This document shows, piece by piece, positions 1 to 44,865 of a stretch of DNA of 44,865 nt. This stretch comes from Nitrospirae bacterium JdFR-85 (GTDB taxonomy: Bacteria; Nitrospirota; Thermodesulfovibrionia; Thermodesulfovibrionales; JdFR-85), in NCBI GenBank assembly GCA_002011745.1, contig MTOU01000025.1:1-44865 (forward strand). Reading direction: 5' to 3'. The first letter of the stretch is position 1. Every line of letters starts with the position of its first letter. Position numbers and translations under genes: made by a program. The notes below the pieces were generated by a model. The model had not been told where the DNA came from and did not search any database. It saw nothing but the letters and a program-made list of their open reading frames with translations.

Positions 1-2
1 AG

Positions 3-101
3 GTACTGATTGCAGTAACCTATCAGGCATCTCCTCCTGTGAGGAGGTATGCAGAGCAGAAAGGTATCAAACTGTACTTCTCATATGAAATGCCTCTTTA
101 A
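3..101 (+). CDS. C-terminal end of an unidentified protein (partial)
   Basis: An open frame enters from the left edge and stops with TAA at 99-101. About 32 residues are visible, ending in a stretch with YAEQKGIKLYFSYEMPL. The alternating hydrophobic and charged pattern (VLIAVTYQ, then an Arg-rich helix, then IKLYFSYEM) resembles the last strand-helix-strand of a small alpha/beta domain. PD-(D/E)XK-like nucleases end in a similar way, but too little is present to assign a family. It is followed by a nucleotidyltransferase remnant on the same strand. Confidence 0.4.
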   Translation, partial: VLIAVTYQASPPVRRYAEQKGIKLYFSYEMPL

Positions 102-141
102 ACTCTTGAAGATTTTCATGCCCCTCTTTGTGATATAATGA

Positions 142-430
142 ATAGATAATCTTAAAAAGAATCTGCCTGTGAAAGAGGTGTATCTTTATGGTTCCTTCGT
201 AAAGGGTGAGATTCATGAAGACAGTGACATAGACCTCATAATAGTGGGAGATTTTAAAGAGCTTTTTTGAGAGAATAGGCAGGATTCTTGATCTTACTGA
301 ACTGCCGGTAGAACTGGTGGTGTATACTGTGGAGGAATTTAATTATCTAAGGGATTCTGAGAATCCCTTTATTACAGAGATGCCTAAGGCTGCAAAAAAG
401 GCTTCTCTAAAACTCATTATTCAAATTCTT
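142..430 (+). pseudogene. MNT-type nucleotidyltransferase, frameshifted
   Basis: The frame from 142 encodes IDNLKKNLPVKEVYLYGSFV and then a GE-x-DSDIDLIIVG segment. This is the GS...DxD signature of minimal nucleotidyltransferases (NTP_transf_2/MNT), which often pair with HEPN proteins as toxin-antitoxin systems. The frame hits TGA at 268-270, straight after a run of six T. Removing one T joins KELF to ERIGRILDLTELPVELVVYT and onwards without a stop to about 420, so one indel breaks the gene. The 5' end is also damaged: an ATG at 138-140 is out of frame, just downstream of TATAAT (134-139), and no in-frame ATG exists. A sequencing error in the T6 run is possible for one break but less likely for both. 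The gene runs into the 3' end of convergent resB. Confidence 0.65.
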
Positions 431-1125
431 CTGTCTTTCAATTTCAGAAGCACCAAGGAGACAGTACCTCCGGTGAAAAGTATGGCACCAAGTAGCGCCC
501 AGGGTGCCCCTGGTTCATGTGACAGCTCAATCAGTATCTTTTCCTCTGGAAAGAGTGTAAAGTCTTTCAGATACAGACCAAGACCTTCAAGAAAGAGGGG
601 TCTGTTCGGAGCAATAGCCTTTTCTTGGACTTTGTTGCCCTCATTTAGGAGTAATATGGCCTGGATATCTGTTATATAACCTGACAGGGTCTTGTACTGG
701 AGTTCCTTGAAATGGATATTTGTATATTCATTCACTTTTAGAATACCCCCTTTTGGGATGACAAAAAAGGCATGATAACTTCCTATGCTACTCAGCAGAT
801 GTCCCAACATCAGGAAACAGAAACTGATATGTATTATCTGAGCAGATATCCTGAGTAACAGTCCTGTTTTTGTAGTAATCTTTATTATAGCATCAGCAGT
901 GCAGACAATGGTGTTCACCACAAGCAGAACAATTACAACTACTGATGCCCAGAGCCACCAAGAGATATGCAGAGGGGTTTCTGAAAGCCATTTGAAGAGA
1001 GGAGTATTGTTTATACTATTGAATGCCTCTTCAGAAGGCATACTAAAGCCTCCATATAGCATCAGAAGCAGAAGCATCCCTGTGAGCAAGGATGCTGTTT
1101 TTATTGATTTCAGAACTCTCCACAT
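421..1125 (-). CDS. resB: ResB-like cytochrome c biogenesis membrane protein
   Basis: This is a 234-residue membrane protein. Hydrophobic segments lie at about residues 12-28, 55-78 and 90-115, followed by a periplasmic beta-rich stretch and a C-terminal segment (WALLGAILFTGGTVSLVLL). This layout fits the short ResB family, which with CcsA/ResC forms the System II haem-handling complex that attaches haem to apocytochromes on the outer face of the inner membrane. The adjacent ccsA-like gene 20 bp upstream supports the call. System II in this window also fits the multihaem cytochrome at 16539-18449. It is shorter than Bacillus ResB (over 500 residues). Family assignment is by topology and context rather than a single catalytic motif. 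Confidence 0.75.
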   Translation of the reverse strand: MWRVLKSIKTASLLTGMLLLLMLYGGFSMPSEEAFNSINNTPLFKWLSETPLHISWWLWASVVVIVLLVVNTIVCTADAIIKITTKTGLLLRISAQIIHISFCFLMLGHLLSSIGSYHAFFVIPKGGILKVNEYTNIHFKELQYKTLSGYITDIQAILLLNEGNKVQEKAIAPNRPLFLEGLGLYLKDFTLFPEEKILIELSHEPGAPWALLGAILFTGGTVSLVLLKLKDRRI

Positions 1126-1144
1126 AGAGATTCAGATATTATAC

Positions 1145-1855
1145 TCAAAAAGAATGGGAACTTTTCATAAGAAGGCCGACTCCAAGGTATGTAAAGAGCA
1201 CGACCGCATACCCCAGAACTCCAATTGTTATTGAAACACGCCCCTTCCATCCCTGCATAAGCCGAAAGTGTAGATAAAGGGTGTATGTGAGCCACAGCAG
1301 AGTTGTCCATATCTCCTTAGGTGTCCATAACCAGTAGGTACCCCATGCGAGATATGCCCATATACCGCCAAATATCATAGACAGAGAAAAGAGTAGATAG
1401 CCTGTAAGAATAATTCTGTACTGTATGGGTTCCACTTCAGTAAAGTTTTTTAAGAGTCCTACTGCTCCTAAGACTGCTGCCAGCCCGAATAGTGCATAAG
1501 AGAGGAAGGAGAGTACCACATGGAGTTCAAACCAATAGGTTCTTAATACAGGCGGCAGAGGGGTGTTTACTGCTGGAGACAGTACAGAGGCTCCAGAGAA
1601 TGCAAAGACCAGTAGTGCCACTGCCTGCAGAAAGGGTCTTTTTTCTCTGTTGAGGAATTTTGTAATAGGCAGACTGAAGAGTACTGTAGAGAAGGAAAGG
1701 AAAAGCAGTGTGTCGTGGACTCCTACAAGAGGCAACCTTTCAAGAGACAGACCTCTCCAGAGGATATAAGACCCCTGAAGTGAAAGGGCTATAAGGAATA
1801 AAGGATAATAAAAAATACTGGCTAAATACAGTAGAGCCGTAGCCAATACGATCAT
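1145..1855 (-). CDS. ccsA: CcsA/ResC-type cytochrome c assembly protein
   Basis: A 236-residue integral membrane protein with about seven to eight hydrophobic segments. It contains the WWD-type haem-binding region WGTYWLWTPKEIW at about residues 171-183, and conserved His residues lie in flanking loops (for example LHVVLSFLSYALFG). CcsA binds haem through this region and passes it to apocytochrome CxxCH motifs with ResB. The usual WGxxWxWD motif has Thr where Asp is normal here (WTPKE). The start overlaps the end of the GlcD gene by 4 bases, and resB follows, so the three genes are probably cotranscribed. Confidence 0.85.
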   Translation of the reverse strand: MIVLATALLYLASIFYYPLFLIALSLQGSYILWRGLSLERLPLVGVHDTLLFLSFSTVLFSLPITKFLNREKRPFLQAVALLVFAFSGASVLSPAVNTPLPPVLRTYWFELHVVLSFLSYALFGLAAVLGAVGLLKNFTEVEPIQYRIILTGYLLFSLSMIFGGIWAYLAWGTYWLWTPKEIWTTLLWLTYTLYLHFRLMQGWKGRVSITIGVLGYAVVLFTYLGVGLLMKSSHSF

Positions 1856-3201
1856 GGAAAGATCTTTCCAGGATTAAGGATGTTTTTGTGGTCAAACAGC
1901 CTTTTTATACCTCTCATAAGGTCTATCTCCTTGTTTCCCAATTCCATGGCAAGGTAGTCTGACTTTGTCAATCCTATACCATGTTCTCCTGATATGGTTC
2001 CTCCCAGTCTCAGTGTTTCTTCTACTGTCTGCTTGGCCAAGGTCTGGGCCTTCTTGTAATCTTCTTCATCTTCTCTGTTAAACATTATATTAACATGGAG
2101 ATTACCATCTCCTGCATGGCCAAAACATACTATCTTTATTGAGTGTTTTTCTGAAAGGTTTCTCAGGAATTTTAGCATATTGGGAATTTCTGTTCTTGGC
2201 ACTACTATATCGTGATTTATTTTATCAGGAGCGAGGTGATGCAGAGCCGGTGCAATCGCCCGTCTGGCCTGCCACAGTTTGTCTCTGGAGATGGAGTCCT
2301 CAGCAATCTGTATTTCTCCACCCTTACTTCTGCATATATCTGCAATTATGTCTGCATTCTCTTTTACTGTTGAATACTCTCCATCAATCTCTACAAGTAA
2401 CATCGCATCAACAAGAGGTAGCCCTGTAGGTTTGTACTCCTCTACTGCTTCAATCGCATATCTATCCATTAACTCTAAACATCTTGGAAGAATACCTCTA
2501 TTGAGAACCTCTATCACAAAGCTGCCACTCTGTTCTATGCTCTTAAAGGTGGCTATTATGGTCAACACAGCCTCAGGCAGAGGTACAATTCTTAGTCTTA
2601 TTTTAGATATTATAGCAAGGGTGCCTTCAGAGCCTATAAGCAGACTCTTGAGGTCATAACCCACAACCCCTTTAAAAGTCTTTCTGCCTGTTTTTATTAC
2701 TGAGCCCTCTGCTGTAACTGCCTCTATCTCAAGAACATAGTCACCTGTGACTCCGTATTTCAGGGCCCTTGGTCCTCCTGCATTGACTGCCACATTGCCG
2801 CCTATGGTACAGAACTCCATACTGGAGGGGTCAGGTGGATAGAAGAAGTCTAGGAGTTCAAGCTCTTTCTGGAGTCTTCCGTTGATCAGACCTGGTTCAA
2901 CGACTACAGTCTGATTCTTTATGTCCACCTCAAGAATTCTATCCATCTTTTCAAAACTCATTACTACTGCCTCTTCTGAAGGTACAGCAGCGCCTGTTGT
3001 GGCTGTGCCTGCCCCTCTTGGTACAATGGGAATAGTTCTCTCAAAGGCAGTTTTAGTAATCATTACTATATCATCTGTGCTCTTTGGCCAGACAACAAGT
3101 GAGGGTTTCTTGAAGCCCCTTGAGGCATCAAAACCATAACAGATAAGGTCTTCTTCTGCATCTGAAAAGTCAATGCCTGCCTTCTCAAGAAGGTTTTTCA
3201 T
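1852..3201 (-). CDS. glcD: FAD-linked oxidase, GlcD family (glycolate/D-lactate dehydrogenase type)
   Basis: This 449-residue flavoprotein is close to the usual length for GlcD. The N-terminal PCMH-type FAD-binding domain shows VPRGAGTATTGAAVP (about residues 60-75), DPSSMEFCTIGGNVAVNAGG and KYGVTGDYVLEIEAV. The C-terminal half has CFGHAGDGNLHVNI and SGEHGIGLTKSDYL, the conserved cap-domain signatures. Such enzymes oxidise 2-hydroxyacids (glycolate, D-lactate or related) and feed electrons to Fe-S or quinone partners. No GlcF-type Fe-S gene is adjacent, so the electron acceptor and exact substrate are unknown. It overlaps ccsA by 4 bases, and the PilZ gene upstream overlaps its start by 4 bases. 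Confidence 0.88.
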   Translation of the reverse strand: MKNLLEKAGIDFSDAEEDLICYGFDASRGFKKPSLVVWPKSTDDIVMITKTAFERTIPIVPRGAGTATTGAAVPSEEAVVMSFEKMDRILEVDIKNQTVVVEPGLINGRLQKELELLDFFYPPDPSSMEFCTIGGNVAVNAGGPRALKYGVTGDYVLEIEAVTAEGSVIKTGRKTFKGVVGYDLKSLLIGSEGTLAIISKIRLRIVPLPEAVLTIIATFKSIEQSGSFVIEVLNRGILPRCLELMDRYAIEAVEEYKPTGLPLVDAMLLVEIDGEYSTVKENADIIADICRSKGGEIQIAEDSISRDKLWQARRAIAPALHHLAPDKINHDIVVPRTEIPNMLKFLRNLSEKHSIKIVCFGHAGDGNLHVNIMFNREDEEDYKKAQTLAKQTVEETLRLGGTISGEHGIGLTKSDYLAMELGNKEIDLMRGIKRLFDHKNILNPGKIFP

Positions 3202-3536
3202 TCCTGCAGACTATCCAGTACTTCTGAAAGCCTCTTTTGGGTTGTTTCATCAAGAGGGTCAAAGTGGACAGCAACCTCAAATATGGGAATAAAGTCGTCT
3301 CCTTCCTTCTTTGTGCCAGACAGTGATGCCCTGACAACGGTACCTTTCAGATCAATCTGACAATCTTTATGATGAAGGGTGAGATTACATTTCATACCAG
3401 GTGAAATGAACTTATTGGTTAAAAAGCGGATACCACTAAGGCTGATATCCTGGATATCTATGTCACTTATGAGACATACCTTACCATTTATCTTCCCATT
3501 AACAGTAAAACGCTTGTATCTTCTTCTTTCAATCAT
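3198..3536 (-). CDS. PilZ-domain protein
   Basis: A 112-residue single-domain protein. It has the PilZ c-di-GMP-binding signature: RRRYKRF at residues 3-9 (RxxxR type) and DISLSGIRF at about residues 30-38 ([D/N]xSxxG). The remainder is beta-rich, as expected for the PilZ barrel. It is probably a c-di-GMP-responsive adaptor, but the target is not visible. It lies 12 bp downstream of smc and overlaps glcD by 4 bases, which implies cotranscription without an obvious functional link. Confidence 0.85.
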   Translation of the reverse strand: MIERRRYKRFTVNGKINGKVCLISDIDIQDISLSGIRFLTNKFISPGMKCNLTLHHKDCQIDLKGTVVRASLSGTKKEGDDFIPIFEVAVHFDPLDETTQKRLSEVLDSLQE

Positions 3537-3548
3537 TAATTTATTCTC

Positions 3549-6500
3549 TCATGTCAGTTGTAGTGAAAGCACCTTGGAGACTCCAGGTTCCTCCATGGTA
3601 ATACCGTATAGATAATCTGCTGCCTCCATGGTCCTTTTATTATGAGTGATTACTATGAACTGGATATCCTTTGACAGATTCTTCAGCATCATCTTAAACT
3701 TTTCAGTATTGTTGTCATCAAGAGGAGAGTCTGCCTCATCAAGAATACACACAGGGGTTGGTTTGAGTAGAAAACCTGCAAACATCAGTGCAAGGGCTGT
3801 TAATGCCTTCTCACCACCTGAGAGTAGATTGATATTCTGGAGTTTCTTCCCTGGTGGTTGGGCTATTATCTCAATACCGGCGTTCAGGAGGTTGTCCTCT
3901 GTAAGTCTCAGTTCTGCATCACCTCCTCCAAAGAGCATTCTGAAGACCTCATTAAACTTTTGATTCAGCCTATCAAATGCCTCTTTCAATTTCTGTTTTG
4001 TGGTTCTGTCTATTCTGTCGATAGCTGTCTCAAGTTCATTTATTGACTGTACAATATCTGCGTGCTGTGAACTCAGAAATTGAAACCTTTCTTCCACTTG
4101 TTTGTATTCTTCCATTGCAGCAACATTTACAGGTTCCATATCATGGATTAGTTTTCTCAGCCGTTCGATCTCTCTCATATCTTCTTCCTCAGAGCCTTCT
4201 GAGGTATTTACTTCTATCTCCTTAAGGTCTACATTATACTTCTCATTTATATTCTCTATAATTGAGTTAATTTTGGCTGAAATCTCGACCTCCTCAACCT
4301 CTCTTTGATGAAGTCTCTGGATAATGGACTCCAATTCTCTTGATAGTTCTCTTACAATTCCTTCTTCAGCAGAAACCTCCTCCTTTGTTGATTTCAATTC
4401 ATCTCTCCATGTAGATATCTCTCTCCTTAGATTATCGGTTAAAAATATCAGTTCTTTTAACTCTTTTTTAGACTCCTCCATAGTTTTTTTCTTTTCATTG
4501 ATCAATTCTTTTTTAATTACTATCTCTCTATTCAGATTTTTCTTCTTTATACTTATACGGTTTATCTCATCCTTTATAGATGCTTTTTCTCGTTTTATTG
4601 CATCCATCTTTTCAGAAATACCCTTGAGGGTAATCCTTGTCTGTGTTACTGCCTCTGTCTTTATATCCATTTCTGTTCTTTTTTCATTTCTCCTTTCTTG
4701 AAGAGAGAGCAGTTCTCTATTTATCCTTTCTTTTAGTCTTTCTTGTTCTGAGAGTTTCTGTTTATACTCCTCTAAGGCCTTCTTGGAGTCAATATTCTCC
4801 TGTTTTAGCTGTTCTATCTCAAGCCTGAGCATATCTGATTTTTTTATAAATCGTTCCATTTCCTCTTTATATCTTCTGGATTCTGCCTGAAGAAGAGAAA
4901 TCTCCTTTTCTTCACTCACAATTTTTGCTTCTATCTCTTTAAGCCGTTCTTTTATTTCATCAATACTATGTTGTATTTTCTGAATATTCTCTTCTGTGTC
5001 TTTTTTCTCTTTACTTGTAATATCAAACCTTTCTTTTAATTCCTTAATTTCTCGAGTTATGGGAAGAAGACGGGATGTTTTACCACAGGTAAGGATACAT
5101 CCTGCTTCAATAACTTCACCATTGAGAGTTACCGCCTTTATTCCTTTATTCTTCTGTGTAATCTCGATACCTTTATCTATACTATCTACAAGATAGCAGT
5201 TCTTCAATAAGTCTTTGATGGTTCCTTCAAATTCTGTTTCTGTTTTTACAAGACTACTTAAAGGAATAATAGTGTCTGTGTTGCTCGGTTCTGCATGAGG
5301 TTCAGTAGAAGTTGAGCTTAAAAGAAAGGTAGTCCTCTGGATGCCCTCTCTGGTAACAATTTCTGCTGCCTTTTTGAGTTCTTCCGGAGTTGAGACCAGT
5401 AGCCCCTTTATCCGTTCAGAAAGTACTGCCTCTGTGGCTTTTTCATATTTTTCTGGAACCTCTATGACTTCAGAAAGAGGTCGTAATAGGTTTACTCCCT
5501 GTTGTATGAATTTATCCCTGTTCAGAGGAAGGGTTATCATCCCAGTAAGAGTTTTTATTTTACTGTCAATTGAGTTGAGTTCTCCAATTAATTCAATTCT
5601 CTTATGAGAGAGGCTCTGCAGAATGGACTTCTTCTTTAAGAGTTCCTCTGTTAGACGCTCTCTTTCCATTCTAAATTCTTCCAGGCTCTTATTTTTGCTC
5701 TTGATCTCCTCTCCTGTGTTGGCTATCTCAGCCTCCAGTTCCTTGGTCCTTCTTTCAGACTCCTCTAATTCCCTTTTTGCCTTCAAAAGCCTTGTTTCAG
5801 TGTTCTCTATATTAAGATTGAGGGTATTGATAGTATTCCTGATAGAGCCAATACTGTCAGTAATGCTGAAGAGTTCTTTTCTTTTGCTTTCAAGCTCATC
5901 TTCTATCTGGTATATCTCATCCTGGAGACTTCTGCTCTCCTCTGTCTGTTTAGAGAGTTCGGCCCTTAGCCTTTCAATCTCTGTAGAGAACTGTTGTTGT
6001 CTTTCAGATGTGGCTCTCAATAGTTCCTCTTTTTCTTTTAAGTTCCTTTCTGCTCGGAGAATAGCCTCTTGCAGAGAATGGATCGTTTCTATAAGGTGTT
6101 CAATCTCTTTTGCAGTAAGGTCATGGGTCTTTTCTATCTCACTTGCTCTTCTTTCATATTGCTGAAGTAAGAGTTCTTTCTCATAAAGCTCCTTCTCCTT
6201 TTCTGTGAGAAGGGACTTTCTTGTCTGAAGGGATGTCTCCTTTTTGGTGATGAGTGCCCTCTTCTCAGCCTCTAAGTTTTTAAGTTCAGCTATCTCATCT
6301 GATAGCCCCCTCAATTTACTGCTGAGAGAAAGGAATTGTCTCTTTGATGTTCTGAGTTCAAGTTTTTTGAGTTCTTCGATGAGTTTTGTATATCTTTCTG
6401 CCTTTTTAGCCTGTCTCTGAAGAGAGTTTCTATGCCTTTTCACCTCTGAGAGTATGTCCTCTATTCTCTGGAGATTATATCTTGACGTTTGAAGCTTGGC

Positions 6501-7040
6501 CTCAGCCTCTGCCTTTCTCACCTTGTATTTCATAATTCCTGCTACTTCTTCAATAAGGAATCTCCTGTCTTGGGGCTTGGCGTTTATAATCTCTCCAATG
6601 GTACCTTGCTCAAGAATTGAATAGCTCTTCATCTCGAGACCTGTATCAAGGAACATCTCCCTTATGTCCCTCAGTCTACAGATTTGTCTATTTATCAGAT
6701 ACTCACTTTCTCCTGAACGATAGAGTCTTCTTGTGACAGTTACTGTCCTGTATGCAGTATCTCCATTCCCTTCAGGCTCTGGAATACTTATATAGAGGGT
6801 CACTTCTGCCATTCCACGGGGCTTTTTTGTTTCAGAGCCATTAAAGATCACCTCCTGCATCTTATCGCCCCGCAGTGTCTTTGCAGACTGTTCACCCAAG
6901 ACCCATCTGAAGGCATCTACTATATTGCTTTTGCCGCATCCATTAGGACCTACAATACAGGTAATCCCAGGGTGTAATTCAAAAACTGTCTTTTCTGCGA
7001 AAGATTTAAAGCCTATCAGTTCTATCTTTTCTACTTTCAT
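3549..7040 (-). CDS. smc: Chromosome partition protein SMC
   Basis: A full-length 1163-residue SMC ATPase. The N-terminal head has Walker A GPNGCGKSN at about residues 32-40 and VLGEQSAKTLRG. Long coiled coils flank a hinge at about residues 500-640. The C-terminal head has the ABC signature LLSGGEKALTALA and Walker B VCILDEADSPLDD. SMC forms a ring with ScpA and ScpB that compacts and separates the chromosome. scpA and scpB are not in this window. The gene is divergent from tRNA-Gly and has no clear Shine-Dalgarno before its ATG. Confidence 0.98.
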   Translation of the reverse strand: MKVEKIELIGFKSFAEKTVFELHPGITCIVGPNGCGKSNIVDAFRWVLGEQSAKTLRGDKMQEVIFNGSETKKPRGMAEVTLYISIPEPEGNGDTAYRTVTVTRRLYRSGESEYLINRQICRLRDIREMFLDTGLEMKSYSILEQGTIGEIINAKPQDRRFLIEEVAGIMKYKVRKAEAEAKLQTSRYNLQRIEDILSEVKRHRNSLQRQAKKAERYTKLIEELKKLELRTSKRQFLSLSSKLRGLSDEIAELKNLEAEKRALITKKETSLQTRKSLLTEKEKELYEKELLLQQYERRASEIEKTHDLTAKEIEHLIETIHSLQEAILRAERNLKEKEELLRATSERQQQFSTEIERLRAELSKQTEESRSLQDEIYQIEDELESKRKELFSITDSIGSIRNTINTLNLNIENTETRLLKAKRELEESERRTKELEAEIANTGEEIKSKNKSLEEFRMERERLTEELLKKKSILQSLSHKRIELIGELNSIDSKIKTLTGMITLPLNRDKFIQQGVNLLRPLSEVIEVPEKYEKATEAVLSERIKGLLVSTPEELKKAAEIVTREGIQRTTFLLSSTSTEPHAEPSNTDTIIPLSSLVKTETEFEGTIKDLLKNCYLVDSIDKGIEITQKNKGIKAVTLNGEVIEAGCILTCGKTSRLLPITREIKELKERFDITSKEKKDTEENIQKIQHSIDEIKERLKEIEAKIVSEEKEISLLQAESRRYKEEMERFIKKSDMLRLEIEQLKQENIDSKKALEEYKQKLSEQERLKERINRELLSLQERRNEKRTEMDIKTEAVTQTRITLKGISEKMDAIKREKASIKDEINRISIKKKNLNREIVIKKELINEKKKTMEESKKELKELIFLTDNLRREISTWRDELKSTKEEVSAEEGIVRELSRELESIIQRLHQREVEEVEISAKINSIIENINEKYNVDLKEIEVNTSEGSEEEDMREIERLRKLIHDMEPVNVAAMEEYKQVEERFQFLSSQHADIVQSINELETAIDRIDRTTKQKLKEAFDRLNQKFNEVFRMLFGGGDAELRLTEDNLLNAGIEIIAQPPGKKLQNINLLSGGEKALTALALMFAGFLLKPTPVCILDEADSPLDDNNTEKFKMMLKNLSKDIQFIVITHNKRTMEAADYLYGITMEEPGVSKVLSLQLT

Positions 7041-7041
7041 G

Positions 7042-7072
7042 TTGACATTAACACCATCTGTCTTTTTAAAAT
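7042..7072 (+). promoter_or_regulatory. Sigma-70-type promoter of tRNA-Gly
   Basis: TTGACA at 7042-7047 and TAAAAT at 7067-7072 are separated by 19 bp. The tRNA begins 10 bp after the -10 box, as expected for a tRNA promoter. It lies in the 42-bp gap between the divergent smc gene and the tRNA. Confidence 0.7.
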
Positions 7073-7082
7073 ATTTTTAGTT

Positions 7083-7157
7083 GCGGGCGTAACTCAGTGG
7101 TAGAGTGGGAGCTTCCCAAGCTCCAGGTCGCGGGTTCAAATCCCGTCGCCCGCTCCA
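7083..7157 (+). tRNA. tRNA-Gly (CCC anticodon)
   Basis: The acceptor stem GCGGGCG pairs with CGCCCGC near the 3' end. The anticodon stem GGAGC/GCTCC closes the loop TTCCCAA, giving anticodon CCC. The T arm is GCGGGTTCAAATCCCGT and the CCA end is encoded at 7155-7157. The next gene ends immediately downstream on the opposite strand. Confidence 0.96.
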
Positions 7158-7736
7158 TTATCTGTTCCACCAGTGGATCCCTTTAATAGACCTTACCATT
7201 TTTACTGCATTTTTCCCTAGCTGCTCTGCATAAAAGACCGTATCCTCTGATAGTTCTTTCCCCCTGTTGTATGTATATGCATATGGTGGAAATACCAGTC
7301 CCATATCAGACAGGGCAAGGAAGAGTTGACTGATTGTGGTAGATGCCCCCTCTTCCTCATATGAGCATAATATTCCTCCTACCTTTCCGTCAAGAAGTTT
7401 CTTTTCGTGTTCAAGACATGTCATTCTATCAATAAGGTTTTTCATCAGTCCTGAAGGACCAAACCAGTATACAGGAGTAGCAAAAAGAAGCACCTGAGAA
7501 GAGAGAAGCTCTTCAAATATCTCTTTTAGTACCTGACCATCATGTCTCAAACACTCCTCAGGAGTGCATACCCCATTGTAAGAGACACATCCTTGGCAAG
7601 GGGGTATCTGATAATTAATCAGTTTTATTATCCTTATTTCTGCCCCTTCCTCTTTTGCTGAATCCAGTGCCCTCTCAAGAAGCAATGAGCTCATACTATC
7701 CTGCCTTGGAGAACCATCAATACCTAACACCTTCAT
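7158..7736 (-). CDS. Iron-sulfur flavoprotein / NADPH-dependent FMN reductase family
   Basis: A 192-residue flavodoxin-fold protein. The N terminus VLGIDGSPRQDSMSSLL is the FMN phosphate-binding loop and ATPVYWFGPSGLMKNLIDR is the second flavin-binding region. Between them is a Cys cluster, CQGCVSYNGVCTPEEC (about residues 49-64). This resembles the compact 4Fe-4S motif of archaeal and bacterial iron-sulfur flavoproteins, so it may carry FMN plus a cluster and act as an electron-transfer flavoprotein. The physiological partner is unknown. It is 18 bp downstream of moeA. Confidence 0.8.
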   Translation of the reverse strand: MKVLGIDGSPRQDSMSSLLLERALDSAKEEGAEIRIIKLINYQIPPCQGCVSYNGVCTPEECLRHDGQVLKEIFEELLSSQVLLFATPVYWFGPSGLMKNLIDRMTCLEHEKKLLDGKVGGILCSYEEEGASTTISQLFLALSDMGLVFPPYAYTYNRGKELSEDTVFYAEQLGKNAVKMVRSIKGIHWWNR

Positions 7737-7754
7737 ATTTTTCTCCTTTATAAC

Positions 7755-9011
7755 TTAGTATTCAAAAAGGACTACCTCTACTTCTTGACCCTGGTATATA
7801 CCATTGCTGTCTTTTGGTATGATAACCATACCATCTGCATGGACAAGAGTCTTTATAAGGGCAGATTTTCCCAGCATAGGATCAGCTACCAATCTGCCCT
7901 CTTCCTCTCTGAGTCTCACCCTTATATAATCCTCTCTGCCCAGAGTTGAAGGAAGATTACGAGAGAAGTATGCCTTAACTCTTTTTCTTTCAGGGATATA
8001 GTGGAGTACCTCTTCTCCAGATACTTTTCTGAGTAGAGGCTTTACAAATACCTCAAAGCATATAGTTACAGCAACAGGATGTCCTGGCAATCCAAACACA
8101 GGTACTCCTCCTACAAAGGCACCTATGAGGGGTTTGCCAGGCTTCATCATTACTCCGTGAAAAAGGACACCAGGCTCCCCCAGCTCATTTATCACCTCCT
8201 CTGTATAGTCACCTGTACCAACAGAACTGCCTCCTGTGATAAGTACCATATCAGAGGTGGATATAGCCTCAAGGAGGGCACTTTTAAGCTCCTCCCTATT
8301 GTCCTTTATTATACCCTTTTTTATTCCTATTCCCCCTGTATCCTCTATAAGACCTATGAGATTGTAGGAGTTTATATCCCTTACCTGCCCTGGCTGCGGT
8401 TTCTCATGAGGAGGGATTATCTCATCTCCTGTAGATATTATTGCTACCACAGGTTTTTTATATACCATAACCTGCAGTATTCCTATTCCTGCAAGGGCTC
8501 CAATATCCTGTGGTCTGAGGCGGTGTCCCTTCTGCAGAATCCTCTCTCCTTTTCTTATATCTTCGTCAGGAGCTATTACATTCTCTCCTGGAGCTACCTG
8601 CTTTAGTACTTCTATGGTCTCTGCATCTACTCTATTAGTATACTCCAACATTAAAACTGCATCTGCACCTTCTGGAAGCATTCCACCTGTGGCTACAGTG
8701 GCTGCCTCTCCTCTGCGGAGTTTAAATTTTGGTTTTTCACCCATCTTTATGTTACCAACAACTCTCAGGTAGGCAGGCATTGACTCTGTTGCTCCAAAGG
8801 TGTCTTCAGCAAAAAGGGCAAAACCATCCATGCTGGATCTGGCAAACCCAGGCAGCTCCTCTGGAGAAAAGATATCCTCTGCCAAGACCCTTTTGAAAGC
8901 CTTCTCTATGGGGACTGTCTCAGTCTTGGTGGTATGAATTGGCTGAGTCTGCAGAATCTTAATAGCCTCTTTTACTGTTACCGCCTCTTGTCTGCCTAAG
9001 TGGTCTTTCAT
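7755..9011 (-). CDS. moeA: Molybdopterin molybdenumtransferase MoeA
   Basis: A 418-residue protein of normal MoeA length. Recognisable pieces are FARSSMDGFAL (about residues 57-67), the domain containing VAIISTGDEIIPP and VRDINSYNLIGL, the MoCF-fold TGGSSVGTGDYT, and the C-terminal beta domain with KPGKPLIGAFVGGVPVFGLPGHPVA. MoeA inserts molybdate (or tungstate) into adenylated molybdopterin to finish Moco or Wco, so the host makes molybdo- or tungstoenzymes. The flavoprotein gene follows 18 bp downstream; no other Moco genes are nearby. Confidence 0.96.
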   Translation of the reverse strand: MKDHLGRQEAVTVKEAIKILQTQPIHTTKTETVPIEKAFKRVLAEDIFSPEELPGFARSSMDGFALFAEDTFGATESMPAYLRVVGNIKMGEKPKFKLRRGEAATVATGGMLPEGADAVLMLEYTNRVDAETIEVLKQVAPGENVIAPDEDIRKGERILQKGHRLRPQDIGALAGIGILQVMVYKKPVVAIISTGDEIIPPHEKPQPGQVRDINSYNLIGLIEDTGGIGIKKGIIKDNREELKSALLEAISTSDMVLITGGSSVGTGDYTEEVINELGEPGVLFHGVMMKPGKPLIGAFVGGVPVFGLPGHPVAVTICFEVFVKPLLRKVSGEEVLHYIPERKRVKAYFSRNLPSTLGREDYIRVRLREEEGRLVADPMLGKSALIKTLVHADGMVIIPKDSNGIYQGQEVEVVLFEY

Positions 9012-9049
9012 ATGATGTTTGAAAAGTCAGCCTATGGTGGCAAGGATCT

Positions 9050-9796
9050 CTAAGAAGAGGGACTGATCCCTATCACTCTGGAACATTCCCCTCTATTAAG
9101 TAAATCCACTATCCTTTCAATAGAACTCCTGTGAAGTTCTTTTATACTTTCAGAGTAAGCAAGTCCTTGTAGTATGGGTCTTCTGTCTGTCAGTAGAGTC
9201 ATCTTTCTTGGAGTAAGGCCTGCTAAAAGTATCATTCCTTTAAATATCTTTTTAGATGTTCTTACAGATATAAAGGGACTTGTGAGATTGCTCTCCAGAA
9301 AGAGGTCATTACGTTTCTGTACATTTTTGTCTATGGTTATTGCCATCAACCAGTATCTCCTCCCTATCATACTGTCTGATTTAAGTTCTAAGAATGCGTG
9401 ATTACGGAGGTTTCCAGAGAAGTTTCTCTCATGGACTACTGTATCAGCTGCAAGATGGCTCATATAACCATATACAAATGCCTTCTGTTCAGGTGTGTTA
9501 GCAGAGTCCATGAGTTCAAATGCCATATCCCAGCTATGGGAGTTTTTTGAGACAGGTAGATACTTCTTGGCCAGGATAATATCAGCCATGATGTTTCCGT
9601 AAAGGAAGTCTTCTCTGAATCTCTCTATTAGACTATAAATTCCTGCGGGCAGAAGAGGTGCAAGAGACAGAATTTTACTGCCAAGGTATATATGGGTAAT
9701 AGGCCCCCATGCAAACACTATGTCAGGGACCAGAATTATCCCTATTGTCAGGAGAAATATAAGCCGCATTAGTTTCATAAATATATTGTAATTCAT
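9050..9796 (-). CDS. Secreted zinc-dependent phospholipase C-like protein
   Basis: A 248-residue protein. An N-terminal signal sequence (FMKLMRLIFLLTIGIILVP) ends at DIVFA, directly before WGPITH. In the zinc-dependent phospholipase C / S1-P1 nuclease fold, the mature N-terminal Trp and a following His bind zinc, and this predicted cleavage would expose that Trp. Further ligand-like positions are NSHSWD and YMSHLAADTVVHE. The enzyme probably acts in the periplasm or outside the cell. The substrate is uncertain: many bacterial members are uncharacterised. It is divergent from the cysK/M gene. Confidence 0.75.
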   Translation of the reverse strand: MNYNIFMKLMRLIFLLTIGIILVPDIVFAWGPITHIYLGSKILSLAPLLPAGIYSLIERFREDFLYGNIMADIILAKKYLPVSKNSHSWDMAFELMDSANTPEQKAFVYGYMSHLAADTVVHERNFSGNLRNHAFLELKSDSMIGRRYWLMAITIDKNVQKRNDLFLESNLTSPFISVRTSKKIFKGMILLAGLTPRKMTLLTDRRPILQGLAYSESIKELHRSSIERIVDLLNRGECSRVIGISPSS

Positions 9797-9808
9797 GGCT
9801 GGTAATTT

Positions 9809-9838
9809 TTGCCAATACTATATTTGCTGTGGTATAAT
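9809..9838 (+). promoter_or_regulatory. Promoter of cysK/M
   Basis: TTGCCA at 9809-9814 and TATAAT at 9833-9838 are 18 bp apart. The start codon of the synthase is at 9849, only 10 bp after the -10 box and without a Shine-Dalgarno sequence. The message is therefore probably leaderless or nearly so. Confidence 0.6.
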
Positions 9839-9848
9839 CTCTACCTTG

Positions 9849-10757
9849 ATGAGTGTGCTTGATAGCATAGGTAACACTCCTGTAGTACTGCTTGAGAGGA
9901 TTAATCCGAATCCTAAGGTGAAATTGTATGCAAAGTTGGAAGGTGCCAACCCTGGAGGTTCTGTAAAAGACAGGATTGCCTACTATATGATAAAGGATGC
10001 AGAAGAGGAGGGTAGGCTGAGGCCAGGTCTTACCATTCTTGAGCCTACAAGTGGTAATACGGGTATAGGACTTGCGATGGTTGGGGCTGCAAAGGGTTAT
10101 AAAGTAAAGCTGGTGATGCCCGAGTGTGTGAGTCTTGAAAGGAGAAGGACCTTAGAGGCATTTGGTGCAGAGGTGGTCTTGAGTCCTGGAGATGAAGGAA
10201 CAGATGGTGCTATAAGACTTGCCCATAGGATATATGATTCAGACAGGAGTTCATATTTTATGCCCAACCAGTTTGACAATCCTTCGAATATGAAGGCCCA
10301 CTATGAGACTACAGGGGTAGAGGTGTATAAGCAGACCAATGGTGAGATTACCCATTTTGTGGCAGGCATGGGCACTACAGGTACGCTTATGGGTGTAAGT
10401 AAGAGACTGAAGGAGTATGATAGATCAATACAGATAATAGGGGTAGAACCTAATATGGGACATAGAATACAGGGCCTTAAGAATATGTCCGAGGCTATTG
10501 TTCCAAGTATCTATGATCCTTCGAGGCTGGATGAGAAACACAATGTCTCTGATGATGATGCATTTCAGACTACAAGGAGGCTGGCAGTTGAGGAAGGTCT
10601 CTTTGTGGGGATGAGCAGTGGTGCAGCCATGTATATAGCCCTAAAAAAAGCAAAAGAACTAAAAGAAGGTGTGATTGTGGTAGTTCTTCCAGACAGAGGA
10701 GATCGTTATCTCAGTACAGCCCTTTTTACATCTATCTGTGCAGAATGCCCACCATAA
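9849..10757 (+). CDS. cysK: Cysteine synthase family (O-acetylserine or O-phosphoserine sulfhydrylase)
   Basis: A 302-residue PLP enzyme. The PLP lysine lies in GGSVKDRIA (about residue 41), the phosphate loop is TSGNTGIGLA, and GMGTTGTLMGV and GMSSGAAMY are the other family signatures. It makes cysteine from an activated serine and sulfide. The ATG at 9849 was chosen because homology starts at SVLDSIGNTPVVLLERI; the longer frame from 9795 would overlap the divergent gene's start. CysK and CysM cannot be separated with confidence. It ends one base before the convergent cysteine desulfurase, so both enzymes of sulfur handling are adjacent. Confidence 0.9.
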   Translation: MSVLDSIGNTPVVLLERINPNPKVKLYAKLEGANPGGSVKDRIAYYMIKDAEEEGRLRPGLTILEPTSGNTGIGLAMVGAAKGYKVKLVMPECVSLERRRTLEAFGAEVVLSPGDEGTDGAIRLAHRIYDSDRSSYFMPNQFDNPSNMKAHYETTGVEVYKQTNGEITHFVAGMGTTGTLMGVSKRLKEYDRSIQIIGVEPNMGHRIQGLKNMSEAIVPSIYDPSRLDEKHNVSDDDAFQTTRRLAVEEGLFVGMSSGAAMYIALKKAKELKEGVIVVVLPDRGDRYLSTALFTSICAECPP

Positions 10758-11894
10758 TTAAGCCTTTGATCTGCTTTTCTGTAAAGATGATATCTTCTCT
10801 GAAATGAGAAAAGTAGCCTTGTTCACCTGTTCGACAGTGGTATCCTTTCCTGTAGATATTCTGACTGAAGAGAGTGCCTCTTCTGGAGTAAGACCCATTG
10901 CTGTTAATACTTCAGAAGGAGTGCATCTGCCCTCGTGACATGCAGAACCAGCAGAAATGGCAACTTCTTCAGAAAGGCTCTGTACAAGCTCTGCCCCTAT
11001 AATGCCCCTTATTGATATATTAAGAGTATTTGGAAGCCTCGGGGCGTTTTCTCCATTAAGAGTTATATCTGGAATCATCCTTCTTAGACCCTTCCAGAGC
11101 GTCTCTGTAATGGACTGCAAGTGTCTCTTCCTATCAGGAAGTTCTTTAAGGGAAAGTTCTGCTGCCTTACCGAGCCCTGCAATAAGCGGGATGCTTTCTG
11201 TTCCCGGTCTGACTCCTCTCTCCTGTCCACCACCATGTAGTATTGGGTTCACCTTTACCCCTTTTCGTATGTAAAGAGCGCCAATTCCTTTTGGTCCATA
11301 AAACTTATGTGATACAATCGTGAGCATATCTACACCGAGTCTGTCTACATTCACCTCCACCTTTCCAATAGACTGGGCTGCATCAGTATGAAAAACTGCA
11401 TCAGAGTCCTTAACGATTCCTGCAATCTCCTCTATAGGTTGAATAACTCCTGTCTCATTGTTGGAATGCATAATACTCACCAGTACTGTATCAGGCCTTA
11501 AGGCCTTTTTCACATCTTCTGGATTTATTCTCCCATTCTGTTCAGGTCTCAGCAGAGTTACAGAGTAGCCCTTCTGTTTTAGATAGAGCACTGTTTTCAT
11601 AATTGAGGGATGTTCAATCATAGTGGTAATTATATGTCCCTGTCTGAAATTGAGGATGTATCCTATAAGGGCAAGGTTATTGGATTCTGTCCCGCCTGAG
11701 GTGAAGACTATCTCAGAAGGGTCTGCTCCGATGAGTTCTGCTACTTTCTGTCGTGCCATTTCAAGCACATACTTTGCTTTTCTGCCCAACAGATGAGAAC
11801 TGGAGGGATTCCCAAATATATCAAGTGCCTTCAGGACTTCCTCCTTCACCCGACTGTCAACAGGTGTTGTTGCATTATGGTCAAGATATATCAT
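10758..11894 (-). CDS. nifS: Cysteine desulfurase (NifS/IscS family)
   Basis: A 378-residue class V aminotransferase-fold enzyme. The N terminus IYLDHNATTPVD is characteristic. TDAAQSIGKVEV precedes the PLP lysine in SHKFYGPKGIGALYI. The catalytic Cys loop is SAGSACHEGRCTPSEVL (about residue 320), which has an extra Cys. It removes sulfur from cysteine as persulfide for Fe-S clusters or thiolated RNA. It overlaps the 3' end of rapZ by 4 bases. No iscU or nifU is adjacent. The symbol nifS is used loosely for the family. Confidence 0.93.
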   Translation of the reverse strand: MIYLDHNATTPVDSRVKEEVLKALDIFGNPSSSHLLGRKAKYVLEMARQKVAELIGADPSEIVFTSGGTESNNLALIGYILNFRQGHIITTMIEHPSIMKTVLYLKQKGYSVTLLRPEQNGRINPEDVKKALRPDTVLVSIMHSNNETGVIQPIEEIAGIVKDSDAVFHTDAAQSIGKVEVNVDRLGVDMLTIVSHKFYGPKGIGALYIRKGVKVNPILHGGGQERGVRPGTESIPLIAGLGKAAELSLKELPDRKRHLQSITETLWKGLRRMIPDITLNGENAPRLPNTLNISIRGIIGAELVQSLSEEVAISAGSACHEGRCTPSEVLTAMGLTPEEALSSVRISTGKDTTVEQVNKATFLISEKISSLQKSRSKA

Positions 11895-12760
11895 AGTTCT
11901 CGATGGACTATAGTTACAGGAGTCTTCAGTTCTTTACTGATAAATTCTTCCAGTTCTTTAACAATCACGGGTGAACGGTGTTTACCTCCGGTACATCCAA
12001 CTCCTATAATAAGGTTTGTCTTCCCTTCATTCATATACTGAGGGATTAAAAACCGGAGGAGCTCCTTAATCTTCTGCAGAAACTCATTGGTAACACTACT
12101 TTTAAGCACAAACTCTCTTACCTGAGGGTCCAGACCTGTAAGTGGCTTTAGTTCTTCAACAAAATAGGGATTTGGTAAGAATCTTATATCAAAGAGAAGG
12201 TCAATATTCTGTGGTGCTCCAAATTTATAACCAAAGGAGACGAGAGTCACAGTAAATCTACTGAGATCAGGTGCTCCAAATCTTTGGATTATAAAGTCCC
12301 TCAACTGATGGGGGCTATATGATGAGGTATCAACTACAAGATCAGAGACCTCTCTTAACGGCAGCAGAATTTTTCTCTCCATTTCAAGAGCCTTCTGGAG
12401 ATTGAATTCTGTCAGAGACTGCAGGGGATGGGGTCTTCTCGTCTCTTTGTATCTTCTGAAAAGTATCTCAGTGTCTGCCTCAAGGAAGAGAACAGTAACA
12501 TTAAACTGACTCTTTAGATCTGCTATTTCTCTGTCTATTTCCTTCAGAAATTCCTTTTCCCTTATATCTATGCCGACTGCTATATCTCCTATCTCTGAAT
12601 TTTTAGAAGACAAAAGCAGTAGATTATGTATAAGAGGAAAGGGGAAATTATCCACACAGAAATAATTAATATCCTCCAGTGCCCTTAATGCAACTGTTTT
12701 ACCTGCTCCAGAAAGTCCTGTTACAATGATTATCCTTTTGGTCTTCTCTATCTTCTCTAT
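11891..12760 (-). CDS. rapZ: RapZ/YvcJ family nucleotide-binding protein, non-canonical start
   Basis: The C-terminal domain shows GVGCTGGKHRS, the RapZ signature. The P-loop GLSGAGKT lies upstream of the first standard start (GTG at 12655), so the gene must begin earlier. The frame is open back to a TGA just upstream of 12780 but contains no ATG, GTG or TTG. A GGAGG sequence lies 4 bp before an ATA codon at 12758-12760, which would give 289 residues, the normal RapZ length. RapZ proteins bind UDP-GlcNAc-linked signals, and in E. coli the protein guides GlmZ sRNA decay; here the target is unknown. Position after rpoN and hpf is the classical rpoN locus order. Confidence 0.88.
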   Translation of the reverse strand: MEKIEKTKRIIIVTGLSGAGKTVALRALEDINYFCVDNFPFPLIHNLLLLSSKNSEIGDIAVGIDIREKEFLKEIDREIADLKSQFNVTVLFLEADTEILFRRYKETRRPHPLQSLTEFNLQKALEMERKILLPLREVSDLVVDTSSYSPHQLRDFIIQRFGAPDLSRFTVTLVSFGYKFGAPQNIDLLFDIRFLPNPYFVEELKPLTGLDPQVREFVLKSSVTNEFLQKIKELLRFLIPQYMNEGKTNLIIGVGCTGGKHRSPVIVKELEEFISKELKTPVTIVHREL

Positions 12761-12777
12761 GTTACCTCCTCTACTTT

Positions 12778-13302
12778 TTATACAGGCTCAATAAGCCCAA
12801 AGTTTCCGTCATTTCTCTTATATATCACATTTATTGTTCCAGTGTCTGCATTAGTGAAGACAAAGAAGTCCTTGTCAAGGAGCTCCATCTGCATTGCTGC
12901 CTCCTCTGGTGTCATCGGCTTCATTGCGAATCTTTTTCTCTTTATTATCTTTATTTCAGGAGAGGGTTCTTCAGGTACAAAAGTCATACCTGCCTTTGAG
13001 AGCTTGGTATCTTTCCTGTGGGATGTGAGCTTGCCTTTGTATTTTTTTATCTGTCTTTCGAGCTTTTCCACTACCTCATCAATTGAGGAATATATTTCCC
13101 CTGTAACACTTTCTGCCTGGATCATGACTCCATTTGCCTTGAGCAAGACCTCTGCCTTGTGTCTGTATTTTTCAACCGATAAGGTTATTACAGCTTCTGT
13201 AATATTGGAGAGAAACTTCTCAAACTTTTTTATCTTTGTTTCTGCATAATTCCTCAAAGCAGGTGTAATCTCAAGCTGTCTTCCATTGATGATGATGTTC
13301 AT
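12778..13302 (-). CDS. hpf: Ribosome hibernation promoting factor, long form
   Basis: A 174-residue protein. The N-terminal S30AE domain (about 1-100) starts NIIINGRQLEITPALRNYAE, with the basic region KVEKLERQIKKYKGKLTSHR. The C-terminal dimerisation domain (about 115-174) contains KRFAMKPMTPEEAAMQMELL and DADTGTINVIYKR-like sequence. The long form dimerises 70S ribosomes into 100S particles in resting cells. It sits between rpoN and rapZ, as in many Gram-negative bacteria. Confidence 0.96.
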   Translation of the reverse strand: MNIIINGRQLEITPALRNYAETKIKKFEKFLSNITEAVITLSVEKYRHKAEVLLKANGVMIQAESVTGEIYSSIDEVVEKLERQIKKYKGKLTSHRKDTKLSKAGMTFVPEEPSPEIKIIKRKRFAMKPMTPEEAAMQMELLDKDFFVFTNADTGTINVIYKRNDGNFGLIEPV

Positions 13303-13328
13303 AGTCTATCCTCCTTTTTAGAGTTTTA

Positions 13329-14789
13329 TTAAGAAGAGAGACGCTTTTTCCGTTTTGAATGAGGTGGTATTTTTAGTTCTTCTCTATACTTTGCCACAGT
13401 CCTTCGGGCAATCTTTATATTTTTGCTGTTTAGAATCTCTGCTATTTTCTGATCACTATAGGGTTTTAATGGATTTTCTTCCTCTATAATCTTCTTTATC
13501 ATTTCTTTTACAATCCTGGAGGATACCTCTCCATCTTTTGACTTTAATCCACTGCTGAAGAAATATTTAAAGCTGTATATCCCATGGGAACAACCAAGAA
13601 ACTTATTTAAGGTTACCCTACTGACAGTACTTTCATGCATGTTTATATCCTGTGCTACATCTTTAAGGTTCAAAGGCTTGATATACTGTGGTCCTTTATC
13701 GAAGAAATCACGTTGAAATTTAAGAATACTCTCGGTGACCTTATATATTGTCCTGTTTCTCTGATCAAGACTCTTGATAAGCCATATTGCAGAGCGGAGC
13801 TTCTCCTTTAAGAATTTTTTTTCTTCTCTTGTGAGATTGCTCCTGTTCATAAGCATCTTCCTGTAAAAGTTGTTTAACCTTATTCTGGGTATTCCATCGT
13901 CATTCAGTATAATTCTGTAACCCTCTTCTGTCTTCTCAACAAAGACATCTGGTACTATGTAGTTTGTTTCGTGAGTAACAAAGTTTCTTGCAGGTTTTGG
14001 ATCCAGTTGAGAGATTATATTAACAGCAAGTTCTACATCCTCTATAGCAGCCTTGTACCTTTTTGCAATTGTATTATAATCCCTCCTTTCCAGTTCCTTA
14101 AGGTTGTTCTGAACAATCCTCTCCACAAGAGTGCCTTCAAGACCAAGGTTTCTGATCTGAATCAACAGGCACTCCCTTAAGTCCCTTGCCCCTATACCAG
14201 GAGGGTCCAACTCTTGTACTACTTTGATCGCCTCTTTTACTTTATCAACAGTGGTGTTGCAGTATCTTGCAATCTCTTCTTCCGACATCCTGAGGTATCC
14301 ATTGTCGTCAAGATTTCCGATTATAATCTCAGCTATTGCTTTTGTTTCCTCATCTACAGATAGGAGATTCAATTGCCAGAGGAGATGGTCATAGAGAGAG
14401 GAGGTGCTCTTTAAGAATGTTTCAACAGAAGGGGTTTCTTCAATACCTGGGTTGAAGTATCCGAGATCTCTACCATCACTGCTTCTCTCTTCAAAATAGT
14501 CATCCACTCTGAAGACCATCAGTTTCTCCAACGGTATTAAGGTATCATCGTCCTGGTCTTCTTCTTCAACCTCCTCATTTGTCCTTTTGTTTTCATTCTC
14601 TACCTCTGGTTCAACTTCTATCTCCTCTTCTGTAACTTCCTCAAGAAAAGGGTTAACCTCCAGCTCTTGATTTATTGCCTGTACAAGCTCAAGCTGGGGT
14701 AGCTGAAGCAATTTTATTGCTTGCTGCAGTTGTGGTGTTAAAACGAGTTTCTGTGTAAGTTTAACATCCAGTTTAAGATCAAGTGCCAT
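13329..14789 (-). CDS. rpoN: RNA polymerase sigma-54 factor
   Basis: A 486-residue sigma-54. Region I (activator interaction) is the Gln/Leu-rich N terminus LTQKLVLTPQLQQAIKLLQL. An acidic region II follows (residues about 50-85). The core-binding domain contains LDPPGIGARDLRECLLIQI. The HTH is NMHESTVSRV, and the RpoN box is ARRTVAKYREEL near the end. It directs activator-dependent transcription from -24/-12 promoters. It overlaps the last base of lptB. Confidence 0.97.
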   Translation of the reverse strand: MALDLKLDVKLTQKLVLTPQLQQAIKLLQLPQLELVQAINQELEVNPFLEEVTEEEIEVEPEVENENKRTNEEVEEEDQDDDTLIPLEKLMVFRVDDYFEERSSDGRDLGYFNPGIEETPSVETFLKSTSSLYDHLLWQLNLLSVDEETKAIAEIIIGNLDDNGYLRMSEEEIARYCNTTVDKVKEAIKVVQELDPPGIGARDLRECLLIQIRNLGLEGTLVERIVQNNLKELERRDYNTIAKRYKAAIEDVELAVNIISQLDPKPARNFVTHETNYIVPDVFVEKTEEGYRIILNDDGIPRIRLNNFYRKMLMNRSNLTREEKKFLKEKLRSAIWLIKSLDQRNRTIYKVTESILKFQRDFFDKGPQYIKPLNLKDVAQDINMHESTVSRVTLNKFLGCSHGIYSFKYFFSSGLKSKDGEVSSRIVKEMIKKIIEEENPLKPYSDQKIAEILNSKNIKIARRTVAKYREELKIPPHSKRKKRLSS

Positions 14790-15511
14790 CAGAGTCTAAA
14801 CTCCTCTCCAAGATAGGCTTTTTTGACCTCAGGATTATTTATCAAATCCTCTGGTCTTCCTTCTTCTAATATTATACCATTATTTATGATATAAGCCCTA
14901 TCAGTTATTGATAGGGTGTCCCTTACGTTATGGTCAGTAATGAGTATCCCGATCCCTTTCTGTTTAAGATGTCCTAAAAGGGCCTTTAGATCAAGTATTG
15001 CAATAGGATCAATACCTGCAAAGGGTTCATCCAGGAGAATAAACTTTGGTTTAAGAGCAATTGCCCTTGCAATCTCTGTTCTCCTTCTTTCACCACCTGA
15101 AAGAAGGCTTCCTTTCCTGTCAGCTATCTCTGTGAGTCTAAATTCTTCAAGAATTGAGTTGACCATCTCTTCAATCTCTTCCTTCTCAAATCCCTTTATC
15201 TCAAGCACAGTTGTTAAATTATCTCTTACTGTGAGTTTTCTGAATATAGAAGGTTCTTGAGGCAGATAACTTATCCCCATTTTTGCCCTCTCATACATAG
15301 GAAGTGTTCCAATCTCTCTGTCATCAAGAAAGATACTGCCTCCATCGGGTTTTATATATCCCACAATCATATAAAAAGTGGTGGTCTTTCCAGCACCATT
15401 TGGGCCAAGCAATCCCACAATTTCTCCGCTGTCCACACGTATATCCACTCCATTCACTACTGTTTTACCTCTGTAAGACTTTTTCAGACCTTTACCTAAG
15501 AGTGTTGCCAT
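14789..15511 (-). CDS. lptB: LPS export ABC ATPase LptB
   Basis: A 240-residue ABC ATPase. Walker A is GPNGAGKTT, the signature is LLSGGERRRTEIARA, Walker B is FILLDEPFAGIDP and the H-loop is ITDHNVRDTL. The last is typical of LptB, which powers lipopolysaccharide extraction from the inner membrane with LptFG (not in this window). It is translationally coupled to lptA upstream and rpoN downstream, with shared bases at both junctions. Confidence 0.97.
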   Translation of the reverse strand: MATLLGKGLKKSYRGKTVVNGVDIRVDSGEIVGLLGPNGAGKTTTFYMIVGYIKPDGGSIFLDDREIGTLPMYERAKMGISYLPQEPSIFRKLTVRDNLTTVLEIKGFEKEEIEEMVNSILEEFRLTEIADRKGSLLSGGERRRTEIARAIALKPKFILLDEPFAGIDPIAILDLKALLGHLKQKGIGILITDHNVRDTLSITDRAYIINNGIILEEGRPEDLINNPEVKKAYLGEEFRL

Positions 15512-16008
15512 TATTTGTTCTCAGTGGTGTTGAGGAGTACTCTTGATTCTTCTACTACAGAACGTCCATCCTCTATAAAATAGGTTATCCTCTTCCCACT
15601 GATTCTGCTGTTAGGACTGGTGGCTACTGGGTTACCAGTAAATATTATCCTGCCTTCCTGTCTCAAGTATTCTACCTCTTCTGAAACCACCTCTTTGTCA
15701 TTTTTCTGTATTCTTACGTGACCCTTTGCATGTATCTTTACCACTTCTCCCCTGTCATTATAGGTTACCTCCATCCACTCAGCCCTCAGAATGGTCTCAC
15801 CCTGTCTTGCCAGTACAGAGCCTTCAAAAACCGCCCTGTTTCTGGTGTTGTCTGCAACAAGCCTTTCAGAGGTTATCTCTATAGGCAGGTCTTCACTGAA
15901 GAATCCATCGACTTTTCTATCTTCTGCAGAGGAGACCCTAAGAAGGAGAAACACTAAAAATATTATAATGACACCTCTTCTAAATATTATCAAAGATTGT
16001 CCTGACAT
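15511..16008 (-). CDS. lptA: Periplasmic LPS-bridge protein LptA (OstA-like)
   Basis: A 165-residue protein with an N-terminal hydrophobic export signal (IIFLVFLLLRVSSA) followed by an OstA/LptA jelly-roll. Typical repeats are LPIEITSERLVADNTRNRAV, FEGSVLARQGETILRAEWM and ARQGRIIFTGNPVA-like motifs. LptA forms the oligomeric bridge carrying LPS across the periplasm. It overlaps lptC by 29 bases and shares one base with lptB. Confidence 0.9.
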   Translation of the reverse strand: MSGQSLIIFRRGVIIIFLVFLLLRVSSAEDRKVDGFFSEDLPIEITSERLVADNTRNRAVFEGSVLARQGETILRAEWMEVTYNDRGEVVKIHAKGHVRIQKNDKEVVSEEVEYLRQEGRIIFTGNPVATSPNSRISGKRITYFIEDGRSVVEESRVLLNTTENK

Positions 16009-16489
16009 TGCCCCTTACCATGAGTGTATTGGAGTCTCTTATTACACCCTCATCTGCTGTTATTGTAAATCCCTTACCCTTTATCCTGAGTCTACCATAT
16101 GCATAAAGGGCTTTCTCCTTTGGTTCATACCTTACTCTGTCTGCATAAATATCCAGTCCATTGCTCTGGCCTCTTATTCTTCCTTTAAGGGCAAGCCTAT
16201 GGTCTTTCAAGGAGTATATCCCTTCCTCAGCCTCCACAGTGAAAGACCTCAAAGGATAATGGATCTTCACGCCCCTTAGCATAATCTCTCCTTTACTCTC
16301 TAATACTGTGGCCTTCTGAACATCTGCATCCCACTGTACCCCTTGGGAATCATAGTCAATTATATGGACCTTTATAAGAGAAGAGGAATTGGTAGCCTCA
16401 AATACCAACTGGCTGTCCTTTGGAGAAAAAGATACCAGCACGGATATAACAATTAGTAAGGCCAGCAGAAGTATAGTTGCCCTTTGCAT
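15980..16489 (-). CDS. lptC: LPS export protein LptC
   Basis: A 169-residue protein with one N-terminal membrane anchor (ATILLLALLIVISVLVSF) and a periplasmic beta domain with the YxxxG-type strands EEGIYSLKDHRLALKGRI and ADRVRYEPKEKALYAYGRL. LptC links the LptBFG transporter to LptA. Gene order lptC-lptA-lptB and the overlaps support the call. Confidence 0.9.
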   Translation of the reverse strand: MQRATILLLALLIVISVLVSFSPKDSQLVFEATNSSSLIKVHIIDYDSQGVQWDADVQKATVLESKGEIMLRGVKIHYPLRSFTVEAEEGIYSLKDHRLALKGRIRGQSNGLDIYADRVRYEPKEKALYAYGRLRIKGKGFTITADEGVIRDSNTLMVRGNVRTIFDNI

Positions 16490-16538
16490 AGATTGATTTT
16501 ATCAATTATCAATAGATTCAGGCAAGAAACTTTTAAGA

Positions 16539-18449
16539 TTATTGACAGTAAAAGGCAAGGTCTTTTGCTGAATCCAGATGGTGTAATGCCTGAAGTCTTT
16601 TCCTTTTGAACTCTTTTTTCTCTTTTTTGCTTAGATTATTAATCGCTGTACTACATTTATCAAGCAATACTTTAAAATTGGTATATATCTCTTTGTATTT
16701 TAAATATTTATCTCTGTCAACTTTTATGGAAAAGTCGCCTGGAATTCTCCATTTATCTTTTACATATATCCAGGAGGCAAAGTCAGAGAGTTTTCTTCCT
16801 GGCAGGGGCTTTATGGGTGTGGTGTTCTGTAGTGCTACTATTGTTAATCCCTTTTCATCTGCAATAATCTTGTATCCTCCCTTGAAAGGTTCAGCACCAT
16901 CATTATCATAGAATTCCCATTCTGAGTATGAGATCTGTACTGATGTGGTATGGCAGCTATCACAGTCCCTAGCCTTAGTATATGGATGAGACACTTCCTG
17001 AAGTTCTATCCAGAGCAGATGTTTATTATTTGCGGGCAGTTGATCAAAGGTACCGATTATATAGTAGGCATCTCTTGTCTGGCCATCAGGCCAACGGAAC
17101 ATTATCCTTTCTGAGGCAGGGACATCTGGTTTTATATTTCCCACACTATGGGGCCAGACCTTCACTGGTATCCATAAACCTTTCTGGTCTTTCATAAGAA
17201 TCGGTGGTGATTGGGTTCCGTAGTATAGGGAGTATTTACGAAAAGGGTTCTCCTTTTCAGCCACCTTTCCTGGTCCCCAGACAGTTATCTGATAACCTCC
17301 GGTCTCCTTTATATGGCAGGCTGCGCAGAGCATCTTTTTATGTAGTCCCTTTTTAAGTGCTTCTTCCTCATCGATGTGGCAGTCCTGACAAGAGGCTTCT
17401 CTTTCTATGTCTCCCATACCCTTTTCTCCTGTGAGATGGCAGTCTATACAATGGATTCCTTCACTGTAGTGTACATCAGGTTTCATGCCTTGAGGAATGG
17501 AATACCATTCTCCTGTATAGGTCTCACCCCTTCTACTCAACATCGCCCCGGCATGGCAGATAGTTGCTGTTCTGCCAGCCCCTAAGCAGGTCTTTGAATC
17601 AGGAGTCCTTATAAAGGCGTGTCTTCCTTCTTTGTTAGAAGGTCTATAATGGCAATCAAGGCAACCTCCGTGACAGACATTACAGAACTTCTGTTTTGCC
17701 TCTGCCTGTGCTATGGTGAATGGAATGGCCAGGTCTTGTCTGATTTCATTGGTGTTTTTGTAGTCAAAGCCTGAAGCTTTAAGGACTTCAGGTGGCTGGA
17801 GGTCAGCAAAGGAAGGGCCACAGTTGTGAGGCCCATAGGGTTTCAACCATGTCCTCATGGTTCTCTGCCGAAGGTTTCTTCCCATTATGGTACTCTTAAA
17901 CTGTTTCAGTGCTTCAGGATGGCATCCCTTCTTTCCACAGGTCTTTTCCGCAATATCAGGATCAAAACTTAGTGTCTCGGGGTTACGGTCGTGCCAGAGG
18001 ATATTTCTTACACCTGACAAGATGTACATCTCGTTATTTATCTTTATCTTAGGCATGAGTGCAAACATCTCATCCTCTCCAGTCTCCTTGAGTGGACCAG
18101 GATACCCTTTTTTTCTGGGAAGAAGTTTACCATCCTCTGAAACAATGAGCATCTTGAGCATTCCTTTATGGGCCCTTTGAGGGTCTTTTGCCCTGCCGTC
18201 TCCGAGATGGCAATCACGACAGTCTATATAAGGGTGGTGTGACTGTTTCTGGACCTCTTCCAGAGTCACATATGCCCATTCTGCACCAAGGGAGCGGAGT
18301 CTATCTCTATCAGAATGGCAATGGATACACTCTCGGGAGGTGTTCTTCCAGGCCCTGTGGCTGAGGAGACCCACGATTAAGAGAAACTGAAGTAGTAAAA
18401 TTATTACTAACTTGAGACTTGCTTTTCTGCTGACCCTACCTACCTGCAC
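16539..18449 (-). CDS. Membrane-anchored multihaem c-type cytochrome
   Basis: A 636-residue protein with an N-terminal membrane anchor (LVIILLLQFLLIVGLL) and eight canonical CxxCH haem sites: CIHCH, CRDCH, CNVCH, CLDCH, CIDCH, CQDCH, CAACH and CDSCH. A CX4CH site, CGKKGCH, is also present, and a possible ninth or tenth unit has spacing CX8CH (CLGAGRTATICH). It is probably periplasmic and passes electrons between the quinone pool and an unknown acceptor. System II cytochrome assembly genes are at 421-1855. It is not recognisable as NrfA, Hao or OmcA. It overlaps the 3' end of the YmdB gene by 14 bases. Confidence 0.88.
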   Translation of the reverse strand: MQVGRVSRKASLKLVIILLLQFLLIVGLLSHRAWKNTSRECIHCHSDRDRLRSLGAEWAYVTLEEVQKQSHHPYIDCRDCHLGDGRAKDPQRAHKGMLKMLIVSEDGKLLPRKKGYPGPLKETGEDEMFALMPKIKINNEMYILSGVRNILWHDRNPETLSFDPDIAEKTCGKKGCHPEALKQFKSTIMGRNLRQRTMRTWLKPYGPHNCGPSFADLQPPEVLKASGFDYKNTNEIRQDLAIPFTIAQAEAKQKFCNVCHGGCLDCHYRPSNKEGRHAFIRTPDSKTCLGAGRTATICHAGAMLSRRGETYTGEWYSIPQGMKPDVHYSEGIHCIDCHLTGEKGMGDIEREASCQDCHIDEEEALKKGLHKKMLCAACHIKETGGYQITVWGPGKVAEKENPFRKYSLYYGTQSPPILMKDQKGLWIPVKVWPHSVGNIKPDVPASERIMFRWPDGQTRDAYYIIGTFDQLPANNKHLLWIELQEVSHPYTKARDCDSCHTTSVQISYSEWEFYDNDGAEPFKGGYKIIADEKGLTIVALQNTTPIKPLPGRKLSDFASWIYVKDKWRIPGDFSIKVDRDKYLKYKEIYTNFKVLLDKCSTAINNLSKKEKKEFKRKRLQALHHLDSAKDLAFYCQ

Positions 18450-19224
18450 CGGTCTTAAGGAGCAATCTCTTTATCGATTTTGCCTTTGCAGAGGCAGGAT
18501 CTATCTCCATAATTACTCCAGAAAACATTGCCTCTCCTTTAGCAGTATTAAACTTCTTCGGCATCTGTGTGATAAACTTCTCTATGATCTCCTTCACCTC
18601 CACACCTATTACAGAGTGTACAGGACCTGTCATACCTACATCAGTTATATATGCGGTTCCTCCTGGAAGTATCTGCTCATCTGCGGTCTGTACATGTGTA
18701 TGGGTGCCTATAACTGCAGATACCCTCCCATCTACATAGTATCCAAAGGCTATCTTCTCTGATGTTGCTTCACCATGAAAATCGATGATCACAATGGATG
18801 CCTTATCCTTCAGTATCTCAAGTTCTTCATCCACCCTTCTGAAAGGACAGTCCATATGATGCATAAATACCCTACCAGACAGATTCAGGACAGCTACCTT
18901 GAGTCCGTTCACAGAGAGTATAATGCTCCCCCTTCCTGGTACAGAAGGGGGATAATTCAATGGTCTTAGAATTCTATCCTCCTTTTCTATATAGCCAACA
19001 GCCTCCTTCTTATCCCATATGTGATTTCCCGATGTCATCACTTCAATCCCGTAGGAGAAGAGTTCTTGTGCCACTTTTTCTGTGATTCCGAATCCTCCTG
19101 CTGCATTTTCACAATTAGCAATAGTGAGGTCTATCTTTAGTTTGCTTATAAGGGAAGGGAGAAACTCCCTTACAGCCCTTCTGCCAGGCTTTCCCACTAT
19201 ATCTCCTATAAAAAGTACCTTCAT
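18436..19224 (-). CDS. ymdB: YmdB-family metallophosphoesterase
   Basis: A 262-residue protein of the TIGR00282 family. Metal-binding motifs are [13 protein letters not shown] (residues 4-16), [33 protein letters not shown] and [13 protein letters not shown]. Members hydrolyse 2',3'-cyclic nucleotides and affect sporulation, biofilm formation or other development in other bacteria. It overlaps the end of rny by 4 bases; rny-ymdB is a common pairing. Confidence 0.95.
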
Positions 19225-20777
19225 CTTGCGTATTCTACAAATCTTGTCTCTCTGATCACCATCACCTTTATCTGACCTGGATAGGTGAGTTCAGACTGGA
19301 TTTTTCTGGAAATATCTCTTGCAATAAGAGATGCCATCTCCTCAGAGACACTATCGGGTTTAACAATTATTCTTATTTCTCTTCCTGCCTGCATTGCATA
19401 ACACTTCTCCACACCATCAAAGGACATGGCAATCTCTTCAATCCTCTTCAGCCTCTGTAGATAGTTCTCAATGCTCTCTCTTCTTACTCCTGGACGGGCT
19501 GCAGAGAGTGCATCAGCAGCAGCCACAAGGGCAGCTTCGACACATATAGGCTCAGTGTCTCCATGATGGCATGCTATGGCATTCAGTACCCTCTCATCCT
19601 CTCCATACTTCTTTGCTATTGTTACTCCGATCTCGTGGTGTGCCCCTTCCATCTCATGGTCTACCGCCTTTCCAATATCATGAAGCAGTCCAGCCCTTTT
19701 TGCGAGTTTTACATCAACTCCTAACTCTCCTGCCATTATTCCTGCAAGATAGGCTACCTCACGGGAGTGTTGAAGGACATTTTGGCCATAGGAGGTTCTG
19801 TACTTCAGTCTTCCCAACATCTTTATTAATTCAGGGTGAATACCACTCAGTCCAAGATCAAATACTGCCTTTTCTCCCTCTTCCTTTATTATTGCATTTA
19901 TCTCTCTCCGGACCTTCTCAACCACCTCTTCAATCCTTGCAGGATGGATTCTGCCATCCGAGATAAGCCTCTCAAGAGAGACCTTTGCTATCTCTCTTCT
20001 TACAGGGTCAAAACAACTGAGAGTAACCATTTCAGGAGTATCATCCACAATCAGGTCAACACCTGTGGCAGCCTCAAGTGCCCTGATATTTCTGCCTTCT
20101 CTCCCGATTATCCTTCCTTTCATTTCGTCATTCGGTAGAGGGACTGCTGATACTGTAAGGTCAGCAACATAATCACTCGCATATCTCTGTACAGCAAGGC
20201 TTATTATCTCCTTTGCCTTTTTAGATGCCTCCTCTCTTGCTTCATCTTCAATTCTTTTTATCATCTTTGCTGCCTCAAATCTGGTTTCCTCCTCAATCCT
20301 TCTGAAGAGTTCCTCTCTCGCTTCCTCTGTGGTCATGCCAGCAATTCTTTCTAAGGTGTTCTTCTGTTCAGTAAGAATTGAGTTGATCTGTTGTTCTTTC
20401 TCTTTTAATATATTCTCCCTGCTGAGAAGCTCCTTCTCTCGCCTGATCAGGTCACTTTCTCGATGTTCCAATTTATCCAGCTTCTTCTCTAAGGACTCCT
20501 CTTTTGCACGGAGTCTCCGCTCCATTCTGTTCAGTTCATGTTGTCGTTCCTTGAGTTCTCTCTCAAATTCGCTTTTGGCCTTATATACTATGTCCTTTGC
20601 CTCTAAGGAAGCCTCCCTCTTAATCCTCTCCGCCTCCTGATGTGCCCTTTCTATTAGTCTGTCAGCCTCCTCTTTACTTACAGGCTCTTTGACTTTTTTC
20701 TTAAATATTACAAATACAAGAGCAGTGATAAGACTTCCAACCAGCAATCCGATCAGAATATGCAGTAGTGTATTCAT
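19221..20777 (-). CDS. rny: Ribonuclease Y
   Basis: A 518-residue protein. It has an N-terminal membrane segment ([19 protein letters not shown]), a coiled coil to about residue 200, a KH domain with [17 protein letters not shown], and an HD domain with [15 protein letters not shown]. It is a membrane-bound endoribonuclease that starts mRNA decay. It overlaps rarA and ymdB by 4 bases each. Confidence 0.98.
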
Positions 20778-22048
20778 TTCTGGCTGTTCCTCCTTTTCTC
20801 TATTAGTTTCTGTATCTCTTTCTCATATCCCTCTGAAGAGGGTGTGTAAAAGGTCTTTTTCTCTGGCATATAACTCTGTTTTACATAATGTCCAGGATAG
20901 TTATGGGGATACAAATAACCAGTACCCCTTCCGAGTTTCTCTGCACCCTTATAATGAGAGTCTCTGAGGTGTGTAGGTACTTCCTGAAGTGGCTCATTTC
21001 TTATTGAGTCAAGGGCTCTATCAATTGCTAATAGGGAAGAGTTACTTTTGGGAGCAGTGGCAACATAGAGGGCTGCCTGTGTGAGAGGGATCCTTGCCTC
21101 TGGTAGACCGATCTTTTCAGTTGCTGTCATGGCTGCTACTGCTACCAGCAGTGCCCTGGGGTCTGCATTTCCCACATCTTCGGCTGCACATATCACAATT
21201 CTTCTTGCAATATACATGGGGTCTTCTCCGGAGGCTATCATTCTGGCAAGCCAGTATACAGTGGCATCAGGATCAGAGCCCCTCATACTCTTCTGGAATG
21301 CAGAGATGAGATCATAGTGTTGTCCTGCATCATAGTAAAGGGTCTTGTCTTGAATACACTCTTTAACTACTTCCTTGGTTATTGTTGTACTTTTGGTGGA
21401 GTCATTATAACTACAGAGGAAGGCTACTTCAAGGATATTGAGGGCCTTTCTCGCATCTCCTGAGCTCATTACTGATATAAACTCAAGAACACCTTCTTCA
21501 ACCTCTACCTGATACTCTCCAAGGCCCTTTGGGGATGACAAGGCCCTCTTAAGAATGATTACTATCTCTTCTTCTGTGAGGGGTTTAAACTCAAAGAGCA
21601 TAGACCTTGATGCAAGGGCAGGCACAAGAGCAAAATAAGGATTTTCTGTAGAAGCACCTATTAGGATTATATTTCCTGACTCTACATGAGGAAGGAGTGC
21701 ATCCTGTTGTAGACGATTAAATCTGTGAATCTCATCAATGAAGACCACAGGACTGTCTGAAACAGCATAACTGACCACTTCCCTCAACTCTTTTACCCCA
21801 GCTGTGACAGCATTAAGAGAGATGAATCTGCTACCAATCCTGTTTGCTATTATTCTGGCGAGGGCTGTTTTGCCAGTGCCGGGAGGTCCAAAAAACATAA
21901 GGGAGACAAACCTTTCTTCTTCTATAAGCCTTCTGAGAGGTTTTCCCTCACCGAGCAGATCGGTCTGGCCCACAAATTCATCAAGACTCTCTGGCATCAT
22001 TCTCCAGGCAAGGGGATGTACCTTTTTTTTCTTTTCAAACAGTTCCAC
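20774..22048 (-). CDS. rarA: Replication-associated recombination protein RarA/MgsA
   Basis: A 424-residue clamp-loader-like AAA+ ATPase. It starts [20 protein letters not shown]. Walker A is [14 protein letters not shown], Walker B is [16 protein letters not shown], sensor 1 is [17 protein letters not shown], and the MgsA C-terminal domain has [20 protein letters not shown]. It acts at stalled replication forks. It is the first gene of the long minus-strand operon; a MITE lies 39 bp upstream. Confidence 0.97.
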
Positions 22049-22086
22049 ACTATACTCCCTTGGTGCTCTTTTTAAGAGACTACAGA

Positions 22087-22266
22087 TAGACGAAAAGGTG
22101 ACAGATTGGAGGGGTTACACAGTCTTATGGAGATTTATATTCTGGTTTAGTATATCTGTTTAGTATATTTTTATCTGCTCTATCGAAACTCTCATAGACT
22201 GAATAAAAAACGAAGGAATTTATCTTCATTGTTAATTCCTCCAATTACGTGTCACCTTTTCGTCTA
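22087..22266. mobile_element. 180-bp MITE with TA-flanked terminal inverted repeats
   Basis: A perfect 17-bp inverted repeat, TAGACGAAAAGGTGACA, lies at 22087-22103 and 22250-22266. Similarity continues inward in looser form (ATTGGAGG near both ends). If the outermost TA is a target duplication, the termini are GACGAAAAGGTGACA, matching the TA-duplicating Tc1/mariner-IS630 group. The interior has no gene, only AT-rich sequence with two TTTAGTATAT copies. It fills most of the gap between rarA and the next gene. No second copy was seen in this window. Confidence 0.65.
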
Positions 22267-22408
22267 TAATAAATCTGTCCTGCAAAAAATTAAATTAACT
22301 GACCTCCTCACTTTCTCCTCTGCAGGACAGAGCTTACTATCTTTTATACCAAAAACCACTCATCAGTGGCAAGGGTGAAATTGCCTTTTTAATGTTATAA
22401 TAGTCATT

Positions 22409-22963
22409 GTGACAGAGATGTTTAAAGAACTAAACAGTGTTGATATCCCTTTCAGGAGGAGAGTTCTTTTTGTGGCTTTACTTACAAGGGAGATTAAGAA
22501 TAGAGGGGAAAGATATCCAATAGTTGTTGGTGGAGAAGCCTTTGAGATATATACTCAGGGTAGTTATACAACCGGAGATATTGACTTGAAGATACCAAAG
22601 AAGGTATTTGAGGATTCTGATCGAATGGGGTTTCATACAAAAAGGCGGGCAAGATCTGGTTTAACAGTAGATTGGCTTGGAGAATCTCTTGATGAAGGTT
22701 CTGAGGCTGAAAAAAGGGTGAATACGGTTTTAGTTAAAGATGACCTTGAGATTAAGGTTCTCTCTATAGAGGACCTTAATTATTGATAGACTCAATGCGG
22801 CGAAGTTGTGGAAAGACGAAGATGGCATTATATGGGCAAAGGTTCTTGTGGAGGTAAAAAAAGCGCTTGGAGAGGAACTGGATAGGAAGTATCTCTTAAA
22901 AAGGGCAAGGGCTGAACAGATTGAAGAGATGTTGGAAGAGGTTTTACGAGATGCCGGTCTATG
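22409..22963 (+). pseudogene. Nucleotidyltransferase-like protein (DUF6036-type), frameshifted
   Basis: The first frame (22409-22786) gives RYPIVVGGEAFEIYTQGSYT, TTGDIDLKIPKK and IKVLSIEDL before stopping. A +1 change at CCTTAATTATTGAT (about 22780) joins IEDL to IIDRLNAAKLWKDEDGIIW and continues to TGA at 22961-22963. VVGG...TGDIDL and EDLIIDRLNAAK are typical of nucleotidyltransferase/AbiEii-like proteins, so one extra A breaks a gene of about 184 residues. A TATAAT lies at 22396-22401, so the GTG at 22409 would be leaderless; ATG 22418 is an alternative. The small gene at 22951 overlaps its end. Confidence 0.65.
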
Positions 22964-23103
22964 ATTACGAAGAGCTAAAAAGAGCAGCAAAAGATGCAAG
23001 AGTAGAGGCTACACTAAAGGGGTTTAGGGTTACAAAAAGGCTGAGACGAAAACCCCAGGACAAGGAAAAGGCCGAGCTTATTTATGAGATGGCATTGATA
23101 TAG
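22951..23103 (+). CDS. Small basic protein paired with the nucleotidyltransferase
   Basis: A 50-residue protein starting MPVYDYEELKRAAKDARVEA and ending KAELIYEMALI. It is rich in Lys and Arg (TKRLRRKPQDKEK). It starts 13 bases before the nucleotidyltransferase remnant ends, so the two were translationally coupled and may have formed a toxin-antitoxin-like or modification pair. No family was recognised. Confidence 0.55.
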   Translation: MPVYDYEELKRAAKDARVEATLKGFRVTKRLRRKPQDKEKAELIYEMALI

Positions 23104-23175
23104 AATAGAAAAATATAGACCTTACCACTATATAAGGATATCTTATCCTTCCCTATCTATATGAGCCTTAAAATT

Positions 23176-23264
23176 TGGTGCCGGAGGCCGGACTCGAACC
23201 GGCACGGAGGCGAACCTCCGAGGGATTTTAAGTCCCTTGCGTCTACCAGTTCCGCCACTCCGGC
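23176..23264 (-). tRNA. tRNA-Leu (TAA anticodon)
   Basis: Reading the minus strand, the acceptor stem GCCGGAG pairs with CTCCGGC. The anticodon stem AGGGA/TCCCT closes CTTAAAA (anticodon TAA). A long variable arm CGGAGGTTCGCCTCCG identifies a class II tRNA. The T arm is GCCGGTTCGAGTCCGGC and CCA is encoded. Its 5' half (23225-23264) is the left copy of the 43-bp integration repeat, so the present 5' half and upstream promoter come with the element. Confidence 0.97.
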
Positions 23265-23267
23265 AAC
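23225..23267 (+). repeat. attL core: 43-bp repeat overlapping the tRNA-Leu 5' half
   Basis: Identical to 41762-41804. It begins ATTTTAAGTCCC in the anticodon arm and ends CGGCAAC just beyond the tRNA 5' end. The bases next to each end differ between copies (G versus A on the left, T versus A on the right), which sets the repeat limits. Confidence 0.93.
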
Positions 23268-23273
23268 TCTTTA

Positions 23274-23303
23274 ATTTTAAATGTTTTTCAGACATTCAGT
23301 CAA
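23274..23303 (-). promoter_or_regulatory. Element-borne promoter for tRNA-Leu
   Basis: On the minus strand, TTGACT (23298-23303) and TAAAAT (23274-23279) are 18 bp apart, and the tRNA starts 9 bp after the -10 box. This DNA lies outside the att core, inside the element, just beyond the integrase stop codon. The element therefore supplies the promoter of the tRNA it entered. Confidence 0.65.
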
Positions 23304-23307
23304 TGGC

Positions 23308-24318
23308 TTAGCCCTGTAAGGGTAGCAATATGGTAGCAGACTGATTGGAACTTTCAAGTCTCTCAATAGCCTTTCTTAGTGATTCGGGGTAGTGATGGGC
23401 ATACCGCATGGTCATAGTGATTGTCTTATGGCCAAGGAGTTCCTTTACCATGTAGATATCCACACCTGCCTGGACAAGTCTTGTAGCAAAGGTATGTCGC
23501 AGGTCGTGAAACCTGAAGTTTTCTATCTGAGCCCTCTTAACCGCCTTGTCAAAGGCACTTCTTACAGTCCAGGGTGATATGGGAAATACTTTACCGCTTA
23601 AGTCTCTCACCTTAAAACCCTTCAAGGTCTCATACAGGGTCGTTGATATGGGAATGATCCTCTTATTACCACCTTTGAGGGTCCTGACCGTTATCAGCCT
23701 CCTTTTCAGGTCTATGTCTTCCCATCTCAGATTAAGTATCTCACCTTTCCGCATACCCGTATGAAGGGCCACAATCAACAAAGGTCTTAACCACCATGGT
23801 CTGTCTGCTGCCTCAAGCAGCCTTTTTTCCTCTTCCAGAGTCAACCATCGGTCCCTTGCATTGCTATTGCCTACGGAGAAGGACAGCTTTGATACAGGAT
23901 TATCCTTGATCCATCCCCACTCTCGTATGGCAACATTGAACATCCGCCTCATAAGAGATAGTTCCTGATAAACTGTGGCAGGCTTAACTTTCTTAAGTCT
24001 GTCTGCCCGGTATTTAGCTATCAACTGAGGAGTAATTTCAGAGAGTCTGAGATGACCAAAGACAGGTAACAGGTATTTTATAGTTCTGGGGTCTCTCTGT
24101 CTCTGATAGCACTGCATGTACCGTTCTGCAAGGTCTTGGAAGGTATACTTCCTGGCTTTGGCCCTGTCAAAATACTCCCCCTCCAGAATTTCTGTGGTGA
24201 TTTTGTGGTATAATTTCTCAGCGAGCCGTTTGCTCTTCGTTTTCAAAGAACCCTGGTACCTTCGCCCTTGATGGGTGAAGGTGTAATACCAGATGCCTCT
24301 TTTTTGGTAAAGGCCCAT
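23308..24318 (-). CDS. int: Phage-type tyrosine integrase
   Basis: A 336-residue tyrosine recombinase. The N-terminal arm-binding region resembles GLYQKRGIWYYTFTHQGRRY, and a SAM-like core-binding domain follows (about 65-150). The catalytic residues are Arg in LHTGMRKGEIL, Lys in the following beta turn, HDLRHTFA, LGHKTI and the nucleophile Tyr in TMRYAHH. It acts on the 43-bp tRNA-Leu att sites. It is the last gene of a minus-strand operon starting at 27464 and directly abuts the excisionase gene. Two GGTAGCA repeats overlap its 3' end. Confidence 0.95.
   Translation of the reverse strand: MGLYQKRGIWYYTFTHQGRRYQGSLKTKSKRLAEKLYHKITTEILEGEYFDRAKARKYTFQDLAERYMQCYQRQRDPRTIKYLLPVFGHLRLSEITPQLIAKYRADRLKKVKPATVYQELSLMRRMFNVAIREWGWIKDNPVSKLSFSVGNSNARDRWLTLEEEKRLLEAADRPWWLRPLLIVALHTGMRKGEILNLRWEDIDLKRRLITVRTLKGGNKRIIPISTTLYETLKGFKVRDLSGKVFPISPWTVRSAFDKAVKRAQIENFRFHDLRHTFATRLVQAGVDIYMVKELLGHKTITMTMRYAHHYPESLRKAIERLESSNQSATILLPLQG
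23321..23338 (+). promoter_or_regulatory. Putative integrase arm-type sites, attL side
   Basis: GGTAGCA occurs at 23321-23327 and 23332-23338, starting 11 bp apart, 53 bp inside the attL core. Four more copies lie inside attR. The sites fall within the last codons of the integrase gene. Confidence 0.5.
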
Positions 24319-24548
24319 CAGGAGTGCCTCCTTTCCTTCGGAATTGCTAAGGCACTCCTGGACCAGGCACCATTATTATAACCCCTCTTGCAGGAGTCAA
24401 TCCATACCTTAATATCTTCCAAATCAAACCGCACTGTTCCGTTCAACTTAATACACGGTATCTGGCCCAATTCTACCCATTGATAAATGGTTTTGGGCTT
24501 CACGCTAAGGATTTCCGAGAGTTCTTTAACTGTAATCAGCTTATTCAT
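24318..24548 (-). CDS. xis: Excisionase-like MerR/AlpA-type HTH protein
   Basis: A 76-residue protein: MNKLITVKELSEILSVKPKT, then IYQWVELGQIPCIKLNG and FDLEDIKVWID. This is the winged-helix DNA-binding fold of excisionases (HTH_17). The ATG at 24548 was chosen over the upstream TTG because it sits in TATGAATAA, overlapping the stop of the previous gene, and homology starts at NKLITVKE. It probably directs integrase towards excision and is cotranscribed with int. Confidence 0.85.
   Translation of the reverse strand: MNKLITVKELSEILSVKPKTIYQWVELGQIPCIKLNGTVRFDLEDIKVWIDSCKRGYNNGAWSRSALAIPKERRHS
24320..24363. repeat. Inverted AGGAGTGCC repeats at the xis-int junction
   Basis: AGGAGTGCC at 24320-24328 is inverted at 24351-24359. 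The right arm extends to a 15-mer (24349-24363) whose reverse complement, GTCCAGGAGTGCCTT, recurs at 41725-41739 beside attR. The left arm overlaps the int start, so binding here could control int translation or transcription. Confidence 0.5.
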
Positions 24549-24843
24549 AATGCTGGGTTGCAACAACCTTAACTGGGTTGGCAGTTGCGGTTTTGGTTAT
24601 GCCCCACTTTAATCCTCCAGGAAGCACTTCCACATTGTGACCATCCGTAAGTTCCATCTTAGCTCTGTTCCTATATGCCTCCACCCATTGGGTTCCATCA
24701 TAGAAATATATCCCTACACTTTCTCCAGGACCTAACCCGCTTGCTGCGATCGTAAGAGGAAGTCCTGAAGTCCATCCCCCATTTTCAGCCAAAGCAACAG
24801 GTTCTGTTATCGCATCAGTTGTTGGAGCGATTATCGTTCTCAT
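24541..24843 (-). CDS. Small beta-rich protein of unknown function
   Basis: A 100-residue protein, MRTIIAPTTDAITEPVALAE to KVVATQHYE, rich in Gly, Thr and Val with predicted short strands (SVGIYFYDGTQWVEAYRN, VEVLPGGLKWGIT). The composition resembles small virion decoration or adaptor proteins, but no family is recognised and that idea is weak. It sits in the primase-to-integrase operon and overlaps both neighbours by a few bases. Confidence 0.65.
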   Translation of the reverse strand: MRTIIAPTTDAITEPVALAENGGWTSGLPLTIAASGLGPGESVGIYFYDGTQWVEAYRNRAKMELTDGHNVEVLPGGLKWGITKTATANPVKVVATQHYE

Positions 24844-25169
24844 TCTCGCCTTTCCTTCAACTCAATCAGTGTTGTGAAATCTTTGTTTTGAAGCCTCAAT
24901 CTGCATCCTCCTTGAGGCGAACGACAAATTGTGAGAACCTTCCCGTCTGCCTCAAGAAGCTCTCCCCAGAGACAAGTTCGATGAAATCCTTTATTCATAA
25001 GGCACTGCCTGACAATTCTGAGATTTGAATCTTCAATGAGTGTAAACTTACCTGTTTGAATCAGTTTCAAAACTTGATCTTCTGAGACATCTAATATCTG
25101 TCCTTTTTTGATAGCTATGATTCGATTTTTGAATCTAACTTTTACCTCTTGCGTCGCCTTAACCTTCAT
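24840..25169 (-). CDS. Small cysteine-containing protein of unknown function
   Basis: A 109-residue protein. The N-terminal half (KVKATQEVKVRFKNRIIAIK, then QILDVSEDQVLKLIQTGKFT) looks like a small beta barrel. The C-terminal half has four Cys (RQCLMNKG, RTCLWGE, LTICRSPQGGC), possibly a metal site. It overlaps the DUF3987-type gene by 11 bases and the next gene by 4 bases. No family was recognised. Confidence 0.65.
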   Translation of the reverse strand: MKVKATQEVKVRFKNRIIAIKKGQILDVSEDQVLKLIQTGKFTLIEDSNLRIVRQCLMNKGFHRTCLWGELLEADGKVLTICRSPQGGCRLRLQNKDFTTLIELKERRE

Positions 25170-26790
25170 CTACAACCTCTATCTCCCCTTCAAGAGTTAT
25201 TTCAGAGTCACTATGGTCACTCTTCTGAACCGCTGAAACCGTTGAAAAATCTGGCTGAGTGACTATAGTGACTGTAGCGACCATCTCTTTATACAATTTA
25301 TTAAATCTATCTTCATCCCATTGGAGAGCCCTTCTACCTCCTGTAGTCCTCTTAATGGCAAATCCTAACTCACGGAGCACAGACGCAATCTGCCTTGAAT
25401 CAAGCTTGAGGTTAACAGGACGATCTTTGTTAAACTCATCTGATATTGTGTTGAGAAGCAACAACCCTTTATTTACTTTGCCTCTAAGCTTATAAAGAGT
25501 TTGCAATACCTCTATATGCCATCTGGTATATCTCTTTTCAGGGTCTTTATAGAGCTGTAAGGTTAAAACTACTTGACCTGCAAAATACTTCATCATCTCT
25601 ATAGCATCAAGTAAAGTTTGTTTATCGATTTCTTCGTTTGTGATCATCTCCTTCTTCAAAGCTTTATTGATAACAAATAGGACTCCAGCAATTCGCAGAC
25701 AGTAGCTCAGAAGCTTTGGAATAAAAGGCTTCATTTCCTCGGATAGATATTCCTTGATGTGATGAAAATAATTGTAGGTATTCTCAAACTCATGCAAAGC
25801 TTCTTCGGATAGAGATAGCCCAAAAGGAGTTATTTTGCCTCTTTCATCCTCCCTTAATGGAAGAAAATGACAGAAACTTACTAAGCCTGCCCAAAAATTT
25901 TTCTCGGGATCTTCTAAACCAGCCCTATTAAATCTTACTGCCCCTGCTTTTAGATGAGAGAATAGAAATCGTGGCATTAATCCATCCCTCAGAGAGGAAG
26001 AGGTAAATATTCGTGGTAGCTCATCAGGAGGCAATCCTCCTATAATGGCGGCTCCTGTATAGGGAATGTATAAAGATTTGCTTTTTCGGCTAATAATCCA
26101 AGGATTAGCATTCCACAATTCCAACAATCTTTGCTTATCGTCTCCCCTCGTTTTATACTGATTCAGAGATAGTATCAGCCCTCCTATTTCATCTTTCCAG
26201 AAGACAACTCCTTTGGGGTTTCGGTGCATTACATCTGCCAAAGCCTCGAAAGTAGTATCAGCTACAATTATTTGTTTAAATGTGGTTTCAGTAGACTCAT
26301 CAGAACCTTCTTTGCTATTTAAAGATTCCTTATAAAGTTTTCGCTGGATGTCGTGTATAGGACGTGCGAGAGTATTGATTACAGGACTTTTACCGTAACC
26401 AGAGGGAGCTACCACTACCACCCATAAAAAAGGTGGTTCTTCCCAACCTTTTTTGGGGATAATTCTAACAGCATTTCCAATTAATCCAGAAAGCATAGCC
26501 AGAACCAAACATGCTACGAGAGAAGGATCAACATGATGAGATTCGGCTACTTTGAATACGAAATCCTTTAAGGATTGAGGAAGAGCTTCAAAAGGAAATG
26601 GAACTATTGGTATAATACTTCTATCTTCAGTCACTATCGTCACTTCAGTCACTTTTTCAGTGTTTTCAAGGGATTGAGGAGTGACCGAAGTGACTGCCAT
26701 ACTATCGAGAGTCACTTTTGAGCTGTATTTGCGTTTTTCTTTTTCTTCGAGTTGAAGCAGTGCTTCTACGAGATCAAATCTTTTTTCCAT
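25159..26790 (-). CDS. DUF3987-type replication ATPase (primase-helicase-like)
   Basis: A 543-residue protein. FEALPQSLKDFVFKVAES, HVDPSLVACLVLAMLSGLIG and a P-loop-like VVVAPSGYGKSPVINTL match the DUF3987 family, found in phages and plasmids beside CHC2 zinc fingers. VVFWKDEIGGLI fits Walker B. It probably unwinds or primes element DNA. The ATG at 26790 (MEKRFDLVEALLQLEEKEKR) after GAGAGGTGC was preferred to the longer frame, which would overlap the CHC2 gene by 137 bases. A second half with an HTH-like region (RQIASVLRELGFAI) may bind DNA. Confidence 0.8.
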   Translation of the reverse strand: MEKRFDLVEALLQLEEKEKRKYSSKVTLDSMAVTSVTPQSLENTEKVTEVTIVTEDRSIIPIVPFPFEALPQSLKDFVFKVAESHHVDPSLVACLVLAMLSGLIGNAVRIIPKKGWEEPPFLWVVVVAPSGYGKSPVINTLARPIHDIQRKLYKESLNSKEGSDESTETTFKQIIVADTTFEALADVMHRNPKGVVFWKDEIGGLILSLNQYKTRGDDKQRLLELWNANPWIISRKSKSLYIPYTGAAIIGGLPPDELPRIFTSSSLRDGLMPRFLFSHLKAGAVRFNRAGLEDPEKNFWAGLVSFCHFLPLREDERGKITPFGLSLSEEALHEFENTYNYFHHIKEYLSEEMKPFIPKLLSYCLRIAGVLFVINKALKKEMITNEEIDKQTLLDAIEMMKYFAGQVVLTLQLYKDPEKRYTRWHIEVLQTLYKLRGKVNKGLLLLNTISDEFNKDRPVNLKLDSRQIASVLRELGFAIKRTTGGRRALQWDEDRFNKLYKEMVATVTIVTQPDFSTVSAVQKSDHSDSEITLEGEIEVVDEG

Positions 26791-27301
26791 ATTGCACCTC
26801 TCTATAAAGCTCAAATTGTTCTCTCTCATCGCCATGCAATAGGATGTCCAGCTGATGAACCCAGATGGGCTCCGTGTGATATAGGTCGGCGAGGTTTTTT
26901 GCTTCTTCAATGCTTTGGACTCTCTTCTTTAGCAACTTCAGTCCTCGCAGGACTAAAAAAAGAAGCTCAATCCTGTCGTCTCTCCACTTTTGGAATTGCT
27001 GTAACAGCTTCTTCTTTTTCGTTAGTTGACTTGATTTTGCTGTCTGTGCAGGACGAATGTTTAGATATGAAAGTGCTTCTTTAAAATTGAAGCTGCGTAA
27101 TTTCATGATGAAATCAATCACATCGCCCTTTGCACCGCACCCGAAGCAATAGAATCTTTGCGATTGAGGATAAACTACAAACGAAGGAGTTTTTTCGGCG
27201 TGAAAAGGACATAAACCTTTATAATACTTCTCTCCAGAAACGGGCGTTAATCGGATACCTTCGTTAGCTATTGTGTCAACGATGTCTGGCTTTTCTATCA
27301 T
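26774..27301 (-). CDS. CHC2 zinc-finger primase-like protein without a TOPRIM domain
   Basis: A 175-residue protein. The N-terminal 80 residues form a DnaG-type CHC2 finger: PDIVDTIANEGIRLTPV, then CPFHAEKTPSF and FYCFGCGAKGDVIDFIM. The remainder is helical and lacks the TOPRIM catalytic core, so it needs a partner, presumably the DUF3987-type ATPase that follows with a 17-base overlap. Start ATG 27301 follows GGAGGGCAGGA. Confidence 0.88.
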   Translation of the reverse strand: MIEKPDIVDTIANEGIRLTPVSGEKYYKGLCPFHAEKTPSFVVYPQSQRFYCFGCGAKGDVIDFIMKLRSFNFKEALSYLNIRPAQTAKSSQLTKKKKLLQQFQKWRDDRIELLFLVLRGLKLLKKRVQSIEEAKNLADLYHTEPIWVHQLDILLHGDEREQFELYREVQYGKKI

Positions 27302-27464
27302 TCCTGCCCTCCTTCAAGAGTCTCTGAAGCTCTTCAACGGGAATATCCCATCGGCCTGTTAAAGGATGTTGAGAAGCCTTAATTCGCCCTTTTTTAAGGT
27401 AATTGTAGATAGTATTTGGATGAACCTCCAGTCGTCTCGCTGCTTCTCTTGCTGTCATCATCAC
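27276..27464 (-). CDS. Small HTH regulator A (MerR/excisionase-like)
   Basis: A 62-residue protein: AREAARRLEVHPNTIYNYLK, then KGRIKASQHPLTGRWDIPVE. The helix-turn-helix and short wing resemble AlpA/Xis proteins. It starts the seven-gene left-arm operon after GGGAGGTG and is divergent from the zinc-ribbon gene at 27605. A close paralogue is at 37778-37960 (shared YLK-x-GR-x-K, QHP, RW), in the same divergent arrangement. It is probably a transcriptional switch protein or origin-binding protein. Confidence 0.85.
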   Translation of the reverse strand: MMMTAREAARRLEVHPNTIYNYLKKGRIKASQHPLTGRWDIPVEELQRLLKEGRNDRKARHR

Positions 27465-27496
27465 ACCTCCCGTTTACAGTTTTAATAATCGTTAAT

Positions 27497-27526
27497 ATAA
27501 TATGGTGCAGATGGATAAATTGTCAA
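27497..27526 (-). promoter_or_regulatory. Promoter of the left-arm replication-integration operon
   Basis: On the minus strand TTGACA (27521-27526) and TATTAT (27497-27502) are 18 bp apart. The start codon of HTH regulator A is 33 bp past the -10 box. The HTH regulator B promoter has the same -35 and spacing. Confidence 0.7.
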
Positions 27527-27551
27527 AAATAAGGCATTTGTGTTAGTATGT

Positions 27552-27625
27552 AACTGTTAACAGAAACTTTATAATAAAAATGCCGTAAAATCAGGAATTT
27601 ATAAGTGAGCAAAAAACTGTTAACA
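27552..27625. promoter_or_regulatory. Two AACTGTTAACA operator-like sites
   Basis: The 11-mer AACTGTTAACA, centred on the palindrome TGTTAACA, occurs at 27552-27562 and 27615-27625, 63 bp (six helical turns) apart. A TATAAT at about 27570-27575 lies between them. The second site is within the first codons of the zinc-ribbon gene. The layout suits repression by DNA looping of the plus-strand gene. Confidence 0.5.
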
Positions 27626-28591
27626 AGAGAATGGCTTGACAAAGTCGTTGAAAACAAAAAGCTTGGAGAGATGTTTGCCTATCCAGACTTATTTAAAGTT
27701 CAGGTGCAAATCGACTCAGAAGAACCTTCTATTTGGGTATGGTACCTTGTTGAAATTGAGCAATGGCAGACACTTTCTACGATTTCATCTTTTCCTGAAC
27801 TGCTTATTGAAAAGCTTAAAGCATTGGCCGAGTTTCTTTTTAAGGAGTACTTCAGCGATTGTAAATTTCCGATGACTAAAGCTGAAATTGACGAATTTAA
27901 AGTTGATGTGGATGAGATTACCCAAAAGCTACTTTCAGAAGGTATAACTGCCGAGATAACCAAAAAAATTGTTTCGGATTTGGCAGATGCGGATCATTAT
28001 TCTATTAAGATAAAAGTCTCATGTGCCGACGAACAAGAGTTGAGCAAAAAGCTGGATGTATTAGTTAACAGATTCCTTGTGCTCAAATATGGGTTAAACA
28101 TTAATCCTCAAGAGCATAGATTAAGCGAAGATGAAGATTTGTATGAGAGTTTAAAGGAAATAGGATTCGATGTTGAAGAACACACAACTCTTGAAGAAAT
28201 AAGAACCACCTTCTTTCTTTTTTATCCAAAGTTTCATCGTTTGGCTAGCACACGGGCTTTAAAAGATGTTAAAAAGCGTATAACACTTCCCCCCAGGTTT
28301 AAGGGTAGGTTAAGGAGATATTTAATAGCTCGTACGCAAATCCTGAACGAACTTTTTACGAATGAGATGATTGAAGTAACCTCAGATGAATTCGTAGTTC
28401 CCTCAGTATCGTTTGAAGAGATAGAAAGCTATTTGAGACGACGGATCAAAAAGGAGCCGAGATTGATTAAGTGTGAATATTGCGGTACGGAAATTTATGT
28501 TTTAAATCCTAAGCAAAGATATTGTTCATCAAGTTGTAGAGTCCTTCAGCATAGAAAGAAGAAGGTCAAGGGGGGTGTTAACCCCCCTTAA
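27605..28591 (+). CDS. Zinc-ribbon protein A of unknown function
   Basis: A 328-residue protein starting with GTG (MSKKLLTREWLDKVVE). The first 270 residues match no family I recognise and are mainly helical. The C terminus has a likely zinc site: KCEYCGTEIYVLNPKQRYCS followed by SSCRVLQHRKKK. A protein at 36659-37633 has the same kind of ending (CIFCDEVFLASKPKQKYHSP, SCRVLHFHKRK) and similar length, and is also divergent from a small HTH gene. DNA or RNA binding is plausible from the basic zinc tail. The last codons overlap a strong G/C hairpin. Confidence 0.8.
   Translation: MSKKLLTREWLDKVVENKKLGEMFAYPDLFKVQVQIDSEEPSIWVWYLVEIEQWQTLSTISSFPELLIEKLKALAEFLFKEYFSDCKFPMTKAEIDEFKVDVDEITQKLLSEGITAEITKKIVSDLADADHYSIKIKVSCADEQELSKKLDVLVNRFLVLKYGLNINPQEHRLSEDEDLYESLKEIGFDVEEHTTLEEIRTTFFLFYPKFHRLASTRALKDVKKRITLPPRFKGRLRRYLIARTQILNELFTNEMIEVTSDEFVVPSVSFEEIESYLRRRIKKEPRLIKCEYCGTEIYVLNPKQRYCSSSCRVLQHRKKKVKGGVNPP
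28568..28589 (+). terminator. Strong hairpin overlapping the zinc-ribbon A stop region
   Basis: AAGGGGGG (28568-28575) pairs with CCCCCCTT (28582-28589) around a 6-nt loop. No T-run follows, so it may be a 3'-end stabiliser rather than an intrinsic terminator. The right arm includes ACCCCCCTTA, which recurs at 28669-28678 and, inverted, at 30097-30106. Confidence 0.45.
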
Positions 28592-28694
28592 TGGAAAGGA
28601 GGAAATAAACAGGACATCGAAAGAACATCCTTAAATCAGACAATACTTTTGAAATTAGGCCATTTCCCACCCCCCTTAACTATATGATCCTTAC

Positions 28695-29507
28695 TTATGA
28701 GGGCCAATCGGGTTTATTGAGACTAATAGAGAGAAGGATATTATACTCTCCTGTGTTATTGTTTCTTTCGTAAAGCCTCCACTCTCCCAGGTCGTATTCT
28801 CTTTTATATCTTCCATTTGGGGAGAATTCTTCTATTTTATTCAGCTTATCGGTCTTTGGTTTGAGGGGATAGGCGCTCTCGATTAAAAACATTTCGCTTC
28901 CCATAAAAGTATATAACTCTTTTGCAGTGTCATAAAGTTGTTTAATTATTTGCCAAAATTTGCTATCAATTTCTTTTAACAGGCCCCTCAAATTTTCTCT
29001 ATCCTCTTTAAGCGATTCTGAGGTTATTTCTTCTGCTACATTTATTTTCTCCTCTTGTAGAGAGTTGAAGAGTTCTTGATTAAGTAGTACAAAGGCCCTG
29101 AGTTTCATTTCAAAAGCATCTTTCCATTCTTTCAATTTCTCGGCTTCCTCAATTAAAGATGTTAAAGCTTTGCTGTCTTTAATCATTTCTTTAATCTCTT
29201 CAAGTAAATTCTTACACTTTCTGTACTTAACTTGAAAGCTCTCCAACGCTTCCAGTTGTTCAATCTCTGGCAAGGTTTTGTCTCTTAAAACCTCCAACTG
29301 ACTTTCCTTTACTCGTATCTCAGCCTCAACATCAGCAATCTTCTTTAACAGTTTCCATAAGCTCTGCTTTTTGCTTTCATCCCCTAAAGCTATCTTCTCA
29401 AGTAATTTAATTTTTTCTTCTTCAAACTCTTTCTTTTTGCTGTCTAATTCTTTAACTTCGGTTTTTAAAGACTCAATCTTTTCTCTTATTTCCGCTGCAC
29501 TTTTCAT
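28695..29507 (-). CDS. Coiled-coil protein of unknown function
   Basis: A 270-residue protein. Residues 1-110 are a strong coiled coil (SAAEIREKIESLKTEVKELD, EEEKIKLLEKI, VEAEIRVKESQLEVLRDK) and a second helical segment runs to about 200. The C-terminal 50 residues are mixed (FSPNGRYKREYDLGEWRLYE). The ATG follows AAGGAGGTGC. It has its own unit: a terminator lies just upstream. It may be a structural or scaffold protein, but nothing identifies its role. Confidence 0.75.
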   Translation of the reverse strand: MKSAAEIREKIESLKTEVKELDSKKKEFEEEKIKLLEKIALGDESKKQSLWKLLKKIADVEAEIRVKESQLEVLRDKTLPEIEQLEALESFQVKYRKCKNLLEEIKEMIKDSKALTSLIEEAEKLKEWKDAFEMKLRAFVLLNQELFNSLQEEKINVAEEITSESLKEDRENLRGLLKEIDSKFWQIIKQLYDTAKELYTFMGSEMFLIESAYPLKPKTDKLNKIEEFSPNGRYKREYDLGEWRLYERNNNTGEYNILLSISLNKPDWPS

Positions 29508-29537
29508 AACACCTTAGCACCTCCTTAAAAAGAGATA

Positions 29538-29560
29538 CCCCAGGCATCAAAAGCCTGGGG
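29538..29560 (-). terminator. Intrinsic terminator after the small HTH gene
   Basis: CCCCAGGC/GCCTGGGG forms an 8-bp stem with a 7-nt loop. On the minus strand it is followed by TATCTCTTTTT, a U-tract. It separates the HTH gene (29600-29830) from the coiled-coil gene. Confidence 0.75.
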
Positions 29561-29599
29561 CTAAGAGTTGAACCCACGGCATGGCAGCAAGAGGACAGC

Positions 29600-29830
29600 T
29601 TACTTATTCTTTTGAGCTCTAATTTCTGGCAGCAGTAAATAGCGAGCCACGCTTAAAAGATTATCGAGTTCGAGTTTGCCTCGATAAACCGCCATTCGCA
29701 CAGATGCAGGCTTTATTCCCCGTGCCTCGGCTATGTCTGCCACCGAATAACAGAATTTGCGAAAGAAGCGTCTCTTTGCAGGGTCAACACCTCTCAAAAA
29801 TCGTACTGATGGCTGATACCTCTTTGACAC
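29600..29830 (-). CDS. Small HTH DNA-binding protein
   Basis: A 76-residue protein with GTG start after GGAGGTG. It is basic at the N terminus (SKRYQPSVRFLRGVDPAKRR) and contains a helix-turn-helix, YSVADIAEARGIKPASVRMA. A 12-bp inverted repeat straddles the likely promoter, which suggests autoregulation. It may be a phage-type repressor or Cro-like regulator. It differs from the MerR/Xis-like HTH proteins elsewhere in the element. Confidence 0.75.
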   Translation of the reverse strand: MSKRYQPSVRFLRGVDPAKRRFFRKFCYSVADIAEARGIKPASVRMAVYRGKLELDNLLSVARYLLLPEIRAQKNK

Positions 29831-29859
29831 TTACACACCTCCTTATTCATCTGAGGAGT

Positions 29860-29896
29860 GTATCTTTTTGTTTTTAATATAGACACAAAAAGATAC
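29860..29896. promoter_or_regulatory. Operator-like 12-bp inverted repeat upstream of the small HTH gene
   Basis: GTATCTTTTTGT (29860-29871) and ACAAAAAGATAC (29885-29896) are perfect inverted copies separated by 13 bp. The spacer contains TATATT on the minus strand, a fair -10 box, 30-50 bp before the GTG. Binding of a dimer would block that promoter. Confidence 0.55.
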
Positions 29897-29976
29897 ATCA
29901 CATGAAACCATACATCTTTGTGCATAATATATATATCTATAGCTATACTGTGAACTTTTTGTTGTTATATAAAACA

Positions 29977-30056
29977 GATGCGTCATCTTTGAAAACACGG
30001 TTTTGAATGATGTCGTTTGGCCGTAGTTATGTGGCAAAAGTTTTGTATGACGCATC
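29977..30056. other. Possible structured RNA or DNA site in a 425-bp gene-free stretch
   Basis: GATGCGTCAT (29977-29986) and ATGACGCATC (30047-30056) form a 10-bp outer stem. The 60 bp between them hold AAAAC-ACG-GTTTT and GCCGTA-GTTA-TGTGGC hairpins, so a three-way junction is possible. The rest of 29831-30255 has only the operator described separately, C/G runs near 30065-30106 and AT-rich sequence. No credible gene was seen. Confidence 0.4.
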
Positions 30057-30255
30057 CTTTAATGCCCCCCACGAGGGGGTATATTAAGATGGAAAGTAAG
30101 GGGGGTAATCCCTTGTAAAATAACGATTTTTTAATTGCATGTCCGTTAATCCTGCATTGCGGACATAGAGAATACCCACTCTTGACCCCTTCTGAAAGCT
30201 ATAATTCATAAAAAACATATTTAAATTTTGAAAAAAAAGAGCGTAAAACGCATCA

Positions 30256-30825
30256 TCACTTTTTAATTTTAAAATAATCTTTGATCAATGCCTCTAATTC
30301 GATTTTCATTGCTTTGATAGCTTCTTCTTTTGTCGAAGGTCTAATCTTCAAAAAGACGACATCTTTTCCTGTCCATTCACCATAAGTCTTTCTCTCAAAC
30401 CTCTCCGCAGGGATAAAAATTTTCTTGCCTTTAAATTCAAAGGAGTCTGGGATCTTAATTGTGACTCCTCGGGAGTCAATGTAAACGCTGTCTTCCAATT
30501 TTCGCAAAAACTTGCTCTTTCGAGGCCATTTACCTTCCAATCTCACTTTCGCAGCTTCAGCGGTTGCCTCAACCATGAGTGATTCTACTGTTGAACCTGT
30601 AAAGTATCCAGGTACGGGAGGCAGCCCCAATGCTTCTTTTAATCGTTGCCAGGAAGAGTTAGGGTTGACGGATTTTTCAAACTCCTCGTTATAATGCTCA
30701 AAGACGTCGGATTTAACGGCTTCACCTGCTTTTGAATGCAACTCTCTCTTTTGTTTATCGATACGAGCTATGAAGCCTATCAGCTCTTTTGCAAGTCGGT
30801 CGAGGTCAGCTTTAATTTTCAACAT
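30256..30825 (-). CDS. Putative minor virion protein (HK97 gp10-like or tail-completion type)
   Basis: A 189-residue protein following the tape measure gene. The start at 30825 (MLKIKADLDRLAKELIGF) was chosen for AGGAAGGG upstream; ATG 30843 overlaps the tape measure stop. N-terminal helices are followed by WQRLKEALGLPPVPGYFTGS and a C-terminal mixed region. Helix, then a conserved 'G-x-L..S' turn, then a beta region resembles gp10/tail-completion proteins that join tail to head. The similarity is weak, so the call rests mostly on position. Confidence 0.45.
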   Translation of the reverse strand: MLKIKADLDRLAKELIGFIARIDKQKRELHSKAGEAVKSDVFEHYNEEFEKSVNPNSSWQRLKEALGLPPVPGYFTGSTVESLMVEATAEAAKVRLEGKWPRKSKFLRKLEDSVYIDSRGVTIKIPDSFEFKGKKIFIPAERFERKTYGEWTGKDVVFLKIRPSTKEEAIKAMKIELEALIKDYFKIKK

Positions 30826-30835
30826 GATGCCCTTC

Positions 30836-33800
30836 CTACCCATAAGCTACTGCCTCCTTCAGGGCCTGTCTTGCTTTTCCGTACTTAATTGAGTAAACGA
30901 TTGCGTCTTCTACTTCTCTTCTTATTGCTTGCAGGTCAGCTCCTCTGTCAGCAACAATTGTAATCTGTGGTGAAATGGTAACGTTTTGAGTTAAAGCTTT
31001 CATTTTACTTGCAGGGATGACGTATTCAGGTTCTCTTTCACCAATCAGGGCAAGAGTAGGTTTCGTAACGTATCCACCAGTAGCAAAAGCAACAGCAAAT
31101 GGAGACCCTCTACGGGCAAGTGGTGAACCCAAATCCAAAATCTCGCCCCAAACTTTTTCTAACAACTTTCTTATCTGAGCCAGCTCCGTAACTGCTGCAA
31201 GCTGTAAGTCTGCGAGGTACTGTTCTACTGTTTTATCTCCGAGCAACTCTGTCAATCTTTGTTTTAATTCGTCAATTTTAGCTTCGTAGAGTTTAACTCC
31301 TACGTTCTTCAACCATTCGTAATATGCTGCTGCCTGTTGTTTGACAGCCTCTATTTCAGCCTGCATCTGTGCTGTATAATCAATCTGTATCTTTGACAGA
31401 CGATTTGCTTCTTCCTGAAGGTTCTTAATCTGTCTTTGAAGTTCTTCCTCAGTCACTGCATAAGTTGAAGCATCTTCTTTAATAAGAGTCAACATATTAA
31501 TCATCTCGTCGTAGATAGCTTTATATTCAGGGGAAGGTCTCTGAAAAGCTTCCTGTGCAACTTTAAGGTAATCCTGTATCAGAGTATGGAGTTTTCCAGC
31601 ATATTCAAGTCTTTGCTCTCCTGTAGCTCCTGTATAGAGAGCATACATTCTTGCTACCTGTTCTCTTGCATATGCAAGTCTTTCAAAGATGTCTCTTGGG
31701 TTAGCAGTGCCAATAATAAGGTTTCTAAGGGTGGTTTCAATTCTATCAAGCAGACTCTTCCATTGCTGAGCAAGTCTAAGTTGTTCTTGAAGTGCTCTTG
31801 TCTGTTCCTGAATAGCTTCCTGCTGCATCTGAATTCTTCTTCTCTCAGCTTCAGCAAGTCTTTGATACCTCTGTTGTATAGCAGATATCTGACTGCTTAC
31901 CCATTGGTCAACCGTTCCAACAGCTTCATTTACCCATCCAAGGAGTTTGTTTATCTGAGTTACTGACATACCAGTTTGGATTAAAGCATCAATAGCACCA
32001 GAAATAGCATTCATCATCTGTTCAAGACTCATATCCATAGTCACAATAGCATTTTGTATTTGTGCTGTCTTGTTAGCTGTAAATTCAACCAGTTCGGAAA
32101 TTGCTCCACCTACAATTCCAAACATGTCTAAGAACTTCATTGATATAACATTTTCAACATTTTCTAATGTTTGAACTGTTCTAATTGCCATAACATTTCC
32201 CAGGTCCTCAGCCATCTTTTCAAGAATGTATCTGAACTTTTCCATCATTATTTCTGCTGCATCTCCTACTCCAGTCATTTCTGCTATTTTTTGTTCAAGA
32301 TTAAATCTGAAATCCATTAGTTCCATTTCAGCCTGTCTGATACTTGCCACCAGTCCCTCTATCATTTGTTTTTCTGCCATGTACTTCTCGTATATAGCCT
32401 GCTTTAGCTGATTAGCATAGTTGATAGCGTCTGAAGGGTCTGTTGCGTTTTTGAGAGACTCTTTAAGGTCTTCAATCTGTTTTTGAGCTTCCATCATCTG
32501 TTCTTTCCATTTTGCTATTTCATCGTATTGTTCTCTGATTGCAGCAATGTAATCGTCGAATGATGCAAGCACTTTGGGATAATCCTTAATTGCCTGGACA
32601 ATTCTTAAAATAGTCTGTGTAAGGTTTTCTCCGCCTTTCTGGAACTGACTAAAATCTATACCTGTAAGAAGCTCAACTATGTCTTTAAGACCTTTACCAA
32701 ATTCCTGTAGTATTTCCTCCCACGTCATGTCTTTCTTTACTTCAAAGTATATTTCCTTGCTGCTGTCTCTAAGTTCTTTTAATTTGTCCATTGAAACATT
32801 GAAAGTATCAACAACAGAATCCATAACGTTCTCAAATATCTTAAGCAGTTGTTCTGCTGCTTTCCTTGCTTCCTCGCCCATAAACGTCTTATACTTCACG
32901 CCGAGATAACCAACCCCTGCGTAAGGTTCTGTCAATATGCTCCAGTGTTTTCCTGGTTCAGTTGTAGGATACAGTCCTGCTGCAAAAGCTGGTACCTTTT
33001 TTGAACCAAACAGACTGCCCAACAGACCACCAAGCAGTCCTCCAGCAGCCATACCAAGAGGACCAAGCCATGAACCAGCAGCCATCCCAGCAGCAATAGA
33101 ACCACCACCAGCCACAGCATAACCAATTCCCATTCCCAGCATACTGCCCAATGCCCCACCTATTCCACTGTATTTGCCTCCAAATAGTTGTCCTAAACCA
33201 TAACCAAGCAACCCTGCTCCTAAGAATGGAAATATAGCCCCAGCTCCAAGAGAAGGAGTCATGGTGCCATAATAAGCTTCAAGAGCCCCCACAGCAGTAG
33301 CAGGAGTAGGATAAGTTACAACAGGAAGCCCAAAGTAAGATGTTGTAGCATAACTGATAGGTTTAAAACCTCCAGCCCAGGACATGGAAACACCTGGTAC
33401 ACCGCCTCCCATGCCCATACTCATTGGCGCAGGTGGAGTGGGCATACCCATAATATTTCCTATCGTTACAAGGATGGGTACTGTTATGGGGTTGGATGCG
33501 AGAACAGCCATTTGAGCTAAGTAGTTTGCAAACATTTTTAAGATATTTTTCCACACTCTATCAAAATAGTCGCCAAGATCCTTCAGTTTGCCTGTGATAG
33601 TATCATAGAACAAATCTGAGAAGCTCTCAGCAATGCTTTTGTGCGTTTTCGAAGAGACATCACGCCAGAATTCGTAAGTGGTTTTAATACGGTTTGCAAA
33701 TTCTCTCAGACCATCCTTAATACCCTCAAACATTGAGCCAGAAAGCGTTTTTTGGGCTTTCTCCATATCAAGCATGAGAGACGTATAAAGGGCTTTTAGT

Positions 33801-36370
33801 CTTTCGAGATCCTTCTTAATAAGCTCAACATCTTCTCCTGTGATTTTGGATAGCCGTAGATCCTCTTCTCTCTGCTTGATGTATCTCGCAAGTTTTTCAA
33901 GTTCTTTCTTATAGATTTCAATTTGATAAGCTAAAGCCGTTCTCCTGTCGAATTGCTTTTCTGCGATTTTCTTATAAGTTTTTAGTGTGGATATCTCAAC
34001 TGCCGTCAGCCACGCCTGTTTTTGTGCCTCAGAAAGTCTTTCAATAAGAGGGATGAGAGTTTTGTACTTTTTCTTAGCTTCTTCTGCGGTTTTCTGGATA
34101 CCGATAAGCTCCATTGAAACTGCATCGTGAGTGAGTTTCATCAGTTGCTTCTTATAGTTTTTTTCAGCTTTGAATTTTTGATAAGCATACTGGAGTGAGT
34201 CTTTATACCCTGTCAACTCGTTTTTTCGTATTAACTCACTAATCTGAGCAAACTCCTTTACTTCCAGTAGAAGCATTTTTTGTGTCAGCCTTCTAATTTC
34301 CTGTTCTCGTATCTTTGCCTCGTCTTCCTTTAATGTATCCATTCCTTTCTTAAGTTCCTCAATCTGCTTCCTCAAAACTTCTCTCTGAATCGCAAACTCT
34401 TTTTGTATCTTTGTGGCTTCTTCAGCTAAACTTTTCTCTCTTAAATAGCTCCTCTGTTTATAATAATCCTCAAGACTGATTCTGCCCATCTTTAGCTGAC
34501 TATCCAATAAAGCAAAACTCTTTTGAATCTCCACTTGAACATCTTTCCATGCCTCAGAAACAGATATGGTTGATATTTGTGCCGTGTTTGAGATGGCATC
34601 TAAAACCCTTCTATATTCTTTTGTATTCTCAACCGCTTCCTTTGGAATCCCCAATCCTTTCAGTATCTCTTCTGTCTTTCTGTCCTTGCCACCAGAAAAC
34701 TTAAGGCGGTTAAACAGAACATCCTGGATTGTGATTACTTCTTTAGCTGCCCTGTCAAGACTTCCTGCGAGAGCTTCTGAAGCTTTTTCAAAATGGTGTA
34801 TGGCTACTTTAGGTATCCGCTTGATTTCTTCCCATGCTTTTTTAAAGTTGCCCGTTACCAGATACATCAAGGAAGCAATAACTCTCTCCAAAGGGTTGGT
34901 GATCAGCCTGACTGTATGATATAGCCACTTGAAACCATCGACCGTAAGACTCAAAAGACCTGCAACGCCTGAGAGGACAAACCCTAAGACCTTAAAAGCA
35001 CCAATTAAGAGCTTCAAACCATCCTTGAGAAGTTGAGAGTTGCTGAAGGCAGCCCTTAGCTCTCTGGTGAGACTTTTGAAAATTCGCCATTGCCCTGAAA
35101 GTGTGTCTGTCATGACCTCTGAGGTTCTTGCGAGGGCTCCTTGGGAGTTCTGGATTGCATTGAGTATGGTATGGTAGGTTTCGAGTTCTCTGATTAAGGC
35201 AATGAGAGCAGAACGCCTTTGTACAGGAGCTATACCTCTCAAGAAAGACATGGCTTCTAAGGTCATGCCAAGCTCTCCTGAGCCTAATGCCTTTCTCAGT
35301 CCATTAATAATAGCTTCAAACTGCTCTGCTATTGTCTTGCTTTTATCGAGAACGATGCCTATCTTTTCAAGTTCTTTGATACCTTTAGGAGTACTCAAAG
35401 AGTCAATCAGACCACGCAAAGCCCTCGCAGCAGGTCCAGCCTTGGCACCCAGATTTGTAATGATAACGCTGAGTGCAAGCATCTGATCAATTGTAAAGCC
35501 TGCTGCCTGAGCCATCTGCCCCAGATGCTGAATTACGAGATTGATGTCTTTTGGTGCAATGACTCCAACGGCCAGAGCCTTTGTGATTTTGTCAAGAATT
35601 GCTCTAAATCTCTCTGCATCGTTCTCAAATTCTCGTAACCCAGGAGTGTGTCTAAACGTGTTGAGAAAACCGACAATTGCGGTTGTAAATTTTTCAGGGT
35701 CAATCTCAGGGAAGGCGACCTGTAGTTTTGCGAAGTCTTCGAGAGAGGCTTTGACGGTTTCTATGTTGATACCTGCTGCCAGCAATCGGTCTGAAGCTTT
35801 GATGACTTCTTCAAAAGCTATAGGTAGGTTGATTGCGATCTGACGGCTGTATTTAACTAACTCCTCTGCCGTGCGTCTGTGTATTCCTCGGACATTTTCT
35901 TCCATCGCAGCATACCTGAGCAACAGTGCCTCAGCCCTGTCAATCTCTGCTTCAAACTCAATACCTTCACGCAATGCCCTTGCTGAACCAAAAACGATAG
36001 ACCGCCCTAAATACCATCGCAACTGAAAGTTCATAAGAGTCATTGCGTCTTTGAGAACATCTCTGATACCCCAACGCAAGTTAACAAAGGACTCTCTCGC
36101 CTTCTCAACCTCAGTCCTGATTTTTGTAAATCCTTTCTCAGTGGTTGTAGCTAACTCCTTAGTGTTTGTTACAACTTGCTTTACGTCTTTCTCAATCCGT
36201 TTTACAGATTTAGATAGTGCCTCTGCTTGCTTTACAACGGATTTATCAAAAGCTATGATTTTCGACTTTTCAACAGTTTCAAAAGTCTTCTGTATGGTTC
36301 TGAGGAATCGTCTGATTTCCCTTTCAGCCTCTCGTGTGCTTGCTGTAATCTGGATTTGTAGGTTTGGCAT
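30836..36370 (-). CDS. Phage tail tape measure protein
   Basis: An 1844-residue protein. The N terminus has the TIGR01760-like core (FEAEIDRAEALLLRYAAMEE, then AFEEVIKASDRLLAAGI). Long coiled coils lie at about 600-900 and 1330-1700. A Gly/Ala-rich hydrophobic segment (about 1080-1180, for example GSMLGMGIGYAVAGGGSIAA) separates them. Near the C terminus is FATGGYVTKPTLALIGEREP, a common tape-measure tail motif. Such proteins set siphovirus or myovirus tail length. At roughly 0.15 nm per helical residue this one predicts a very long tail (about 250-280 nm). No major tail tube, assembly chaperones, baseplate or tip genes accompany it. Confidence 0.93.
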   Translation of the reverse strand: MPNLQIQITASTREAEREIRRFLRTIQKTFETVEKSKIIAFDKSVVKQAEALSKSVKRIEKDVKQVVTNTKELATTTEKGFTKIRTEVEKARESFVNLRWGIRDVLKDAMTLMNFQLRWYLGRSIVFGSARALREGIEFEAEIDRAEALLLRYAAMEENVRGIHRRTAEELVKYSRQIAINLPIAFEEVIKASDRLLAAGINIETVKASLEDFAKLQVAFPEIDPEKFTTAIVGFLNTFRHTPGLREFENDAERFRAILDKITKALAVGVIAPKDINLVIQHLGQMAQAAGFTIDQMLALSVIITNLGAKAGPAARALRGLIDSLSTPKGIKELEKIGIVLDKSKTIAEQFEAIINGLRKALGSGELGMTLEAMSFLRGIAPVQRRSALIALIRELETYHTILNAIQNSQGALARTSEVMTDTLSGQWRIFKSLTRELRAAFSNSQLLKDGLKLLIGAFKVLGFVLSGVAGLLSLTVDGFKWLYHTVRLITNPLERVIASLMYLVTGNFKKAWEEIKRIPKVAIHHFEKASEALAGSLDRAAKEVITIQDVLFNRLKFSGGKDRKTEEILKGLGIPKEAVENTKEYRRVLDAISNTAQISTISVSEAWKDVQVEIQKSFALLDSQLKMGRISLEDYYKQRSYLREKSLAEEATKIQKEFAIQREVLRKQIEELKKGMDTLKEDEAKIREQEIRRLTQKMLLLEVKEFAQISELIRKNELTGYKDSLQYAYQKFKAEKNYKKQLMKLTHDAVSMELIGIQKTAEEAKKKYKTLIPLIERLSEAQKQAWLTAVEISTLKTYKKIAEKQFDRRTALAYQIEIYKKELEKLARYIKQREEDLRLSKITGEDVELIKKDLERLKALYTSLMLDMEKAQKTLSGSMFEGIKDGLREFANRIKTTYEFWRDVSSKTHKSIAESFSDLFYDTITGKLKDLGDYFDRVWKNILKMFANYLAQMAVLASNPITVPILVTIGNIMGMPTPPAPMSMGMGGGVPGVSMSWAGGFKPISYATTSYFGLPVVTYPTPATAVGALEAYYGTMTPSLGAGAIFPFLGAGLLGYGLGQLFGGKYSGIGGALGSMLGMGIGYAVAGGGSIAAGMAAGSWLGPLGMAAGGLLGGLLGSLFGSKKVPAFAAGLYPTTEPGKHWSILTEPYAGVGYLGVKYKTFMGEEARKAAEQLLKIFENVMDSVVDTFNVSMDKLKELRDSSKEIYFEVKKDMTWEEILQEFGKGLKDIVELLTGIDFSQFQKGGENLTQTILRIVQAIKDYPKVLASFDDYIAAIREQYDEIAKWKEQMMEAQKQIEDLKESLKNATDPSDAINYANQLKQAIYEKYMAEKQMIEGLVASIRQAEMELMDFRFNLEQKIAEMTGVGDAAEIMMEKFRYILEKMAEDLGNVMAIRTVQTLENVENVISMKFLDMFGIVGGAISELVEFTANKTAQIQNAIVTMDMSLEQMMNAISGAIDALIQTGMSVTQINKLLGWVNEAVGTVDQWVSSQISAIQQRYQRLAEAERRRIQMQQEAIQEQTRALQEQLRLAQQWKSLLDRIETTLRNLIIGTANPRDIFERLAYAREQVARMYALYTGATGEQRLEYAGKLHTLIQDYLKVAQEAFQRPSPEYKAIYDEMINMLTLIKEDASTYAVTEEELQRQIKNLQEEANRLSKIQIDYTAQMQAEIEAVKQQAAAYYEWLKNVGVKLYEAKIDELKQRLTELLGDKTVEQYLADLQLAAVTELAQIRKLLEKVWGEILDLGSPLARRGSPFAVAFATGGYVTKPTLALIGEREPEYVIPASKMKALTQNVTISPQITIVADRGADLQAIRREVEDAIVYSIKYGKARQALKEAVAYG

Positions 36371-36450
36371 AGCTCTGCAACCTCCTGTAATAAAACATCT
36401 CTAAGCACTTCTCATATACAATGCTGTAAAGCGTCCACTCATTTAACTTT

Positions 36451-36528
36451 TTGTGTAATAACCTGTTGAAAATAAAAAGAAAAGCTAAGTGTATATGTCC
36501 ACTACTTAGCCAGTTGGTATTTACACAA
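36451..36528. promoter_or_regulatory. Nested inverted repeats upstream of the tape measure gene
   Basis: The outer arms TTGTGTAATAACC (36451-36463) and GGTATTTACACAA (36516-36528) pair with two mismatches. The inner arms GCTAAGT (36484-36490) and ACTTAGC (36504-36510) are perfect. The 288-bp gap between the tape measure gene and zinc-ribbon B contains no gene. The site could be an operator, a structured leader or a replication signal. Confidence 0.45.
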
Positions 36529-36549
36529 TCATCACCTCGTTTGGATATG

Positions 36550-36585
36550 GTTGCAATCCCTTCTATTTGAGGTCTTCGTTTCTAT
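36550..36585 (-). repeat. Solitary CRISPR-repeat-like sequence (single copy)
   Basis: On the minus strand this 36-nt stretch starts ATAGAAACGAAGACC and ends GAAGGGATTGCAAC, similar in length and ending to many type I/III CRISPR repeats. Only one copy is present and there is no array, so it is a weak call. Solitary repeat units are known in some mobile elements. Confidence 0.2.
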
Positions 36586-36658
36586 GGCTCAAGTATCGAT
36601 GGAGTTATTTTGAAGAGTTAAGAGAGATTGAAGAAATGGTTTTTTCTGGTTTTGGCTA

Positions 36659-37633
36659 TTATTCTTCTAAATAATCTACAAACTCTGGTGGGAGCAAGTC
36701 TTTTTTTATTCTTTTAAAGGCTATACCTCGTTGTCTGTATATAGGCTCGGCTTTTACAGGAGCTTTAGTTTTTTTATCAAATATCAATTCAACTTTTTTC
36801 TTCTCTCCTTTGATTTCAACGATTGCATATGTTTTTTTAATCTCTTTTATTACTGCTTCTTTTCCAGATAAAGGAACCTTCTGCCCTATAAATTTCCTTT
36901 TATGAAAGTGAAGCACCCTACAGGAAGGAGAATGATACTTCTGTTTTGGTTTACTTGCAAGAAAAACCTCATCGCAAAAAATACATTTCTTGGGAATAGC
37001 TCCATTTAAAATATCTATAATCGCTTTTTCTATAGTTGTACGAGGCTGTAAGGGTGTAAAATCTTTTTTAATATATTTCAGTTTCTGTAAATATTTAAAG
37101 ATCTGTTTGTCTGAAATTTCACGTTTGGAGGAATAATACATTTTGTAATGAGATATTAATTCTGTTAAAGTATCTTCAATCTCTTTATTTGTTTCAGCAC
37201 GTGTTATTGCCTGTATAATGTTCTTTTTTAAATCCACCTGTACATGTTGTCTTATCCATTCTTCTGTCCACCCTAACTGAAAGGCAAGTATTTTATAGAG
37301 AAGATTACATAGTATTCCAATATCATTATAGGGAGATGTTTTAAAACTCTTTTTTATATTATAAATATCCCTAAAAACATTAATAATTTTTATTTCTTCA
37401 TTAGAAAATTTATATTCAACAATAACTTTTTCATTGGCTGCTTTAACAAGAGATTTTTCAAGCAGACTTGGATTACAGACCAACCACATTTTAACATAAT
37501 TTTTTATTAAATTGAGATGCTCTTCTTCTTTAATATGTTTAAAAATACTTAAGGGACTGTCTGAAAGAATTATTTCTTCTGTAAGTTCTCCCTTTTTAAA
37601 TAGTTCTTCATAACTCAACTTTTTCGTAGACAT
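36659..37633 (-). CDS. Zinc-ribbon protein B, paralogue of the protein at 27605
   Basis: A 324-residue protein. The start at 37633 (MSTKKLSYEELFKKGEL) lines up with MSKKLL of the first copy; an ATG at 37651 is possible. The C-terminal third has CIFCDEVFLASKPKQKYHSP, then SCRVLHFHKRK, matching the KPKQ(K/R)Y and SCRVL pattern of protein A, with His for one Cys. It extends about 75 residues past that motif. It is more AT-rich and Lys-rich than copy A, so the duplication is old or the copies came separately. It is divergent from HTH regulator B. Confidence 0.8.
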   Translation of the reverse strand: MSTKKLSYEELFKKGELTEEIILSDSPLSIFKHIKEEEHLNLIKNYVKMWLVCNPSLLEKSLVKAANEKVIVEYKFSNEEIKIINVFRDIYNIKKSFKTSPYNDIGILCNLLYKILAFQLGWTEEWIRQHVQVDLKKNIIQAITRAETNKEIEDTLTELISHYKMYYSSKREISDKQIFKYLQKLKYIKKDFTPLQPRTTIEKAIIDILNGAIPKKCIFCDEVFLASKPKQKYHSPSCRVLHFHKRKFIGQKVPLSGKEAVIKEIKKTYAIVEIKGEKKKVELIFDKKTKAPVKAEPIYRQRGIAFKRIKKDLLPPEFVDYLEE

Positions 37634-37714
37634 GAATCTATTATTACACATTCTTTAACCTTTTTTCATAAACTTGTTTTGTTTTTAAATTTTAAATGCT
37701 TTAAATTTTTAACC

Positions 37715-37744
37715 TTGACAAATGTTAATATTTTATCTTATAAT
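37715..37744 (+). promoter_or_regulatory. Consensus promoter of HTH regulator B
   Basis: TTGACA (37715-37720) and TATAAT (37739-37744) are both perfect consensus, 18 bp apart. AAAGGAGG lies 8 bp before the ATG at 37778. This is the strongest promoter recognised in the window and probably reads the right-arm genes up to about 40750. Confidence 0.85.
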
Positions 37745-37777
37745 ATGTATAACAAAATGATAAAAGGAGGTATTAAT

Positions 37778-37960
37778 ATGAAACAATACATAACCGTTTC
37801 AGAAACAGCAAAACAACTTGATCTCAGTCACACTACCATTCTTACCTACCTGAAGCAAGGCAGACTCAAAGGGAAACAACATCCCTTCAACAATCGCTGG
37901 ATGGTTGATAAAGGCTCAGTTGAACGATTCAAGAAGGAGAGACTTTCTCTCAAAAAGTAA
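37778..37960 (+). CDS. Small HTH regulator B (paralogue of regulator A)
   Basis: A 60-residue protein: TVSETAKQLDLSHTTILTYL, then KQGRLKGKQHPFNNRWMVDK. It shares YLK-x-GR-x-K, QHP and RW with regulator A at 27276-27464 and has the same divergent zinc-ribbon neighbour. It probably opens the right-arm transcription unit and regulates it, or marks a site for replication or excision. Confidence 0.87.
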   Translation: MKQYITVSETAKQLDLSHTTILTYLKQGRLKGKQHPFNNRWMVDKGSVERFKKERLSLKK

Positions 37961-37983
37961 TAGCAAGACAGGAGGTTTTAGAG

Positions 37984-38196
37984 ATGGCCAGAATCCTTAA
38001 TATCTCTTATCCTCAAGAAGAAATCTACCATCAGGAGAATGAAGACTTTGAGAAACGGTCTGACTTTAATTCAGATGAACATCATAATAAGGAGTGGCAG
38101 GAACTCTTGAAGAAACTCGATAACCCAACAGACGAGGATGAAGACTATCTTCATGAGAAAAAGAAATGGGAGGAACTCTTAAAAGAATTGGAGTAA
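37984..38196 (+). CDS. Small acidic protein of unknown function
   Basis: A 70-residue, strongly acidic protein (ARILNISYPQEEIYHQENED and repeated WQELLKKL / WEELLKEL units, about residues 38-46 and 61-69). The two related helices could be a duplicated binding motif. ATG follows CAGGAGG. An acidic, DNA-mimic or antirepressor-like role is possible but unproven. Confidence 0.65.
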   Translation: MARILNISYPQEEIYHQENEDFEKRSDFNSDEHHNKEWQELLKKLDNPTDEDEDYLHEKKKWEELLKELE

Positions 38197-38220
38197 TAAC
38201 AGATTTATTGTGATCAGGTT

Positions 38221-38280
38221 GAGGCATGGCGAGGCGAGGCGGGGCATGACGTGGCGAGGCGTGGCAAGGCTGGGCATGGC
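38221..38280 (+). repeat. GC-rich pentanucleotide tandem repeat
   Basis: Twelve 5-bp units of the form NNGGC (one is ATGAC): GAGGC, ATGGC, GAGGC, GAGGC, GGGGC, ATGAC, GTGGC and so on. It is very G-rich against the AT-rich surroundings and lies in the 156-bp gap before the S24-like gene. Confidence 0.85.
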
Positions 38281-38294
38281 AGAATTTGTAAGAT

Positions 38295-38313
38295 ACCCTG
38301 GTTTTACCAGGGT
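38295..38313 (+). terminator. Terminator-like hairpin
   Basis: ACCCTGGT (38295-38302) pairs with ACCAGGGT (38306-38313) around TTT, followed by GCTTTTG. It would end or attenuate the transcript from the HTH B promoter after the acidic protein gene. Confidence 0.6.
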
Positions 38314-38352
38314 GCTTTTGTAACTTTTATAAATAAACAAAGGAGGTTAAAA

Positions 38353-38652
38353 ATGTCCGCTACCAAAGGTTTCTTTGTCAAAGCAAGAGGAAAACTTATG
38401 ACAGGGAATGTTAAAGGGCAAAGAATTAAAAGAGGAGATTTATTCTTTGTTGAACCTGACGAACCAATCCAAAACGGTTGTTTCGCACTGTTCAACGCCT
38501 CTAAAGGCACAACGGTTGCAAGAGTCTGGATTAATGACGATACAGTAATTCTTGATCCGATAAACAATGAAGTGGAACCTGAAATCTTGAAAAAAGAGGA
38601 ACTGAGTAGATTGAATCTTTGTAAAATTACGGCAGTTGCGATAAATCTTTAA
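38353..38652 (+). CDS. LexA/CI-like S24 peptidase fold, catalytically dead and without HTH
   Basis: A 99-residue protein after AAGGAGG (ATG 38353; the longer frame from 38251 runs through the pentanucleotide repeat). The order FFVKARGKLM, RGDLFFVEPDEPIQNG, GTTVARVW and DDTVILDPINNEVEPE follows the LexA/UmuD/CI C-terminal domain. In active members the first motif has Ser (GxSM) and the third has Lys (TVKR); here they are Leu and Ala. It also lacks the N-terminal HTH, so it cannot be a normal self-cleaving repressor. It may bind a repressor or RecA as a decoy. Confidence 0.7.
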   Translation: MSATKGFFVKARGKLMTGNVKGQRIKRGDLFFVEPDEPIQNGCFALFNASKGTTVARVWINDDTVILDPINNEVEPEILKKEELSRLNLCKITAVAINL

Positions 38653-38669
38653 TTAAAAGGAGGCAAAAA

Positions 38670-39170
38670 GTGAGCATTGCTTTAGAAAAGTTTAAAGGAA
38701 TGAGAGTAATACATTCTGAAGAAAGTTTTGAAGGCAAAAAAGGGTTTGTATTAGAAGACGAGAAAGGAACTCGTTATTTTTATGACGAGGAAAGCCAAAA
38801 ATATTATACCTTAAAAGAGATGGAGCCTGAGACTTTCGGAAAACTTGTCTCAGAGTTTCCAGATTGTGCCATGGAGATGGGCATAGAACCTGAAGAAGTA
38901 TTGTGGACGGCTGTTAAATTATTAGCTGAAAGATACTCTAAAGTTTTTCACCCTTTTATTATCTGGTGTCATTGGGTAAAAAGAGATTCCCTTACATGGA
39001 AGAAATTTGTTAACCGATTTAATACTGACAAGCCTAATTTGCTATGGATGGATACAATTGTAGAGAGCTACAAAGAGGTCACTAAGTTTGCTAAAGAATT
39101 CGTTCATCCTAAAGAAGTATACGATTTTCTGGATTTTTGTATAAAGCAATACGAAAAGTTGGAGGCGTGA
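38670..39170 (+). CDS. Conserved-looking protein of unknown function
   Basis: A 166-residue protein with GTG start after AAAAGGAGG. An N-terminal strand-rich piece (MRVIHSEESFEGKKGFVLED, EKGTRYFYDEESQKYYTL) resembles a small beta domain. The helical C-terminal half contains FHPFIIWCHWVKRDSLTWKK and VHPKEVYDFLDFCIKQYE. No family is recognised. It overlaps the excisionase-like gene by one base (TGATG). Confidence 0.65.
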   Translation: MSIALEKFKGMRVIHSEESFEGKKGFVLEDEKGTRYFYDEESQKYYTLKEMEPETFGKLVSEFPDCAMEMGIEPEEVLWTAVKLLAERYSKVFHPFIIWCHWVKRDSLTWKKFVNRFNTDKPNLLWMDTIVESYKEVTKFAKEFVHPKEVYDFLDFCIKQYEKLEA

Positions 39171-39373
39171 TGCAAGAAAGATTGTTGACACCTAAAGAGG
39201 TAGCACAAAGACTGAATGTATCTATCATGTCTATTCACAGATGGGTTAAAAGCAATCAGATTCCTTATGTAAGGCTGTCATCGAGAATTGTGAGATTCAG
39301 TGAACAGGAATTAAATAAGTGGTTAAAAGAGAGGTCCATACCAGCACTGCGTAGACCTTCAGTAAGGAGGTAA
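39170..39373 (+). CDS. Excisionase-like HTH protein, right arm
   Basis: A 67-residue AlpA/MerR-type protein (LTPKEVAQRLNVSIMSIHRW, IPYVRLSSRIVRFSEQELNK). ATG at 39170 follows GGAGG and overlaps the previous stop. It resembles the Xis at 24318-24548 and lies directly upstream of the second tyrosine recombinase, so the two probably form a second excision pair. Confidence 0.85.
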   Translation: MQERLLTPKEVAQRLNVSIMSIHRWVKSNQIPYVRLSSRIVRFSEQELNKWLKERSIPALRRPSVRR

Positions 39374-39456
39374 ATTAAGAAGAATAAGGAAGATAGCAAG
39401 AGAAAACATGTTTACTTTTCCATAAACTTACAAAAACAAAAAAGGAGGGTTAACCC

Positions 39457-40401
39457 ATGGCAATGGCAGGAGAGTTAATACCAACCACTACAACTTATCC
39501 TTTTATCAACATTGAGTTGTATGTTGATGAATTTCTTCATTCTTTGGATGTTAGGGATTCGTCTAAAGAAACGTATAGAAAAGGGCTTATAAATCTCATG
39601 AGATGGCTAAACCTACAAAGCATATTTCAACCCTCCAGAGAAGATATTATAAGCTATAAGAAATACCTTCTAAATGACAAACGGCTATCTCCTCTTACAG
39701 TTACAGCCTACCTAACAGGAATCAGAAAATTTTTTGAATGGACAGAGCACAAAAGGATATATCCTAATATAGCTCAAGATGTAAAGAGTCCTAAAAGAAG
39801 TAAAGGATTCAGAAGGGATCCACTCACAATAAATCAGATAAAAAGAGTCCTTGATTGTATTAACAGAGATGTTCTTGAAGGCAAAAGAGATTATGCTTTA
39901 CTTAACCTTATGCTCAGGACAGGGTTAAGAACAATTGAGGTTGTAAGGACAAATGTGGGAGATATATCTCAAGCAGGTGGAGAAGCAGTACTTAGAATAC
40001 ATGGTAAAGGCAAGGATACTAAGGATGACTTTGTTCTTTTAACAGAGGAGACTTTAAAGCCTCTCTATGACTACCTTCAGGCTTTAAAAGAAGAGAAGTT
40101 TAATGTGAGTGATGATGCTCCTCTATTTGTATCTCTAAGTGACAGAAACAGAGGGCAGAGACTTACCACACGATCAGTAAGAAGGATCGTTAAAGAAAGG
40201 CTCAGAGGTACAGGGATAGACAGTCCCAGACTTTCAGCCCATAGCCTCAGACATACCTTTGCTACCTTAGCTCTTGCTAATGGTGCCCCTGTAATTCAGG
40301 TAAAGGAGGCTTTGAGACATAAGAGTATTGAAACTACCACCATCTATGCCCATGCAATAGACAGAATAACAAATGGTGCTGAGAGATATATAAGGTTCTA
40401 A
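39457..40401 (+). CDS. Second tyrosine recombinase (XerC/D-like)
   Basis: A 314-residue recombinase. A SAM-like domain (about 20-105) precedes catalytic residues: Arg in MLRTGLRTIEVV, Lys near IHGKGKDTKDD, SAHSLRHTFATLA, RHKSIETT and Tyr in TIYAHAIDR. It is closer to Xer/transposon-type recombinases than to the phage-type int at 23308. It may resolve multimers, move a second element now fused to the first, or invert DNA. No second att pair was found. Confidence 0.93.
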   Translation: MAMAGELIPTTTTYPFINIELYVDEFLHSLDVRDSSKETYRKGLINLMRWLNLQSIFQPSREDIISYKKYLLNDKRLSPLTVTAYLTGIRKFFEWTEHKRIYPNIAQDVKSPKRSKGFRRDPLTINQIKRVLDCINRDVLEGKRDYALLNLMLRTGLRTIEVVRTNVGDISQAGGEAVLRIHGKGKDTKDDFVLLTEETLKPLYDYLQALKEEKFNVSDDAPLFVSLSDRNRGQRLTTRSVRRIVKERLRGTGIDSPRLSAHSLRHTFATLALANGAPVIQVKEALRHKSIETTTIYAHAIDRITNGAERYIRF

Positions 40402-40445
40402 AGTCCCTTTGGGACTTGTATAAATTATGATTAGGAGGATTAAAT

Positions 40446-40748
40446 ATGTCAAACATCGATGTTCATAAAATAGGAGATGCGATGTATTATTTACAAAATT
40501 CCATTGGCTATCTTAATGTGCTTAAAACATTCTTATCTCTACAACGGGATGATCGATATCATGAATACAGTGAATGCCTTAGACATATAATGGCAAAAGG
40601 AAATAATGGAGACAAAGAAGAAGATGATGAAGAAGAGATAAGACAACTACTCTTTGAATATCATACAGAACAGATCATCGAAGAGGAAATGGTAGAACGG
40701 GCTCATCATTATGCTACTCTGGCATATAAATCACTTGAAAAATGTTAA
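40446..40748 (+). CDS. Small acidic helical protein of unknown function
   Basis: A 100-residue protein after TAGGAGG (SNIDVHKIGDAMYYLQNSIG), with a Glu/Asp run in the middle (GDKEEDDEEEIRQLLFEYHT) and a C-terminal helix containing HHYATLAYKSLEKC. It is likely the last gene of the right-arm unit. A Shine-Dalgarno at 40761-40767 followed by ATG 40775 reads only five codons, perhaps the start of a deleted gene. Confidence 0.55.
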   Translation: MSNIDVHKIGDAMYYLQNSIGYLNVLKTFLSLQRDDRYHEYSECLRHIMAKGNNGDKEEDDEEEIRQLLFEYHTEQIIEEEMVERAHHYATLAYKSLEKC

Positions 40749-40816
40749 GTATTAAAGTTCAAGGAGGGCTGAAGATGGTTACCATGTATTGAGTGTCTGG
40801 CAATTAACAAAGTGGT

Positions 40817-40846
40817 GAAGGAGGCAGCCCCTTATTTGCCTCCTTC
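40817..40846. terminator. Hairpin between convergent units
   Basis: GAAGGAGGCA (40817-40826) is perfectly inverted as TGCCTCCTTC (40837-40846) with a 10-nt loop. It overlaps the stop of the minus-strand gene at 40832 and could end transcription from both sides, though the T-runs are short. Confidence 0.5.
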
Positions 40847-41035
40847 TTTGCCATACCGTTTGCTATACTGTTTACTTTCACTTTCAGGATACAGTTCCCC
40901 ATACTGTATACCATACTGTTTAAGATACTGTTCAGGTATCTTTTTAATGATTTCTCTTTTTAAATCAATAAGATAGCGTTTATTGAGCTCCTCAATTACC
41001 TTTACTAAAATGTCTTTTGATACACACCTTCTCAA
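40832..41035 (-). CDS. Small protein with QYxx tetrapeptide repeats, third gene of the TA unit
   Basis: A 67-residue frame from TTG 41035. The N-terminal half is KDILVKVIEELNKRYLID. The C-terminal half is a period-4 repeat: QYLK QYGI QYGE LYPE SESK, then QYSK RYGK. At DNA level ATACTGT-like units start exactly 12 bp apart (40853, 40865, 40889, 40901, 40913, 40925). The frame begins 9 bp after the toxin stop. No function is known. The weak start and lack of a clear Shine-Dalgarno leave some doubt. Confidence 0.5.
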   Translation of the reverse strand: MRRCVSKDILVKVIEELNKRYLIDLKREIIKKIPEQYLKQYGIQYGELYPESESKQYSKRYGKEGGK

Positions 41036-41043
41036 TCAAAATT

Positions 41044-41325
41044 CTACCCAAATAAGTCTGAATGAGTACCCGTTCTTTCAAAAATAATCAAACCTTTGTC
41101 TCTGTCAATCTTGTATATTAGTAACCAGTCAGGCTCAATGTGACATTCTCTGTGGTCTTTATATTTATATTTACCTTTTAAAGGATGGTCTCTGTATTTT
41201 GGGTCAAGAGCCTTACCCTCACTTAAGGCCCTCATCACCTTTTTAAGTTTTTCAATGTCCTTACCTCTTTTTATTGCCTTCTGAAAGTCCTTTTCAAACC
41301 GATTGGTAGTAACTGTTTTGTACAC
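41044..41325 (-). CDS. YafQ-type mRNA-cleaving toxin (RelE superfamily)
   Basis: A 93-residue toxin. KDHRECHIEPDWLLIYKID and LIIFERTGTHSDLFG match YafQ closely, including the catalytic His residues and the terminal GTHxxLFG. YafQ cuts mRNA on the ribosome when its antitoxin is lost. It directly follows its antitoxin gene and lies near attR, so it probably stabilises the element in the host. Confidence 0.9.
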   Translation of the reverse strand: MYKTVTTNRFEKDFQKAIKRGKDIEKLKKVMRALSEGKALDPKYRDHPLKGKYKYKDHRECHIEPDWLLIYKIDRDKGLIIFERTGTHSDLFG

Positions 41326-41544
41326 TTATACTCCCATTTTCTTAAAGAACTCATCAAGACTGTCATAATAGTTTAACTCCTCACCTCTGTCTGCCTTCTC
41401 AAGAGTCTCTCTGGTTGCTCTGTTAGGTTCTTTCATCTTCTCCTCTATTACTTCGTCCACAACCTCTCTTATCAGCTCCCTTAGTTCTGCCACGGTTAAT
41501 TCTGAAACCCTGATCTTGTCTTTTATGGATGTTGTTTCTGCCAT
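41326..41544 (-). CDS. Antitoxin partner of the YafQ-type toxin
   Basis: A 72-residue acidic protein, AETTSIKDKIRVSELTVAEL, then ELIREVVDEVIEEKMKEPN and a C-terminal YYDSLDEFFKKMGV. It resembles RelB/Phd-linked small antitoxins rather than DinJ. It lies immediately before the toxin, with no gap, after GGAG. It probably represses its own promoter. Confidence 0.8.
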   Translation of the reverse strand: MAETTSIKDKIRVSELTVAELRELIREVVDEVIEEKMKEPNRATRETLEKADRGEELNYYDSLDEFFKKMGV

Positions 41545-41602
41545 CTCTGTACTCCTTTTTGAATGGTTTTGTTGATATTTTATCTTATTCCACCTGATTT
41601 AG

Positions 41603-41641
41603 GGTAGCAATAGGGTAGCAAAATGGTAGCAGAAGGTAGCA
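41603..41641 (+). promoter_or_regulatory. Four phased GGTAGCA repeats, putative integrase arm sites (attR side)
   Basis: GGTAGCA starts at 41603, 41614, 41625 and 41635, 11, 11 and 10 bp apart, all in the same orientation as the two copies next to attL. They lie in the 404-bp gene-free stretch between the antitoxin and the next gene, which also holds attR. Confidence 0.6.
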
Positions 41642-41761
41642 CACTAAACAGAAAATATGGGAAAGAACAGAAATAATGGAACTACTAAAAAGTCTTTAAA
41701 ATCAATTGGTTATGCTTAAACCCAGTCCAGGAGTGCCTTTTAAGGAAAGTGCGAGATTAGA

Positions 41762-41804
41762 ATTTTAAGTCCCTTGCGTCTACCAGTTCCGCCACTCCGG
41801 CAAC
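41762..41804 (+). repeat. attR core: duplicated 5' half of tRNA-Leu
   Basis: A perfect copy of 23225-23267. It ends with CGGCAAC and is followed by host DNA. It is only the 5' part of the tRNA, so it is not a functional tRNA gene. A 15-mer shared with the xis-int junction lies 22 bp to its left (41725-41739). Confidence 0.93.
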
Positions 41805-41845
41805 AAAAGATTTCCAATTATCTCAATCACTTATAGGTTATCATT

Positions 41846-41917
41846 AGTTGTCATGAGTTGTCAACAGTTGTCAAAATTGTTCGCAGTATGCGTACAGTTT
41901 GCGTACAGAACGCGGAC
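41846..41917 (+). repeat. Two sets of helically phased short repeats outside attR
   Basis: AGTTGTCA starts at 41846, 41856 and 41866 (10-bp period). GCGTACA follows at 41890 and 41901, with a related GCGGACA at 41912 (11-bp period). They mark the change from element to a CpG-rich segment and could be protein-binding arrays of another element. Confidence 0.45.
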
Positions 41918-41948
41918 AACTCTGGCGTCGTGGTACTGGTTCGTCAGG

Positions 41949-42251
41949 TTACTTAAAGCTGAGTACCCTCAACAGAAGAGACAGAAGAGTTACGACGGGC
42001 CAGAACACGTAAAAGAAGCTCCTCCGGAGGCGCGACGATTCGGAGCGGGCTTTCTGCGCTTCGAGCTCTCTGCTTATCTTTTCTTCTAAGAACTGTTCGT
42101 TAAACAACTCTCTTTCGAGGGTAAACCTTGCAACTGCTCTCAGCTTGTCAGCAAGCCGTTCTTCGGCGATAGTACCACGCCTTTTTCCGAGAGCAATGTC
42201 CATGAGACGGTCGAGGTACTCGATTATCGTCCTGTCAATAGGTCCCTGCAT
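41949..42251 (-). CDS. Unknown protein with a C-terminal membrane segment
   Basis: A 100-residue protein. A basic helical body (RTIIEYLDRLMDIALGKRRG, LADKLRAVARFTLERE) ends in one hydrophobic segment, FFYVFWPVVTLLSLLLRVL. The start follows GAGGAAGACGAGGTA and overlaps the upstream stop by one base. Codons are CpG-rich, unlike the host. It belongs to a three-gene minus-strand unit. Confidence 0.6.
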   Translation of the reverse strand: MQGPIDRTIIEYLDRLMDIALGKRRGTIAEERLADKLRAVARFTLERELFNEQFLEEKISRELEAQKARSESSRLRRSFFYVFWPVVTLLSLLLRVLSFK

Positions 42252-42463
42252 TACCTCGTCTTCCTCCTTCCTCTTACTTCAGTTACTTTTTCGTTGTACT
42301 TTTCGAGCACCCGTTCTGCTTCGGACTTAAAAACTGCCTGTATTTTGCCGGCAACGGATTCTTCTCTGTCTTTTGAGTTGGGGTTTTGCACGTCGACAGA
42401 AGCTCTGTCGAGTATTCTGTTAACCACCTTTGCGATTTTGTCTCTGAGAAAGGTTTTTATCAT
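42251..42463 (-). CDS. Small basic helical protein of unknown function
   Basis: A 70-residue protein. ATG 42463 (IKTFLRDKIAKVVNRILDRA) was chosen because AAAGGAGG lies 5 bp upstream; the longer frame overlaps the previous gene. It is helical and charged, ending VRGRRKTR. It lies between the HExxH gene and the membrane-segment gene and shares their CpG-rich composition. Confidence 0.6.
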   Translation of the reverse strand: MIKTFLRDKIAKVVNRILDRASVDVQNPNSKDREESVAGKIQAVFKSEAERVLEKYNEKVTEVRGRRKTR

Positions 42464-42464
42464 G

Positions 42465-42851
42465 CTACCTCCTTTGTCTGTTTGTCGTGTACTGGTAAAG
42501 ACGTTGAAAGTCGTTTTTTGCCAGTGTTTCTGCAAAGGTTTGTGGGTCTAAAAAACTGAACAGGTGAAGCGGATACGCGTCGGCCGGACGGTGGAAGAAC
42601 TTTCCGGACGCCAGAGAACGCTCGTACAGCTTCGGTAACGCTAACCTGAAGATGGTATGTGACCACGTGGTTGCGTCTGCCTCCGGGTCGTTTTTGTATC
42701 GGTAGTCTTTAAATCTGTGTTGCAAGGCGTGTTTCCACTCGTGAAGTGACGTCATTAAGGAGTTTTTCCACAATAACAGAATTCCTACAACTTCGTCGTC
42801 AGTCCTCCGGGTATGTCCGCTTACTCTTACTACCTCTAACCACCGTTGGCT
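42465..42851 (-). CDS. HExxH metallopeptidase-like protein, probably 5'-truncated
   Basis: The frame is open from a TGA at 42852 to the stop at 42465, about 128 codons. It contains DDEVVGILLLWKNSLMTSLH, EWKHALQHRFKDYRY and NDPEADATTW. HEWKH matches the HExxH zinc site and DPEADA may supply a third ligand. No ATG, GTG or TTG precedes the conserved part (a TTG at 42773 lies inside it), so the N terminus is probably lost at a junction near 42855. Substrate and family are unknown. Confidence 0.5.
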   Translation of the reverse strand, partial: SQRWLEVVRVSGHTRRTDDEVVGILLLWKNSLMTSLHEWKHALQHRFKDYRYKNDPEADATTWSHTIFRLALPKLYERSLASGKFFHRPADAYPLHLFSFLDPQTFAETLAKNDFQRLYQYTTNRQRR

Positions 42852-43012
42852 TCAGAAGGGAGGAGATTCTGAGAGTAAAGGGGGCAGTAGAAGGTAAGGG
42901 TTTACTCGGTAAGGTTAAGGAGGTACTTGGTTTGAGGCTGTTCAAAAAATAAATGTATTTATGTGCAGGAGGCAGGGGATATGGGTTCAGAACTAATAAG
43001 CATATTAAACTT

Positions 43013-43360
43013 TCAACTGCTTAAAAGGACTAACAGGAAGGATTTCTTTAAAGATAGAAAAGTCTTTGGTATTGAGAGTATAGATCGTTCTTATCCCATA
43101 CTCAAGCATGGTAGCAACAAGAAAGTAATCAAAGATAGAGTGAGATTTTGGTCTATGGACAGTAAGGAGTCTGCTCAGAATATCAAAGGGTATCTCTTGA
43201 GAGGGCTGAATCTTTTATCTGACCGAGGTGAAAAGTTGGAATACTGGCAGAAGGCTTTCTTTGTATTTTTGTCTCTTTTTTCATCTTCAAGGATTCAGCA
43301 AAGGCTATTATTTCTTCAATATCCTCTGTGGTTAACTCTTTTAATGAGGAGATGAAAACT
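43013..43360 (-). pseudogene. VapBC-like toxin-antitoxin remnant
   Basis: On the minus strand one frame (about 43185-43360) gives KELTTEDIEEIIAFAESLKM and PTFHLGQIKDSALSRDTL, like a VapB-type antitoxin ending. A second frame (43013-43214) gives SIFDYFLVATMLEYGIRTIY and TLNTKDFLSLKKSF, the C-terminal end of a PIN-domain toxin. The PIN N terminus is missing and the frames are broken, so this is a deleted pair. The 42853-43012 gap holds only a short Lys-rich plus-strand frame of doubtful reality. Confidence 0.5.
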
Positions 43361-43534
43361 GAGCATCAGTATGACTGGGCAGTGGACGCAGTGCTTCAGA
43401 CCCTCGTCAATGACCTTACGAGGCCGAGGGATTATGTAAGGGGGATACGAGTGGTCATTCGTGGTAATCCACCTCTTTCAATAAGGGCGAGGAGGGTGTT
43501 TGAGAACGAGTTTGGGGGGATAAGACAATCGTGA
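43352..43534 (+). CDS. Small protein, first gene of a four-gene cluster
   Basis: A 60-residue protein starting at ATG 43352 after GAGGAG (KTEHQYDWAVDAVLQTLVND, then VRGIRVVIRGNPPLSIRARR). Mixed helix and strand with an Arg-rich C terminus. No family is recognised. Its start touches the VapBC remnant on the other strand. Confidence 0.5.
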   Translation: MKTEHQYDWAVDAVLQTLVNDLTRPRDYVRGIRVVIRGNPPLSIRARRVFENEFGGIRQS

Positions 43535-43562
43535 AATATAATACCTTAAATTAGGTGTTGTG

Positions 43563-43784
43563 ATGGTATACCATAAGGATATACTGAAGAAGGAGACAAT
43601 AGGGCTTGGCGGTTGCGCAGTATCCGTGGCAGTGGCAGAGATTGCAGAGGGGCTGAGGCTCTGGAGCGCTGCCGTGGTGACTGCACCTTTTTTCTGGGAG
43701 GGCAAAAGGAGAGCACTGAATGCTGAGGGCAACAGAAAAGTTAAAAAGATTGGTGGACAGAGTGTATGTGTACCCCAACGATGA
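43563..43784 (+). CDS. Small protein of unknown function
   Basis: A 73-residue protein from ATG 43563 (VYHKDILKKETIGLGGCAVS, VAVAEIAEGLRLWSAAVVTA). A Gly/Ala/Val-rich central segment could be one membrane-associated helix. The next gene starts inside it in another frame (43720), a strong sign of translational coupling. Confidence 0.5.
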   Translation: MVYHKDILKKETIGLGGCAVSVAVAEIAEGLRLWSAAVVTAPFFWEGKRRALNAEGNRKVKKIGGQSVCVPQR

Positions 43785-43899
43785 GCTCGCCAAAGACCTT
43801 GAGAATATCTCCGTGAAAAAGGTTTTTGACATAATAGAGGAAAGGTTTTATGAAAGGGTAAGGAGACGGTTGAGAAGAGGCTCTGTTGTGGAGGTATAG
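43720..43899 (+). CDS. Small charged protein of unknown function
   Basis: A 59-residue protein too short to stand out on its own (LRATEKLKRLVDRVYVYPND, ENISVKKVFDIIEERFYERV). It overlaps the previous gene by 65 bases and ends two bases before the next start. The regular charged helices suggest it is real. Confidence 0.5.
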   Translation: MLRATEKLKRLVDRVYVYPNDELAKDLENISVKKVFDIIEERFYERVRRRLRRGSVVEV

Positions 43900-43900
43900 A

Positions 43901-44314
43901 ATGCTGAGTAGAAGGAATTTTTTATTGAGTTTGAACAACTGGAGAAAGAAGATGGGAAGGGCTCTCAGTAACACAGGGATGGTCTGTATGATGTGCTCTT
44001 TCCTGTTGATTCTCTGGATTATGCTTTATGCATGGAGGACAGGGCATGCAGGAGTGCTCTCACAGAGGGAGTTCTGGATTAAGAATTTCAATCATGGTCC
44101 CTGGCATTTTGGTTCAGTGCTTTTTGACCCAACCGGTCAGACAAAGGTGTTGAAAGAGGGGCTTCTTGCAGTTTTTATGCTTCAAGGAGCTTCAGTGGTG
44201 GTTTTGTTTCTTGGAATGATACTAAGACTCACATGGCGGAGTGTTTTTATTTATCTGCTTTCTCAAGTACTCCTTTACCTCTCAGCAGAGTATCTTTACT
44301 GGCTTGTAGATTAG
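43901..44314 (+). CDS. Small integral membrane protein of unknown function
   Basis: A 137-residue protein. ATG 43901 lies directly after the previous stop. Hydrophobic segments are at about 31-48 (MVCMMCSFLLILWIMLYAW), 87-107 (GLLAVFMLQGASVVVLFLGM) and 112-130. The loop between the first two is long and polar. It is the last gene of the cluster; 44315-44478 has nothing recognisable. Confidence 0.6.
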   Translation: MLSRRNFLLSLNNWRKKMGRALSNTGMVCMMCSFLLILWIMLYAWRTGHAGVLSQREFWIKNFNHGPWHFGSVLFDPTGQTKVLKEGLLAVFMLQGASVVVLFLGMILRLTWRSVFIYLLSQVLLYLSAEYLYWLVD

Positions 44315-44478
44315 AGATGCATACAGTAGCAGTAGCATACCGTAGCAGAGAAGGTGTAAAAAAGTGGGTTAATAGGGTTTTTGCAGAAAGCCTGCAACAA
44401 GCCAAGGATAGTTATATTTACCTTAAGTGTCAATAAGTGTCAAGGGATGTTTGTTTGCGAAGAAGGGCAAATAAAAAA

Positions 44479-44558
44479 TGGCGTCCCCAACGGGATTCGA
44501 ACCCGTGTTGCCGCCTTGAAAGGGCGGTGTCCTAGGCCTGGCTAGACGATGGGGACGC
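44479..44558 (-). tRNA. tRNA-Glu (TTC anticodon)
   Basis: On the minus strand GCGTCCCC pairs with GGGGACGC. The anticodon arm CCGCC-CTTTCAA-GGCGG gives TTC. The T arm is ACGGGTTCGAATCCCGT and CCA is encoded. Confidence 0.95.
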
Positions 44559-44621
44559 AAAACGGATGTCAGGCATCAGAATTCAGAATAATTTAAATAT
44601 CCGACCTCCGACATCCGCTTT

Positions 44622-44697
44622 TGGTGAGCCGCCGGGGATTCGAACCCCGCACACCCGCCTTAAAAGGGCGGTGCTCTGCCTACTGAGCTAGCGGCCC
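44622..44697 (-). tRNA. tRNA-Lys (TTT anticodon)
   Basis: On the minus strand GGGCCGC pairs with GCGGCTC. The anticodon arm CCGCC-CTTTTAA-GGCGG gives TTT. The T arm is GCGGGGTTCGAATCCCCG and CCA is encoded. tRNA-Glu follows 63 bp downstream, probably on the same transcript. Confidence 0.95.
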
Positions 44698-44720
44698 TTT
44701 TATTTAGATTTTAGATTAAT

Positions 44721-44750
44721 AGAATAATATTTTTGGGTAATATAAGTCAA
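44721..44750 (-). promoter_or_regulatory. Promoter of the tRNA-Lys/tRNA-Glu unit
   Basis: On the minus strand TTGACT (44745-44750) and TATTCT (44721-44726) are 18 bp apart, 23 bp before tRNA-Lys. Confidence 0.5.
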
Positions 44751-44773
44751 ATAAACCGCCTGTGGAGGTAATG

Positions 44774-44865
44774 TCAATCTTTCTGTGTAAATTCTTTAAG
44801 AGGGTGTAAACTCCAATGCTCATTCAAATAACTTATTACTGCATACACTATCCTCTCTATACTTT
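44774..44865 (-). CDS. C-terminal end of an unidentified protein (partial)
   Basis: A minus-strand frame enters from the right edge and ends with TGA at 44774-44776. It encodes ERIVYAVISYLNEHWSLHPL, then KEFTQKD. The helical pattern resembles a small helical or AraC-like domain, but about 29 residues cannot identify it. Confidence 0.35.
   Translation of the reverse strand, partial: SIERIVYAVISYLNEHWSLHPLKEFTQKD

What the first reader, a model, noticed from the sequence alone, without database searches (positions are those of the whole stretch)
38353..38652. Stand-alone LexA/CI-type fold with Ser and Lys catalytic residues lost
The motif order matches LexA/UmuD C-terminal domains, but the usual GxSM Ser position reads GKLM and the TVKR Lys reads TVAR. 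There is also no DNA-binding domain. Such a dead S24 module could be a decoy that pairs with host LexA or a phage repressor, linking element induction to SOS or to a helper.
Basis: partly seen in the sequence, partly recalled or inferred. Interest (0 to 1): 0.65.

Follow-up and report, generated by a model that had tools for sequence, protein, structure and literature searches.

The report
Dead LexA-fold protein in mobile element
A small gene in an 18.6-kb integrated mobile element encodes only the core fold of the LexA/phage-repressor protease, with both catalytic residues and the DNA-binding part missing; it probably acts by binding other proteins, and the host has no detectable LexA for it to act on.

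Summary
Window 38353-38652 (+) is a real 99-aa gene (ribosome-binding site; codon bias in frame). Pfam Peptidase_S24 matches at 5e-8, and an AlphaFold model (pLDDT 89) aligns with LexA, UmuD' and lambda CI C-terminal domains (Z 10.5-11). Ser reads Leu15 and Lys reads Ala56; the Ala-Gly cleavage segment and any DNA-binding domain are absent. Nearly all of 80 related viral domains keep both residues. The gene lies in an 18.6-kb element inserted at tRNA-Leu (43-bp repeats, integrase), heading a run of genes with an excisionase-like HTH and a Xer-like recombinase. The host-LexA decoy idea is not supported: the genome shows no LexA, no other S24 repressor and no Y-family polymerase, although a congener has LexA. 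No stand-alone orthologue was found in the collections searched. The closest relatives are XRE regulators of the same order that also lost both residues. Precedents are phage 186 CI, whose isolated non-catalytic C-terminal domain is dominant negative, and SipA. Most likely it is a non-proteolytic interaction module in the element's own control or excision circuit; a decoy for another element's repressor remains possible. New variant of a known kind; moderate interest.

The parts
38353..38652 (+). 99-aa stand-alone S24-fold protein with catalytic Ser and Lys lost
38395..38397 (+). codon of Leu15, at the position of the nucleophilic Ser (E. coli LexA Ser119)
   Evidence: alignment
38518..38520 (+). 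codon of Ala56, at the position of the general-base Lys (E. coli LexA Lys156)
   Evidence: alignment
38341..38346 (+). ribosome-binding site of the S24 gene
   Evidence: sequence
38294..38314 (+). terminator-like hairpin directly upstream of the S24 gene
   Evidence: two such sites found, 2.1 expected by chance, so weak alone
38218..38282 (+). array of GGCNN pentamers, possible protein-binding or leader element
37715..37744 (+). perfect sigma-70 promoter match TTGACA-18-TATAAT
37769..37960 (+). HTH_17 (excisionase-like) gene upstream; exact start not settled
37984..38196 (+). 70-aa acidic protein, unknown
38670..39170 (+). 166-aa protein, 17 bp after the S24 gene; weak AbiJ_NTD4 resemblance below cut-off; no relatives found
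39167..39373 (+). HTH_17/AlpA-like protein, overlaps the end of the 166-aa gene
39457..40401 (+). Xer-like tyrosine recombinase
40446..40748 (+). 100-aa protein, unknown
23225..23267 (.). attachment site, 43-bp direct repeat covering the 5' half of tRNA-Leu
41762..41804 (.). attachment site, second copy of the 43-bp repeat
23308..24318 (-). phage-type integrase of the element

Best explanation
Shown: the gene encodes a minimal LexA/CI/UmuD'-type S24 core that lacks the Ser-Lys dyad and so should not cut itself or another protein by that mechanism, on an 18.6-kb element integrated at tRNA-Leu. Inferred: it is a protein-protein interaction (dimer or oligomer) module that belongs to the element's own control or excision circuit. 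It is the first of five closely spaced genes that include an excisionase-like HTH protein and a Xer-like recombinase, so its likeliest partners are element proteins (itself, the 166-aa protein or the HTH_17 proteins) rather than host LexA. It would work as the C-terminal domain of phage 186 CI works, by assembly without proteolysis.
For: S24 fold. Catalytic loss. Intact coding gene. Element bounds and integrase. Gene neighbourhood. No host LexA, other S24 repressor or Y-family polymerase. Precedents: 186 CI has an S24 fold without a canonical active site (PMC12984324) and is matched at Z 7.7-7.9; SipA, a dead signal peptidase of the same superfamily, works without catalysis (PMC4049620).
Against: No partner was identified and no complex was predicted. 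A terminator-like hairpin parts it from the upstream HTH_17 gene, so co-expression with that gene is uncertain. No orthologue shows that the neighbourhood is conserved. The related phage-like locus in G038 has no such gene among the ORFs listed.
Confidence: 0.4

Rival explanations
1. Dominant-negative decoy: it forms mixed dimers with the S24 C-terminal domain of a repressor from a helper, competing or superinfecting element, blocking DNA binding and thus inducing or mistiming that element.
For: Expressing the isolated C-terminal domain of 186 CI sequesters the repressor and induces the prophage (PMC7708051). The protein is just such an isolated domain. Its closest relatives are domains of full-length XRE regulators.
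Against: No other S24 repressor is detected in this genome; identity to any known S24 domain is only about 20-33%, so pairing with a given repressor cannot be assumed.
Confidence: 0.25
2. RecA- or polymerase-linked module like UmuD' or phage P1 HumD: a pre-shortened S24 core that binds RecA filaments or a translesion polymerase.
For: UmuD' is among the best fold matches (Z 10.7), and UmuD and LexA cores bound to RecA are also matched (8gmt, 8gms). It lacks the N-terminal arm as UmuD' does.
Against: No Y-family polymerase over cut-off in the genome. The cleavage segment that contacts the RecA core is absent (role: PMC3834820). UmuD family score far below cut-off.
Confidence: 0.12
3. Relic: a truncated, decaying repressor C-terminal domain without function.
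For: Both catalytic residues and the DNA-binding domain are gone; one relative, L072, looks like a decayed fragment without a proper start.
Against: Intact frame with a good ribosome-binding site, in-frame codon bias, a confidently predicted full fold, close spacing to the next genes; no HTH remnant upstream.
Confidence: 0.15

Closest known systems
Dead-S24 XRE regulators of the same order (L065-L068, L070, L071, L073; e.g. G025 L067)
   Same: S24 fold with both Ser and Lys replaced; highest pairwise score to the query (L067: 125, Z 24.9 against shuffles)
   Different: They carry an N-terminal HTH_3 domain and several stand next to a DUF6847-type gene; the query has no HTH and lies on an integrated element
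Phage 186 CI repressor C-terminal domain (2FKD, 2FJR)
   Same: S24-type fold without canonical catalytic residues, non-proteolytic role
   Different: 186 CI is fused to a DNA-binding domain; fold match is weaker (Z 7.7-7.9, about 10% identity) and kinship is not shown
LexA / lambda CI C-terminal domain (Peptidase S24, PF00717)
   Same: Fold and motif order
   Different: No Ser-Lys dyad, no Ala-Gly cleavage site, no DNA-binding domain
UmuD' and phage P1 HumD
   Same: Stand-alone S24 core without DNA-binding domain (UmuD' Z 10.7; HumD from general knowledge)
   Different: Catalytic residues lost; no Y-family polymerase in the genome
SipA of Streptococcus pyogenes
   Same: Same superfamily, catalytic Ser and Lys replaced, non-enzymatic function
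   Different: Signal-peptidase (S26) branch at the cell surface, Z 7.7 and 8% identity

Membership tests
Peptidase S24 (PF00717) | S24 sequence profile and fold | tested here: met
   (5.3e-8)
Peptidase S24 (PF00717) | catalytic Ser-Lys dyad | tested here: not met
   Leu15 and Ala56 at these positions
LexA/CI repressor | N-terminal DNA-binding domain | tested here: not met
   99-aa protein starts at the first strand of the core
LexA/CI repressor | Ala-Gly (or Cys-Gly) cleavage site N-terminal to the core | tested here: not met
   sequence
UmuD'/HumD polymerase manager | Y-family polymerase partner in the same genome | tested here: not met
   none over the cut-off
186 CI-type non-proteolytic S24 domain | S24 fold with defunct active site | tested here: met
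186 CI-type non-proteolytic S24 domain | oligomerisation of the isolated domain | not testable with these tools
   no complex prediction or biochemistry available
Dead-S24 XRE regulators of this order | N-terminal HTH_3 domain | tested here: not met
Dead-S24 XRE regulators of this order | common descent with loss of both residues | tested here: inconclusive
   grouped at 97/90 with all columns; without the catalytic columns it pairs with active L090 at 99/88 and AU tests do not decide

The most novel reading that the evidence does not exclude
A mobile element that lives in a host without detectable LexA carries a dedicated, proteolysis-dead, DNA-binding-free S24 core as a regulator: either a separate assembly subunit of a split repressor or a naturally evolved dominant negative against other elements' S24 repressors.
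Probability: 0.3. Interest if true: 0.65.

Novelty: new variant of a known kind. Interest (0 to 1): 0.4.

Why it matters
A dominant-negative S24 domain has been made in the laboratory (186 CI C-terminal domain); a natural stand-alone one on a mobile element would give a protease-free way to control or sabotage lysogeny. The host's apparent lack of LexA also bears on how elements in Thermodesulfovibrionales sense when to leave.

Tried and rejected
Host-LexA decoy: not supported, no LexA found; the gene next to LexA in G001 is also not found in G000, so an assembly gap and a deletion covering both cannot be told apart. UmuD'-type manager: no Y-family polymerase. Remnant of a fused repressor: no HTH upstream. 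Orthologue searches that gave nothing close: viral contigs, genome contigs (one search gave two dead XRE regulators), plasmids, 396 genomes of the phylum, phages (only CI-type repressors). phrog_8558 proved a general LexA/CI profile. Neighbour genes had no relatives in viral contigs or phages. Alignment A3 was too diverse to scan with. Single-sequence AlphaFold was unusable. BFVD holds a few short S24-fold models (A0A516L0G7 104 aa, A0A2I6TCF5 91 aa, A0A8S5P675 94 aa) whose sequences I could not read, so stand-alone viral S24 proteins may exist that I could not compare. The viral survey is biased, since one search pattern contained the Ser position. Rfam and PADLOC: nothing. The empty site in a congener was not examined.

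Full report
Observation. Window 38353-38652 (+) encodes 99 aa with a good ribosome-binding site and in-frame codon bias. Pfam assigns Peptidase_S24 at 5.3e-8, above its curated cut-off. A solved-structure sequence search aligns it, weakly, with LexA C-terminal domains. With a 34-row alignment built from loci fetched by the search for related loci, AlphaFold2 gives pLDDT 89 and pTM 0.78; Foldseek and VIA-align place it with LexA, UmuD' and lambda CI C-terminal domains. Most rows of that alignment are S24 domains, so the model leans on them; the independent Pfam match makes the fold safe.

Catalytic residues. Leu15 stands at the Ser position and Ala56 at the Lys position. Of 80 viral S24 domains, 79 keep Ser, and all 79 that reach the Lys position keep Lys; the remaining one is a cut-off fragment. 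One search pattern included the Ser position, so the Ser count is biased upward. The exception for Ser, the repressor of phage C7Cdelta, reads GEKM with the Lys kept. Loss of both is therefore unusual among viral repressors, but not unique: a group of full-length XRE regulators in the same order also lacks both.

Kinship. The best pairwise score is to one of these dead regulators (L067, 125, Z 24.9 against shuffles). A tree on all columns joins the query to that group at 97/90. When the catalytic columns are dropped it pairs instead with an S24 regulator that keeps the dyad (L090, 99/88), and AU tests do not decide. Whether the loss was inherited or independent is open.

Surroundings. A 43-bp direct repeat at 23225-23267 and 41762-41804 covers the 5' half of tRNA-Leu, with an integrase beside the first copy: an 18.6-kb integrated element. 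It carries a tape-measure protein, a DnaG-type zinc-finger primase fragment and a phage helicase/primase-like protein. GGTAGCA repeats at about 11-bp spacing lie near both ends, as expected of integrase arm sites (inference). The S24 gene is followed at short distance by the 166-aa gene, an HTH_17/AlpA-like gene, a Xer-like recombinase and a 100-aa gene. Upstream lie a terminator-like hairpin, a GGCNN pentamer array, an HTH_17 gene and a perfect sigma-70 promoter match.

Partners. The own genome shows no other S24 repressor (the second hit, L031, reads as a signal-peptidase-like protein), no LexA DNA-binding domain over cut-off and no Y-family polymerase over cut-off. The congener G001 has an intact LexA; the gene beside it there is not found in G000 either, so deletion and assembly gap both remain possible. 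A host-LexA decoy is thus not supported.

Mechanism. Two precedents show what a dead protease of this superfamily can do: phage 186 CI, whose S24 fold lacks a canonical active site (PMC12984324) and whose isolated C-terminal domain acts as a dominant negative that induces the prophage (PMC7708051), and SipA, a dead signal peptidase needed for pilus polymerisation (PMC4049620). I therefore infer a non-proteolytic interaction module, most likely in the element's own circuit because of its gene neighbours (0.4), with a decoy against another element's repressor as the main rival (0.25), a RecA- or polymerase-linked role (0.12) and a functionless relic (0.15) behind. Fold and loss of the catalytic residues are shown; partner and effect are inference.

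Novelty. The fold and the loss of catalysis are known separately; a stand-alone, DNA-binding-free, dead S24 core on a mobile element is a new variant of a known kind as far as these searches reach. Short viral S24-fold models exist in BFVD that I could not read, so it may have company.

Noticed in passing
window 23225-41804: 18.6-kb integrated element at tRNA-Leu with integrase, tape-measure protein and primase-like genes; no capsid or terminase gene appeared among the proteins scanned.
   Followed up: partly
window 38218-38282: Tandem array of GGCNN pentamers upstream of the S24 gene; 11 matches to the pattern in the window against about 1 expected.
   Followed up: partly
window 41047-41553: Two adjacent reverse-strand ORFs near the right end resemble a RelE/YafQ-type toxin with its antitoxin by eye; not scanned.
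   Followed up: no
L065, L066, L068, L070, L071: Dead-S24 XRE regulators stand divergently to a conserved gene; the two copies scanned match DUF6847.
   Followed up: partly
L101 8112-19988 (G038:C29): Related phage-like locus in another family of the order, with similar tape-measure, 211-aa, coiled-coil and zinc-finger proteins.
   Followed up: partly
whole genome G000: No LexA and no Y-family polymerase detected although a congener has LexA.
   Followed up: partly
L097 1087-1764: Paenibacillus phage C7Cdelta repressor has GEKM in place of GxSM, so its Ser is lost while the Lys is kept.
   Followed up: no
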